Source of the DNA: Bacteroidaceae bacterium
Lineage (GTDB): Bacteria > Bacteroidota > Bacteroidia > Bacteroidales > Bacteroidaceae
Length of the DNA: 50,585 nucleotides
Direction: 5' to 3'
Assembly (NCBI GenBank): GCA_017481875.1
Contig: JAFUOP010000022.1
Coordinates: forward strand, 1-50,585
In this document: piece by piece, positions 1 through 50,585 of the stretch
How positions within the stretch are numbered: position 1 is the stretch's first letter
Layout of the letters: the number at the start of each line of letters is the position of its first letter
The notes under the pieces: model-generated
What the model was told of the DNA's origin: nothing
Database searches by the model: none
Seen by the model: the letters and a program-made list of their open reading frames with translations, nothing else
Program-made: the position numbers and the translations under genes

Positions 1-64
1 AGAAGTTAAGCCCAACAGCGCCGATGGTACTGCAAAGATTTGTGGGAGAGTAGGTCATCGCCGC
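1..64 (+). rRNA. rrf: 5S ribosomal RNA, 3' part
   Basis: The first bases match the conserved second half of bacterial 5S rRNA: the AGAAGTTAAGCCC stretch, then CGCCGATGGTACTGC, then GTGGGAGAGTAGGTC near the 3' end. The 5' half lies before the window, so this is the end of an rRNA operon read left to right. A hairpin with a T-tract follows directly. Confidence 0.93.
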
Positions 65-72
65 TTTTTTTT

Positions 73-106
73 AAGAGAACTTCAAGCAATTGAGGTTCTC
101 TTTTTT
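73..106 (+). terminator. Rho-independent terminator of the rRNA operon
   Basis: AAGAGAAC (73-80) pairs with GTTCTCTT (95-102). The stem extends inward through a G-U pair to TCAA/TTGA and is followed by a run of T. It lies 9 bases after the 5S end. Confidence 0.85.
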
Positions 107-332
107 GTTTATGCAGCTTTTTGAGGTGTGGGCTTGCTAATCTGAAAAGGAAAAAATCTTTATCTTTCACCCCTCTAAACTGCTCTATAAAAGTGCTCAA
201 CGTAAAAAGTTGATGGATTTTCGGGGATAAATTTTGCCTCATCTACAAAAGTATTCTCTAACAGCCAAAGTACTCTTCTACTTGTTGTAACCAGCCTGTG
301 CGCTGTTGTGAATAATACTTATGTTATATGAT

Positions 333-2534
333 TTACCTAAATTCCTTTATTATCCGTTCAATCTTCTCTATATTGCTTGATGCCTCTTCGCGCATCTGCT
401 TTACGAAGCTGTTATCTTCGGCTTTGCCGTATATAGTCAAGGTTTCTTCGGTGCTGCGGCAGGTTGATGAGCGGAATGGGTTATCGTGGTCTTTCTTGCG
501 TGAGAGATAGACTTGTTCGGCTATGTGGCGTTGTATGCGCACTGCGTGTGCCAGAGCTTGCTGTAATTGCTCATTGGTGAGCTTGTCGGTGTTTAATACA
601 GCACACAGGGCTTGCAGTGAGTGAGAAAGTTTGTCGGTGGAGTAGCGGTCCCATAATTCATTGTAGCGGTTGTGTATGGCGTTCCACGAGTCGAGTGTTC
701 CGTTACATATATCTTGGCGCAGGGTGGTGAGGTCGGTCGCCTTTATCGGTTGCCCGCCGAGGTTTATCCATTCTTGCTCCAATTCCGTGCCTCTCGCTTC
801 GATTCCTTTAAGGGTGTTAATCGCAGTTCCGTTGTTCAGAATGTTGCTCACGGCATAGTGTATGAGCATATCTCCATAGGCGTGATAGGCATCGTAGGTT
901 TTTAGAATGTGCACAGGTCGACGGCTGTTCTCCATTCCTTCGCCGGTGATGGTGAGGTTGTCCACAATCTTACGGTCTCCTTGTAGCAGGCGACGTCCTG
1001 TTTCGATGAGTGAGGCGTTGTTATTCTTCAAACTTTCTGAACTGCCTGTTTCCCTTAAATAGGCCTTCGCGGTCCATAGTTCGAGGATTTTGCGTGCTCT
1101 TATCACCTCTTGCATAGTGTCGGGTGCATAGGTGTCGAACTCTATGTTCTGCATTTTGGTGAGGCGCTTGTCGCGTGTACGATATTTCCGGCTGTTGCGT
1201 GCCAATGCGTACATATTGTAGAGCCACCAGTAGGCTGGCATTATTTCCAGACGATTGTCCGAAACGTTGTTGTTCACCAAGGCGAATGGTAGTGTAATGT
1301 TCATTTCGGCGGGGTAGTCGCCCTTGGCCAACAGGGTAAATGATGCAAATTTGCTGGGTAGTTTCACCGAGGAGCATAGTCCCGGCCAGAAGCCTCGTCC
1401 TGCTACCAATTCTCCATCGTTGGTGCGGCTGTTGTGGTTGCTGCCGATGGTGGCTCCGGCTGCCATATTGCTCTGTCCCATAATGACAGAAGCTATGAGG
1501 AATGAATTGTTATGATGCTGTTCGTGTCCCGGGAAAATGAGGTTGTTAAGTACCTCGCAGCACGAAATTGTGCTGTTGTCGCCCATAATGGAGTTGATGA
1601 GACGGGCACCATACATAAATTTTGAGTTATTGCCGAGTATAAATCTCACCGCTGTACAGGAATAGAATATGCGGCATCCGTAACCTACAATACCGTTGAC
1701 GAGGATGACATTTTCGCCTATCTGTGTAGGCTCTTTGTCGGATGAGTTGATGGTTATGTTTTTGAGTTTCGATGCTCCCTTTATGTAACAATCGGTACCA
1801 ATCTTTACATCTTTTATTATAGAGGAATTTTTAATGACACAGCCTTTGCCAATCTCTCCGTAGTAGCCGCGATGATGGTCGACCGTGCTTTGGGTGATGT
1901 GTAGCAGCCGCTCTTGCAGGGTGGTGTCGTCGGTGTATTTTCCCCATAGGTAGGCATCGGCGGTTGTCATTCCATCGAACGGAATTACCTTGCGTGCTCC
2001 TGTTTCGTTCATAATCTCTATGCGCACACGCACCGACTCGGGCTCTCCGTCTTTTATAATGCCGTTACCGAATTTTGCGTGGTCGGTGGTGGCCATTTCC
2101 TGTATGTTGAACAGCATACAATGGGCTCCGATGATGTAGTGTGACAGGTAGTGTACATCGTGTATGGCGCAGTTGTCGCCAATGTCGCACGAGTGGATGC
2201 TTGAATTGGTGATGCCTACCGGCAGACGCAGGTCGTGAAATTGCAATGCTCCGTTGCTGACGCGCCCTATGCGTACGGTGCCATAGAATTTGTTGTCCTT
2301 TATTACGCTCGGATTAAATTCCTCGCTCACCCACACAGTGTCCCACGACGATGCTGTATTGTTGTTCTTCACCAAATGCTCAATTTCGTCGCTGCGCAGA
2401 TGACGCCATCCGCCCTCGGGCTTTGTCACCTGTCGGTTGCGTATATAGTATTTATCCTCTCCCCCGGGCAAGTATTTGGGGTCTATCCATCCATCGCTTA
2501 ATGCGGTCGGGGGCAGCAGTGTCACTCGTTCCAT
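333..2534 (-). CDS. DUF4954 family protein with left-handed beta-helix (hexapeptide) repeats
   Basis: 733-aa protein matching, from memory, the Bacteroidota DUF4954 family. The region from about residue 90 to 400 has the periodic [I/V]-G-x-x-[A/C/S] pattern of hexapeptide beta-helices (for example IGDNCAIHDV, IGKGCVIKNSSI, IGENVILVNGIVG, MGDNSTISCCEV), as found in nucleotidyltransferases and acyltransferases that act on sugars. The second half is mainly helical. No signal peptide, so probably cytosolic. The substrate is unknown and no catalytic residue can be named. The gene stands alone, convergent with the rRNA operon; the leftward reading frame ends about 230 bases from the rRNA terminator. 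Family assignment is fairly sure; a sugar-related role is only inferred from the fold. Confidence 0.85.
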   Translation of the reverse strand: MERVTLLPPTALSDGWIDPKYLPGGEDKYYIRNRQVTKPEGGWRHLRSDEIEHLVKNNNTASSWDTVWVSEEFNPSVIKDNKFYGTVRIGRVSNGALQFHDLRLPVGITNSSIHSCDIGDNCAIHDVHYLSHYIIGAHCMLFNIQEMATTDHAKFGNGIIKDGEPESVRVRIEIMNETGARKVIPFDGMTTADAYLWGKYTDDTTLQERLLHITQSTVDHHRGYYGEIGKGCVIKNSSIIKDVKIGTDCYIKGASKLKNITINSSDKEPTQIGENVILVNGIVGYGCRIFYSCTAVRFILGNNSKFMYGARLINSIMGDNSTISCCEVLNNLIFPGHEQHHNNSFLIASVIMGQSNMAAGATIGSNHNSRTNDGELVAGRGFWPGLCSSVKLPSKFASFTLLAKGDYPAEMNITLPFALVNNNVSDNRLEIMPAYWWLYNMYALARNSRKYRTRDKRLTKMQNIEFDTYAPDTMQEVIRARKILELWTAKAYLRETGSSESLKNNNASLIETGRRLLQGDRKIVDNLTITGEGMENSRRPVHILKTYDAYHAYGDMLIHYAVSNILNNGTAINTLKGIEARGTELEQEWINLGGQPIKATDLTTLRQDICNGTLDSWNAIHNRYNELWDRYSTDKLSHSLQALCAVLNTDKLTNEQLQQALAHAVRIQRHIAEQVYLSRKKDHDNPFRSSTCRSTEETLTIYGKAEDNSFVKQMREEASSNIEKIERIIKEFR

Positions 2535-2661
2535 ACTGTTTGTTGTTTAGTAATATATTAAAAACGCAGCATAGGTGTGTATATTGTGTTTCGGCGGTCA
2601 TATTCTTGTATGAATTTGTAAAAAAAACAGCATAAGGTTATAAAGTGGCGAAATAGCAACC

Positions 2662-2689
2662 TTGTCGGCTCGCAGTGCCATTATTTTTG
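2662..2689 (+). promoter_or_regulatory. Possible Bacteroidota-type promoter for the GIY-YIG-like gene
   Basis: TTG at 2662-2664 and TATTTTTG at 2682-2689 fit the TAnnTTTG -7 element. The spacing (17) is shorter than the usual 19-21, so the assignment is weak. It lies 30 bases before the ATG at 2720. Confidence 0.35.
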
Positions 2690-2719
2690 CGGCATAATCA
2701 ATAAATATTATAATTTATA

Positions 2720-3055
2720 ATGGAACCGTATATAATGGATTGCCGCGATTTTAGCGCAGAGGAGATTGTCGATTATTTGATAGAGCTTTACCCCGAATTG
2801 TATAATATGGATAATAGACGACGAGTGTATGTTGGAGCCACAGGAAATATCAAAGAGAGGCTCTATCGTCACAATGCAAAGGATAATTTGCTCTTCTGCG
2901 CACAAACAGCGGCTCAATGGGTGGCCGCCAAGGTTGAAGAAATTGCAAATGAATTAGGCTTTGAGATTGGTGATGTGCGCCACGGAGGTAACGGCACCAA
3001 CAGTAAATCAATTTTTGTGTATGCCTATCTGATAGATGAACACACGATAGAATAA
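2720..3055 (+). CDS. Small GIY-YIG-like protein
   Basis: 111 aa, no signal peptide or membrane segment. Residues 34-51 read RRVYVGATGNIKERLYRH, which fits the YIG half of the GIY-YIG nuclease core (YVG followed by T..N...R...H). The region around residues 66-80 (AAKVEEIANELGF) could supply the later helix. The classical GIY strand is not obvious and I cannot place the catalytic Glu with certainty, so nuclease activity is an inference. The gene stands alone between the DUF4954 gene, which diverges from it, and a strong hairpin terminator. It could be a UvrC/endonuclease-type domain or a decayed relative. That it is a gene is fairly sure; the function is not. Confidence 0.6.
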   Translation: MEPYIMDCRDFSAEEIVDYLIELYPELYNMDNRRRVYVGATGNIKERLYRHNAKDNLLFCAQTAAQWVAAKVEEIANELGFEIGDVRHGGNGTNSKSIFVYAYLIDEHTIE

Positions 3056-3075
3056 CGACAAACAAGATGCTTAAC

Positions 3076-3115
3076 GCAAAGGAGCGACAAGGTGGTTAAC
3101 CTTGTCGCTCCTTTG
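3076..3115. terminator. Strong intergenic hairpin terminator
   Basis: GCAAAGGAGCGACAAGGT (3076-3093) pairs with ACCTTGTCGCTCCTTTGC (3098-3115) with a four-base loop. It ends the GIY-YIG-like gene on the + strand and overlaps the last codons of the minus-strand reading frame at 3096-3370, so it could act in both directions. Confidence 0.8.
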
Positions 3116-3370
3116 CTTTCATAAATGCAATATATTTTTCGAAATTCACATTGTAAAAAACTTTACGCATACTTGGCTGGTGGGGGAATGGATAGATGCG
3201 CCGGCCGAGGCAATTTTCTGTTGGAGATACACAATGCCATCCGCAGTTATTGTAGTTCCAATAGGCACGCACTTTCTCTTTTTGTCTGGAAAGGAGTTGA
3301 AGAACAGGTTCCCCAAGGGTGATTTCCAATGGTTCTGTGAATGTGAATTTAGCAATTCATTTACACAATT
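3096..3370 (-). pseudogene. Possible 3' remnant of a minus-strand gene
   Basis: A minus-strand frame is open from 3370 to a stop at 3096 (about 91 codons). Its codon use and composition look protein-like: it contains TLGEPVLQLLSRQKEKVRAY, then WNYNNCGWHC and FYNVNFEKYIAFMKAKERQG. There is no ATG at the start of the frame, only a TTG at 3329, and no promoter is visible. The last codons lie in the hairpin at 3076-3115. I read it as the tail of a decayed or 5'-truncated gene. I do not recognise the family. It lies antisense to the promoter of the downstream fusion gene. Confidence 0.3.
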
Positions 3371-3400
3371 TTATAAAATAATTAAAATATTAACAAACTT

Positions 3401-3431
3401 TTTGTGTTTACATAGAAAATTCGCACCTTTG
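3401..3431 (+). promoter_or_regulatory. Bacteroidota-type promoter of the envelope signalling cluster
   Basis: TTTG at 3401-3404, a 19-base spacer, then CACCTTTG at 3424-3431 (one mismatch to TAnnTTTG). It lies about 45 bases before the first gene of the 17-kb same-strand cluster and is the only good promoter seen ahead of it. Confidence 0.65.
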
Positions 3432-3477
3432 TAATTTATAGAAATATATAGGCAAATGGCTATTGCTTTGTAAATAA

Positions 3478-6400
3478 ATGGTAATGATTAAGAATATGAA
3501 AAAGTGTTATTGGCTTGTTGTTACGGTATTATTGGCTTTGATGTTTGTTAGGTTGTTGTTCAACTACAACGACAGATTCGAGGAGGTAGAAGCCTGTTAC
3601 GGAACCAATCCTGTGACGAGTGTGAATCTTGCAAGCGGAGTGCAATCGAAAGACATAGCATCGGTGTTGCAGGTCCATAACTATGTTTCCCAACAGGCAG
3701 ATGCTGAATTTGTTGCCGACTTTATTGCAGAACAACTTAAAAAGGGCGTGTCTCTTCCGGCTCTATTTAACTTGAATAAGCGTGTTTGGCAGATTCCTGC
3801 ATCAAAGATTGATAGTATTGCCAAAATGAATAGGACAAGCAAGGATGAGTCTTATTATGTGAAGAAGTGGAAAAATTCTCTGGAACAGATAGGTGTTGAT
3901 GACGATTTCTTGAAACTTGATGTAAGCAAGTTGGAGAGTGTTGTCGTCCTTAATAAAGATCTGAAAGGTGAAATAAGAGTAACCGTAAATGAGGAAAAGA
4001 ATAAAAGTTTCTTTGCTGCTAAAAAGGGGTGCGAGGATGTTGTTGTTCGTCTGTCGCGTCAATATCTCGACAGTTTGAATGTTTCGCAAAGAGAAGTTCT
4101 GTGCTTTGCTAAAAGCAATTCCACTGGTGAGGTAGTGTTTAAAGGGCTCGAACCGAACTATTCATACAGCGTGTTACCCATTAAAAAGGGATTTGAATAT
4201 GGAAGTTCCCAAGGTACCGTCGGTGGCAATTTGGCTGAATATACCGATGGTGACCTTTCTGCGGCTTTCTCTTTTACTCAACTGGAACATAAAATAAGAA
4301 TCTTCGATGCTTCTACCTTGAAGCAGATAAAAGAGGACTTGACAATGACGGTGCGTTCTCCTAAGGAATTTGTTAGAATATTGTCAATGTACGTTGTATT
4401 ATTCTTTGTCGCTTGGTGGGGATTGTTGATATTCTGCCGTATGCGCAAAAAAGATATAAATATAGAGATATGGTCGATTCTGATGGCTCTCACCGGCTTG
4501 TGTCTTTTGACTATGTTCTCTATAAACGACCCATTAACGGATAAGTTGCTGGGTATAGATATGGCAAGCGGTATAATTGCGGGAGTCGTAATTATTGCAA
4601 TTTTGCAGAATGTGAATTTTAAGAAGCTGTATCAGAATAGGTTGAATGTCGACTTTGATGTTCCTTTGGAGATACTTTTGTGGGTGTTTAAGCCATTCAG
4701 ACAAAAGGTTTCCTATTTGACAAATATTCTTTCACAGCGTTCAAGTTCTTTCGTGAAGAAATCACTTGCACTGCTTTGTGTTGTGGTATGTTTGCCGTTC
4801 CTTTTTTTTGATCTTATAAGAATAACCGCTTTGCATAATGCTGTGTCCAGATTGTTGTGTAAACTACCAAAGGGAGGTGGCTACATATTGTTTGCTCTAT
4901 TCTTGACAATGTTGTTGTTTACTTCGTTGGGCTCCGAGGTGGGCGGAATGAAGGTAAACCTTAATGTCGGAATAATGTTCCAGCCGAGTGAAATTGCCAA
5001 ATACCTGATAGTGTTCTTTATGGCGGCCTTCTTCTGCGTGAATGCCAATAAAATTGTACAATTCTCGGAGAAGGGAAATACTAACTTGTTCGGTGCGAAA
5101 ATAAAGATGTTGACATCGGTTATTTTAGGCTTGGGGTGTTTGATGGTTATATATTTGAAATTGGGTGATATGGGGCCTTCTTTGGTCTTGGCCTTTACAT
5201 TCATACTTCTTTATTCGCTCATTAAATCTAAAATAGATTTGCAAGGCTTGTCTTGGGATAAACAGATGCAGAAGATATTCACTTGCGATTTTGCAATGTT
5301 GATATACGGCATACTCTCTTTTGCGTTGTTCCTTTATGTTGGTTACTCAATAGGGAATATGGGTATATTCTGTATTTTGTGGTTTGCTGTGTGGATTATA
5401 GGTGGCATTATTAAGAAGCAGATATTTGAAACGGCCATATTTTTCAATTTTATAGTATCGGCTTTTATATTCGGTGGAGCAGTGTTGGGCGATTTCGCCG
5501 GCTTTGACAGTGTCGCAAAAAGACTCGACTCGCGTAACGAGATGTGCACCAACACTTGGGGTACATTGCCTATAAATGGGAATACTGCCGATGCAGGAGA
5601 GAACACGCAGGTGGTCGAGGGGCTATGGGCCTTGGCCTCGGGTGGAATGTGGGGACAAGGTTTGGGCGATGGGTCGCCTCATCTTATTCCGGCGTTTCAC
5701 ACTGATATGATTCTTGAAAGTGTGGGCGAACAGTCGGGTTTTGTGGGTGTCTTTGTTATTATATTGCTTTTGGCGATTCTTCTACGAAATACGGTAGTTG
5801 TCGGGTATAGGACTTCCCACCCGTTTGTGTTTTATCTATGTTTGGGTATTGCCGTTGTTACTGCAATTCAATTTGTGGTTATTTCCCTTGGAAGTACCGG
5901 CATAATACCGTTGACAGGTGTTACGGTTCCTTTTTTCAGCTATGGAAAAGTAAGTATGATTTTAAATCTCACTGCTTTTGGAATAATCCTTTCTATATCT
6001 ACATATAATGCTGCCGATGTGGTTAAGGGTGAAAATGAAACGACCAAGCTGATTAGACAGAATATTGGCAAATATAACTATTCGGTATCGCTTTTGAGTT
6101 GGGCATATTGTGTGTGTGCTATATTTATAGCCTCGGTGTTCTATTATTATCAGATTATTGCTCAGGAGGATACATTGATAAGACCGGTTTATGTAGATAA
6201 TTCCAACGGTATTCCGGTTGTAGAGTATAATCCCAGAATCGAGGAGTTGACAAAGAAAATGTATGCCGGAGATATATATGACCGAAATGGATTGCTGTTG
6301 GCGACAAGCGATAAATTAAAGATTGATGAAAAATTAGATTCTCTATATAAAAGCATTTTAGGAAAGGATGATTATAAATTAGACTTGAATAAACGTCAGC

Positions 6401-7941
6401 GGAGGTATTATCCGTTTGGTGACCATCTGTCTTTTATGTTGGGAGATTATAATTCAAATTTATATACATTTAAAGATGAAAAGAGTGGATATGTTGCAGA
6501 ATGGCGACATTTACCGGAATTGAAGGGATATAATAATCTAATAGATGAGAATGGGAAACGAATGCCAAAGGTTGAGTTGGCTTCCGATTTATGTAAAGTT
6601 GATAAATGGAGCTCAGAAAAAACAAGAATAACTTCATATCATCAACTTTATAATTATTCCGCATTGATACCATATTTGAAGGCCGGAGTAAACAGCAGCA
6701 GGGTGCGTGACTTGAATAAGAGGGATGAGAGTTGGTTGGCTATGGGAAAAATTGAACCGCAAGATATTCGTCTCACGATTGATGCGGAACTGCAAGCACG
6801 TTTGCAAATAAAGTTGCAAGAATTTGTTAATGAGCAATATAAGAGTAGCAAGTGGCGCAATAAAGTTAGAGCGTCAGTTGTAATTCTAAATGCCGAAGAT
6901 GGAGATTTGTTGGCATCGGCCAATTATCCGTTGCCTAATCAGGATACTCTTAAAAATGAGTTAATAGAGATAAATGGTCAACGGAGGTTGCCAATATACA
7001 GGGATGCAGGTAGGCCAAAGAACTGGAAGGCCTATACTGATATGGATTTAGGCTTAATGCAGGCTCGTGCACCGGGTTCTACGGCTAAAATTATATCTTC
7101 ATTGGCCGGACTGCGTAAACTTGGTGTTGATGCTGCCGACCCGAATAATAAGAAGTATTCATACTATGTGCATTTGAGTCAGAAGGTTGGAGCTGAACCT
7201 GTCGGACAGATAAATATGAAGAGGGCTGTTGTAGAATCGTCTAACTGTTATTATATAAATTTAGTCAACAATTATGAATTGTATGATGACTTGTCGTATA
7301 TATATAGAGCTGTTGGTGCTGAAATTGGTTCAATAAAGCCTTATGTGCTGCATTATTCCGACTCAATATCGGCTGATAAATTTTATTCCAATATCGCTGC
7401 ATTGAATGTTGACAAAGCAATATCGAAATATCGTAAATATGTAGCAAATAATAGTAAGGAGATAATGCAAGATGCTGCTTGGCAAATAACTTGGGGACAG
7501 GGAGCATTGGCTGCTACTCCGCTGTCGATGGCAAGGGTTGCTTCTATTGTAGCAAATGATGGTACAATGACAACTACGCGATACAGACTTGATGAGAATG
7601 TGCAGACAATCGAGATTGTCGATGCATCCGAGGCTGCTGTTTTGAGTAAATTAATGGTAGAAGAAGCTGCTACTCACACCGCTTATAAAATAACATCCGA
7701 TAAAAATATTATTGGCGGAAAGACCGGTACGGCCAATCGTCACCTGACAGATAGAAAAGGGCGGAAACTGGAACATAGCAATGATTCTTGGTACATTTGT
7801 TATGTGAAAGACAAAGCAAAGCAAAAGAAATCACTTGCTATTGCTATTCGCATAGAACGTGGACAAAGCTCCGTGAATGCCAAAAAATTGGTTAAGGATG
7901 GTGTTCTCCCCCTGCTTATGAAACTCAACTATGTTAATTAA
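3478..7941 (+). CDS. RodA/FtsW (SEDS) glycosyltransferase fused to a class B penicillin-binding protein
   Basis: 1487 aa, predicted to polymerise and cross-link peptidoglycan. Residues 8-28 form a membrane segment, followed by an extracytoplasmic domain of about 270 aa. A second membrane segment lies near 300-320, and a polytopic SEDS domain runs from about 330 to 870. SEDS landmarks are FQPSEIAKYL, PAFHTDMIL with the conserved Asp at 743, and PFFSYGKVSM, where family members usually have Gly instead of Lys. A new membrane segment at about 874-897 begins the PBP half. It carries all three transpeptidase motifs: S1201-TAK, S1254-SN and K1415-TGT. SEDS proteins and class B PBPs normally are separate partners (RodA/PBP2, FtsW/FtsI); here they are covalently joined. 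In-frame ATGs at 3484 and 3496 are alternative starts; the last gives MKKCYWLV. First gene of the cluster. Confidence 0.93.
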   Translation: MVMIKNMKKCYWLVVTVLLALMFVRLLFNYNDRFEEVEACYGTNPVTSVNLASGVQSKDIASVLQVHNYVSQQADAEFVADFIAEQLKKGVSLPALFNLNKRVWQIPASKIDSIAKMNRTSKDESYYVKKWKNSLEQIGVDDDFLKLDVSKLESVVVLNKDLKGEIRVTVNEEKNKSFFAAKKGCEDVVVRLSRQYLDSLNVSQREVLCFAKSNSTGEVVFKGLEPNYSYSVLPIKKGFEYGSSQGTVGGNLAEYTDGDLSAAFSFTQLEHKIRIFDASTLKQIKEDLTMTVRSPKEFVRILSMYVVLFFVAWWGLLIFCRMRKKDINIEIWSILMALTGLCLLTMFSINDPLTDKLLGIDMASGIIAGVVIIAILQNVNFKKLYQNRLNVDFDVPLEILLWVFKPFRQKVSYLTNILSQRSSSFVKKSLALLCVVVCLPFLFFDLIRITALHNAVSRLLCKLPKGGGYILFALFLTMLLFTSLGSEVGGMKVNLNVGIMFQPSEIAKYLIVFFMAAFFCVNANKIVQFSEKGNTNLFGAKIKMLTSVILGLGCLMVIYLKLGDMGPSLVLAFTFILLYSLIKSKIDLQGLSWDKQMQKIFTCDFAMLIYGILSFALFLYVGYSIGNMGIFCILWFAVWIIGGIIKKQIFETAIFFNFIVSAFIFGGAVLGDFAGFDSVAKRLDSRNEMCTNTWGTLPINGNTADAGENTQVVEGLWALASGGMWGQGLGDGSPHLIPAFHTDMILESVGEQSGFVGVFVIILLLAILLRNTVVVGYRTSHPFVFYLCLGIAVVTAIQFVVISLGSTGIIPLTGVTVPFFSYGKVSMILNLTAFGIILSISTYNAADVVKGENETTKLIRQNIGKYNYSVSLLSWAYCVCAIFIASVFYYYQIIAQEDTLIRPVYVDNSNGIPVVEYNPRIEELTKKMYAGDIYDRNGLLLATSDKLKIDEKLDSLYKSILGKDDYKLDLNKRQRRYYPFGDHLSFMLGDYNSNLYTFKDEKSGYVAEWRHLPELKGYNNLIDENGKRMPKVELASDLCKVDKWSSEKTRITSYHQLYNYSALIPYLKAGVNSSRVRDLNKRDESWLAMGKIEPQDIRLTIDAELQARLQIKLQEFVNEQYKSSKWRNKVRASVVILNAEDGDLLASANYPLPNQDTLKNELIEINGQRRLPIYRDAGRPKNWKAYTDMDLGLMQARAPGSTAKIISSLAGLRKLGVDAADPNNKKYSYYVHLSQKVGAEPVGQINMKRAVVESSNCYYINLVNNYELYDDLSYIYRAVGAEIGSIKPYVLHYSDSISADKFYSNIAALNVDKAISKYRKYVANNSKEIMQDAAWQITWGQGALAATPLSMARVASIVANDGTMTTTRYRLDENVQTIEIVDASEAAVLSKLMVEEAATHTAYKITSDKNIIGGKTGTANRHLTDRKGRKLEHSNDSWYICYVKDKAKQKKSLAIAIRIERGQSSVNAKKLVKDGVLPLLMKLNYVN

Positions 7942-7955
7942 GGATTACTAATGTT

Positions 7956-8447
7956 ATGAAAAAGATTTTATTTTTATTATTACTGTTGACTGCAAATGTT
8001 TCCTTTGCACAAGTACAAGTTAGAGAATATGAAAGAATAAGTGTCGAGGAGATAGTATTGTGTAAAAGTTATAAATCTGTTGCATATAATTTTGTATATG
8101 CTTTTATAAATAGAGATATAGCCAAGGTGAGAAACTTTTATGAATGGGATGCCTATTCTGAATTTGGTGGCGATGTAATGATGATACAGGGCTTTGAGAA
8201 AATTCACGATATTGCCGATATGCGTAATGTTATTCCGCTTGGTTATTATCCGGTTGTAACAAGATGTGATGAATTGAATGTTTCAAATATAGGGTCGTAT
8301 GCAGGATGTAAAGCTATGAATGTAAGGTTCGATTGCGCAACTCCGAATGGAGAATTCTACGATGGTAGATATGGACGTTTTGATACAAATGTTCGTGTAA
8401 TGCTGGTTTTGTTGAATGGTAATTGGAAAGTAATAGGTTTTAAATAA
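7956..8447 (+). CDS. Small secreted protein, NTF2-like
   Basis: 163 aa. A signal peptide (MKKILFLLLLLTANVSFAQ) predicts export. After it come a helical stretch around residues 43-62 (AYNFVYAFINRDIAKVRNFY) and a C-terminal run of strands ending NGNWKVIGF, the usual ending of NTF2/SnoaL-like domains that carry one helix set packed on a curved sheet. No catalytic site is evident. It starts 14 bases after the SEDS-PBP fusion and ends 13 bases before the kinase, so it is surely in the same transcript. A periplasmic ligand- or protein-binding partner of the fusion or of the kinase is plausible but inferred. Confidence 0.75.
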   Translation: MKKILFLLLLLTANVSFAQVQVREYERISVEEIVLCKSYKSVAYNFVYAFINRDIAKVRNFYEWDAYSEFGGDVMMIQGFEKIHDIADMRNVIPLGYYPVVTRCDELNVSNIGSYAGCKAMNVRFDCATPNGEFYDGRYGRFDTNVRVMLVLLNGNWKVIGFK

Positions 8448-8460
8448 TTTTATAAAAAAT

Positions 8461-10422
8461 ATGGCGTTTTTAGAAGACTATACTTTGTTGGATGAACTTG
8501 GGCAGGGTGGATTTGCCACTGTCTATAAGGTTCGTCATAATAATTTAGGCTATATAAGAGCTCTTCGTGTATTGAATGCGACAATCGCACGTGGAGAGAA
8601 GGATGAGGCTTATCAAAAATTTCTGGAAGAGTGCCGATTGTTGCTCCGGTTGGGTAATGGCAATCATCCCAACATAGTACACATTTATCAACCTTTGCTG
8701 AAAGCTCAAAAAGCAATTGTTGAGATGGATTTTGTCGATGGTAAAGATTTGTCCCATTATCTTATAGACAAACACTCTTTTATGGAGATAGAAGATGTGT
8801 TAAGATTGCTGACCGATATTGGTAGCGCATTGGCCTACTGCCACGAGGATATATATAAATCCTGTATGGATAAAGAGCTTGACAATTTGCTCGACGATCC
8901 TAATGATGGGCGTAAAGCGTTGATTGATGACGATACAAAGCGTCGATTGATTGATAAGTATCGCGTTGTGCACAACGACATACACTCCGGCAATATTATC
9001 CGTCGCGAAAATGGAAGTTATGTGTTGCTGGATTTTGGCTTGGCCATTGAGGGCGAAAGTGTTATAAGGAGTAGCCGTCGCAAGAATGGCGCACCCGAAT
9101 TTAAGGCACCCGAGAAGTGGGATAACGAGAGTTTGCTTGCTCCCCAATCCGATATATATAGCTTTGGTGTAGTCTTATATGAATATCTTGCGGGTAGGGT
9201 TCCCTTTATGCGCGATATTAAGAACCACAATTCTGTTGAGGCTGAATATTTGCTGGTGAAAGCCCATAAAGAGCAAAAGCCGGCTCCGATATTTGAATTG
9301 CGAAAAGCCGCTTTTGAGCAGGCTCACCCCGGTGAGACTTATGAAAAAGATTATCCCGATTGGTTGGAAGATGTTATTTTTAAATGTCTGGAAAAATCTC
9401 CCGACAACCGCTTTAAAAATGGCAAAGATTTGTATACCAGTGTTTTAAAGTATATAGGTTCCGATAGGGATGTTTTAACTAACAACTTGAAATTAGAGGC
9501 CGAACAATCGCAGAAAGAGATTGCTCATCTGCAAGAGGAGATTAAGCATTTTAAGAGTGAAATTAATCGTTTGCTGGAACAGAAAGCCGATTTTCCTAAT
9601 CCGGCTGAGCACGAGAAACTTATACTGAATTTGCAAAATCAGTTAAAAGATGTCCTGTATGCGAAGAGTATGCTCGAAATGGAGGTGAAAAACTTGCGAG
9701 CCACGAATGAAAGATTAAAGGTGGAGACGGGAGTGGAGAACAACGATAAAAAACTTTATGAAAGAATAGAGGAACTGGAAAATGCGTTGAAACAAGCCGA
9801 AGAAGAGTTGCAACAGATTCCAAATAAGTTGTCCGTAGCTATCAAAGAAAATGATGAATTAAAGAAAGAGATTGTCACTCTGAAAAAAAATACCGGGAAA
9901 GGTGGCGCGAAAATATGGAAAATCTTGTTCCTTGTGATGTTTGCACTTGCATTCTTTTCGTGGGCTATAAACATTACACAATCATCTACCGGCAAAGATA
10001 CAGAGTATAAGGAGAAGTATAATGCCGAGTTGAAAAAAAACAAGGAACTTGCAGCAGCAGTGAAAGAACTTGAAAAAGCTAATTTCAATGGTGAAACAGG
10101 TAGCAATAATTCCACAATTAAGAACTTGAAGGATGAGCTGGCTGCAAAGGATGCTATAATAGCCGATCTTTCTTCTAAAATATCAGGTTTGGAGAAGAAT
10201 GCGACAAGTTCCGGAGGTATGACCGATGCATTATCGGAATTGAATACACAGTTGCAGGAAATAGAGGCTGAGAATGCAGCTTTGAAGAACCAGCTTGCTG
10301 CGGCAAAGAAAAAAATAGGGGCCGGAACTAATCAAGATGCTGAAATAAAGAAACTTAAAAAGACGATAGAAGAGAAGGAACGTTTAATAAAGGTGTTGAA
10401 TACTCAATTGGGAGTACAATAA
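8461..10422 (+). CDS. Membrane Ser/Thr protein kinase-like protein with periplasmic coiled coil
   Basis: 653 aa. Residues 7-330 are a protein kinase domain: glycine loop GQGGFATVYKV (15-24), catalytic-loop HND at 171-173 followed by HSGN178, and DFGLA at 191-195, then KAPEKW and DIYSFGVVLYE. Two key positions are unusual: the beta-3 Lys is Arg (RALRVL, R36) and the usual catalytic-loop Lys is His, giving an HxDxxxxN pattern as in aminoglycoside phosphotransferases. Cytosolic coiled coil follows (about 340-475), one membrane segment (about 485-508), and a periplasmic coiled coil to the end, rather than PASTA repeats. It is the likely sensor kinase, opposed by the PP2C gene at 12231 and read by the FHA proteins between. 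Whether it is an active kinase or a pseudokinase is open. Confidence 0.88.
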   Translation: MAFLEDYTLLDELGQGGFATVYKVRHNNLGYIRALRVLNATIARGEKDEAYQKFLEECRLLLRLGNGNHPNIVHIYQPLLKAQKAIVEMDFVDGKDLSHYLIDKHSFMEIEDVLRLLTDIGSALAYCHEDIYKSCMDKELDNLLDDPNDGRKALIDDDTKRRLIDKYRVVHNDIHSGNIIRRENGSYVLLDFGLAIEGESVIRSSRRKNGAPEFKAPEKWDNESLLAPQSDIYSFGVVLYEYLAGRVPFMRDIKNHNSVEAEYLLVKAHKEQKPAPIFELRKAAFEQAHPGETYEKDYPDWLEDVIFKCLEKSPDNRFKNGKDLYTSVLKYIGSDRDVLTNNLKLEAEQSQKEIAHLQEEIKHFKSEINRLLEQKADFPNPAEHEKLILNLQNQLKDVLYAKSMLEMEVKNLRATNERLKVETGVENNDKKLYERIEELENALKQAEEELQQIPNKLSVAIKENDELKKEIVTLKKNTGKGGAKIWKILFLVMFALAFFSWAINITQSSTGKDTEYKEKYNAELKKNKELAAAVKELEKANFNGETGSNNSTIKNLKDELAAKDAIIADLSSKISGLEKNATSSGGMTDALSELNTQLQEIEAENAALKNQLAAAKKKIGAGTNQDAEIKKLKKTIEEKERLIKVLNTQLGVQ

Positions 10423-10431
10423 ACAATAAAT

Positions 10432-11259
10432 ATGGGAATGAATTTTTTTGAACGAATAGCCAACCTTATAAATGGTAATAAGGCTGAAAATATAAGTGAA
10501 GTTACCGATTCGAGTAAATATTCACAAAATGCAATAAATAAAAATGCCCTTTTATTAGAGCGTATAGTATCTGTTCTAAAATCGAACTATGCAGGAATAA
10601 AAGTGTCGATGATAGAAAAGTCTTTAACTCTGTGTGTTAACGATGCTTTATTCTATGATTCTTTGATGTTGAGCAATTTTAAAGAGCAATTGATAACAAC
10701 AATTATCGACGAATTGGGCTTGGAGTTTGGTTCGGTTGAAATTAAAGACACAAAACCGGTCGATAGTAATTGGGTCGAGGTAATGGATAATTGTTTCTTG
10801 CTGATAGAAACCATCAGGCAGAAACAGATGGTGCATAGGGCCGTTATATCTACTGTGGCTGGTTATGGATCGATACTCGATGGGTGTCTTACTCTCGATT
10901 CGCAGGAAATTCAAAAATTGCCCAATTCGAGATATAATATCGGTGTCGGCAGACAACCGCGTATGTCTGATGGGAGTCATAGAGTAAACCAAATTGCAAT
11001 AGATGATAATCCAGATTCGCCGGAATATAACAATAATAAATACGTCAGCAGGGCTCACGCATATATCTCATATTCCGACAAATGCGGATTTATGTTGTGT
11101 GTGGAACTGTCAGGCACGCGCGCCGCTCAAAAACGCACCCATATTTATAGAGGCGCAAACAAGATAGAGCTTAATAATACTTTGATTCCCGAACAGTTGC
11201 ACGATGGGGATTACATAGTGTTGAGCAAATATGTTCATTTATTATTTAAAAAGGTATAG
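10432..11259 (+). CDS. FHA-domain protein (phosphothreonine reader)
   Basis: 275 aa, soluble. The C-terminal half (about 165-275) is a forkhead-associated domain with the phosphothreonine-binding residues: R174 in GVGRQP and S206-R-A-H209 in VSRAHAYI, ending in DGDYIVLS. The N-terminal region (about 36-108) is a separate alpha/beta domain (SLTLCVND, then helices, then FGSVEIKD) that vaguely resembles the N-terminal domain of actinobacterial FhaA. Nine bases separate it from the kinase gene and two from the next gene. It probably binds the phosphorylated kinase or fusion protein; partners are inferred from context. Confidence 0.85.
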   Translation: MGMNFFERIANLINGNKAENISEVTDSSKYSQNAINKNALLLERIVSVLKSNYAGIKVSMIEKSLTLCVNDALFYDSLMLSNFKEQLITTIIDELGLEFGSVEIKDTKPVDSNWVEVMDNCFLLIETIRQKQMVHRAVISTVAGYGSILDGCLTLDSQEIQKLPNSRYNIGVGRQPRMSDGSHRVNQIAIDDNPDSPEYNNNKYVSRAHAYISYSDKCGFMLCVELSGTRAAQKRTHIYRGANKIELNNTLIPEQLHDGDYIVLSKYVHLLFKKV

Positions 11260-11261
11260 CG

Positions 11262-12218
11262 ATGGATTTCTTAAAAAAAATGCTGGATATATTTAAACCT
11301 GAAAAATTGACAAATGAAGGTTTAATCACAAATGAGGGCTTGCTTAAAGAACTTTCTTCTCATTTTAAAACTATGTTGAAAAGTGAGTCGGTGGGGCAGC
11401 GAATGTTATATCCTATGTCCTTTAACATACTAATGACCCCCGAAGACTATGAAAGCCGAAAGCAATCTTTGCCTTTTGTGTTACCGCAAGTTGTTGCCGG
11501 GTTCTACAAAATTATTAAAGAAATGAGGGTGAAATATCCCGACTACACCCCTCCTGCCAAGTATTGGTTCTTTCAATTCTCGGCCTGCCAAGTGGGCGAG
11601 GTTCAGTCAAACAATACTGCCTCATTGATTGTTCGCAAAGGTCACATAGCAACAGTTGCCAACCTCTTGACATTCGATATAAAAGAAGCAAATAATGTGT
11701 TTGCCGATACTAACACCCGTATGTCGATAAAATTGGACGATTCAAATGTTATGAATGATGTGAATGTTAACTGGAATGCAATAAAAAGTCTTGACATTAT
11801 CGGTGATGGTACTTTCTGTTATAACTTCGATAATAATCTGGGTGGCGATATACAGCGCGTTACCGACTATTCGAGTGTGACGGATATGGGCGGTCTTGCC
11901 GAATTGACATATTCAAGAGGTGGACGCAACCTTCATTATATAATGAAGGACAATCTTATTCACATATCCGGAAGGAGTGAAAAACGAAGCGGGCGTGCGT
12001 TCTTCATTCTGGAAGAACACGACATAAAAGACTCTCACGTGCAGATAAAATATTTACCTTCGGATAAGAGATTCCAGATTGCGGCTTTCGGGCCTACAAG
12101 GCTTAATAGTCGCAAATTGGTAGAGAGCAGTGGAGGCGATTTAATTTGGCACGACCTTGCCAATAATTCCAGTATATTCATTAACGACGAGATAAGTATA
12201 AAATTTGAAATTAAATAA
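11262..12218 (+). CDS. FhaA-like protein: DUF3662-like N-terminus and degenerate FHA-like C-terminus
   Basis: 318 aa, soluble. Residues 28-105 (LLKELSSHFKTML, then YPMSFNILMTPEDYE, a long helix, then KYWFFQFSA) follow the layout of the FhaA N-terminal domain (DUF3662): helix, P-N-x-[FY]-x-[IV]-x-L-x-x-x-D-[FY] strand, helix, final strand. The C-terminal 90 residues look FHA-like (ISGRSEKRSGRAFF, then KDSHVQIKY), but the SRxH signature is altered to SHVQ, so phosphothreonine binding may be lost. It starts two bases after the previous gene and is 12 bases from the PP2C gene. The DUF3662 match is from memory of sequence patterns and needs a profile search. Confidence 0.6.
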   Translation: MDFLKKMLDIFKPEKLTNEGLITNEGLLKELSSHFKTMLKSESVGQRMLYPMSFNILMTPEDYESRKQSLPFVLPQVVAGFYKIIKEMRVKYPDYTPPAKYWFFQFSACQVGEVQSNNTASLIVRKGHIATVANLLTFDIKEANNVFADTNTRMSIKLDDSNVMNDVNVNWNAIKSLDIIGDGTFCYNFDNNLGGDIQRVTDYSSVTDMGGLAELTYSRGGRNLHYIMKDNLIHISGRSEKRSGRAFFILEEHDIKDSHVQIKYLPSDKRFQIAAFGPTRLNSRKLVESSGGDLIWHDLANNSSIFINDEISIKFEIK

Positions 12219-12230
12219 AAGCATTATAAT

Positions 12231-13391
12231 ATGGATACGATAATATTCTCCGGTAATACCGATATGGGGCAGAAACGCTCTAATAATGAAGATGCTTTCA
12301 TTGCTCAATCTTTGTGGAATGGCAACTATATTCTAGCAGCTGCCATAGATGGAGTTGGTGGCTATGAAGGAGGGGAAGTTGCTTCTGCTTTGGCTCAACA
12401 AAAAATAGTGGAGTATCTCGAAACATATCCTAATGGTGAGCGTTCGGAACTTATTAAACAAGCTGTGGTCTATGCCAATAATGCTATTTTTGCGGAGCGT
12501 CAGAACCAGCCGGAATATGGCAGTATGAGTTGTGTGTTGACCGCAGTGCTGGTTGAGGTCGACAAGAAACTTATACATATGGCTCACGTGGGAGATACGC
12601 GCCTCTACCAATATACATACGGTCATATAATGAAGTTGTCGCACGACCACTCTTTGGTGGGGTATCGTGAGGAAATTGGTGAACTTACCGAGCTTGAAGC
12701 TATGAGCCACCCTCAACGTAATGTTATAAGTCGCGATGTGGGCTCAAAATTGCTCGAAGGCAATGAAAGTGATTATGTAGAGGCTGCAACGTTTCCCTTG
12801 CTTCCCAATTCCACTCTGTTGTTATGTTCCGACGGTCTTTGTGATATGATAACATCGGAACAGATGAAGGAGTGTATCGAGGGGAAGGGAATTCTCAAAG
12901 AAAAAGTGGCAAGCCTCATTGCTGCTGCAAACAAAGCCGGTGGAAAAGACAATATAACCGTTGTGCTTATCGAGTATAACTGCCCCGACTATAACCCCGA
13001 AGAGGTACTTGTAGCCGAGCCGTCGGAAAAATCCACAGAGAATGATAATAGCGTTAGTGAGAATCGAGAGAGTGAATCGCAGTCGATAGAGCCCGAAAGG
13101 GCATTGACCGAGAACTCTGCTACAAAGAACGGGGGTGGAAAATTGGTTTATTCCATTTTAATTATTTTCTCCATTGTTATGTTTGTTGCCGGCTATGTTC
13201 TTGGCGGATATACAGGAAAAGAGTATTTCCCGGCATTCTTCTCTCACAGAATAGACTCTGTGTTTGTGAATAATGTCAGTGATAGTATAGGAGAGGGTAT
13301 AATTCAACCTCAATCCACGGATATTCCCACCGATTCTTCTACTGTTCAACCCCCAATGGAAGAGTCTGTTGTAGAAACCGAAGAACAATAA
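12231..13391 (+). CDS. PP2C-type Ser/Thr phosphatase with membrane anchor (PstP-like)
   Basis: 386 aa. Residues 1-248 form a PP2C catalytic domain with metal ligands intact: NNED (D21), AAIDGVGGYEGGE (D40, G41), AHVGDTRLY, CSDGLCDM (D201) and GGKDNIT (D240). An acidic linker (about 250-300) follows, then one membrane segment (about 304-327) and a 60-residue extracytoplasmic tail. The architecture is that of mycobacterial PstP. It should dephosphorylate the kinase and its targets at the inner membrane. It lies 12 bases after the FhaA-like gene. Confidence 0.92.
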   Translation: MDTIIFSGNTDMGQKRSNNEDAFIAQSLWNGNYILAAAIDGVGGYEGGEVASALAQQKIVEYLETYPNGERSELIKQAVVYANNAIFAERQNQPEYGSMSCVLTAVLVEVDKKLIHMAHVGDTRLYQYTYGHIMKLSHDHSLVGYREEIGELTELEAMSHPQRNVISRDVGSKLLEGNESDYVEAATFPLLPNSTLLLCSDGLCDMITSEQMKECIEGKGILKEKVASLIAAANKAGGKDNITVVLIEYNCPDYNPEEVLVAEPSEKSTENDNSVSENRESESQSIEPERALTENSATKNGGGKLVYSILIIFSIVMFVAGYVLGGYTGKEYFPAFFSHRIDSVFVNNVSDSIGEGIIQPQSTDIPTDSSTVQPPMEESVVETEEQ

Positions 13392-13411
13392 ATGAATAAA
13401 AAAGAAGAGTT

Positions 13412-14128
13412 ATGAGATACGCATTTATATTTCTATTAGTTCTGTTTTGTCCGCTCGGAGCCTTCTCACAGAATTATTTTGAGTACATAGAGAAGGCTCA
13501 CGAACATCTGCACGCCGGAAATTATGTGAAAGCAAAGGAGTGTTACAATGTTTTTGTGAGTATGACCGATAAAAGGGATGCCGATTTAGAGCATATTTTT
13601 GAACTTGTAGCCGAGAAACCCGATAAAAATGAGGTGGAACAGATTACCATAAAGTATAACAATGGTACATATAAAGGTACTTGCCTCGAAGGTAAACGGG
13701 ATGGTTATGGCGTGTTCACTTATAATAATGGCGAAAGATATGAGGGTTATTGGGATAATGACGAGCTGAATGGCCCCGGAATGTATTATTATGATAATGG
13801 TGATAAATTTGTGGGTTTATACAAAGAAGGTGTAAAAAATGGTAAAGGTACTTACTATTATGGCAGTGGAGAAAAGTTTATCGGATATTACGAGAATAAT
13901 GTGATTGTGGGAGAAGGAGAGTTTCATTATATCAATGGCGATAAGTATATAGGACATTTTGAAAATAATAGAAGACACGGCTCCGGAACATACTATTACA
14001 ACAATGGTGATAAGTTTGTGGGCACTTACAGGAACGATTATCCACACGGAGAGGGAGTTTACTATTTTAGCAATGGTACAACGCGCTCGGGAATTTGGGA
14101 ATTTGGTCGCCTTGTAAAGAGTAATTAA
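13412..14128 (+). CDS. Secreted MORN-repeat protein
   Basis: 238 aa with an N-terminal signal peptide (cleavage near AFSQ). Residues 21-65 are a TPR-like helical module (YIEKAHEHLHAGNYVKAKEC). The rest, from about 82, is six to seven MORN repeats of 23 residues (YxGxxxxxxxxGxGxYxxxxGxxF), ending WEFGRLVKSN. MORN repeats form elongated sheets that scaffold membranes or proteins; here they would act in the periplasm or at the outer membrane. Shares its N-terminal module with the next two exported proteins. 20 bases after the PP2C gene. Confidence 0.88.
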   Translation: MRYAFIFLLVLFCPLGAFSQNYFEYIEKAHEHLHAGNYVKAKECYNVFVSMTDKRDADLEHIFELVAEKPDKNEVEQITIKYNNGTYKGTCLEGKRDGYGVFTYNNGERYEGYWDNDELNGPGMYYYDNGDKFVGLYKEGVKNGKGTYYYGSGEKFIGYYENNVIVGEGEFHYINGDKYIGHFENNRRHGSGTYYYNNGDKFVGTYRNDYPHGEGVYYFSNGTTRSGIWEFGRLVKSN

Positions 14129-14167
14129 GTGATAGACTTTTAATAGTATAATTGTAATTATATATAT

Positions 14168-15115
14168 ATGATGAAGCAGACAACAGTTAATATATTGTTC
14201 TCTTTGTGTTTATTGCTCGTATCTGTGCAGGTGGCCTCACAAGATAAGGAGTTATATTTAAAAACAGCAAAAACGCAGTTTGAGAAAGGAGAGTATGCCA
14301 ATGCTCAAAAATCACTGAATGTGTTTGTAGCTGCTTTCAATGGTCGCGCCGATGAACTTGCCTCAAAAATAGAAGAGTGCCTCTCGTTGACAGCAAAAGC
14401 CGAGGATGCTATTTATAAACAGGATATGAGTGTGGCGATAGATAACTATCGCAAGATATTGTCCATAAATCCCAAAGACCCGAATGCACGCAACAGGGTT
14501 GCGGAATTCGAAAAGTCGCAGGGGCGAAAAGTACACGCCACCGACAGCCGCGCCGTGGACCTTGGTCTTTCGGTTAAATGGGCATCGTGTAACGTTGGTG
14601 CCACCTCTCCAGAAGAGTATGGCCGTTACTACGCTTGGGGAGAAACAGAGGAAATGAACGACAATTATTGGGATACCTATAAATATTGCAACGGCACTTC
14701 TTCTTCAATGACAAAATACTGCACAAGCAGCAGTTACGGCACCGTCGATAATAAAACCACCCTTGAAGCAAGCGACGACGTTGCCACTGTTAAATGGGGT
14801 GGTAGTTGGCGTATGCCCACCACAGAAGAACAGCAAGAACTTATAGACAAATGCACTTGGACTTGGACCAGCCTTAACGGCGTTAACGGTTACCGCGTAA
14901 CCGGCCCCAACGGCAACAGCATCTTCCTGCCCGCTGCGGGCTACCGCTACGGGCAGGAAGTCTACTTTCAGGGCTCCTACGGCTACTATTGGTCGAGCTC
15001 GTTGAATAGCAGTAGCAGCTCTCACGCTTACTACTTGTACTTCAACATCGGCGACTACTACCGGTACTACAGCAACCGTTACTACGGCCACACGGTGCGC
15101 CCTGTCTCAGAATAA
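14168..15115 (+). CDS. Secreted protein: TPR-like module plus Fib_succ_major domain
   Basis: 315 aa. The signal peptide is followed by two TPR-like helical pairs (AKTQFEKGEYANAQKSLNVF at about 34-53; IYKQDMSVAIDNYRKIL), then from about residue 125 a Fibrobacter-succinogenes-major-paralogue domain (VDLGLSVKWASCNVGATSPE, YYAWGETE, WRMPTTEE, FLPAAGYRY, YYWSSS, HTVRPVSE). That domain is common in secreted Bacteroidota proteins and its function is unknown. Base composition changes sharply at the domain boundary (about 14525): the last 590 bases are much richer in G+C than the rest of the cluster, suggesting the domain arrived by recombination. Alternative start: the next ATG in the doubled ATGATG. 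Confidence 0.82.
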   Translation: MMKQTTVNILFSLCLLLVSVQVASQDKELYLKTAKTQFEKGEYANAQKSLNVFVAAFNGRADELASKIEECLSLTAKAEDAIYKQDMSVAIDNYRKILSINPKDPNARNRVAEFEKSQGRKVHATDSRAVDLGLSVKWASCNVGATSPEEYGRYYAWGETEEMNDNYWDTYKYCNGTSSSMTKYCTSSSYGTVDNKTTLEASDDVATVKWGGSWRMPTTEEQQELIDKCTWTWTSLNGVNGYRVTGPNGNSIFLPAAGYRYGQEVYFQGSYGYYWSSSLNSSSSSHAYYLYFNIGDYYRYYSNRYYGHTVRPVSE

Positions 15116-15615
15116 CAAAAAGCTCGTTTTTTGTTATCGGCGAGTTTTGCGGCCAATGGTCGCGTGCAGCATAGACGAAGTTTATGCCACGCGGGTGGCG
15201 AAAAGTAAAACGAGCCAATGAAACAAAAGAACGAGCGTTTTATCGCTCGACAGGCGATAAAACTCAATCATCGACGCAGTCGATTTAACAGTGCCGCAGG
15301 CACGATTTAATTATTAGAAGGTAATTATATACAATTTTACATTAACAGAAAAACAGATAAGAATCCGTTATCTCGACCATACCTTAATATAAAAATTAAA
15401 AGAGGTTTTCGATGAGCTATGCGAATAACGTATGTGAGAGATCTATCAGATTTCTCGTCGCTACGCTCCCACGAAATGACAAATGGGTGTAATATTATAT
15501 AATCACCTTAATTTATTTTTCGCACGTTTTTTGTGCAGGCACGATTTAATTTCCGGCAGCCATTTTGTAGAGTGGGAGTGGAAATTTGGTATAATAATAT
15601 AGAGTTATAGAGTTT
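15116..15615. repeat. 500-base gap with small palindromic repeats
   Basis: No gene seen. GAGCGTTTTATCGC (15233-15246) pairs with GCGATAAAACTC (15254-15265). Two small hairpins with a GCA loop follow: ATCGAC/GTCGAT at 15270-15284 and GTGCC/GGCAC at 15291-15303, each running into GATTTAA. A third GGCACGATTTAA copy lies at 15538-15549. The segment near 15440-15475 (CTCGTCGCTACGCTCCCACG) looks like a dispersed extragenic repeat. The first 200 bases share the high G+C content of the preceding domain. Confidence 0.6.
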
Positions 15616-16137
15616 ATGAAACACACATTTTTTATTTTAATGTTGCTTTTCTCTTCGCTTGCGGCTTCGGCACAAGTAAACTATGACAAATATCTGCAAG
15701 AGGCAAAGAGAAATTTGCAGGAGGGTAATGGCGAGAAGGCTTTGTCGTGCTACGAGGTGTACAAGACAATGACCGGTAACACAAATAAGGAGTTCGAGTC
15801 TATGCTCGAACACTATAAGATAGTAGAGGAGAGCGTGTCGCGCGTTCATCTGCTTGTGACAGATGAAAAGATTGGTAAACAACACCACGCTACAATAATG
15901 AAAGTTGTGCGGTTCCATAAAAACACACCGGGTTCAAGAATTGTTGTGTGTGGTTTTGGCGACCTGTCGTTGCCAATGGAGTATGCCCAGATGCTATGTG
16001 AACGACAAGTGAAATCCGTGACCGATTTTCTTGTTAAAAATGGCGTTGCCCGCGAAAATGTTGCGATGGAGTCGCGTGGTGGCACATCCTCCGGCGATGA
16101 TGATTATAATATTTTGATATTTGTGACAGAGGAATAA
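15616..16137 (+). CDS. Secreted OmpA-like protein with TPR-like N-terminus
   Basis: 173 aa. Signal peptide (cleavage near ASAQ), then the same N-terminal helical module as the two preceding exported proteins (YLQEAKRNLQEGNGEKALSC). From about residue 92 an OmpA-like domain follows: IMKVVRFHKNTPGSRIVVCG, then ERQVKSVTDFLVKNGVARENV and ESRGG. This matches the OmpA pattern of strand, Arg-helix and closing strand but lacks the usual N-D-x-R signature, so peptidoglycan binding is uncertain. It follows the palindrome-rich gap and may begin a second transcript. Confidence 0.7.
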   Translation: MKHTFFILMLLFSSLAASAQVNYDKYLQEAKRNLQEGNGEKALSCYEVYKTMTGNTNKEFESMLEHYKIVEESVSRVHLLVTDEKIGKQHHATIMKVVRFHKNTPGSRIVVCGFGDLSLPMEYAQMLCERQVKSVTDFLVKNGVARENVAMESRGGTSSGDDDYNILIFVTEE

Positions 16138-16190
16138 CCACTAATATATCGGGTTATATTTCCCAACAAGGTTGTTAAGTTGTATAGACT

Positions 16191-16832
16191 ATGAAATATC
16201 TGTATTATCCCATAATATTGTTGCTGTTGGTACCGGTTGTAATAGAATTTTTCCCGGTGTTTATGTTTGCGTGCAGTCACATAGCTCTCTATCAATGGAT
16301 GCTGTATGGTGCTGCGGCCTATTTCATAATTCGAAAATTCGATTTTTTCTCTCGCAATGAGCAATGGATGCAAACAACTTCTCACGAAGCTACTCACGCA
16401 ATTGTGGGAATGATGTTTTTTCACAAGATACATTCGTTGCAGGCAGGTGAAGATAGTGGCGTGGTCTATCATAGCGGGCGTAAACTTGGTGCGATATTCA
16501 TAAGTCTGGCACCATATTGCCTGCCGTTCCTCACCTATCTGTTTATAATAATGCGCATTTGGGGTGCCAACAGAATGCTCTATGTGTTTGATATGTTCAT
16601 AGGCTTTACATTGGCCTTTCATATATTGTGCTTTTTTAAGCAAACAAGGCTCTATCAGCCCGATATTTTGGGGCAAGGTATTTTGCGCTCCTTTTTGTTT
16701 ATTGTAACTGCGTGGTTCTTTAATGCGACAATTATATTGTTGTGTATAAGAAAGGGCTTGGTAAATTCTTTGTGTTATATATTCCCTAAATATTGGGATG
16801 ATATTGTAAATTGCTGGAATTATATATTCTGA
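16191..16832 (+). CDS. Membrane HExxH metallopeptidase, M50-like
   Basis: 213 aa with several membrane segments. SHEATHAIVGMMFF places an HExxH zinc motif (H65, E66, H69) at the start of a hydrophobic helix, as in site-2 (M50) proteases. A short VVYHSGRKLGAIFISLAPY segment follows and resembles the loop and helix after the motif in M50B members. The third zinc ligand is not obvious. Regulated intramembrane proteolysis of a neighbour such as the kinase or phosphatase is an attractive idea but only inferred. Six bases separate it from the next gene. Confidence 0.65.
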   Translation: MKYLYYPIILLLLVPVVIEFFPVFMFACSHIALYQWMLYGAAAYFIIRKFDFFSRNEQWMQTTSHEATHAIVGMMFFHKIHSLQAGEDSGVVYHSGRKLGAIFISLAPYCLPFLTYLFIIMRIWGANRMLYVFDMFIGFTLAFHILCFFKQTRLYQPDILGQGILRSFLFIVTAWFFNATIILLCIRKGLVNSLCYIFPKYWDDIVNCWNYIF

Positions 16833-16838
16833 TAGAAA

Positions 16839-17573
16839 ATGTTGCTTCGTCTGTTATTGAAATTGATAAGACCTTCCAATGAGTTGTTGAGAAAAAGGGC
16901 GCCGGGTAGGTTCGAAAGAGCGAAAGTTTCGTTGTATCGTTTCTTGTTGAAACGCTTGCTGAGAACTTATCGTCATTATGCAATATTCGACACAATTATA
17001 ATTGATGGCGAAAGAATAAAGATTGTGCACGAATATAGAGATTGGGAGTTTGAAAAAGAACTCATCAGAAATAGAATAGAGTTTAAACCAAAGATGCGTG
17101 CAGTATCTTTCCCAATTGTTGAACGTAAAAGCAGAACAAAGCGTCACTTTGGCTATTTCAGGTTTAATAATATGTTGAGTGTGTCTGTTGGTGGGAAGGA
17201 ATTGTTTGTTAACCACGACGATGCTCACTCCATTGATGGGGCGATAGCTTGCAAAGTGAGACTGAATTCGAGCGATGATAATATCTCACAATCAATAATT
17301 GAAATACTGTCAGCACCTGTTACGGCAACCTCGCAGAAGGGGAAGAGTACTACCCCTGCAAATAAAGGCAGAAACGCGGCTACGGGAATTGTTGACAAGC
17401 CCTCTGCCGGAACAAAAAAGGTTCCTAAAAATATATTTGGCAGGGATAGGGACATTTTGCCGATTACTCCGCAGGGTAGCGCAAGGCCCGAAATGCCACC
17501 TCCTGTCGTGGAGGACGAAGAGCCCCCTCGCAGAATAGAGAAGAAAGGGTTTGAGATAGATACAACATTTTAG
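16839..17573 (+). CDS. Unknown cytosolic protein with basic N-terminus and disordered tail
   Basis: 244 aa, family not recognised. Residues 1-45 are strongly basic and amphipathic (LLLKLIRPSNELLRKRAPGR, then RLLRTYRHYA), suggesting contact with membrane or nucleic acid. A compact region follows (about 45-155). The last 90 residues are low in complexity (KGKSTTPANKGRNA, PPPVVEDEEPPRR), with several Ser/Thr that could be phosphorylated. No signal peptide or membrane segment. Tightly between the M50-like and BrxL-like genes (6 and 23 bases), so probably works with one of them. Confidence 0.6.
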   Translation: MLLRLLLKLIRPSNELLRKRAPGRFERAKVSLYRFLLKRLLRTYRHYAIFDTIIIDGERIKIVHEYRDWEFEKELIRNRIEFKPKMRAVSFPIVERKSRTKRHFGYFRFNNMLSVSVGGKELFVNHDDAHSIDGAIACKVRLNSSDDNISQSIIEILSAPVTATSQKGKSTTPANKGRNAATGIVDKPSAGTKKVPKNIFGRDRDILPITPQGSARPEMPPPVVEDEEPPRRIEKKGFEIDTTF

Positions 17574-17596
17574 GATTATAAAAACCAAACTGCAAT

Positions 17597-19078
17597 ATGA
17601 ATACAATTTCGATGAAAATTCAAGAGGCGTATGCCGATTATGCAATATGCAAGGATAAGTCGGCCTATGGCTTGTTCTCGGGTAGAAACTTGCCCACTTT
17701 TGTTAAAGACTACATTTTAAATCGTTTTTCAAATGGAGAAGAACGCGACGAGGAGGGAATACGCGAGTATCTTGCAGCAAAAATGCCACAGAATAGCGAT
17801 TCGCTTATGATGCGTCTTCTCGAAGGGGAGAATGTAAATATAACAACACGCATTGTGGTTAAAACAAAATTAGACGATGGAATGGTGGCTTTTATGTTGC
17901 CCGATTTAAATATTTCGGCCAATATGTTTATACAACCAAAGGTTGTTGCCGATAATAGGAACGACCTTGTCGATGGAGAGAATTGGGGTAATATAACAAT
18001 GCAATATATGCCGCCCGAAGGGAAAAAGAAGGGGTATGTTCTAATGACTTCCTATAAATCCTTTAACCCTTATAAGAATTTGAATTTCGAGGATTTCTTG
18101 TCGCGCAGGGCACTTTTCAGTACCGAGGAGTGGATTGATGTACTGTTGACCACAATGGGATATACACCGGATAGCTTCCCCTCATTTGAGGCGAAATTTA
18201 CAATGATTACAAGGCTGTTGCCGGCTATCGAGCCTAACTTGAACTTTATTGAGCTTGGCCCAAAATCTTCGGGTAAAAGTTTTACCTACAATAATCTCAG
18301 CCAATATTTTCGTATGATTAGTGGCAAGTGTACAAGGGCGCAGTTAATATATAACCATTCTACCAAGCAATACGGTGCAATTAAAAATCACGACTTAATA
18401 GTCTTTGACGAAGTATCGACATTGAAATTTGACGACCGCACCGGGGAGTTGCAGGGATTCCTTAAAAGTTTTTTGGAGGCGGGTACAGCTTCTCTAACCG
18501 ATATAAAAATTGTTTCGTCGTGTGGCCTTGGCTTGGCAGGGAATATTGCTCTTACCGAGGATATGCAACCCGTGAACGAAGATTTTCAACAGGTCCTCCC
18601 CGATATATTCCGTTCCTCTGCAATGATGGACCGTTTCCATTTGTTTATCCCGGGGTGGAGATTGCCTAAAATATCAGAAGGACAACTCTATTATGGTTGG
18701 GCAATAGATGCAGAAGTCTTTTCGGAGTATCTGCACTTTATGAGAACAGAAACATATAGCCAGAATATCTTTGATGAGCTGGTCGAGTATGACAAGAATG
18801 CTGCGTATGTTCGGCACGCAAAGGCTGTGAAAAAGATTGCAACGGCTTATTGCAAATTGCTTTTCCCGCATATTGAAACGATAAACGGAATGGCCGAGGA
18901 GGACTTGGCTACTTTTAAGAAGTTGTATAAAGAGTATTGTTTGCTCCCGGCAATTGAGGCCCGTTCTTATATTTATGAACAGTGTAAACTCGTTGATAGT
19001 GAATATAAGTATAATAGCTTGCCCGAATTCTCTATTATTGATGATGTTGCCGAAGAGGAGCAAGGTGCCGATGAGTAG
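17597..19078 (+). CDS. BrxL-like AAA+ ATPase
   Basis: 493 aa. The region from about 170 to 390 follows the BREX-system Lon-like protein BrxL: LFSTEEWIDVLLTTMGY, ELGPKSSGKSF (Walker A at 221-228), DLIVFDEVS (Walker B at 266-272) and the later MDRFHLFIPGWRLPK segment. A full Lon-type protease domain is absent; the length fits the shorter BrxL class of about 450 aa rather than the class of about 680 aa. BrxL is a DNA-binding AAA+ ring in phage defence. Here none of brxA, brxB, brxC, pglX or pglZ is nearby; the neighbours are envelope and phospho-signalling genes. Its job here is unknown. Confidence 0.8.
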   Translation: MNTISMKIQEAYADYAICKDKSAYGLFSGRNLPTFVKDYILNRFSNGEERDEEGIREYLAAKMPQNSDSLMMRLLEGENVNITTRIVVKTKLDDGMVAFMLPDLNISANMFIQPKVVADNRNDLVDGENWGNITMQYMPPEGKKKGYVLMTSYKSFNPYKNLNFEDFLSRRALFSTEEWIDVLLTTMGYTPDSFPSFEAKFTMITRLLPAIEPNLNFIELGPKSSGKSFTYNNLSQYFRMISGKCTRAQLIYNHSTKQYGAIKNHDLIVFDEVSTLKFDDRTGELQGFLKSFLEAGTASLTDIKIVSSCGLGLAGNIALTEDMQPVNEDFQQVLPDIFRSSAMMDRFHLFIPGWRLPKISEGQLYYGWAIDAEVFSEYLHFMRTETYSQNIFDELVEYDKNAAYVRHAKAVKKIATAYCKLLFPHIETINGMAEEDLATFKKLYKEYCLLPAIEARSYIYEQCKLVDSEYKYNSLPEFSIIDDVAEEEQGADE

Positions 19079-19138
19079 CCTTATAACCGCTTTTAGCTTA
19101 TAAGGGAACCATAAATGTCTTGATAATCAATCTGAAAT

Positions 19139-20122
19139 ATGAAAAATATTCTCTGTTTAATAACTGTATTATTGTTGCTGTCCTCCTGTTCCTCGCCCGA
19201 GAGTGAAGGCAAGGCGTTGGCGCAAAAAATGAATGAATGTGCCGAGAACTATATCAAAGAGAAACAAAAAGTTATAACAGGTTTCGTAGAAGATTTCAAC
19301 GCCTCGGACTATTCGTCAAGAGCCGAAGCGTTGAAGGCTTATGAACAAGTTGTTCTTGAAGTTCTGGATGAATACAATTCCCGCCGTGATGAAATTTTGG
19401 TAGAGAAAGACAAAATCGCAGGACAATTTGCCGACGACTATAATGATGTGGTTGTTTTCAGAACTACATATCTGAATAATATAAATACAGAGTTGAATGC
19501 CCGATTATTGGAAACAATAGCCGATACAGAGTGTCCCGAGGGGGTATTAGCTATGGTAAAGAGTGTAGTGCCCAATAAACCGGATGTGTCTCGGATACAA
19601 AAAGACTTGGTGGGACATAAATTATATGAAGGATTTGAAAGAAAGCAATGCTTCTTTCCCGAAAATTGGGCTTGGAATATTGAGAAGAATGAAATTTAAG
19701 ATTTTGAGATTGAAGAAGTGTTGAGTAATAATTCAACAGAATATGTCTTTATCGCGACAATGCGTTTGAAGAGTGAGCAAAGTGCCTTTAATGCTCGTGC
19801 GAAAGTGGCCTATTGGCTTCCCGGAGCAGAAGATTGGAAAATTGAATTTGTGAAGTCGATGGGAGTCTCCATAATAAGAACCAACAAGTATGACGACTTG
19901 CTTAGCTATAAATTGGCGAGGGATGGTTGGGGTGCCGGTAAAGTGTTGTATATTACCAATAAATCGGAGATTGAATTAGTTGTTGGATTAGAGGTTGTAG
20001 CAAATGGCAAAAGACAACGTTGTGCCAGAAGAGTTGCGCCCGACCGTACGGAAACAGTGGGTGGGCTCTTCTGTGGAGGTGATGTTACTTCTTATGAGGT
20101 TAAGTTCGTTGAGAGATATTAA
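19139..20122 (+). pseudogene. Lipoprotein gene interrupted by an in-frame stop
   Basis: A lipoprotein signal (LLLLSSCSS, lipobox Cys at residue 17) starts a helical protein that stops at TAA 19697-19699 after 186 codons (ending IEKNEI). The same frame then continues without a break (DFEIEEVLSNNSTEYVF) to 20122, encoding a beta-rich domain. Without this stop the protein would be 327 aa. One base change (AAA to TAA) explains it. Either a recent null mutation, a sequencing error, or readthrough; an independent second protein would need the ATG-like start near 19718 and would lack an export signal. Family not recognised. Confidence 0.7.
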
Positions 20123-20140
20123 AATAGATAAATAACTGCT

Positions 20141-20440
20141 ATGAAAAAGATTGTATTAGTATTATCAGTGATATTGCTGGTAGGGTGTTCTTCGCAGATT
20201 GAGCGCGATGTCAATAGTATGGCCGAGCGCGTTGTGGAATTCAAACAAGTGCAAGAACGTATGAAAGACTATTCCAATTTGAGAGGAAAGCGAATGACAA
20301 GACAGGAATATGAACTATATGCACGGGATTATATAGAATATTCCTCAAAAATGTTGGATAAGTATAGTGAAACACCCGAACAAAGAAAAGAGTTCTATCG
20401 ACTTGTGGAGGAGAGAGTGAAAGAATTAAATAGAGAGTAA
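20141..20440 (+). CDS. Small helical lipoprotein
   Basis: 99 aa. The N-terminus (VILLVGCSS, lipobox Cys at residue 16) predicts lipidation and outer- or inner-membrane anchoring. The rest is charged and helical (MAERVVEFKQVQERMKDY). Resembles in style the first half of the preceding lipoprotein (Cys-Ser-Ser followed by charged helices), so the two may be related. 18 bases after that gene and 7 before the SanA-like gene. Function unknown. Confidence 0.7.
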   Translation: MKKIVLVLSVILLVGCSSQIERDVNSMAERVVEFKQVQERMKDYSNLRGKRMTRQEYELYARDYIEYSSKMLDKYSETPEQRKEFYRLVEERVKELNRE

Positions 20441-20447
20441 AGTAATA

Positions 20448-21095
20448 ATGAGGAAAGTATTAAAAAATATCTTATTATCAGTTCTTGTTATCTTTTTGTT
20501 GATTGCCGTTGTTGTCTTGGGAGCATATTTCTCGGTGGAGTATATGTCAAAGGATAAATTATTCACATCTGTTAAAGATGTGCCATACCGTCGGGTAGGA
20601 TTGGTGCTTGGAACAAATCCTATCGGGCCTAACGGTAATATGAATTTCTACTTTAAGTATAGGATAGATGCTTGCGAGGTTCTTTATAAAGCCGGTAAAA
20701 TATCAAAAATTCTTGTCAGTGGAGATAATCATATTAAAGAGTACGATGAACCTCAAAGTATGAAAGATGCTTTAATGCAGAGAGGTATTCCCGCAGAAGA
20801 TATAGTGTTGGATTATGCAGGCTTTCGCACTCTCGATTCAGTTGTGAGAAGCAAAGAGGTCTTTGGACAAACAAACCTCACTATAATATCTCAGGGTTTT
20901 CATAATGCAAGGGCTGTTTGCTTGGCTATGAACAACGATATCGACGCTGTGGGATTTAATGCAAAGGATATTGGAAAAACAAGGACTTATTACATATATG
21001 GTGTTGTTAGAGAAATGTTTGCCCGAACAAAGATGTACTTGGATATTATCTTTAACAAACAGCCGAAGTTCTTGGGTGATAAAATAGAAGTGTGA
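20448..21095 (+). CDS. SanA/ElyC-type DUF218 envelope protein
   Basis: 215 aa. One N-terminal membrane segment (about 7-28), then a DUF218 domain: RVGLVLGTNP, then FYFKYRIDACEVLYKAGK, ILVSGDN, DYAGFRTLDSVVR and TIISQGFHNARAV. This matches SanA, whose loss in E. coli raises vancomycin sensitivity at high temperature, and related ElyC/YdcF proteins linked to envelope polysaccharide metabolism. It closes the cluster, which fits a cell-envelope theme. DUF218 chemistry is not settled. Confidence 0.85.
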   Translation: MRKVLKNILLSVLVIFLLIAVVVLGAYFSVEYMSKDKLFTSVKDVPYRRVGLVLGTNPIGPNGNMNFYFKYRIDACEVLYKAGKISKILVSGDNHIKEYDEPQSMKDALMQRGIPAEDIVLDYAGFRTLDSVVRSKEVFGQTNLTIISQGFHNARAVCLAMNNDIDAVGFNAKDIGKTRTYYIYGVVREMFARTKMYLDIIFNKQPKFLGDKIEV

Positions 21096-21200
21096 TAAAA
21101 GTTTTATAGGTGCTTTGTATGGAGTATTTGCGATGACAACCGTCATATTGAATATGTCGTTGCTTGTACTGCTACCAATAAAGCGAAGCTAACCGAATAG

Positions 21201-21233
21201 TTTGTGCAAAATAAATTTAAAGGATTATTTTTG
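21201..21233 (+). promoter_or_regulatory. Bacteroidota-type promoter
   Basis: TTTG at 21201-21204, 21-base spacer, TATTTTTG at 21226-21233 (full TAnnTTTG match). It drives the secreted protein gene at 21290, with a 5' leader containing a small hairpin (GACGG/CCGTC near 21250-21265). Confidence 0.7.
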
Positions 21234-21289
21234 CAGAAACAGATAAGGAGACGGTTGGCTCCGTCATTAATATTCTAATTCCGAAGAGT

Positions 21290-21955
21290 ATGAGAGTAAT
21301 CCTTTCCATTCTATTCATTTTGATAGGAATAGTGGCACAGGCACAGGATAGGCTGGAACCTTTCCGGGAGCGTACAAAAGAAGATGGCTCGTGCAGCGTG
21401 TTCTACCAGCAGGAGTTGTGGCGTTTGTTGAACCCCAATAATGCCGAGTGGGGTGTGTTGCGCAACATTGAGCTAATGACAGAGGCATCGCTTACCTACG
21501 ATGCAGCAACCCATTCGCTTGTGTTTACCGAGATTGACGGAATATTATTTGGCTCTGTACGCGATGCCACAACTAAAAGAATCGATAAAGGAAATTTCAG
21601 TAGCTACAAGAACCGCAAGGGGGTAAAGAAAAACTACAAGGCACCCGGCACAAAGAGCATAAGCCTTGCAATTCCCGACCGTATGGCCAATAAGTTGAAG
21701 GCTCTTTGGCTTGCAGCTGTAAGCACTCCCGCAGAGAATAATTTGAAGATACTCGCCGGAGTTTCTTGGACATATTTTGTCGACGGCAAAAAGGCAAAAG
21801 GGCAAGGAGAGGCGAAAGACTGGGTTCGAGTCCCGCGTTTAAATACGCTTGCAAACAACCTTATCAAGGCTGTTAAAAAACAGGATGGTGATATGTTGCT
21901 GCGATTGGAGCAAGAAATAGATGAACTGTACCGGTTGTTTATAAATGGGCAATAA
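21290..21955 (+). CDS. Secreted protein of unknown function
   Basis: 221 aa. Signal peptide (cleavage near AQAQ). The mature part mixes helices and strands (SLTYDAATHSLVFTEIDG, SISLAIPDRMANKLKALWLA, DWVRVPRLNTLANNLIKAV) with no motif I recognise. It has its own promoter and is followed by a hairpin at 22021, so it is a single-gene unit outside the preceding cluster. Its G+C content is slightly higher than that of its left neighbours. Confidence 0.75.
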   Translation: MRVILSILFILIGIVAQAQDRLEPFRERTKEDGSCSVFYQQELWRLLNPNNAEWGVLRNIELMTEASLTYDAATHSLVFTEIDGILFGSVRDATTKRIDKGNFSSYKNRKGVKKNYKAPGTKSISLAIPDRMANKLKALWLAAVSTPAENNLKILAGVSWTYFVDGKKAKGQGEAKDWVRVPRLNTLANNLIKAVKKQDGDMLLRLEQEIDELYRLFINGQ

Positions 21956-22020
21956 TGGTATCAAAATATCATTTCCCATTAAAAAATGTTTTTATGTACT
22001 CTATTTTTATTGGCAGACAA

Positions 22021-22055
22021 TAATCTCCTGTAACTTTTTAGGTTACAGGAGATTA
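22021..22055. terminator. Hairpin terminator
   Basis: TAATCTCCTGTAAC (22021-22034) pairs perfectly with GTTACAGGAGATTA (22042-22055). It ends the gene at 21290 and could once have bounded the GGGtGRT gene from the other side. The T-tract is weak on both strands. Confidence 0.65.
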
Positions 22056-22160
22056 TAATATGTAATTACTTGAAATTACACTGCCTTCGGCTTCGCCTTG
22101 GCGAGTAATGGATGCGCTCGTTGCGTGTGAAAATTAATTTTCACTCACTCGCTTTCACAT

Positions 22161-22323
22161 TACTTGCTCAATGCAGCCGAAATATCAACTGCGATAGCTA
22201 CAGTAGCACCTACCATAGGGTTGTTACCGATGCCGAGGAAGCCCATCATCTCAACGTGTGCGGGAACCGATGAAGAACCTGCGAACTGAGCGTCACTGTG
22301 CATACGGCCCATTGTGTCGGTCA
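22161..22323 (-). pseudogene. Displaced 3' end of the GGGtGRT gene
   Basis: On the minus strand this encodes the last 54 residues of the GGGtGRT protein (TDTMGRMHSDAQFAGSSS through to AALSK and a stop), the same protein sequence as at the end of the intact gene at 34001 but with several silent base differences. Homology ends sharply at 22323. It is the host's original gene end, cut off when the element between here and 34001 integrated. A perfect palindrome, GTGAAAATTAATTTTCAC, lies just beyond at 22127-22144. Confidence 0.9.
22218..22288. repeat. Left attachment-site repeat (71 bp)
   Basis: Seventy-one bases identical to 34059-34129, in direct orientation, inside the 3' coding end of the GGGtGRT gene. 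The recombination crossover lies somewhere within it. Confidence 0.85.
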
Positions 22324-22456
22324 AAAATCGACAATTCACGTCATGTTTCTTTTCTTGTGATTAAGTCTTTGAATATTAGAGGATTATACTTTTTGAAGTT
22401 TCTAATTAAATTCTCGGTGATATATCTTCGTCACTGAGACGTCACACAAAAAGTAT

Positions 22457-23668
22457 ATGTTTAATAAAAGTAATTACAATCTGTCATTTATAGTAAGAGC
22501 TAGCAAAGTAAATAAGGCAGGTAAAGCACCTATTGAAGTGCTGATTTCTCTTGGGGATGAGCGTGTCGTATTTTCAACAGGTAAACTTATTGCAATAGAA
22601 TCATGGAATAAAGACAAACAATGTGCACGCGGGGTAAATTCAGAAGCTGTGGCTTTGAATGAATACCTAAAAAGTATGCGTGTCCGTATATATGAAGAAG
22701 AAATAAAGTTGGTGAAATATGGATTTGCTGTTACTGCTACATTATTACGCGATGCTTTAATGAACAAGGTTGAATTGGTAAAAGAAGAAACAATATTGAG
22801 CATTTATAGAAAACATAATGAATTGCAATATAAACAAATTGGTCTTGGAGTTTCTAAAGGAACATACGCTAATTCAAAACATGGTCTTGAGTTATTAGAA
22901 AAGTTTATTCAAGAAAGATACAATCGTAATGATGTTTTCTTGCGTGAGCTGAATCGTGATTTTATTGAGGAATTTCGTGTATGGCTTTTGACCGAACATC
23001 GCCTGTCACATAATGGTGCAGTAAAGTATCTTGCATTATTAAAAAAGGTCATTAATCGTGCTGTAGCTAATAATAAAATAGCCTTTAATCCATTTGCAAA
23101 TTTTAGGTTAGAAAGACAGATTGTATCTCCAGACTTTTTGACAGAAGATGAGCTTCGTAAGATTATCAATTTTAATTCGCCTTTACCAAGATTAGAGCGT
23201 ACACGCGATATGTTTTTGTTTGCATGCTATACTGGATTATCTTATATAGATGTGAAAACGTTGAAAGCAGAACATCTGGAACGTGATAATCAAGGAAGAA
23301 TGTGGATAAAGAAGAAACGTGTAAAAACAGGTGTTCTCTCTCGTATTCCTTTGTTACCAAGTGCAAAAATTTTGTTGGATAAATATGCTGGTGGTGAAAC
23401 ATTGATGCCCATTTATTCAGATAAGGAAGTGAATCTTTATCTAAAAGATATTGCGATATTATGTCATATAGATAAACGGATAACCTATCATACAGCAAGA
23501 CATACGTTTGCAAGTACAGTTACATTGGCGAATAATGTATCATTGATTGTCGTTTCAAAAATGTTAGGCCATTCTAATGTGCGAATGACAGAACATTATG
23601 CAAAGTTGGTAGATAATTGCATTGGCGAAGAAATGGATAAATTGATGAATACTTATTCGGGTGATTAA
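22457..23668 (+). CDS. int: Tyrosine recombinase, Bacteroides IntDOT-like
   Basis: 403 aa. An N-terminal arm-binding domain (residues 8-60: FIVRASKVNKAGKAPIEVLI) and a core-binding helical domain (about 100-210) precede the catalytic domain (about 220-400). Visible catalytic residues are H345, R348 (HTARH), the LGHSN histidine and nucleophile Y381 (EHYAKL). The first Arg of the family is absent: the motif is TGLSYIDV with Ser at 262, as reported for IntDOT of CTnDOT. It is next to the left attachment repeat and should catalyse integration and excision. A terminator follows at 23692. Confidence 0.93.
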   Translation: MFNKSNYNLSFIVRASKVNKAGKAPIEVLISLGDERVVFSTGKLIAIESWNKDKQCARGVNSEAVALNEYLKSMRVRIYEEEIKLVKYGFAVTATLLRDALMNKVELVKEETILSIYRKHNELQYKQIGLGVSKGTYANSKHGLELLEKFIQERYNRNDVFLRELNRDFIEEFRVWLLTEHRLSHNGAVKYLALLKKVINRAVANNKIAFNPFANFRLERQIVSPDFLTEDELRKIINFNSPLPRLERTRDMFLFACYTGLSYIDVKTLKAEHLERDNQGRMWIKKKRVKTGVLSRIPLLPSAKILLDKYAGGETLMPIYSDKEVNLYLKDIAILCHIDKRITYHTARHTFASTVTLANNVSLIVVSKMLGHSNVRMTEHYAKLVDNCIGEEMDKLMNTYSGD

Positions 23669-23691
23669 CATAACTCAGAATCACTAATGGC

Positions 23692-23738
23692 AGAAATTCT
23701 CGCTTGTATTAATACAGGTGGGAATTTCTTTCTATTTT
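23692..23738 (+). terminator. Terminator after the integrase
   Basis: AGAAATTC (23692-23699) pairs with GAATTTCT (23722-23729), with an inner TGTATTAATACA palindrome, then a T-rich run. Confidence 0.75.
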
Positions 23739-23759
23739 TGTCACTAAATAACTAATGCC

Positions 23760-24704
23760 ATGATAAAAGAATTGCCAGATATAAAATTAACCGTTGAGGA
23801 CTACTATGAATATCGCGAAATAGAATTGCTTGATTACATTTGGGAAGTTGCAGACCATTTTCTGCCTAATATTGAGGGTGTGATGTCTAAAGCTCCTGCT
23901 ATATTTTGCGAAAGATACCATCAACGAAATTTGCCAATCGAAGAAAGATGTGAACGGAACAAGAGATTTTATCTCTCTAATACCTCTTTTGATGATTATT
24001 TAAAAATAGACAATAAGCCATTAAAAGCTAATTTTGAAGAACGGTATTTGAATAATGAGTGTTTGCAGAATACTATTTCTGCATTTGGGCTTGATGTTAG
24101 CAAATTATGGTACTTGCTTCTGTTCGTACATGATTACATAGAAGATTTAGGAAACAATTCTCCCGCGATTGGTAAAAGCACATTGCAAGATTTCAACGAT
24201 TTTGCGGAGAAAATATCAGAAGCTACAAGTATAATCTTGAAGAAAAACAATAGAAAAAGTTATAATGTGGAAAAAGAAAATACAATCAAAATCATACAGG
24301 TTGCTATACAGCATTATATAAAATCCTATAATGAAATTATAAATAGTGGAGAAGTGGAAAGACTGAATGAAATTAATAGTTCAATAGTTGGTGATGCTTG
24401 TTTTCTTAATTTTAAAGACAGGTCATATCTTGACATATCATACAAGAAGTGGAAATTTGCGGAAATATTCCTATACTTTTTGAAAGATAGGAAAGCAATA
24501 GTGCCTAAAAACTCTATATATAATGTGTCAAAAGATAAGATGTTGTTTATCTCACGACTTATTTACACGGTAGGATATGATGGTAAGCGATATAATGAAC
24601 CGTATGACAATGAGGGTAATCCAAACAGAATGTTATCCAACTTGCTAAGAAGATATAAGAAAGAAGATTTTCCAACAGTTACCGGCGGCTATTATATGCT
24701 ATAA
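23760..24704 (+). CDS. Unknown element-borne helical protein
   Basis: 314 aa, no signal peptide or membrane segment. Mostly helical and charged, with an aromatic-rich start (VEDYYEYREIELLDYIWEVA) and end (YKKEDFPTVTGGYYML). Not recognised. It has its own strong terminator at 24728 and lies between the integrase and a long-leader gene. Proteins of this size and style often follow Bacteroidales integrases, but I cannot name the family. Confidence 0.7.
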   Translation: MIKELPDIKLTVEDYYEYREIELLDYIWEVADHFLPNIEGVMSKAPAIFCERYHQRNLPIEERCERNKRFYLSNTSFDDYLKIDNKPLKANFEERYLNNECLQNTISAFGLDVSKLWYLLLFVHDYIEDLGNNSPAIGKSTLQDFNDFAEKISEATSIILKKNNRKSYNVEKENTIKIIQVAIQHYIKSYNEIINSGEVERLNEINSSIVGDACFLNFKDRSYLDISYKKWKFAEIFLYFLKDRKAIVPKNSIYNVSKDKMLFISRLIYTVGYDGKRYNEPYDNEGNPNRMLSNLLRRYKKEDFPTVTGGYYML

Positions 24705-24727
24705 TATCATCCTATACCATAACAGAA

Positions 24728-24770
24728 ATGCGTACTGAAAAGGTAAAACTTTTTGGCACGCATTTTTTTT
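24728..24770 (+). terminator. Rho-independent terminator
   Basis: ATGCGT (24728-24733) pairs with ACGCAT (24758-24763), with an inner AAAAG/CTTTT stem, followed by eight T. It ends the 314-aa gene. Confidence 0.85.
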
Positions 24771-24822
24771 GCGTACTGATAATTGACACTTTTTCTACAC
24801 ACATGGACATAGATAAAATTGC

Positions 24823-24853
24823 TTGGCAACACATGGATGTAACCATACCTTTG
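24823..24853 (+). promoter_or_regulatory. Bacteroidota-type promoter with long leader
   Basis: TTGG at 24823-24826, 19-base spacer, TACCTTTG at 24846-24853 (full match to TAnnTTTG). The next coding start is 25050, giving a leader of about 190 bases. Confidence 0.7.
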
Positions 24854-25049
24854 CATTGTCGAAAGGACAAGCGGTCATTGAAAGGTCAAGTTGAAGGTTC
24901 ATTCCATAGAAAGGAGTTCACACCGAAGTACAGTAAGTGAGAATCAAGAACCATCAATACCAGACAATGAGTTTGTTCCACCAATCAACAACTTGGACGT
25001 CCGTTGGAGATTGGAGACATAACATTATTAATTAAATAAATTTTTAAAA
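24854..25049 (+). other. Long 5' leader of the 317-aa gene
   Basis: About 195 bases between the promoter and ATG 25050 with no convincing gene. It begins with short repeated words (GAAAGGACAAGCGG, then GAAAGGTCAAG) that could form alternative structures. A regulatory leader or antisense-RNA target is possible; nothing known is recognised. Confidence 0.35.
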
Positions 25050-26003
25050 ATGAAAACATTTGTTTATAACGAAATTGCAAAACTAAACATCTTTAATGCA
25101 GAAGCTATGAAGAAGACAAAAGAAACCGTTGGTACTGAGGAACCAACAATCACAGTACGCGCCACCACAAATGGCACAGAGGTGGAGTTTATTCCTGCTT
25201 TTACAGATTACAGTATGGAGCATCCCAAGAAGAAGGATGCCCTGTTGAAAAACACTGATGCAGACAAGCGAATGGAAGTAATCTTCCACTTCGCGACTCC
25301 AGAGGTGTTCTGGAACGAAGGTGTAACCCTTTTTGACAGGAATGGCAAGACTATTTCCAAAGATACCCCCAACGTACTTGTTGCTTGCGATATGGCAGAC
25401 ACCTATTGGAGATTATTCCTCGATGAGGTTCTGACAAATGTTCAGATACATCAGTTTGAATCAGTGCAGGAGTACGCACAGGTTGTTGGTAATTCAGTGT
25501 TGCTCAGTCGTGGTCTTAGCAATGTTGAGAAAGTTGGCTATGCGGCTTTAGCTACAGGCAACGAGGCATACAGAGAGGTGTTTGAGTTTGCGAAACGTAA
25601 CAATGTTCCAATGAATACAGCTCAACTCTACCTTGATTTACAGTTGAAGCCTGTGACAACTAACTTGATGTTGCTCGGTAAAGAGCCTAAGACTGTTCCT
25701 ACACTAGGACGTACACCAGATATGGCACAAGCACTGTACGAGCAGAACGAAAAAACATTTAGTCGTGGTGGTGCGACCAAGAGATATGCTATCCGTGTTG
25801 AGAATAGCATACTCAAGAATCAGAAGTACAACTTTGACGAGTTGATGGAAACATTACAGACCATCCCTGCTAATGAAATTGCAACAACAGAGTTGCAGGG
25901 TTGTGCAGAGAAGGAACTCTGCATTATGGAGACGCTTACGTCTTGGATGATTCAGTTACAGCGTGGGGAGCATAAGAAAAGAGAACTTGCCCCTGCTGCT
26001 TGA
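25050..26003 (+). CDS. Unknown element-borne protein, 317 aa
   Basis: No signal peptide or membrane segment. Codon use is more G+C-rich than in the rest of the element. Regions of note are TITVRATTNGTEVEFIP near residues 35-50, a helical stretch YAALATGNEAYREVFEFAKR at about 170-190, and RTPDMAQALYEQNEKTFSRG. Not recognised. The strong promoter, long leader and own terminator suggest separately controlled, perhaps high, expression. Confidence 0.72.
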   Translation: MKTFVYNEIAKLNIFNAEAMKKTKETVGTEEPTITVRATTNGTEVEFIPAFTDYSMEHPKKKDALLKNTDADKRMEVIFHFATPEVFWNEGVTLFDRNGKTISKDTPNVLVACDMADTYWRLFLDEVLTNVQIHQFESVQEYAQVVGNSVLLSRGLSNVEKVGYAALATGNEAYREVFEFAKRNNVPMNTAQLYLDLQLKPVTTNLMLLGKEPKTVPTLGRTPDMAQALYEQNEKTFSRGGATKRYAIRVENSILKNQKYNFDELMETLQTIPANEIATTELQGCAEKELCIMETLTSWMIQLQRGEHKKRELAPAA

Positions 26004-26013
26004 TGAACTGATA

Positions 26014-26042
26014 TAGAAGCCCATGTGAGAGGTGGGCTTCTA
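26014..26042 (+). terminator. Hairpin terminator
   Basis: TAGAAGCCCA (26014-26023) pairs perfectly with TGGGCTTCTA (26033-26042), just after the 317-aa gene. The T-tract is weak. Confidence 0.65.
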
Positions 26043-26172
26043 TTAACTCCAACTTTGGTTTGACCAACATTGATTATCAATGGCTGATAGAATCCCAAAA
26101 ACCGTCCTATAACACGCTAAAAGTCGGTGTTCAAATTAGGGTGTGTGGGGTGTTCTATTCAGAGGGGTTACT

Positions 26173-26198
26173 TACTAATACCTAAATACTAATACCTA
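26173..26198 (+). repeat. Two direct repeats before the winged-helix gene
   Basis: TACTAATACCTA occurs at 26173-26184 and 26187-26198, 14 bases apart. They lie 53 bases before a gene for a two-winged-helix protein and could be operator sites or residual iterons. Confidence 0.4.
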
Positions 26199-26250
26199 TT
26201 ATGAGAATTTATAGAGGACACCCCAAGCCTACCAAAACAACCCAACTCCA

Positions 26251-26865
26251 ATGTACAAGTACATCAGAATAACCGAACACATTGCCTGCAAATTGAAGCC
26301 AAAGGAAGCTTACTTGTTCTACTGTTTGGCACTTAATGCGGATTTGAAGACCTACTACTCAGATATTAAGCAAATTACTTTAGCTAATGAGTACGGAATC
26401 AAAGATACAGACCAAATAAGTGATTGGCTATACCATTTTCAGTCGTGTGGACTACTTACTGTAATTAAGACAAATATCAAAGGTCAATATGGAAGATTCC
26501 AAAGATGTAGATATAAACTCAACACAGAGCATTATGTCTTAATCTCTGAGCTATTACATAATGAACCCATCAGCAGACAGCTTAAAGGATTTCTGATATT
26601 GCTGAAATGCAAGTGTCTGAACGGTACAAACACAACTCTTTACAGTCAAAACCAATTAGCTAATGAGCTAAAGATAGGCAAATCCACCATATCAAATTAC
26701 CTATCCGAAGCGGAATCTAAAGGCTACATTCGTAGAGATCAAAAAGGCATACATCTTCTGAGAAATGACATATTCCTTATAGCTAATGCACCTCGACCAG
26801 ATTTCCGAAAAAAGGAAGCTAAAGCCGTACAACATGCCAAACTGAGAGATATTATAATAGACTGA
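26251..26865 (+). CDS. Protein with two winged-helix domains, possible replication or regulatory protein
   Basis: 204 aa, soluble. The first winged helix spans about 1-90 (TEHIACKLKPKEAYLFYCLA, then LANEYGIKDTDQISDWLYHF). The second is clearer at about 128-175: NQLANELKIGKSTISNYLSE followed by AESKGYIRRDQKG. Two tandem winged helices are the plan of plasmid initiators of the Rep_3/RepA kind and of some DnaD-like and regulatory proteins. Short direct repeats lie just upstream. Initiator or repressor of the element are both possible. Confidence 0.65.
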   Translation: MYKYIRITEHIACKLKPKEAYLFYCLALNADLKTYYSDIKQITLANEYGIKDTDQISDWLYHFQSCGLLTVIKTNIKGQYGRFQRCRYKLNTEHYVLISELLHNEPISRQLKGFLILLKCKCLNGTNTTLYSQNQLANELKIGKSTISNYLSEAESKGYIRRDQKGIHLLRNDIFLIANAPRPDFRKKEAKAVQHAKLRDIIID

Positions 26866-26868
26866 CAT

Positions 26869-26907
26869 AGAGCCGTAGGTAAGCAATTACTTATGGCTCT
26901 TACTTTT
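26869..26907 (+). terminator. Rho-independent terminator
   Basis: AGAGCC (26869-26874) pairs with GGCTCT (26895-26900), extended by GTAA/TTAC around a GCAA loop, then a T-rich run. Confidence 0.8.
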
Positions 26908-27225
26908 TAATGGGTACAGGAGAATATCGCCTATAAATGTCTGATTTGGAATATTCAGCAAAATCAATCTAATTAAAGGGATATATAACCCCTACTGAAA
27001 ATCATACATCGTTAACTATTGCCTATCAAGAGATAGAGATTTCTCCGAAAATACATCTGCTCTGTCTCGCTAAAAATGGCAATAGGTACTTGTATCAATC
27101 CCCCCTCCTTTAATTATCTACCCTCGACATTTATACAGAGATTTAAACTTGGTGGTGCATTACCCTTTTATTCCCCTCCTCATATTTGATATAAAAAGAA
27201 TTATTAACTATTAAATTTTATCAGT
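26908..27225. other. Intergenic region before the DUF3871 gene
   Basis: 318 bases, A+T-rich with a pyrimidine-rich stretch (near 27100-27125 and 27165-27182). No reading frame, clear promoter spacing or long inverted repeat was found. It could hold the element's origin or operator sequences, but nothing in it proves that. Confidence 0.4.
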
Positions 27226-28248
27226 ATGAGAGATTTGATTTTGATGCCTGTACAGGCAAGAGAAAAAATGAATTTAGCTCAATTCGCCGAAGATGCAACA
27301 GTTGTTTTGGAAGATAATAACCAACGTTTGCCAAACAATTTGCATTTCATTGAAGCTAATACTGTAGAAGTGGAATTTAACCATTTAGCTAATGAGTGTA
27401 TAACTCCTGTATTTGCAAAGGATAATGAATTGACAATAAATCATTCCCAATTTATTGATGCAGTCTGTGATGCTACAAAAGATTTCTTTAATGGTGAAAC
27501 GGTGTCTTTCCCAAATATCCGCGTATCGCATGTGATTAAGGGAAGAACACCCGAAGCTATTCATAAGAAAGCCAACGAACTGTTGGAGAGTGAGAAAACC
27601 ATTTATTACGAAAGATGTGCTTTCAGCATTGATATACCAACTATTTATGAAACGATAGAGGGAAATAAATTCAATCTTTCAATAGTTGGAGTAAGAGCCT
27701 ATAACCAAATGAATCTTTATTCTAAGAAAAGTCCAGAACTTTTTAAATTGGCTATAGGCTTTAAAAATCAAGTGTGTTGCAATATGTGCATTTTTACGGA
27801 CGGATATAAGGACGATTTGAAAGTTTCCAATGTCTCAGAACTCTATAATGGTGCATTGGAACTATTTAACAACTTTAACCCAGCCAAACAAATCCATTTA
27901 TTGCAAACTCTTGGGAATACAACGATGAGCGAACACCAATTTTGCCAAATTTTAGGTAGAATGAGGTTATATCAATGTTTGCCTAATATTATGCAAAAAC
28001 GATTGCCAAGAATGTTGCTGACAGATACGCAAATAAATTCTGTTGCAAAATCGTATATAAACGATGAACATTTCTGTGGCACAGGTGGAGTACTCAATAT
28101 GTGGAAGTTCTACAATCTCCTAACAGGAGCTAATAAGAGCAGTTATATAGATTCCTTCTTAGACCGTTCTTTAAACGCTACAGAAATGGCTGTAGGCATA
28201 AACATGGCATTACATGGTGATGAAAAATACAAATGGTTCATTGATTAA
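27226..28248 (+). CDS. DUF3871 family protein
   Basis: 340 aa, soluble. The order of conserved-looking segments (NNLHFIEANTVEVEFNHLAN, NIRVSHVIKGRTPEAIHKKA, YYERCAFSIDIPTIYETIEG, LSIVGVRAYNQMNLY, FCGTGGVLNMWKFYNLLTGA) matches, from memory, DUF3871, found in Bacteroidota prophages and mobile elements. The middle resembles phage/plasmid proteins of the DUF932 type. Biochemical role unknown; a role in element replication or anti-defence is speculation. A 42-aa membrane peptide gene begins 2 bases after it. Confidence 0.8.
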   Translation: MRDLILMPVQAREKMNLAQFAEDATVVLEDNNQRLPNNLHFIEANTVEVEFNHLANECITPVFAKDNELTINHSQFIDAVCDATKDFFNGETVSFPNIRVSHVIKGRTPEAIHKKANELLESEKTIYYERCAFSIDIPTIYETIEGNKFNLSIVGVRAYNQMNLYSKKSPELFKLAIGFKNQVCCNMCIFTDGYKDDLKVSNVSELYNGALELFNNFNPAKQIHLLQTLGNTTMSEHQFCQILGRMRLYQCLPNIMQKRLPRMLLTDTQINSVAKSYINDEHFCGTGGVLNMWKFYNLLTGANKSSYIDSFLDRSLNATEMAVGINMALHGDEKYKWFID

Positions 28249-28250
28249 TT

Positions 28251-28379
28251 ATGAAAGATACTGTATTAATCATTAAAACCGTTATAATTATTTTAGCGGT
28301 TGTGGTTTTGTGTTTTGCATTTCCGCCTTTTTTCTTGTTATTGCTTATCGCGTATATGGTTTTTACAAATATTCGCTAA
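28251..28379 (+). CDS. 42-aa single-pass membrane peptide
   Basis: ATG at 28251 starts two bases after the DUF3871 stop. The product is MKDTVLIIKT followed by about 27 hydrophobic residues (VVLCFAFPPFFLLLLIAY) and ends TNIR. A perfect inverted-repeat terminator follows within six bases, so the gene is neatly framed. It could be a small membrane effector or holin-like peptide; no family recognised. Confidence 0.6.
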   Translation: MKDTVLIIKTVIIILAVVVLCFAFPPFFLLLLIAYMVFTNIR

Positions 28380-28384
28380 TTAAC

Positions 28385-28448
28385 AAAGTGAATGTTCTGT
28401 TGAGTATCAATGCTTTAATAAGATGATGCTTTTAAGAACATTCACTTT
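28385..28448 (+). terminator. Long-stem terminator
   Basis: AAAGTGAATGTTCT (28385-28398) pairs perfectly with AGAACATTCACTTT (28435-28448), followed by T-rich sequence. The 36-base loop is long, so it could also be a protein-binding inverted repeat. Confidence 0.7.
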
Positions 28449-28476
28449 TATTTTTTAATCTTCAAAACTGAATATT

Positions 28477-29064
28477 ATGGGACTGAAATATTCTACAACA
28501 ACAGCCGATTTTTTAGAATGGGAAATTGCTATGAGCCTTATAAGAAAATTGGCAAAAGATGAAAATTATAAAATGTCGCTTCTTGTTGCACTTGGCTGTT
28601 TCACAGGATTACGAATATCTGATATTCTTGCTTTACGTTGGAATCAGATATTAAAGACTAATGAATTTACAATATTTGAGAAAAAAACAGGTAAAAAAAG
28701 AATCATTCGTTTGAATCAGCAATTACAGAAGCATATTGAAGAATGTTATAAACATATAAAGCCGATAGGGGATAAAGCACCTATATTGGTAAGTCAAAAA
28801 GGAACGGTTTTTTCTATTCAAAGAATTAACGTTATTTTTAAGGAAATAAAGAAAAGGTATCGGCTTAAGATAAATAACTTTTCTTGCCACTCACTTAGAA
28901 AAACATTCGGGCGACAGGTTTATAATATGAATAATGAAAATTCTGAACTGGCATTAGTTAAACTCATGGAATTATTTAATCATAGTTCCGTAGCCATAAC
29001 TAAGCGATATTTAGGACTAAGACAAGAGGAGATTTTAGAAACTTATGATTGTCTTAGTTTCTGA
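28477..29064 (+). CDS. Minimal tyrosine recombinase
   Basis: 195 aa, a tyrosine-recombinase catalytic domain with almost no N-terminal DNA-binding domain. Catalytic signature is complete: Arg in FTGLRISDIL (near residue 50), Lys in EKKTGKKR, HxxR in CHSLRKTF, and FNHSS..KRYLGL with the terminal Tyr. Unlike the integrase at the left end, the first Arg is present. Recombinases of this size occur on Bacteroidota plasmids and phages and can resolve multimers or invert DNA. It lies mid-element, flanked by terminators. Confidence 0.85.
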   Translation: MGLKYSTTTADFLEWEIAMSLIRKLAKDENYKMSLLVALGCFTGLRISDILALRWNQILKTNEFTIFEKKTGKKRIIRLNQQLQKHIEECYKHIKPIGDKAPILVSQKGTVFSIQRINVIFKEIKKRYRLKINNFSCHSLRKTFGRQVYNMNNENSELALVKLMELFNHSSVAITKRYLGLRQEEILETYDCLSF

Positions 29065-29070
29065 TTTTAT

Positions 29071-29108
29071 AAAGTGGCTTTTCTCAGATTAGCCACTTTG
29101 TTTTTTTT
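29071..29108 (+). terminator. Rho-independent terminator
   Basis: AAAGTGGC (29071-29078) pairs with GCCACTTT (29092-29099), followed by G and eight T. Confidence 0.88.
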
Positions 29109-29187
29109 ATGCTAACGAATGTTGTAATCTATCGGTAATAGATATTGACATGAATTAGGATTAAAAACAGAAATTACTGTATTTAGA

Positions 29188-29216
29188 TTGGGGTATCCAT
29201 TTTTTTGCTATATTTG
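29188..29216 (+). promoter_or_regulatory. Promoter of the structured leader
   Basis: TATATTTG at 29209-29216 fits TAnnTTTG. TTGG at 29188-29191 is a possible -33 element, though the 17-base gap is short. Confidence 0.5.
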
Positions 29217-29523
29217 CAACAATTCAGTACCGCAGTGGCGGTATGGGATGACTTTTTTACAAAAGGTGTTATTGAAATTATCTTCTGTAATGAAATTCTC
29301 GCAAAATTCCATTTAGAGTGAAGATGATAACAGTAGCACCACATCATTGGTATGTATAGCCAATATTGGCTTTTGACATAACCTTTGGTGTGGGTTGCTA
29401 TTGTTTTATCCACTCTAAAGGCAATGCGAGAAGCCTCATTACAGGATAAAGCAATAAAGTTCCCACACCTTATTTTTTTATCTGCTTTCTTCTGGGAATT
29501 GGTTGGCGTAATCTTCAAGGAAT
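29217..29523 (+). ncRNA. Structured 300-base leader or small RNA candidate
   Basis: No convincing gene. TACCGC/GCGGTA hairpin at about 29228-29243. A long-range pair GGTGTGGG (near 29388-29395) with CCCACACC (near 29461-29468), with extra pairing of TATTG and CAATA inside. It starts at a promoter-like element and runs to the ATG at 29524. No known RNA family is recognised; it may be a regulatory leader or an independent RNA. Confidence 0.35.
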
Positions 29524-30102
29524 ATGGAAAAAATCTCAAGAAAAGAAGCTTTTGATTGTACTCTTGCTCTTTACGCTTCTATTATCAACGCATTAAATGA
29601 AGTAAAAGAAAAATTATATGATTATGCTTTGATTCTACTAAAACACTCATCATCTCCAGTCATTTGCCTAAAGCCAGGCAAAAACTTTGAGTGGAATCAA
29701 ATTGAACATGGAGAAAACACTTATGCTTTTATACCTATACTGCATAACTATATTGCTGAAACCACATTGAAACATTGTGGAACAGATAGCGAATATTATG
29801 ATATACCATGTTCATTTGAAAAATTCAATGCCTACGAACACCCTTGCTCTTGGATAAAGGAAGTTTTAACAAAGAAATATCTTCAACTTACTTATTGGGG
29901 AGGTACACTTATGGATAATAAATTAGAGTATGATTCATCTTTTCTTTCAAAAACTCATTCAACTTGGGTTTGTGCAAAAGTTGATGATGTAACTATATAT
30001 TTTCCTTATTATACTCAAGCAGAAAGAGAAAAGGCTTTCAATAAACTTGGTGATTTTTACACGAAAATGACTCAACAATATTGGGGGAATTTTATGGTTT
30101 AA
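29524..30102 (+). CDS. Unknown element-borne protein, 192 aa
   Basis: No signal peptide or membrane segment. Starts with a helix (RKEAFDCTLALYASIINALN), has an aromatic-rich middle (YIAETTLKHCGTDSEYYDIP) and ends with a helix (YTQAEREKAFNKLGDFYTKM). Not recognised. First gene after the structured leader, and probably the start of the cargo transcript. Confidence 0.65.
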   Translation: MEKISRKEAFDCTLALYASIINALNEVKEKLYDYALILLKHSSSPVICLKPGKNFEWNQIEHGENTYAFIPILHNYIAETTLKHCGTDSEYYDIPCSFEKFNAYEHPCSWIKEVLTKKYLQLTYWGGTLMDNKLEYDSSFLSKTHSTWVCAKVDDVTIYFPYYTQAEREKAFNKLGDFYTKMTQQYWGNFMV

Positions 30103-30149
30103 CACTATTATTTAGAAAATGTTACTATAACGTATAAATTATATAACAC

Positions 30150-30617
30150 ATGAGTACTGTTACTATAAGGAATTATAATTTCCCTATTCGTTTCTCATAT
30201 AAGGGATGGAATGTTGAGATTAAAGACGAAACAGGTCTTTTTAGTATGAAAGACTTGAAAGTAAGAGTTAAAATGCAAGTAGATACTGATGGACTTAGCA
30301 ATAATATAGCCCATGCTCTTGCAAGAGCTATAAAAATAAAAGAAAAGCAAAATAGTTTCTTCGGAATGTATGGAATGCAGTCAATACAAGAAGACCCAGA
30401 AGTATATCAGAGAGAGTATTGTCGCATTGCAAAATTAGCTAATGAATTTGCCAGAAGAAAGGGGACGGTTGATTATACATTAAGTACTAATGGAGGTATG
30501 TTAGATAGATTCTTTGGACAGAATATCAGTGCTGTAGAGAATATGTGTCAAAAGGTTGTTGAAAATATTGATAGAGTCTATGGGGATGTACAGAATGAAT
30601 TTCTTAAAACACTTTAA
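30150..30617 (+). CDS. Unknown element-borne protein, 155 aa
   Basis: Soluble. An N-terminal beta region (NYNFPIRFSYKGWNVEIKDE) is followed by helices (NIAHALARAIKIKEKQNSFF, EYCRIAKLANEFARRKG) and a C-terminal helix. Not recognised. 47 bases after the previous gene and 11 before the zinc-ribbon gene. Confidence 0.65.
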   Translation: MSTVTIRNYNFPIRFSYKGWNVEIKDETGLFSMKDLKVRVKMQVDTDGLSNNIAHALARAIKIKEKQNSFFGMYGMQSIQEDPEVYQREYCRIAKLANEFARRKGTVDYTLSTNGGMLDRFFGQNISAVENMCQKVVENIDRVYGDVQNEFLKTL

Positions 30618-30628
30618 TAACTAAAAAT

Positions 30629-30907
30629 ATGGAATTGATTGTTGCTTTGGCATTTGGTGCTTTGATTTGGTTCTTGTGTAGTTCTTTTAGGACTGCTGTT
30701 GATGATGTAAAATACCCACATAAGACTTGTCCGTTTTGCGGTAACGAAGTGTCTGGTCATAAAGATTATGTTGCAGTACAAGGAAATTCATTCGTTAATT
30801 ATACCTGTTCAAAATGTGGTGCATATAATAACAAAAGTACCGATATTTGGTATCGTAAGAAAGGAAATAATAGTTCTGATATAGAAATGAGGGTAGGTAC
30901 AAGATAA
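30629..30907 (+). CDS. Small membrane protein with zinc ribbon
   Basis: 92 aa. One N-terminal membrane segment (LIVALAFGALIWFLCSS, residues 3-19) and a zinc ribbon with CPFC at about 35-38 and CSKC at about 61-64. The ribbon lies outside the membrane segment in a polar tail. Function unknown. Confidence 0.65.
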   Translation: MELIVALAFGALIWFLCSSFRTAVDDVKYPHKTCPFCGNEVSGHKDYVAVQGNSFVNYTCSKCGAYNNKSTDIWYRKKGNNSSDIEMRVGTR

Positions 30908-30938
30908 GACGAGAAATATTTATATTATTAAGTATCGG

Positions 30939-31118
30939 TTGCATAGCTTGCATACTAACAAAGTAATTAACAATAGATACGACTTTACAATTTTAGGTGA
31001 ATTATATTTTACAAAACAAGATGTCCGAAATCAATGCTATTTCTGGAGAATTGACAGCGCACCACTCGGTTGGCAGAAGATGTTCTACTTGAATCCAATT
31101 GATTATTTAGACAAATGA
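30939..31118 (+). CDS. Short reading frame without ATG, coupled to the next gene
   Basis: A frame open from 30897 to TGA 31116-31118 reads like protein: RYDFTILGELYFTKQDVRNQ, then CYFWRIDSAPLGWQKMFYLN and PIDYLDK. It has no ATG near its start; TTG at 30939 is the best candidate. Its stop overlaps the next gene's start as ATGA, typical of translational coupling. Either a real small gene with a rare start or the 3' remnant of a truncated gene. Confidence 0.4.
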   Translation: MHSLHTNKVINNRYDFTILGELYFTKQDVRNQCYFWRIDSAPLGWQKMFYLNPIDYLDK

Positions 31119-31609
31119 CAAATATACTCTTCTACATAATATCGTTAATCTTTTTCGCCTGTTGTGGGATAATGACACTGCTTGGTAAACTGTTTGGATG
31201 GACATACAACGAAGCTTGTGTTTACGTCAATCTGTACCTACAATATGCAGTGCTGATGCTATCTGCATTATCAGTTATCTATGTAGCGGTAAAGAAGTTG
31301 AGACAAGGGATTACAAGACGTAGAATAGCAGTGCTTATATTGACCGTTTTATACAATGTGCCATTTGTGCTATTGGGCATCTTCTTGTTCAACAGATATG
31401 GGAATATGGATTGCGATACAGCATTTGCAATTTGCCGTGACGACCTTTATGCATTAGGTACACATCTTGACATTCCAACAAATATGCCACATTATAAAAA
31501 AGGCTGGACTGAGTACTATATTGTAAATCTTATTATTTTTGTGGTACTTTACCTGTTGGCTCTGTTTGCTAATTGGTTGATAAAACGGATTATCAAAAAA
31601 CACGCATAG
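31115..31609 (+). CDS. Four-segment membrane protein
   Basis: 164 aa with hydrophobic segments at about 4-24, 38-55, 68-92 and 134-156, and a short polar loop between the last two (NRYGNMDCDTAFAICRDDLY). Not recognised. Starts in an ATGA overlap with the preceding frame. First of four membrane or exported cargo genes in a row, an arrangement also seen for immunity-type genes; that role is only suggested. Confidence 0.65.
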   Translation: MTNILFYIISLIFFACCGIMTLLGKLFGWTYNEACVYVNLYLQYAVLMLSALSVIYVAVKKLRQGITRRRIAVLILTVLYNVPFVLLGIFLFNRYGNMDCDTAFAICRDDLYALGTHLDIPTNMPHYKKGWTEYYIVNLIIFVVLYLLALFANWLIKRIIKKHA

Positions 31610-31635
31610 CACAAATATTTAATGAAACGCTTTCT

Positions 31636-32229
31636 ATGAAAATTGCGAAGAAATTACTGATTATATTAGCTATAGTGGTTGCTCTTGTTTTGGGGAATGG
31701 GTGCTATTGGTTATTTTCCGATATTCAGACTGAATGTGTAGGGAAAATATCAAAAGGAGAGTCTATATCTTTATATGACAAATTTAGCATTTCAACATTA
31801 CATTTAGGAATGTGTACTGTTGGTTCTTTATATTGTGCAGAAGCGGCTTGGGCTAATTTCAAAATGATAATAACTGATAATGACACTATTTATCTACACT
31901 CCGATGCTTGGCTTACTCCTAAAATCAAAAATCGTTTTAAGAATGGTCAATTAGGCAGAATGGCTTGGAATGGAGATGTTGATTACGCTTTCAATTCACC
32001 AGAGAAAGATGGAGCAATACTTCTAAATTGGTGCATATTAAACGAGCAAGTTATTAACGGTAAGTCGTGCTACACAGCAGAGTGTGATTATACTTGGAAA
32101 GTTCCTAGCAAAACAACTTTTAAAATAGCTGATAACTTCTCAATAGTTCTTTACGAACAACTGTTTTATGAGCTTGAAAAAATAGGTTTATTACATCCAT
32201 TTAAACTAATATGTTATTATGAAAAGTAA
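31636..32229 (+). CDS. Unknown exported or membrane-anchored protein
   Basis: Start chosen at ATG 31636 because it places a hydrophobic signal or anchor (KKLLIILAIVVALVLGNGCY) at the N-terminus; an upstream ATG at 31573 overlaps the previous gene. About 197 aa. The mature part is beta-rich (IITDNDTIYLHSDAWLTPK, CYTAECDYTWKVPSKTTF). GNGC resembles a lipobox. Family not recognised. It overlaps the next gene by 11 bases. Confidence 0.6.
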   Translation: MKIAKKLLIILAIVVALVLGNGCYWLFSDIQTECVGKISKGESISLYDKFSISTLHLGMCTVGSLYCAEAAWANFKMIITDNDTIYLHSDAWLTPKIKNRFKNGQLGRMAWNGDVDYAFNSPEKDGAILLNWCILNEQVINGKSCYTAECDYTWKVPSKTTFKIADNFSIVLYEQLFYELEKIGLLHPFKLICYYEK

Positions 32230-32917
32230 AATCAAAAAGAACCTTTGGTGGATAATTTCCTCTATAATCCTGTATATTCCTCTTGCAGGTGGCTTCTGCT
32301 ACATACAAGCAACGTTAAGTGAAAAGCTATCTTTTGGTGCAATATCTTTTGTGTTTCTATTCCTTATTTTAGCAATAATAGGAGTCGTTGCAAACAGAAT
32401 CAAGAAAATCATTCTGAAAGCCTTATGGATAATATTGGGATTACTGATATATGCTATAGGCTGGATATTTACATTTCTTTTCATAGCCATCTCTATGCCC
32501 ATTACAGAAGAAGACGTTAACAGCCGTAAAGAAAGTTTTCGTGATATGATATATCGCGAATTCGATGCAACGGACTATTTAGACAGTATTATCGGAATTC
32601 AATTACCACAATACAAGATTGTAGATTCAGAATGCACCTATGTAACCTTTCCACCAACAGAAACTGAATACAACGTTAATTTAAAGATATATTTCGAGGA
32701 AGGCGTGCCAACCTCTGTTTGGAAGGAAATTCAAGGAAGAGCTTCAAACAAAGCGTCCAATCCGCTTTCAGACTGCGAGGTAATAAATGAATGGGGATTT
32801 TCCGAGGATAATATTGAGATAATCTGTTATAGACAGGAGGATGCAAATAATGTCGGTTGCACTGTCACATTCAAGTCCAATTGCGATACCATATATGTAA
32901 CCTGCTATAAATGGTAA
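32219..32917 (+). CDS. Unknown membrane protein, 232 aa
   Basis: Three hydrophobic segments in the first 95 residues (LWWIISSIILYIPLAGGFCY, FVFLFLILAIIGVVA, LWIILGLLIYAIGWIFTFLF), then a polar domain of about 135 residues with a strand pattern ending NCDTIYVTCYKW. Starts inside the previous gene's end, so translation is coupled. Not recognised. Confidence 0.65.
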   Translation: MKSKIKKNLWWIISSIILYIPLAGGFCYIQATLSEKLSFGAISFVFLFLILAIIGVVANRIKKIILKALWIILGLLIYAIGWIFTFLFIAISMPITEEDVNSRKESFRDMIYREFDATDYLDSIIGIQLPQYKIVDSECTYVTFPPTETEYNVNLKIYFEEGVPTSVWKEIQGRASNKASNPLSDCEVINEWGFSEDNIEIICYRQEDANNVGCTVTFKSNCDTIYVTCYKW

Positions 32918-32939
32918 CTCTATTTCTGGACTTCTGATT

Positions 32940-33536
32940 ATGAAACGCTTTCTGTTACTCCTTTGTCTTGTCTCTTTATGCTTGGGAATAGTTTATATAC
33001 ATTTTGAGAAAAAGGTAACTCGATTTGACTTGCCAAAGGGTGAACTAAAATGGTCGAACAAGAGACCGCAAAATGCCAAGATGTGCATCCCAGCCGCTTT
33101 TACTGATGAACACGGACAAATTCTTGGGGCATACAGGATAAATGGAAAGACCTATGAAGCAAACAAAACAATGGTAATGAGAGTCTCCTTAAAAGGGGAT
33201 ATGTTCTTTATCAGTAGGAAATGGATGGGCGACAACGGTTTCCAGCAACTGACATTGGTTAATAATTCAAAAGCAATGAAGTTCCACGATAAGCGGAAAT
33301 ATATACGCAGAGCTTTATGTAAAGACAAGGACGGTGCTTTTATATTGCAGTCCAATTACCCAATGACAATGTCCGATTTTGCTTTAGAGTGTGGCAAACG
33401 CTGTACCAATGCAACCTACCTTGATATGGGAGAATTTGGTTACGGATATATCAAAAACGGATTGTTCACAAGACCACTCTACATTTGGGGATATTTCACA
33501 AGGCATAAACAGACCAATTGGTTATATATTGAATAG
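32940..33536 (+). CDS. Exported protein, possibly phosphodiester-glycosidase-like
   Basis: 198 aa with a signal or anchor (LLLLCLVSLCLGIVY). The segment AFILQSNYPMTMSDFALECG followed by CTNATYLDMGEFGYGYIKNG resembles the T-x-x-x-[FL]-A-x-x-x, N-A-x-x-L-D-[GM] core of phosphodiester glycosidases (NAGPA/DUF2233), with the GGGSS loop lost. The match is weak. Last gene of the cargo run; about 400 bases without a gene follow before the element's right end. Confidence 0.5.
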   Translation: MKRFLLLLCLVSLCLGIVYIHFEKKVTRFDLPKGELKWSNKRPQNAKMCIPAAFTDEHGQILGAYRINGKTYEANKTMVMRVSLKGDMFFISRKWMGDNGFQQLTLVNNSKAMKFHDKRKYIRRALCKDKDGAFILQSNYPMTMSDFALECGKRCTNATYLDMGEFGYGYIKNGLFTRPLYIWGYFTRHKQTNWLYIE

Positions 33537-33758
33537 AGGTGATGAATCACTATTGCAAATAAGAGCTTACAGAGTGTTTTTACAAGCTGTAAAATACCGC
33601 GATATACGGTAAGTTGAAACGCTTAAAAAAGATATAGTATTGTTATCAAGTTGGATTTAATTAAATTGCTTGATAATGCTTGAATGGTTATTTTTGCCAA
33701 AGCTAACCAAAAGAGAAAGGAGGTCGTTCATTAGATATAAAAAGGAGTGCATTATACA

Positions 33759-33860
33759 TTTGTGACGGTGTCTGAGTCCGTCACAAAACCGTCACAAAAT
33801 ATCTGTTTTTGTGGCATTTTTAGAGTTAAATAATGGTATAATCTGCTAATACCGTCACAA
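33759..33860. repeat. CCGTCACAA repeats near the right end of the element
   Basis: TTTGTGACGG (33759-33768) and CCGTCACAAA (33778-33787) form a perfect palindrome. Further direct copies lie at 33789 and 33852. A related ACGTCACACAAAA lies at the left end just before the integrase (near 22439-22451). This distribution fits recombinase or excision-factor arm sites. The rest of 33537-33944 shows no gene. Confidence 0.5.
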
Positions 33861-33938
33861 GAAAATTTAGACTTTTATTGGAGATTTTGATAGGGTAGAT
33901 GAGTTGCTGTTTGCAGGTTGTGTGATTAAAAGCGAGAA

Positions 33939-33974
33939 CAAAAAAAGAGAGTCACCCTAAAAAGAATGACTCTC
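33939..33974 (-). terminator. Terminator of the GGGtGRT gene
   Basis: On the minus strand GAGAGTCA (from 33974) pairs with TGACTCTC (to 33947) and is followed by a run of T (33946-33939). It lies inside the element, so the element supplies the host gene with a new terminator as well as a new 3' end. Confidence 0.88.
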
Positions 33975-34000
33975 CATAATGTATTATAAATCAATAAGAT

Positions 34001-35011
34001 TTACTTGCTCAATGCAGCCGAAATATCCACTGCGATAGCAACAGTAGCACCCACCATGGGGTTGTTACCGATGCCGAGGAAGCCCATCATCTCAACGTGT
34101 GCGGGAACCGATGAAGAACCTGCGAACTGTGCATCAGAGTGCATACGGCCCATAGTGTCGGTCATACCGTAAGAAGCGGGACCGGCAGCCATATTGTCGG
34201 GGTGCAATGTGCGGCCTGTACCACCACCCGAAGCTACCGAGAAGTAGTTCTTGCCGGCGAGGATGCGCTCCTTCTTGTATGTGCCTGCAACGGGGTGCTG
34301 GAAACGTGTGGGGTTGGTAGAGTTACCTGTGATAGAAACATCTACGCCCTCCTTCCACATAATGGCAACACCTTCGCGAACATCGTCGGCACCGTAGCAA
34401 CGTACTTTTGCACGGGGACCGTCGCTGTAAGCTATTTCGCGTACGATGTTAAGCTCGCCTGTGAAGTAGTCGAACTGTGTCTGAACGTATGTAAAGCCGT
34501 TGATGCGTGAGATAATCTGCGCTGCGTCTTTGCCAAGGCCGTTGAGGATACAACGGAGGGGCTCTTTACGCACTTTGTCGGCTTTTGCTGCGATTTTGAT
34601 GGCACCTTCGGCTGCTGCAAACGACTCGTGGCCTGCCAAGAAGGCGAAGCACTTTGTCTCTTCGCGCAACAAGCGTGCTGCGAGGTTACCGTGGCCGATA
34701 CCTACCTTGCGGTCGTCGGCTACCGAGCCGGGGATACAGAATGCCTGCAAGCCCAAGCCGATTGCCTCGGCTGCGTCGGCAGCGTTAGAGCAACCTTTCT
34801 TCAATGCGATGGCTGCACCTACTACATAGGCCCATTTTGCATTCTCGAAACAGATGGGCTGTGTCTCCTCACAAGTCTTGTAAGGGTCGATGCCATACTG
34901 CTCGCAAATTTCGTTAGCCTCTTCGATGCTGGCGATACCATTCTCGTTCAATACTGCAAGGATCTGCTTGATACGACGATCCTGACTTTCAAATTTTACG
35001 GGTCTTATCAT
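34001..35011 (-). CDS. GGGtGRT protein
   Basis: 336 aa from ATG 35011, chosen because an AGGAGG ribosome site lies just upstream (near 35020-35025) and the product starts MIRPVKFE; an ATG at 35044 would overlap the upstream gene. The name-giving segment GGGTGRTLHPD is present near residue 270. The family is found beside NifU-like proteins in anaerobes. Its function is not known to me; a role in Fe-S metabolism is inferred from the neighbour. The last 165 bases come from the integrated element but preserve the protein. Confidence 0.9.
   Translation of the reverse strand: MIRPVKFESQDRRIKQILAVLNENGIASIEEANEICEQYGIDPYKTCEETQPICFENAKWAYVVGAAIALKKGCSNAADAAEAIGLGLQAFCIPGSVADDRKVGIGHGNLAARLLREETKCFAFLAGHESFAAAEGAIKIAAKADKVRKEPLRCILNGLGKDAAQIISRINGFTYVQTQFDYFTGELNIVREIAYSDGPRAKVRCYGADDVREGVAIMWKEGVDVSITGNSTNPTRFQHPVAGTYKKERILAGKNYFSVASGGGTGRTLHPDNMAAGPASYGMTDTMGRMHSDAQFAGSSSVPAHVEMMGFLGIGNNPMVGATVAIAVDISAALSK
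34059..34129. repeat. Right attachment-site repeat (71 bp)
   Basis: Identical to 22218-22288 and in the same orientation. It lies in the 3' coding end of the intact GGGtGRT gene. Confidence 0.85.
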
Positions 35012-35024
35012 AGCTTTGTCCTCC

Positions 35025-35726
35025 TTATTCTTTACGTGGGTCAATGTATTTAACTGCGCCGTCCTCTTCTTTGAAGCGGCCGTATGTCTTTGTAAGGTTC
35101 TTTACAGCCTCGTTGGCGTCGGTACCTTTCTTAATCTCGTCCATAAGCTGTCCGAGGTTGATGAATTGGTAACCGCAAATTTCGTCGTTCTTGTCGAGCG
35201 CGAGCTTTGTGATGTAACCCTCGGCCATTTCCAAGTAACGTGAACCCTTTGCCAATGTGCCATAGAGAGTACCTGTCTGGCTGCGGAGTCCTTTACCCAA
35301 GTCCTCCAAGCCTGCACCGATGATGAGGCCACCCTCGGAGAAGGCCGACTGGCTGCGACCGTAAACAATCTGCAAGAACAACTCGCGCATAGCGGTGTTG
35401 ATTGCGTCGCATACAAGGTCGGTGTTAAGAGCTTCGAGAATAGTCTTGCCGGGGAGAATTTCCGATGCCATAGCAGCAGAGTGTGTCATACCCGAACAGC
35501 CGATAGTCTCTACAAGAGCCTCCTGAATAATACCGTTCTTAATGTTCAAGGAAAGTTTGCAAGCACCCTGCTGGGGAGCGCACCATCCAATACCGTGTGT
35601 GAAACCTGAAATGTCGGCAACCTCTTTTGCCTTAATCCATTTGCCCTCTTCGGGAATGGGTGCGGGGCCGTGGTTGGGACCTTTTTTTACTACACACATG
35701 TTTTCTACTTCGTGTGAATAAACCAT
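35025..35726 (-). CDS. NifU-like iron-sulfur cluster assembly scaffold protein
   Basis: 233 aa. Shows the IscU/NifU-type Cys positions: WCAPQQGAC near residues 49-57 and IGCSGMTHSAA near 75-85, within a fold of matching order. The C-terminal part (LDKNDEICGYQFINLGQLMD) is an extension specific to this subfamily. It is upstream of the GGGtGRT gene with 13 bases between, so both are co-transcribed leftward. Predicted to hold or deliver Fe-S clusters in the cytosol. Confidence 0.85.
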   Translation of the reverse strand: MVYSHEVENMCVVKKGPNHGPAPIPEEGKWIKAKEVADISGFTHGIGWCAPQQGACKLSLNIKNGIIQEALVETIGCSGMTHSAAMASEILPGKTILEALNTDLVCDAINTAMRELFLQIVYGRSQSAFSEGGLIIGAGLEDLGKGLRSQTGTLYGTLAKGSRYLEMAEGYITKLALDKNDEICGYQFINLGQLMDEIKKGTDANEAVKNLTKTYGRFKEEDGAVKYIDPRKE

Positions 35727-35783
35727 AATTTTTTATGTTTAAATTGTGAAACTGGTTGTTTGTTTTATACCTCTTTCAATTTG

Positions 35784-35814
35784 CGAAGATAGTGAAAAAT
35801 ATAAACAGGCCAAA
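35784..35814 (-). promoter_or_regulatory. Promoter of the NifU-like/GGGtGRT operon
   Basis: On the minus strand TTTG (35814-35811), a 19-base spacer, then TATCTTCG (35791-35784), one mismatch to TAnnTTTG. It lies about 60 bases before the ATG at 35726. Confidence 0.6.
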
Positions 35815-35909
35815 GAATGACCGTGGAAATATTTGCAAAAATTCTCTTTGTGCTAAAAAAATATAATAATTGTATTCTATTATATGTGTGCGTGCGTGAT
35901 TTCCGGATT

Positions 35910-36113
35910 TTTGTTGCTATCTTTGCAGTTAATGCGAAAATAGACTGCACTCGCTTTGAAATACATTAAAGTGAACTTTATGTATCTCGCTCGTTTGTTG
36001 CTATCTTTGCGGTTAACGCGAAAATAGACTGCACTCGCTTTGAAATACATTAAAGTGAACTTTATGTATCTCGCTCGTTTGTTGCTATCTTTGCGGTTAA
36101 CGCGAAAATAGAC
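35910..36113 (+). repeat. 84-bp tandem repeat carrying promoter elements
   Basis: Units start at 35910, 35994 and 36078; two full copies and 36 bases of a third. Copies differ by only a few bases. Each contains TATCTTTG (35918, 36002, 36086), a full match to the TAnnTTTG element, and each complete unit contains an imperfect palindrome ATACATTAAAGTGAACTTTA. The array points at the NigD-like gene at 36231. Confidence 0.8.
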
Positions 36114-36230
36114 TTTGGGGCGGCAAGCCGCACTCCTTTGAGAACATAAATGTCCCGTCGTCGCAAGCAACGCTCATTTCGCGTTGCCGCTTTGAAATAA
36201 TTGTTATTGCTTTTATGTAAATTTTTGAAT

Positions 36231-37046
36231 ATGAAGAATAAGTTTTTAAATCTATTATTATTTGCTGTGATAGGAATGGGGATTATAGGTTGTGATAACC
36301 CCGAAGCGTCGATGTTGCATCAGGGAACATTCGAGAATGTGTTTGATGTAAAGGACGGTCTTCTCTGTCCGGCCTTTTCCGAGGACCAATACAGCGTTGC
36401 GAACCTCACCGAGGCGGGGTTGAGAAATGGCGACCGTGCCTATTTGAGATTGGCATACGTTTATGACGAGTATGCAATGCCCACTCCTTATATGAACGTG
36501 GTAGAGTGCTACACAAAGGTTCCTTTCCTCTCGATGAGCAAGAAACGCAGTTTTAAGAAGGAACTCTATAATTCGCCTCTTGCCGGCATTGCTCCCATCT
36601 ATTTCTTCACAGTAAACGGGCAGGTGTCGAGCGAGGCGGCTACCTATATTTGGGCCGACGATGCTACGCAGAATGTGGCTGTGAGATACGACAAGGACTA
36701 TGTGGGAGAGTTCAAGATGACTCTCGACAGTGTGCGCGAGAGCGTTGCTTTCTTCCGTCTTTACGCCAATCTATCACCTGCCAACGGCCGTGTGGACAGC
36801 AATACTTTCCCGTTTGAGAACAACCCCGACCAAGTGTGCAAGATACTCTCCTTTAAGATGGATTGGGATATGTTGAGAAGCGAACTTACCACTGCCGATA
36901 TGCAGGCAGTCATGGCACAAGAGGTGTTGACAAGCTGTATTTCGGTTGCCGTGGAGGGTTGCAAGACCGATGCTGACGGAATGTATATTCCCAACCGTGG
37001 TTACACAATAGACAAGTTCAAAAACCCATTGTACACCGGTAATTGA
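36231..37046 (+). CDS. NigD-like lipoprotein
   Basis: About 271 aa from ATG 36231, chosen over TTG 36201 because it gives a standard lipoprotein signal (LLLFAVIGMGIIGC, lipobox Cys at residue 21). The rest is beta-rich with an early GDRAYLRLAYVYDE segment and a C-terminal region like NigD family proteins of Bacteroides. NigD was named for a bacteriocin-linked operon but most homologues have unknown roles. Located at the outer membrane or periplasm. Downstream of the tandem promoter repeat. Confidence 0.7.
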   Translation: MKNKFLNLLLFAVIGMGIIGCDNPEASMLHQGTFENVFDVKDGLLCPAFSEDQYSVANLTEAGLRNGDRAYLRLAYVYDEYAMPTPYMNVVECYTKVPFLSMSKKRSFKKELYNSPLAGIAPIYFFTVNGQVSSEAATYIWADDATQNVAVRYDKDYVGEFKMTLDSVRESVAFFRLYANLSPANGRVDSNTFPFENNPDQVCKILSFKMDWDMLRSELTTADMQAVMAQEVLTSCISVAVEGCKTDADGMYIPNRGYTIDKFKNPLYTGN

Positions 37047-37077
37047 CAAACTGCCGGCAACAGCTATTTATGCGGCT

Positions 37078-37650
37078 ATGGAATTTAAAAAGTTGGCAAA
37101 CGTGATTATGATACTGCTCACACGCCCGGCAATGGCGTGGAAGGGCGTTTCGCATAGCAACAACAGGATTGCTATGCTTAACGGCTATCTCTATCCGCTC
37201 ATAATGCTCTGTTGCCTCTCTTCGTTCATAGGCAGCATTTGGGGCTATGGCTTCGAGTATGAAAATATATACTATATTCTCATAAGAACAGGCGTGCTCT
37301 TTGCCACTCTTTTTATCTCCTATCATCTGTTGGCGTTTCTTATTTCGAGGTTTACCTCTTTTTATATGAAGGCCGATTATGCACGTTTGACAACCGACCT
37401 CCTTGCCGGATATTCAATGGTGGTGGTATTGTTGTTGGAAATATGCCTTGGGCTTTTCCCTAATTTCAGGATAATAGGCTGGATTCTACAATTCTACACC
37501 GTGAAAATCGTGTGGGATGGTGCAGCCGTTCTTATGCGTGTGCCCGAGGAGCGTCGTCTTTCCTATTCTATTTTAGTGTCGTTGATGGTTATTTTTATAC
37601 CGGTAGCCGTGGGCGCGATAATGTCCGTGCTCTCGGTAAATTTTGGGTAA
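37078..37650 (+). CDS. Yip1-like integral membrane protein
   Basis: 190 aa with five hydrophobic segments. The N-terminus (LLTRPAMAWKGVS) and membrane layout fit the bacterial Yip1/DUF1282 group, whose function is unknown. Its stop lies directly before the smpB start, so the two genes are coupled. Confidence 0.7.
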   Translation: MEFKKLANVIMILLTRPAMAWKGVSHSNNRIAMLNGYLYPLIMLCCLSSFIGSIWGYGFEYENIYYILIRTGVLFATLFISYHLLAFLISRFTSFYMKADYARLTTDLLAGYSMVVVLLLEICLGLFPNFRIIGWILQFYTVKIVWDGAAVLMRVPEERRLSYSILVSLMVIFIPVAVGAIMSVLSVNFG

Positions 37651-38118
37651 ATGGCTATGGATAAAAAGGTTACAAATATAAATATAAAAAACAAGCGTGC
37701 GACGTTCGATTATATAATAACCGACACCTACACCGCCGGCATTGTGCTCACCGGCACCGAAATAAAGTCGATACGCCTTTCAAGGGCGAGCCTTGTCGAC
37801 ACCTATTGTACATTCATAAACGATGAGCTGTGGGTGAAGAATATGCACATTGCCGAATATTTCTATGGTTCCTATAATAATCACGCAGCCCGTCGCGACC
37901 GCAAACTGTTGCTCGAACGCAAGGAACTGAACAAACTGAAACAATCCGTGAAGAATCCCGGATTTACAATAGTACCCATTCGTTTGTTTATAAATGAGAA
38001 AGGGCTTGCCAAGCTGGCGATAGGTCTTGCAAGGGGCAAGCACGAATATGACAAACGCGAAACATTGAAAGAGCGTGACGACAAGCGTGAAATGGATAGA
38101 ATAAGACGTAACTTTTAA
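37651..38118 (+). CDS. smpB: SsrA-binding protein SmpB
   Basis: 155 aa, full family length. Shows the SmpB signature: [54 protein letters not shown] and the basic tail ([20 protein letters not shown]). It binds tmRNA and brings it to stalled ribosomes for trans-translation. Two in-frame ATGs are possible at the start (37651 and 37657). Confidence 0.97.
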
Positions 38119-38167
38119 TAAATTGAAGGGGTTGTCCGCAGGGATAGCCCCGTTACCTTAATATAAT

Positions 38168-40924
38168 ATGAGTTTGAAGGAGGCTTTAAAAGAGAGAATA
38201 CTTGTGCTCGACGGGGCAATGGGCACAATGATACAGCGTTACGCATTGCAGGAGGACGACTTCCGCGGAGTGCGTTTTCCGGCTCATCCCACAATGCTCA
38301 AAGGCAACAACGATTTACTTGTGCTCACCCGTCCCGATGTTATTGCCGATATTCACGAAAAATATCTCCTTGCAGGTGCCGACATTATAGAAACCTGCAC
38401 CTTCAATGCCAACAGAATATCGCAGAGCGATTATGGGTGCGATGCCCTGTGTGCCGAAATTAACCGTGCCGCAGTGAGCATTGCCCGTGCCGCAGCCGAT
38501 AAATATTCCACGCCCGTCAAGCCTCGCTTTGTGGTAGGTTCCGTGGGTCCCACAAGCCGCACCTGCTCCATAAGCCCCGATGTTGAGAATCCCGCCTGTC
38601 GTAATATTACCTTCGACGAGCTTGCGGATGCATACACCGAACAGATGGCAGCTCTTATAGAGGGTGGGGTGGATGCACTGCTCTGCGAAACAATATTCGA
38701 CACCCTAAATGCGAAGGCCGCAGTCTATGCAGCCGATGAGGCTATGAAGATTGCCGGGCGCGAGGTTCCGGTAATGCTCTCCTTTACCATTGCCGATAAT
38801 AGCGGCCGCATCCTCTCGGGGCAGTCGATAGAGGCCTTTGTGGCATCGGTTATGAGCCGGAATATCTTGTCGATAGGCCTTAACTGTTCGTTCGGCGCAG
38901 GGCAGATGAAGCCCTTTATAAAGCAACTTGCCGACATTGCTCCCTGCTTTGTGAGTGCCTACCCGAATGCAGGCCTTCCCAATGAAATGGGGCAGTATGA
39001 CCAGACTGCCGGGCAGATGGCAGCCCTTGTTGCCGAATATATCGACGAGGGAGTTGTGAATATAATCGGAGGTTGCTGTGGCACCACCGACGAATATATT
39101 GCGCGGTTCACCGCACTTGTCGAGGGGAAGACTCCCCGCCGCCCTGTTGCCTATCCTACGGAAATGTGGCTGTCGGGGCTCGACCGCTTGGTGGTTAACC
39201 GCAGTATGAATTTTATAAATATAGGCGAACGGTGCAACGTTGCCGGCTCGCGCAAATTCCTTCGTCTGATTAACGAGAAAAACTACTCCGAGGCGTTGAA
39301 GATTGCCCGCCGTCAGGTGGAGGATGGGGCACAGGTGCTCGATGTGAATTTCGACGATGGGCTTCTCGATACAAAGGCCGAAATGGGGAATTTTCTCAAT
39401 ATGCTTGTGAGCGAGCCCGAGATTTCCCGTCTGCCTGTGATGGTCGACTCTTCCGATTGGGAGGTGATTGCCGCCGGGCTCAAATGTCTGCAAGGTCGTG
39501 CCATCGTGAACTCCCTTTCGCTCAAAGAGGGTGAAGGACTCTTTATTGCCCGTGCCGCCGAAGCAAAGCGTTTGGGTGCCGCCATCGTGGTAATGGCATT
39601 CGACGAAGAGGGGCAGGCAACCACATTCGAACGAAAAACAGGGGTGTGTGCCCGCGCCTATAAACTTTTGGTTGACAAGGTGGGCTTTGAACCACACGAT
39701 ATAATATTCGACCCTAATATCCTTGCAGTGGCCACAGGCATAGAGGAGCACGCAGCCTATGGTGCCGATTTTATCCGCGCCTGTGCTTGGATAAAGGAGA
39801 ACCTTCCCGGAGCACACATAAGCGGGGGCGTGAGCAACCTCTCGTTCTCGTTCCGTGGCAACAACTATGTGCGCGAGGCAATGCACGCAGTCTTCCTCTA
39901 TCACGCAATAGCGGCAGGGATGGATATGGGCATAGTAAATCCGCAATCGTCGGTGCAGTATGAGGATATCCCTCTGCATCTGCGCGAGGCAATAGAGGAT
40001 GTGGTGCTCAACAGAAACTCCGAGGCCACAGAAAGACTCATTGCCATAGCCGAGGAGATGAAGGAGAGAGAGGTTAAGGCCGAGAATCGCGCTGACGATG
40101 CTTGGCGTGCCGCATCGGTTGACGAGCGTCTGAAAACTGCACTTGTAAAGGGCCTCTGCGATTATCTTGAACAGGATATTGCCGAGGCAGTGGAGAAATA
40201 TAAAACGGCAATTGCAGTAATAAGCGGTCCGTTGATGGCCGGAATGAATTATGTTGGCGAATTGTTTGGCGATGGCAAGCTCTTCTTGCCACAGGTGGTT
40301 AAAACCGCCCGCACTATGAAACAGGCGGTGGCTCTTCTGCAACCGCTCATAGAGAGCGACAAGGAGGCGACGGCAACATCGGCCGGCAGGGTGGTGATAG
40401 CTACCGTTAAAGGCGATGTACACGATATTGGCAAGAATATAGCCGGGGTGGTTATGGGCTGCAACGGTTACGAGATAACCGACCTTGGTGTTATGGTACC
40501 TGCCGAAAGGATTGTAGCCACGGCCTTGGAACAACGTGCCGACATTGTAATTTTGAGTGGTCTTATCACCCCCTCACTCGAAGAGATGATAACCGTGGTA
40601 AAGGAGTTGAAGGCGGCCGGTTGCAGTGTGCCGGTGATGATTGCCGGTGCCACCACAAGCCCCCTGCACACGGCTCTTAAAATAGCTCCTGCATACGATG
40701 GCCCGGTGATACACGTTAAGGATGTGTCGCAGAATGTTATTGTTGCCGCAAAGTTGTTGGGCAGCGATGCGGTGCGCAAGGCTTTCTTGGAAAATCTTGC
40801 TGCCGAGCAACATACATTGCGTTCACAGGCTGCCGCAAAGGAGCAACAAACGCTGCGCTCTCTCGATGAGGCACGCGCCAACCGATTGAACCTCTTTGGC
40901 GAGGGTTGTGACAATTGTAAATAG
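38168..40924 (+). CDS. metH: Cobalamin-dependent methionine synthase, without activation domain
   Basis: 918 aa. Homocysteine domain (1-325) with zinc ligands C240 and C303-C304; pterin/methyl-tetrahydrofolate domain (about 345-620, FINIGERCNVAGS); B12 cap and binding domains (about 640-890) with GDVHDIGKN and axial-ligand His752. It transfers a methyl group from methyltetrahydrofolate to homocysteine. E. coli MetH has about 1227 aa; the C-terminal AdoMet activation domain is missing here and the protein ends shortly after the B12 domain. Reactivation would need a separate protein. Confidence 0.95.
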   Translation: MSLKEALKERILVLDGAMGTMIQRYALQEDDFRGVRFPAHPTMLKGNNDLLVLTRPDVIADIHEKYLLAGADIIETCTFNANRISQSDYGCDALCAEINRAAVSIARAAADKYSTPVKPRFVVGSVGPTSRTCSISPDVENPACRNITFDELADAYTEQMAALIEGGVDALLCETIFDTLNAKAAVYAADEAMKIAGREVPVMLSFTIADNSGRILSGQSIEAFVASVMSRNILSIGLNCSFGAGQMKPFIKQLADIAPCFVSAYPNAGLPNEMGQYDQTAGQMAALVAEYIDEGVVNIIGGCCGTTDEYIARFTALVEGKTPRRPVAYPTEMWLSGLDRLVVNRSMNFINIGERCNVAGSRKFLRLINEKNYSEALKIARRQVEDGAQVLDVNFDDGLLDTKAEMGNFLNMLVSEPEISRLPVMVDSSDWEVIAAGLKCLQGRAIVNSLSLKEGEGLFIARAAEAKRLGAAIVVMAFDEEGQATTFERKTGVCARAYKLLVDKVGFEPHDIIFDPNILAVATGIEEHAAYGADFIRACAWIKENLPGAHISGGVSNLSFSFRGNNYVREAMHAVFLYHAIAAGMDMGIVNPQSSVQYEDIPLHLREAIEDVVLNRNSEATERLIAIAEEMKEREVKAENRADDAWRAASVDERLKTALVKGLCDYLEQDIAEAVEKYKTAIAVISGPLMAGMNYVGELFGDGKLFLPQVVKTARTMKQAVALLQPLIESDKEATATSAGRVVIATVKGDVHDIGKNIAGVVMGCNGYEITDLGVMVPAERIVATALEQRADIVILSGLITPSLEEMITVVKELKAAGCSVPVMIAGATTSPLHTALKIAPAYDGPVIHVKDVSQNVIVAAKLLGSDAVRKAFLENLAAEQHTLRSQAAAKEQQTLRSLDEARANRLNLFGEGCDNCK

Positions 40925-40942
40925 AATAAGTGATATTATAAA

Positions 40943-43651
40943 ATGGACGAACAGAAAATGTACAAAGGCTTGACCAAGGCCGAGGTTGAAGAGAACCGTG
41001 CGAAGTATGGTTCCAATGTGCTCACTCCCCCTAAAAAGGAGTCGTTGTGGAGAAAGTTTCTCGAAAAATTCGAGGACCCGATAATAAGAATACTTCTTCT
41101 TGCGTGGGTATTGTCGATGGTAATATCGGCAGTGCATTGCTGGGGCCCCGAGCAACAGGGCTTTGAGGCATTCTTGGAGCCTCTCGGTATATTTTTTGCA
41201 ATATTTCTTGCAAGCACCATAGGCTTTGTGTTCGAAGTAAAGGCGGCCCGTGCCTTTGAGGTGCTCAATACCGTGAACGACGATGTGATGGTTACCGTGG
41301 AGCGCGACGGCAAAGTGCAGCAGGTGTCGCGCAAGGATGTTGTTGTTGGCGACATTGTGCTGTTGAACACCGGCGACGAAGTTCCTGCCGACGGCGTGTT
41401 GCTCGAATGTACATCGTTGCAGGTGAACGAATCGACCCTCACCGGCGAGCCTGTAATATCAAAAACCACCGTCGAGGCCGATTTTGACAATGAAGCAACA
41501 TACCCATCGAACAGGGTGATGCGCGGTACTACGGTTGTCGATGGCTACGGAGTTATGCGCGTGGAACTTGTGGGCGATGCTACCGAGTATGGCAAAGTGA
41601 ACCAAGGAGCCCTCATCGACAATGATGTTGAAACACCTTTGCAGTTGCAGTTGAAACGCCTTGCCGGTGTTATAAGCAAATTCGGCTATGCGGCTGCGGT
41701 AATAATATTCCTATTGTTGAGTGGCAAGGTGTTCCTGTCGGGCGAAGCAATGTCCACAATGGATATTGTAAAAACCCTGCTCGACAGCTTTATGATAGCC
41801 GTTACGCTCATTGTAGTATCGGTGCCCGAGGGGTTGCCTATGAGTGTAACGTTAAGCCTTGCGTTGAGTATGAACCGTATGCTCAAAACCAATAACCTTG
41901 TGCGCAAGATGCACGCCTGTGAAACGATGGGTGCTGCAACCGTTATATGCACCGACAAGACCGGTACTCTCACGCAGAACCGTATGCAGGTGCACGAAGC
42001 GAACTTTTTTGCATTGGAGAACAATGCCTTGGGCAGCGACGAGGCGAGCCATATGATAGAGGAGGGCATTGCTGTGAACTCCACGGCCAACCTCAACGAA
42101 GAGGAGGGAGAGGTTAAGACCATTGGTAACCCCACCGAGGCGGCACTCCTTTTGTGGCTCAACAAGCAGGGAGTCGATTATGCTCCGTTGCGTGCGTCGG
42201 CCGGGGTAGTGAGCCAGCTTACATTCTCGACCGAGCGTAAATATATGGCAACGGTGGTTAATTCTCCATTGATAGGCAAAAAGGTGCTCTATGTGAAGGG
42301 TGCTCCCGAAATTGTACTCTCTCTTTGCGAGCGGGTGGCAGCTCCCGGCGAAAAATACGACACAGTGGAGAACCGTCGCAAAGCCATAGAGGCGCGTTTG
42401 CTCGAATATCAGAGTATGGCAATGCGCACCTTGGGGTTTGCCTGCAAGGTGCTCGACGATGGCGACAATGAGGCTCCCTACAAGGATGGCCGCCTGTTGC
42501 CCGATACTGCTCTCACTTTCTTGGGCTTTGTGGCAATATCCGACCCTGTGCGTGCCGATGTTCCCGAGGCTGTGCAACGCTGTTTGAGCGCAGGAGTCGA
42601 TGTTAAGATTGTTACGGGCGACACTCCCGGCACGGCACGCGAGATTGGTCGTCAGATAGGAATATGCGATGCTGATACTCCTGCCGAGGCTGTTATTACG
42701 GGTCCCGATTTTGAGGCGTTGAGCGACGAGGAGGCTGCGAAGCGTGTGATGGGGCTTAAAATTATGTGTCGTGCCCGCCCGATGGACAAACAGCGTCTTG
42801 TGCATCTGTTGCAGGAACAGGGTGCCGTTGTTGCGGTAACAGGCGACGGCACAAACGATGCTCCTGCATTGAAGGCCGCACAAGTGGGCCTTTCGATGGG
42901 CGACGGAACTTCGGTGGCGAAGGAGGCCAGCGACATTACCATAATAGACAATTCGTTTGGCAGCATCACCCGTGCGGTTATGTGGGGCCGTTCACTCTAC
43001 AAGAACATACAGCGTTTCCTCTTCTTCCAGCTTACCATAAATGTTGCAGCCTGTTTCATTGTGATGTTCGGTTCGTTGTTCGGAACCTCGTCGCCCCTCA
43101 CAATAACACAGATGCTGTGGGTGAACCTCATTATGGATACCTTTGCTGCCGCGGCACTCGCATCGTTGCCTCCCAGCTGGGCGGTGATGAACGAGAAACC
43201 CCGCAAGAGTGGCAAGAATGCCGATTTTATAATAACCCGCAATATGGCATTCTACATATTCGGTTACGCAATAGTGTTCGTGGCGGTGCAGATGGCACAA
43301 TTGTTCTACTATAAGGCCGACGGAGTTATCACTCCCTATGAAATGTCCTCCTTCTTCACAGCCTTTGTGATGTTGCAATTCTGGAATATGTTTAATGCGA
43401 AGGCCTATATGTCGGGGCAGTCGGCTTTCAGTGGAATGTTCAAGGGTGCCACCTTCTTGCTTGTGGTTGCGATTATACTCATAGGACAATATCTCATAGT
43501 TACCTACGGCGGAACAATGTTCAACGTGGTGCCTCTCACTGCAAGCACTTGGCTTGCCATAATAGTGGCAACCTCTCCTGTGCTCATTATTCCCGAACTG
43601 TACCGTCTGGCTGTAATCCTGTTTAAATGGATTGGTAAAAAGTTTAGTTAA
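40943..43651 (+). CDS. P-type ATPase, calcium-transporting type
   Basis: 902 aa. Actuator motif TLTGEP, phosphorylation motif DKTGTLT with D338, KGAPE nucleotide-site motif, and hinge GDGTNDAPAL. Membrane segment 4 contains VPEGLP, typical of Ca2+ and related type II pumps. It has no heavy-metal binding domain. Predicted to export Ca2+ (or Mn2+) from the cytosol. 18 bases after metH and 5 before the next gene. Confidence 0.92.
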   Translation: MDEQKMYKGLTKAEVEENRAKYGSNVLTPPKKESLWRKFLEKFEDPIIRILLLAWVLSMVISAVHCWGPEQQGFEAFLEPLGIFFAIFLASTIGFVFEVKAARAFEVLNTVNDDVMVTVERDGKVQQVSRKDVVVGDIVLLNTGDEVPADGVLLECTSLQVNESTLTGEPVISKTTVEADFDNEATYPSNRVMRGTTVVDGYGVMRVELVGDATEYGKVNQGALIDNDVETPLQLQLKRLAGVISKFGYAAAVIIFLLLSGKVFLSGEAMSTMDIVKTLLDSFMIAVTLIVVSVPEGLPMSVTLSLALSMNRMLKTNNLVRKMHACETMGAATVICTDKTGTLTQNRMQVHEANFFALENNALGSDEASHMIEEGIAVNSTANLNEEEGEVKTIGNPTEAALLLWLNKQGVDYAPLRASAGVVSQLTFSTERKYMATVVNSPLIGKKVLYVKGAPEIVLSLCERVAAPGEKYDTVENRRKAIEARLLEYQSMAMRTLGFACKVLDDGDNEAPYKDGRLLPDTALTFLGFVAISDPVRADVPEAVQRCLSAGVDVKIVTGDTPGTAREIGRQIGICDADTPAEAVITGPDFEALSDEEAAKRVMGLKIMCRARPMDKQRLVHLLQEQGAVVAVTGDGTNDAPALKAAQVGLSMGDGTSVAKEASDITIIDNSFGSITRAVMWGRSLYKNIQRFLFFQLTINVAACFIVMFGSLFGTSSPLTITQMLWVNLIMDTFAAAALASLPPSWAVMNEKPRKSGKNADFIITRNMAFYIFGYAIVFVAVQMAQLFYYKADGVITPYEMSSFFTAFVMLQFWNMFNAKAYMSGQSAFSGMFKGATFLLVVAIILIGQYLIVTYGGTMFNVVPLTASTWLAIIVATSPVLIIPELYRLAVILFKWIGKKFS

Positions 43652-43656
43652 CATCA

Positions 43657-44943
43657 ATGAATGAACTGTTTATAATATTCGGGCTGATTTTGCTGAACGG
43701 AGTTTTTGCGATGGCCGAAATTGCACTGATTTCTGCACGCAAGTCCTCTTTGTCAGCTTCGGCCAAGAGGGGAAGCGTGTCGGCACGCTTCGCCCTAAAA
43801 TTGGCCGAGGAACCCGACAAGTTTCTATCTACCGTTCAAATAGGAATTACGGTTATAGGTATTGTAACCGGTATATATTCGGGCAGTATGATTGCTGCGC
43901 GTTTTTCATCCTTTCTCGCTTCGCAAGGAATTCCACTTACTTGGAGTGAGGAGATTGCTCAAACGGTGATAGTTGTCCTTGTAACCTATTTGACTTTGGT
44001 ATTTGGTGAGCTCTTGCCTAAACGTATAGGAATGAATGCTGCCGAAAAGGTTGCGAAGTTTATGGCTCGCCCAATGCATCTGTTGTCGACAATAGCATCG
44101 CCTTTTGTGTGGCTGCTGTCGCAGAGCACTGCATTTCTCATTAGAATAATGGGGTTGGAGTCAAAGGGTAGCAAGGTTACCGAGGAGGAGATAAAATCGA
44201 TTGTGAGAGAGGGTGCCGAGGATGGCGAAGTTCAAGAAGTTGAACAAGATATTGTGGAACGAGTGTTTCTGATGGGCGACCTGAATGTCGATTCAATAAT
44301 GACGCATAAGCACGAACTTGTGTGGTTCGATGTAAATATGACAGCCGATGAGGTGCGCGAACTCATTGCCGATAAGTTACACGAGGGCTATCCTGTTGCC
44401 GATGGCTCACTCGATAATATTGTCGGCTTTGTGGCGATGAAGGATTTTGTATTAAATCTCGAACGCCCCGACTTTTCTTTGCGTTCATTGGCCGTTTCGC
44501 CCACATATTTCTATGAGAATATGAGCGTGTATAAAGTGCTCGAAATTATGAAGAACGAAGGAATAAGCCGTGGAATTGTATGCGACGAGTTTGGCTCTTG
44601 TATAGGCATTGTAACACTCAAAGATATAATGATGGGGCTTGTAGGTGCTGTGAATGAGGGCGGTGAAGAGACCGGGCAATCGATTGTGAAGCGCGACGGC
44701 CGCGACGAATGGCTCATTGACGGGCAATGTTTCATTTACGACTTTTTGAGATATTTCGAGGCAGAGGAACTGTTTACCAATGAGAACTACACAACGGTTG
44801 CCGGCCTGTTTCTTGAAGAATTGAACCACATTCCCGTTCCCGGAGAAAAAATACAATGGAATAAGTTTATCTTTGAGGTCGCAGATATGGATGGTGCCCG
44901 CATCGATAAGTTGATAGTAACAATAAATAATAAAGAAGAATAA
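43657..44943 (+). CDS. CNNM/CorC-HlyC family membrane transporter
   Basis: 428 aa. N-terminal DUF21 membrane domain (about 1-190; FGELLPKRIGMNAAEKVA is the signature), a CBS pair (about 205-335; IMTHKHELV, GIVTLKDIMMGL) and a C-terminal CorC/HlyC domain (about 345-425). Older annotations say hemolysin; the family is now linked to Mg2+ and other divalent cation export. Follows the P-type ATPase with a 5-base gap, suggesting joint cation homeostasis. Confidence 0.92.
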   Translation: MNELFIIFGLILLNGVFAMAEIALISARKSSLSASAKRGSVSARFALKLAEEPDKFLSTVQIGITVIGIVTGIYSGSMIAARFSSFLASQGIPLTWSEEIAQTVIVVLVTYLTLVFGELLPKRIGMNAAEKVAKFMARPMHLLSTIASPFVWLLSQSTAFLIRIMGLESKGSKVTEEEIKSIVREGAEDGEVQEVEQDIVERVFLMGDLNVDSIMTHKHELVWFDVNMTADEVRELIADKLHEGYPVADGSLDNIVGFVAMKDFVLNLERPDFSLRSLAVSPTYFYENMSVYKVLEIMKNEGISRGIVCDEFGSCIGIVTLKDIMMGLVGAVNEGGEETGQSIVKRDGRDEWLIDGQCFIYDFLRYFEAEELFTNENYTTVAGLFLEELNHIPVPGEKIQWNKFIFEVADMDGARIDKLIVTINNKEE

Positions 44944-44952
44944 AATAAATTT

Positions 44953-45591
44953 ATGGAATCTGTTGCTTTTATAGAGTGGTGCTTGGAGCACCTTAATTAC
45001 TGGACCATCACTCTGTTGATGACCATCGAGAGTTCTTTTATTCCTTTCCCCTCGGAAGTGGTGGTGCCTCCCGCTGCGTGGCTTGCTGCCGACCCCGAAA
45101 GTGGGCTGAATGTCTATCTTGTTGTGTTCTTTGCCACGGTTGGTGCCATTATTGGTGCGCTTGTGAACTATTATCTTGCACTGTGGCTGGGCCGTCCCAT
45201 TGTGTATAAATTCGCCAACAGCCGATTGGGGCATATGTGTCTTATTGATGAGGCTGCCGTGAAGAAGGCCGAGGAGTATTTCGACAAGCGCGGTGCTGCC
45301 TCCACTTTCATTGGTCGTCTTATTCCCGCCGTGCGCCAGCTTATTTCAATTCCTGCCGGCCTTGCCCGTATGAAGATGAGCACTTTCCTCATCTTTACTG
45401 CTCTTGGTGCCGGCATCTGGAATGCTATTCTTGCTGCTCTCGGTTGGTATCTTTCAAAGGTTCCCGGCATTGAAACAAAGGAACAATTGATTGCGAAGGT
45501 TACCGTTTACAGCCACGAGATTGGCTATTGCTTTATTGCTCTTGGTGTGTTTATCGTGGGCTACCTTATATATAAAGGGTATAAGAAGTAA
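44953..45591 (+). CDS. DedA family membrane protein
   Basis: 212 aa. Typical DedA features: ESSFIPFPSEVVVPPAAWLA near the start, then FIGRLIPAVRQLISIPAGLA with the conserved Arg and Pro, and ALGAGIWNAILAALGWYLS. DedA proteins are lipid transporters or flippases, some recycling undecaprenyl phosphate or phosphatidylethanolamine. 9 bases after the CorC-like gene; a perfect terminator follows. Confidence 0.93.
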   Translation: MESVAFIEWCLEHLNYWTITLLMTIESSFIPFPSEVVVPPAAWLAADPESGLNVYLVVFFATVGAIIGALVNYYLALWLGRPIVYKFANSRLGHMCLIDEAAVKKAEEYFDKRGAASTFIGRLIPAVRQLISIPAGLARMKMSTFLIFTALGAGIWNAILAALGWYLSKVPGIETKEQLIAKVTVYSHEIGYCFIALGVFIVGYLIYKGYKK

Positions 45592-45604
45592 TTACTATTA
45601 TATA

Positions 45605-45648
45605 ACACACAAAAGACCTTCATCGTGCGGTGAAGGTCTTTTGTGTGT
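45605..45648. terminator. Perfect bidirectional terminator
   Basis: ACACACAAAAGACCTTCA (45605-45622) pairs over 18 bases with TGAAGGTCTTTTGTGTGT (45631-45648) around an eight-base loop. It separates the DedA gene from the convergent kinase gene. Confidence 0.9.
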
Positions 45649-45664
45649 GGAAGCAGGTGCGCAA

Positions 45665-47545
45665 TCACATATCTACCTCCACAATCTTTGAAAAGATATT
45701 CCAGCCGTTGGTGTTGCTGTATGCAGCTTTTGCACCACGCGGAACATAAAGAGTACACTTGCTTGCAATGCTACCGAATGTGCTCCCTTCTACCGCAAAC
45801 AGTTTGTCGCCGGGGATGCGCGAGGTAATTTTAGTGAGTTTGTTGCAACCGTCAAATGCAAAAGAGCCAATTGAAGCAACGTTTTTTCCAATGGTTACAG
45901 TGGCGAGATTGCGGCATTTGTCGAATGCCCAATTGCCAATGTGAGTAACTTTGTCGGGAATTACCAGTGTGTGGTAGCCGCAATTGGATAGTGCAGCCTC
46001 GCCTATGTACTCAACGTTTACGGGGATTTTTATCTCTACTAATTTCTCGCACCATTGGAAGGCGTAATTGCCAATATGTGTGAGCTCCTGTGGTAAAGCT
46101 ATCCTATAAAATGGGCAAGCGTGGAATGCGTAGTCGCCAATGAAGGTAACGCTCTCCGGTATATCGATACTGCCCAATAAAAAATGCCCTGCAAATGCAT
46201 AATCGCCAATCTTTGTAATACCTTGCGGTATTTTGCTTTTGTGACAGCCTGCAATGAGCGTGTTTGTCGCTTTCTCGATTATCGCATTACACCCCTCGCG
46301 GCTGTCGTAATTGGGGTTGTTGGCATCTACCGTAATTCCTTTTAAATAGATGTTGTTCGCCAGCGCTCCTTTGCCAATGTGTTCTACACTTTGAGGAATA
46401 TACAGGGTGCTATCTGAATACCCGCGCGACAGAGCATTGTCCCCTATATATTTTATTCCATTTTCTATTACAATGTACTTGCAGGTGTTTAAGTTAAGTG
46501 CATCTTGGGCAATGGTGGTTATTTTGAATGTGCGCCCACGGTGGGTAACCTCGCAAGGAAGAGTTACAATGCCGTGATATTCGTTCTCGAATTCGTAGTG
46601 ATAGCTCCCCTTGTATGTTATCTCTGCAATGCGTGCATCGCGATCGGTTACACGGTAGAATACTCCACCTTCTTCAAATTTTTCGGGCACCAACCCTCTT
46701 TCCCACGCAATATAATCGCAGATACTTTCCCACGCTGTGGTGTATGTGAACCCTGTGCCGACAAAAACTATGGCTGCCACAATGGCTGCGATGCGCAACA
46801 AACTATGCAGATTGTTGAAATTAATTGCATTTATAATATCATCGATTGCATAATATCTCTTCTCTTTTTGCGGTTGCAGGCAACGTTCTTTTATCTTGCG
46901 CAGTTTTTTGGGTAGTTCTATTCCTTTCTTCTCTATGTAATTCAATAAACAGCCAAAAGCATAAATATCGGCACGGGCATCAATGTCGTGTACCCCTTCT
47001 GCTGCGCATTCCGGTGCTGTGAAGAATTTGGTGCTGCCGGCTGTGTGGTCGTTCCAGTCGGTTATGCAGTAGCCAAGGTCGATGAGTTTTACATCGTTGG
47101 TGGTTTTTGTGAGCATAATATTTTTGGGGCTCAGGTCCAAATATATTATGTTCTTCTTGTGCATGGCTTGGAGTGCTTCAAGTATTTGTCGCACTATCTT
47201 ATAAAGGTTCTTGGGCTTCTCGAAAAAGTGCGGTTCGCTTTCCAGTTTCTCTTTAAGGTTGTAACCGTTTATAAATTCCATTATAATATACGGCCCGTTC
47301 TCATTTTCGCCCATACTTTCGTATTTTACAACGTGTGGGTGGTTTATGGCTGTTCCGCTCTCAAATTCCTTAACGAACATTTCTTTGTAGCGCGCATCGG
47401 TTGCATATTCGGGGCGCAGCTGCTTCATAAAATATAAATGTCCGTTTGTGCGCACTTTGTAGGTCAACGATGTGCCGCCTGTGGTGTTAAGCGGCTCGGC
47501 TCTCTCAAAGTCGATATAGTTGTTAAACATTTTCGATGTTTCCAT
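45665..47545 (-). CDS. Ser/Thr kinase fused to BspA-type leucine-rich repeats
   Basis: 626 aa. Kinase domain (about 12-235) with GGTSLTYKV, beta-3 Lys K41, LDLSPKN (D137, N142; the usual Lys of the catalytic loop is Ser) and DLG in place of DFG (D156), then APECAAEG and ADIYAFGCLL. One membrane segment follows (about 246-268). The outer part (about 335-620) is BspA/LRR_5 repeats of about 23 residues (ITKIGDYAFAG, LTHIGNYAFQWC), which bind proteins in other family members. Predicted transmembrane receptor kinase: repeats outside, kinase inside. It ends 17 bases from a terminator shared with the DedA gene. Confidence 0.9.
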   Translation of the reverse strand: METSKMFNNYIDFERAEPLNTTGGTSLTYKVRTNGHLYFMKQLRPEYATDARYKEMFVKEFESGTAINHPHVVKYESMGENENGPYIIMEFINGYNLKEKLESEPHFFEKPKNLYKIVRQILEALQAMHKKNIIYLDLSPKNIMLTKTTNDVKLIDLGYCITDWNDHTAGSTKFFTAPECAAEGVHDIDARADIYAFGCLLNYIEKKGIELPKKLRKIKERCLQPQKEKRYYAIDDIINAINFNNLHSLLRIAAIVAAIVFVGTGFTYTTAWESICDYIAWERGLVPEKFEEGGVFYRVTDRDARIAEITYKGSYHYEFENEYHGIVTLPCEVTHRGRTFKITTIAQDALNLNTCKYIVIENGIKYIGDNALSRGYSDSTLYIPQSVEHIGKGALANNIYLKGITVDANNPNYDSREGCNAIIEKATNTLIAGCHKSKIPQGITKIGDYAFAGHFLLGSIDIPESVTFIGDYAFHACPFYRIALPQELTHIGNYAFQWCEKLVEIKIPVNVEYIGEAALSNCGYHTLVIPDKVTHIGNWAFDKCRNLATVTIGKNVASIGSFAFDGCNKLTKITSRIPGDKLFAVEGSTFGSIASKCTLYVPRGAKAAYSNTNGWNIFSKIVEVDM

Positions 47546-47583
47546 AGCTTTTTAATAGGTTTTATTGCGTGGAGAATAGCTCC

Positions 47584-48147
47584 TTAAATTATTCTGAACT
47601 TTATTCCGCCTAATCTCCCACAGATATAATTGGTGGGTTCCTTGCCTTCGTGTATCAGGCAGTTTAAAATAAGCGACTCTCCATCGATAAACTGCTCCAA
47701 TTGAAAAGTGTCACCCTTGCTCAATTTACTGTTCTTGCTTTCCAATACTTTAAATATATTCATTCCCTGATATTGCACAATAACGCAACGGTCGGGTCGC
47801 CACTTTAATTCAATCTTGCAGCCTTTTTGTATGTTCCTTGTGAGTAAACTATGGTTGGATAGGAACTCACTGTCAATATCGTTCTCTTTGCTCTTTACAA
47901 ATTCTTCATAATCGATGTATCCGGCATACTGTGCAAGAATGTTGAGCGTGTACCGGTGAGGGGGCTTCTGCCTTTTCTCTCCCAAATAACCCCAGAAACG
48001 TTTAAGAGTAATAGGGGCTATGTATAGGTTCGTGCTGTCAAGGATGCGCATCGCAAGGAAATCAAAATCCAGCGGTGTCTGCATTTTGCGCCCCGCAACC
48101 TTTTCACATATTTCTCGCAGATTTTCGTCACTGTTGCCTGTAACCAT
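47584..48147 (-). CDS. Unknown regulator-like protein, possible HTH N-terminus
   Basis: 187 aa, soluble. Residues 30-75 (ILDSTNLYIAPITLKRFWGY, then YTLNILAQYAGYIDYEEFVK) form a helical pattern common at the N-terminus of Bacteroidota proteins and reminiscent of a helix-turn-helix. The rest (about 105-187) is beta-rich (GCKIELKWRPDRCVIVQYQG). It is upstream of the kinase-LRR gene on the same strand with 38 bases between. Not recognised; a signalling partner is inferred from position. Confidence 0.65.
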   Translation of the reverse strand: MVTGNSDENLREICEKVAGRKMQTPLDFDFLAMRILDSTNLYIAPITLKRFWGYLGEKRQKPPHRYTLNILAQYAGYIDYEEFVKSKENDIDSEFLSNHSLLTRNIQKGCKIELKWRPDRCVIVQYQGMNIFKVLESKNSKLSKGDTFQLEQFIDGESLILNCLIHEGKEPTNYICGRLGGIKFRII

Positions 48148-48228
48148 TTTCGTAATAGATTTTTTCCGTGTGTAAATTTAATTATAAAATGTATAGAAAT
48201 GCGATAAGAATTAAAAAAAAACAAAATT

Positions 48229-48237
48229 GGGGGGGGG
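48229..48237. repeat. G9 homopolymer tract in a divergent promoter region
   Basis: Nine consecutive G preceded by A-rich sequence including A9 (48213-48221). It lies 80 bases before a minus-strand start (48147) and 65 before a plus-strand start (48302). A length-variable tract here could alter expression of either gene. Confidence 0.6.
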
Positions 48238-48301
48238 TATAAGAACCAAGAAGAACCAAAATAAGATGTTGCTAAGATGTAATTTTGTGAAAAAATAATT
48301 T

Positions 48302-49012
48302 ATGCAATACACAAATTCCCAAACTTTACTAAAAGCTATTGTGTCTGCCTGCAAGGCGGCAGAGGCCTCGGGTTGCAATTATCGCAACAAGGAGTTGATA
48401 AAAAAATACCAGGATTACAAGAACACGGGCGACACCAGCATTCTTGTATTGGTATTGGCAAAGGCTGTAAAAGGGCACGTGCATCAATCCCGTATGAAGT
48501 GGGGGAGTGTTGTGAAGGTTATTCTCCGAATCTTGGAATCGGGCATATTATTAAAGGCTTTCAACGACTTTGAAAAACTCTATGAGGCTGTGAAGGAACT
48601 TGTCAAGGATATAGAATTTGCCCGTGGAATTCTCACCCGTTACGATATTGCCGTGAACTTGGGGCAATTGCTCGAAACAACGGTTCAGCCCGATAAATAT
48701 CTCTATCTTGCCACCCACACAAGCAAAACCTATAAATATATATATGGTAAAAAACCGAAGGGAATTTGCTTAAAGCACAGTGATGTTGCCGGTGATTTTG
48801 GCGGCCTGTCGAGCGTGGCAATAGAGAACTTGTTGTGTAATTTCTATTCGCTATTCAAGAAATTGGACGAAGAAAACATAGTGACCGACGATGATATAAC
48901 CAATCTTGTGGAAAAACGAATGAAACGCACGGTGTGCATCGATTGGGAATTTGTGAAAGAGAAACTTGCACCTTTTGAAAGTGAAATTATGGAATTCTGT
49001 AATAAAAACTAA
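48302..49012 (+). CDS. Unknown helical protein, 236 aa
   Basis: Soluble and mostly helical, no signal peptide (opening MQYTNSQTLLKAIVSACKAA). Segments such as FNDFEKLYEAVKELVKDIEF and LCNFYSLFKKLDEENIVTDD suggest a bundle. Not recognised. It starts across the G9 region from the 187-aa gene and ends 3 bases before the BspA-like gene, so it is co-transcribed with that surface protein. Confidence 0.65.
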   Translation: MQYTNSQTLLKAIVSACKAAEASGCNYRNKELIKKYQDYKNTGDTSILVLVLAKAVKGHVHQSRMKWGSVVKVILRILESGILLKAFNDFEKLYEAVKELVKDIEFARGILTRYDIAVNLGQLLETTVQPDKYLYLATHTSKTYKYIYGKKPKGICLKHSDVAGDFGGLSSVAIENLLCNFYSLFKKLDEENIVTDDDITNLVEKRMKRTVCIDWEFVKEKLAPFESEIMEFCNKN

Positions 49013-49015
49013 AAT

Positions 49016-50585
49016 ATGAAACATTTTTACATTAAAAATTTGCTTGTAGTTTTATTGTTGTTATGTTGTACAGCGATAAGTGCCCACGACTTTTATGTTG
49101 GTGGCATTTATTACAACATTACCGATGCAACAAATAAAACAGTAGAGGTAACTTACGAAGGAATTTCTTCTACTCGCTACAATGAGTACATCGGCAGGGT
49201 AACCATCCCTTCAACAGTTACTTACGGTGGGAATACTTACAGCGTAACAAGTATTGGAAATTATGCGTTCGAAGATTGCTGGGACCTTGCAAGCATAACA
49301 ATCCCCAATAGCGTAACAAGCATTGGAGGTAATGCATTTTATGGTTGTTCTAATTTTAAAAACCGTTTACAACAATTCGTTGTTGAATATTGTTGCAGGC
49401 GACACTGGCCATGGTTATGTCGCTTATTATGCCGATGAAGTGCTTGGCAACAATATTGTTGGTGATTTTATTTTTAATATAAAAAGAACTTTTGACACAA
49501 CCGGCGGTCTCCCGGGTACAGTAATAGGCAGTAACCATGTGTGGGAGTCGCCTGTAATAGAGGCCTCTACCAATGGTGCTCGCATCACTGTGCTTGCAAC
49601 AAATGGCGGTTCTAATATGTATAATTACAATGGCTACCCCATTGTTGCTCTTGGCGAGCTTGAATTCTACGATGGCAATGGTAACAAAATAAATTATACT
49701 GCATCAAATGTAACAACAAACTCCTTGGAAGCAAGCGAGGGTAGCTTGGCGGGGCTTTGCGATGGCGATTATTCAACCTTTTATCACTCCACTTGGAGTG
49801 GCAATGGTACCACCCCCCAATGATTATGTATATTTGGACGTGAAATTCCTCCAAACGGTTGATGCGTTCAAAATTAAGATGGTTGGGCGCGATACTCGAA
49901 GTTTGGTTCCCACAGAAATTCGTGTAACCCGCACCGGTACAACCGATGATGATTATTTACCATCATCGGTTTCTCTCATTGGCTACATCGGCAGTGCAAC
50001 AGAATTAACGTTACCCGCTAATTACAAAGGTGGAAATTATGTAATAGGTAATGATGCGTTCAAAGATAACACAACTCTCACAAGCATAACAATCCCCAAT
50101 AGCGTAACAAGCATTGGAAATAATGCATTTTCTGGTTGCTCGAGCCTTGCAAGCATAACAATCCCCAATAGCGTTACAAGCATTGGAAATGGTGCATTTT
50201 ATGGTTGCTCGAGCCTTGCAAGCATAACAATCCCAAACAGCGTAACTACAATAGGAAACAGTGCATTCAGTGGTTGCGGAATAAAGAAAGTTATTTGGTT
50301 GACAAATACACCGCCAACAGGTTATTCAAATATAAGTGCTGCGGTTCATTATGTGTCGAACGAACTATATACAGAACTTAACAATGTCAAGGTCTATCCC
50401 TATTTGAGTTCTACATTTACAGTTGACGGCGTTAAGTATGTACCGGTAAATCCGTCGCAACGCACGTGCGATGCCATTGATTGTTTGTACGATAATAGTG
50501 CTGAAAATATCACTGTTGGCAAAACTGTTCAGTATAAAAATATTGAGATGACTGTGAAAGAACTTATGCCGTATGCTTTCTATGG
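49016..50585 (+). pseudogene. BspA-like leucine-rich-repeat surface protein, frameshifted and cut by the window end
   Basis: Signal peptide ([15 protein letters not shown]), then an N-terminal domain and LRR_5 repeats ([15 protein letters not shown]). Then a discoidin-like domain ([34 protein letters not shown]), and three more repeats at 50082-50288. The frame breaks twice: an extra A in the A5 run at 49358-49362 and an extra C in the C6 run at 49813-49818. Removing one base at each restores a continuous protein to the window edge. The breaks could be real mutations, phase variation, or assembly errors in homopolymers. Likely a secreted adhesin. Confidence 0.8.
50082..50288 (+). repeat. 69-bp near-identical repeats in the BspA-like gene
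   Basis: Units starting AAGCATAACA at 50082, 50151 and 50220 (23 codons each), with a related copy at 49291. The first copies are almost base-identical, including synonymous positions. They encode [18 protein letters not shown]-type leucine-rich repeats. Confidence 0.8.

Follow-up and report, generated by a model that had tools for sequence, protein, structure and literature searches.

A fused SEDS-class B PBP with kinase, FHA and PP2C genes in Bacteroidota, a probable relative of the actinobacterial fhaA-pknB locus

The actinobacterial gene set of fhaA, fhaB, pstP, rodA, pbpA, pknA and pknB is described as regulating growth and division (PMC6554272). In the annotated loci used for comparison (Tsukamurella, Actinomyces oris and Arthrobacter, with Nonomuraea up to pbpA), FhaA, FhaB, PP2C, RodA, PBP, kinase and PknB follow one another in this order. 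The route from the kinase, the phosphatase and the FHA proteins to the RodA-PbpA synthase has been difficult to establish in actinobacteria, since the components are encoded separately and by genes that are in part essential. The RodA-PBP2 and FtsW-FtsI pairs share with the locus described here a SEDS polymerase and a class B PBP with identical catalytic residues, but they consist of two polypeptides rather than one, and their genes are not known to be accompanied by a kinase, a phosphatase or FHA proteins of their own. A clostridial cluster of Monoglobus pectinilyticus (L069) also has an adjacent FHA gene, a SEDS of the actinobacterial group (support 97/93) and a PBP, but as separate genes, and no kinase, PP2C or FhaA-type gene is annotated in the 16-kb stretch examined. 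No prior description of a comparable Bacteroidota locus was found in the literature searched.

The window, which is the whole 50,585-nucleotide stretch analyzed here (contig JAFUOP010000022.1 of a Bacteroidaceae bacterium, GCA_017481875.1), carries between positions 3478 and 13391 a run of six ORFs, all on the plus strand, with intergenic gaps of 14, 13, 9, 2, and 12 bases:

3478..7941, plus strand, SEDS glycosyltransferase-class B PBP transpeptidase fusion, 1487 aa (Pfam PF01098, 5.2e-36; PF00905, 2.3e-24)
7956..8447, plus strand, 163-aa ORF with a hydrophobic N-terminus (nothing in Pfam at the 0.1 level)
8461..10422, plus strand, Ser/Thr kinase, 653 aa, one membrane segment (Pkinase, 1.5e-34)
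10432..11259, plus strand, FHA1, 275 aa (PF00498, 0.0021; with 18.9 bits slightly below the cut-off of 20.7)
11262..12218, plus strand, FHA2, FhaA-type protein, 318 aa (profile comparison with actinobacterial FhaA; no Pfam match in the window copy)
12231..13391, plus strand, membrane PP2C Ser/Thr phosphatase, 386 aa (PF13672, PP2C_2, 6.8e-15)

This bears out the first-pass annotation, which had noted a RodA-type SEDS plus PBP, a kinase, two FHA or FHA-like proteins and a membrane PP2C on one strand with gaps of 2-14 bases; the order of the core genes is fusion, kinase, FHA1, FHA2, PP2C. Hydropathy predicts 16 membrane segments in the fusion, a single one each in the kinase (at 488-506) and the PP2C (at 305-323), and none in the window FHA1 and FHA2. 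The 163-aa gene between the fusion and the kinase was not mentioned in the first-pass annotation. It is placed outside the conserved core because a relative occurs in only one of 80 related loci (L082).

Conservation of the core was surveyed around the fusion's 80 best relatives in genome contigs, in stretches reaching at most 10 kb to either side. All five gene types lie on one strand in 63 of these loci, and in 10 of the remaining 17 the stretch ends near the fusion. Successive core genes are separated by a median of 19 bases, with 279 of 324 gaps not exceeding 150 bases. In a search of 395 genomes with FHA2 only, all nine of the other positive genomes (9/9) hold the rest of the set beside FHA2. 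The five genes form a real unit, beyond chance, and the conservation of the kinase, FHA and PP2C genes next to the fusion, on which the first reading had made itself depend, was found in the neighborhood survey. FHA2 and PP2C lie upstream of the fusion and FHA1 downstream in 54 of the 80 loci, kinases often sitting between PP2C and the fusion, while the window order occurs in 8 of the 80 loci in addition to the window itself. A family that resembles response regulators by eye lies near 21 of 81 loci, and no other family near the core exceeds that count. A role as a defense system, considered for a BrxL gene downstream and PADLOC matches of the kinase, was dropped, as no relative clusters with the BrxL protein in the neighborhoods of the 80 loci and the PADLOC matches are of a generic kind.

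The locus is rare and sparsely distributed in Bacteroidota. FHA2 was detected in 14 of 395 genomes of the phylum and 2 of 393 of the order, which are lower bounds, since one genome (G090) was missed by FHA2 and recovered by the fusion. The off-operon FHA2 matches of G191 and G073 belong to another FHA protein, with no fusion in the stretches read (L223, L224); G191 and G094 have their fusions on contigs other than those of the FHA2 matches, and that of G073 was located on C34. Two further SEDS genes are present in seven of eight genomes, and the fused synthase is therefore likely to be accessory rather than the general elongation system.

The fusion begins with a membrane helix (residues ~10-28), followed by an extracytoplasmic insert (~30-300), a second helix (~301-319), a SEDS core extending to ~860, and the PBP part (~880-1487). 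In the PDB its halves match chains of FtsW, RodA, PBP2 and PbpA, the PF01098 match lies above the cut-off, and the transpeptidase carries the SxxK, SxN and KTG motifs of a class B PBP. The SEDS HTD residues and the three PBP motifs are kept in all 80 aligned fusions, apart from a Thr to Ser change in the KTG of five. Both halves are thus related to SEDS and class B PBPs, the second point on which the first-pass annotation had staked its interpretation. In PMC8765783, the putative catalytic residue D297 of E. coli FtsW is listed with H295 and T296. D297 was assigned to the HTD motif, which is also seen in P. aeruginosa FtsW, and this putative catalytic Asp of ECL4 is present in the fusion. The idea that the catalytic Asp belonged to a DPWAD-like stretch and had been lost was dropped accordingly.

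In the SEDS trees, the fusion clusters with six actinobacterial and one clostridial SEDS (support 99/94 and 99/95); FhaA was seen in the loci of only three of these actinobacterial rows, and the stretches from Streptomyces, Embleya and Streptantibioticus yielded none. The fusion SEDS profile scores 298 with the actinobacterial group, 241 with the Bacteroidota FtsW group and 204 with the Bacteroidota RodA group, the names of the two Bacteroidota groups being our own, given on the basis of protein length, position in the tree and common usage. Joining the fusion SEDS to the Bacteroidota FtsW group gave AU p-values of 0.048 and 0.0038. The trees and the profile support an actinobacterial-type RodA, with a single clade of the fusion SEDS and the Bacteroidota RodA group not rejected by AU (p 0.11 and 0.088). 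The NCBIfam models proved uninformative on this point, as ftsW outscores rodA for the fusion but the Arthrobacter RodA pieces behave alike. The PBP half is of class B on the PBP2/PbpA side, and its profile leans toward Bacteroidota PBP2 (238 vs. 190 for PbpA plus the Monoglobus PBP); its tree, a quick one that includes four extra fusion fragments, two of them duplicating existing rows, and one PBP split in two, gives no preference between PbpA and PBP2. The description of the protein as a fusion of rodA and pbpA therefore holds for the SEDS-class B PBP architecture and for a SEDS half nearest to actinobacterial RodA, and is less secure for the PBP half, which may be nearer to Bacteroidota PBP2.

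FHA1 carries the Ser-Arg-x-His signature, with Ser and Arg in 75 and His in all of 77 aligned copies. It matches FhaA via the FHA domain only, and its N-terminal part gave no convincing match to the N-terminal domains of FhaA or FHA2. FhaB is a short protein with an N-terminal membrane helix and an FHA domain, and the window FHA1 differs from it in having no membrane segment by hydropathy. FHA2 consists of an FhaA_N-like N-terminal domain and a C-terminal FHA-like domain which, by residue counts, is without the Ser-Arg signature. In hhalign comparisons with actinobacterial FhaA, FHA2 gave an E-value of 3.6e-8 at full length (the FhaA set held one FhaB row) and 1.4e-5 for the N-terminal domain alone with the FhaB row removed; the N-terminal domain scored 36.5, and none of 200 column shuffles exceeded 18.3. 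The family PF12401 (FhaA_N, DUF3662) was detected in FHA2 proteins beside fusions of another class, with 26.5 bits (cut-off 25) in one and 23.7, 19.9, and 18.4 in three, and the Pfam FhaA_N model found no operon FHA2 in the 11 genomes searched, window included. These comparisons show the homology of FHA2 to FhaA, whose combination of an FhaA_N-type and an FHA domain it shares.

The catalytic Asp residues of PP2C that were checked are intact in 75 of 75 rows, and the Stp1/IreP model NF033484 matches the window protein at 8.7e-59 with 198.8 bits, below the cut-off of 230. In a PP2C tree with few outgroups, a clade of four PstP proteins and 17 of the 19 operon-side rows stands apart from three other Bacteroidota PP2Cs (100/99), which, together with the single membrane segment, supports a PstP-type membrane phosphatase. 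In another Bacteroidota class, PP2C, SEDS and PBP constitute a single frame of 1384 aa in a one-contig genome, while a close relative has the PP2C and the fusion as separate genes. The junctions show that the fusion's first helix has taken the place of the phosphatase's own membrane helix. In this class, three of the four stretches read (L234, L235, and L236) contain no kinase within the 20 kb covered, and L235 and L236 contain no PP2C there either.

The window kinase has Arg in place of the VAIK Lys and HND for HRD, and DFG is kept; of the residues expected in an active Hanks-type kinase, both Asp (HxD and DFG) are therefore present and the Lys is not. The Arg had been overlooked in the first-pass annotation. 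No PASTA domain was found in the window kinase by Pfam, nor among the best 25 Pfam families listed for the operon kinase of L222, and NCBIfam NF033483 matches the kinase part of the window protein only (133.8 bits vs. a cut-off of 450), so the window kinase is not a PASTA kinase of the PknB kind. Its C-terminal part is coiled-coil-like, with weak Pfam matches to coiled-coil families. By eye, such a tail is present in the window and G035 and absent from some aligned relatives, and the suggestion that the sensor was exchanged for a coiled coil may suit the window kinase but not all of its relatives.

Like the actinobacterial locus, the Bacteroidota set combines an FhaA-type protein, an FHA protein, a membrane PP2C, a SEDS of the same group, a class B PBP and one or more kinases in adjacent genes, and FHA2 and PP2C mostly precede SEDS-PBP as fhaA and pstP precede rodA. 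In contrast, SEDS and PBP are fused here and the fusion has a large extracytoplasmic insert, the window kinase is without PASTA, FHA1 has no membrane segment and lies downstream of the fusion whereas fhaB is upstream of pstP, and the set is accessory and rare, its SEDS being a third beside two others. The locus had been proposed as an analogous or homologous counterpart of fhaA-fhaB-pstP-rodA-pbpA-pknA-pknB. The counterpart relationship stands, and homology is favored by the FhaA-type N-terminal domain of FHA2, by the SEDS trees and by the order of the genes, with a union with Bacteroidota RodA unrejected. The locus thus probably represents, in Bacteroidota, an ancient gene set shared with actinobacteria, which would encode a phospho-controlled accessory fused synthase. 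The unrejected union, the preference of the PBP half for Bacteroidota PBP2, the common occurrence of kinase, FHA and PP2C modules and the window order, which is unlike the actinobacterial one, would fit a convergent origin, in which Bacteroidota assembled their own fusion from RodA and PBP2 with generic regulators and arrived at a system that works alike but is unrelated. However, convergence accounts poorly for the FhaA_N-type domain of FHA2, the clustering of the SEDS half with actinobacterial SEDS and the FHA2-PP2C-fusion order, and we regard it as unlikely.

The accessory character of the set, its sparse spread and the nearby response regulator-like family could also indicate a conditional wall-repair or stress system, in which the phosphoproteins would act chiefly on gene expression or some other process, with the fusion as a mere target or neighbor. 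The natural PP2C-SEDS-PBP frame speaks against this, as does the survey of neighboring genes, where no other family near the core exceeds 21 of 81 loci, and it seems quite improbable. A further possibility, compatible with descent from a gene set shared with actinobacteria, is that the window and its near relatives have a pseudokinase, in which case the set would work through scaffolding or through phosphorylation by kinases encoded elsewhere. Among 106 aligned kinase rows from the 72 loci with a kinase, Arg replaces the VAIK Lys in 21 rows from 17 loci, all with HND-[ILMV]-H, and 14 of the 72 loci, the window among them, are without any VAIK-Lys kinase. Nevertheless, the Arg-type kinases keep the catalytic Asp, the Asn and DFG (DFD in L076), three of the 17 loci (L083, L084, and L086) also have a Lys kinase, on the opposite strand in L083, and the conservation speaks for a function, leaving the pseudokinase possible but rather doubtful.

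Under the preferred reading of a shared ancient gene set, the glycan polymerase (SEDS) and the cross-linker (class B PBP) in one polypeptide would act as an accessory peptidoglycan synthase. We infer its control by phosphorylation, together with the direction and the signal of that control, along the following lines. The kinase and the PP2C, anchored in the same membrane, would set threonine phosphorylation on the cytoplasmic parts of the complex, with the kinase itself, FHA2 and loops of the fusion as candidate targets. FHA1, with its phosphothreonine-binding signature intact, may dock on the phosphorylated form, and FHA2, as an FhaA-type scaffold, may keep the assembly together. Docking would switch the fused synthase on or off, and the signal is probably sensed outside the membrane, by the fusion insert or the kinase tail. 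A tentative but plausible history is that a phospho-gated synthase predates the split of Actinomycetota and Bacteroidota or passed between them, with stepwise fusions in Bacteroidota, PP2C being joined later, and a conserved replacement of Lys by Arg in the kinase of Bacteroidales.

If this is true, the natural fusions would point directly to PP2C acting on or within the SEDS-PBP complex, which bears on the actinobacterial locus, and dedicated Ser/Thr phospho-control of a wall synthase would be carried into a Gram-negative phylum. The Bacteroidota set looks accessory and is therefore probably deletable, and since the synthase halves are fused, with the phosphatase too in one lineage, the coupling should be directly testable in easily handled soil bacteria, non-pathogenic carriers of the operon being available in Spirosoma, Pedobacter, Mucilaginibacter and Niastella. 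A point against the preferred reading is that the window fusion has Lys at the position of E. coli FtsW G381, where the G381D substitution is dominant-negative according to PMC8765783.

The operon consists, in order, of genes for a SEDS-transpeptidase fusion, a 163-aa protein, a Ser/Thr kinase, an FHA protein (FHA1), an FhaA-type protein (FHA2) and a PP2C phosphatase, separated by 14, 13, 9, 2 and 12 bases, respectively. The window features are as follows:

3478-13391, + strand: core operon together with the gene of the 163-aa protein
13412-16832, + strand: MORN-repeat, TPR/Lcl_C, OmpA-like and M50B-like genes, downstream of the operon
17597-19078, + strand: gene of BrxL, a Lon-like BREX protein, downstream of the operon

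Pfam matches were obtained for the fusion (PF01098, 5.2e-36; PF00905, 2.3e-24), the kinase (Pkinase, 1.5e-34), the phosphatase (PP2C_2, 6.8e-15) and FHA1 (FHA, 0.0021), and none for FHA2. The M50B-like gene has relatives close to the core in three other loci (L074, L078, L080). BrxL was the only BREX gene noticed in the window, where the family scan covered genes up to 20122.

The five core genes recur together. Among 36 other genomes of the same genus, many of them incomplete, one (G035) carries a full fusion, and there the fusion, kinase, FHA1, FHA2 and PP2C genes again follow one another; the 163-aa gene and the genes found downstream in the window are absent there. A search of 395 phylum genomes with the FHA2 profile alone picked up nine other genomes, and in each of them FHA2 is adjoined by PP2C, the fusion, FHA1 and one or more kinases. 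In G793, one of the sampled genomes, the operon is followed after about 8 kb by another PP2C of that type, truncated by the end of the stretch (L225, 19380-20000). Scanning named genomes with the fusion profile yielded 312 relatives; the locus counts use the best 80, which overlap the genome sample at four genomes (G035, G793, G159, G431). Judged from organism names, all 80 belong to Bacteroidota, including gut and rumen Bacteroidales, Spirosoma, Fibrella, Niastella, Mucilaginibacter, Pedobacter and others. All five gene types occur on one strand in 63 of these best 80 loci (fusion 80, FHA1 76, PP2C 73, kinase 71, FHA2 70). In ten of the 17 incomplete loci, the sequence breaks off within 5 kb of the fusion on one or both flanks; the other seven (L079, L080, L092, L096, L097, L105, L117) have longer flanks, yet lack one to three core types. 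Other gene families were found near the core in at most 21 of 81 loci each. The whole set is also borne, annotated gene by gene, by a Spirosoma oryzicola plasmid (L065, NZ_CP089545.1) typed in PLSDB as non-mobilizable.

The first-pass annotation had likened the operon to the actinobacterial fhaA-fhaB-pstP-rodA-pbpA-pknA-pknB locus, and the gene order bears this out in part. The annotated actinobacterial loci examined run DUF3662+FHA, FHA, PP2C, FtsW/RodA, PBP2, kinase and PknB (PP2C is unlisted in one annotation, yet present). In 54 of the 80 Bacteroidota loci, the fusion stands between FHA2 and PP2C on its upstream side and FHA1 on its downstream side; thus the succession of FhaA-type gene, PP2C and SEDS-PBP is retained, whereas the second FHA protein, which stands before PP2C in actinobacteria, comes after the fusion. 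The kinases lie between PP2C and the fusion in 25 of these 54 loci (Spirosoma/Niastella type), and in the Pedobacter/Mucilaginibacter type, where seen, before FHA2, after FHA1 or both. The window order (fusion, kinase, FHA1, FHA2, PP2C) is shared by eight of the 80 loci, all Bacteroidales by name. Among the actinobacterial records, a 1 Mb "plasmid" of Arthrobacter sp. StoSoilB13 (L066) carries an fhaA-to-pknB locus with a broken rodA frame and is perhaps a piece of chromosome.

Homology to the actinobacterial proteins was detected for several parts. Profile comparison matched FHA2 to FhaA over 239 columns (E 3.6e-8), with one FhaB row wrongly among the FhaA set; with this row removed, the FHA2 N-terminal domain still matched FhaA (E 1.4e-5), scoring 36.5, whereas 200 column-shuffled controls reached at most 18.3. 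The Pfam FhaA_N model (cut-off 25 bits) matched none of the operon FHA2 proteins of 11 genomes, among them the window's; beside fusions in another class of the phylum, it scored 26.5 bits in L236 and, below the cut-off, 23.7 in L235, 19.9 in L234 and 18.4 in L222. The resemblance between FHA1 and FhaA is confined to the FHA domain. In the PP2C tree, 17 of 19 operon-side rows grouped with four PstP (100/99) as opposed to three other Bacteroidota PP2Cs; the exceptions, the second PP2C of L086 and the PP2C of L091, fell among the latter.

A branch set the SEDS half together with six actinobacterial SEDS and one clostridial SEDS apart from the other rows, both in a 53-row tree (99/94) and in a 43-row tree with four less divergent other-class fusions (99/95). 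Three of the actinobacterial rows come from FhaA-bearing loci (Tsukamurella, Actinomyces, Nonomuraea); FhaA was not found in the Streptomyces, Embleya and Streptantibioticus stretches that supplied the others. Against profiles, the fusion SEDS scored highest with the actinobacterial group (298), followed by Bacteroidota FtsW (241) and Bacteroidota RodA (204). Uniting it with Bacteroidota FtsW gave AU p 0.048 and, in a second test, 0.0038, while union with Bacteroidota RodA gave 0.11 and 0.088 and is therefore not rejected. The PBP half fell on the PBP2/PbpA side rather than with FtsI and PBP1 in a quick tree that gives no firm order among PBP2, PbpA and the fusion, and it scored 238 with Bacteroidota PBP2, 190 with PbpA plus the Monoglobus PBP and 153 with FtsI. 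A clostridial FHA-SEDS-PBP cluster was also seen (L069, 6828-9813), and its SEDS groups with actinobacterial RodA.

Key residues are largely kept. In 80 aligned fusions (one shortened row, L088, excluded), the SEDS HTD residues are invariant, and the other checked SEDS/PBP residues are present in all 80 except one Tyr (69/80) and the KTG Thr, which is Ser in five. Residue 824 of the window fusion is Lys at the second Gly of SYGGSS (E. coli FtsW G381); ten aligned fusions have Gly (6), Lys (3; window, L061, L062) or Asn (1) there. The insert between the first two helices matched a carboxypeptidase regulatory-like domain below the cut-off in three of five N-terminal parts tested, all from fusions other than the window's, and above it in L234. 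The checked PP2C Asp residues are kept in 75/75, and one Glu is Gln in 20. The FHA1 Ser-Arg is present in 75/77; where FHA1 has Ser-Arg-x before His, FHA2 carries Pro (55/71) or another residue, with the His in 70/71. At the kinase VAIK position, 106 rows show 84 Lys, 21 Arg and one gap. All 21 Arg rows have HND and are drawn from 17 of 72 loci, one of them the window; the 16 loci besides the window are named as Bacteroidales or its families (14), Bacteroidetes (L089) and Bacteroidia (L090). They look like a conserved subfamily rather than products of decay. This Arg-for-Lys, HND-for-HRD group, mostly Bacteroidales, spans the window kinase (8461-10422) and loci within L074-L096.

The fusion looks like an accessory synthase: two further SEDS genes, one of the FtsW and one of the RodA group, were present in seven of eight genomes; the window's genome (75.8% complete, 48 contigs) showed the RodA-group gene only. 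With the window's genome counted, the phylum search found FHA2 in 14 of 395 genomes, 10 of them at full length, and the order search in 2 of 393; for the fusion set, these figures are minimum estimates. Of the four partial FHA2 matches in the phylum search, three are another FHA protein (two of the three stretches read), with a fusion elsewhere in those genomes.

In another class of the phylum, fusions occur in 5 of 146 genomes and the set is looser than in the main loci: L234 has FHA2, PP2C, fusion and FHA1, L235 and L236 have FHA2, fusion and FHA1, and no kinase was found in the 20 kb read of each. A second fusion of genome G191 (L238, 5165-9088; 1307 aa) is accompanied by a separate kinase gene at 112-909 of the stretch, and reading 14.8 kb there revealed no FHA gene. 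The one-contig genome G239 (locus L222), counted among the five, joins three proteins in one 1384-codon frame, with FHA2 upstream and FHA1 downstream:

L222, 10262-14416: triple fusion of PP2C (11-246, own profile), SEDS (504-834) and transpeptidase (1073-1372)

About 4 kb upstream of FHA2 lies a frame (2604-5117) that encodes a kinase and, after it, WD40 repeats. In the related genome G090, PP2C and fusion are separate genes 82 bases apart, and the 326-aa PP2C has a hydrophobic stretch close to its end; the G239 phosphatase is without that stretch and runs into the first helix of the fusion. The triple fusion is a further fusion step beyond the SEDS-PBP of the window, and its predicted topology fits a cytoplasmic phosphatase tethered to the synthase.

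The passages of PMC6554272 on the actinobacterial locus do not mention Bacteroidota, and no description of the Bacteroidota set or of a natural SEDS-PBP fusion was found in searches of the open-licence literature. In the favoured reading, the fusion is a phospho-gated wall builder: threonine phosphorylation would be set by the kinase and PP2C and read by FHA1, with FHA2 as a scaffold. The data show the gene content, its conservation, the motifs, the homology of the parts and the fusion of the phosphatase; the control of the synthase, its direction and its signal are inferred. Elsewhere in the window, at 45665-47545 on the − strand, another gene looks by eye like that of a Ser/Thr kinase with leucine-rich-like repeats.
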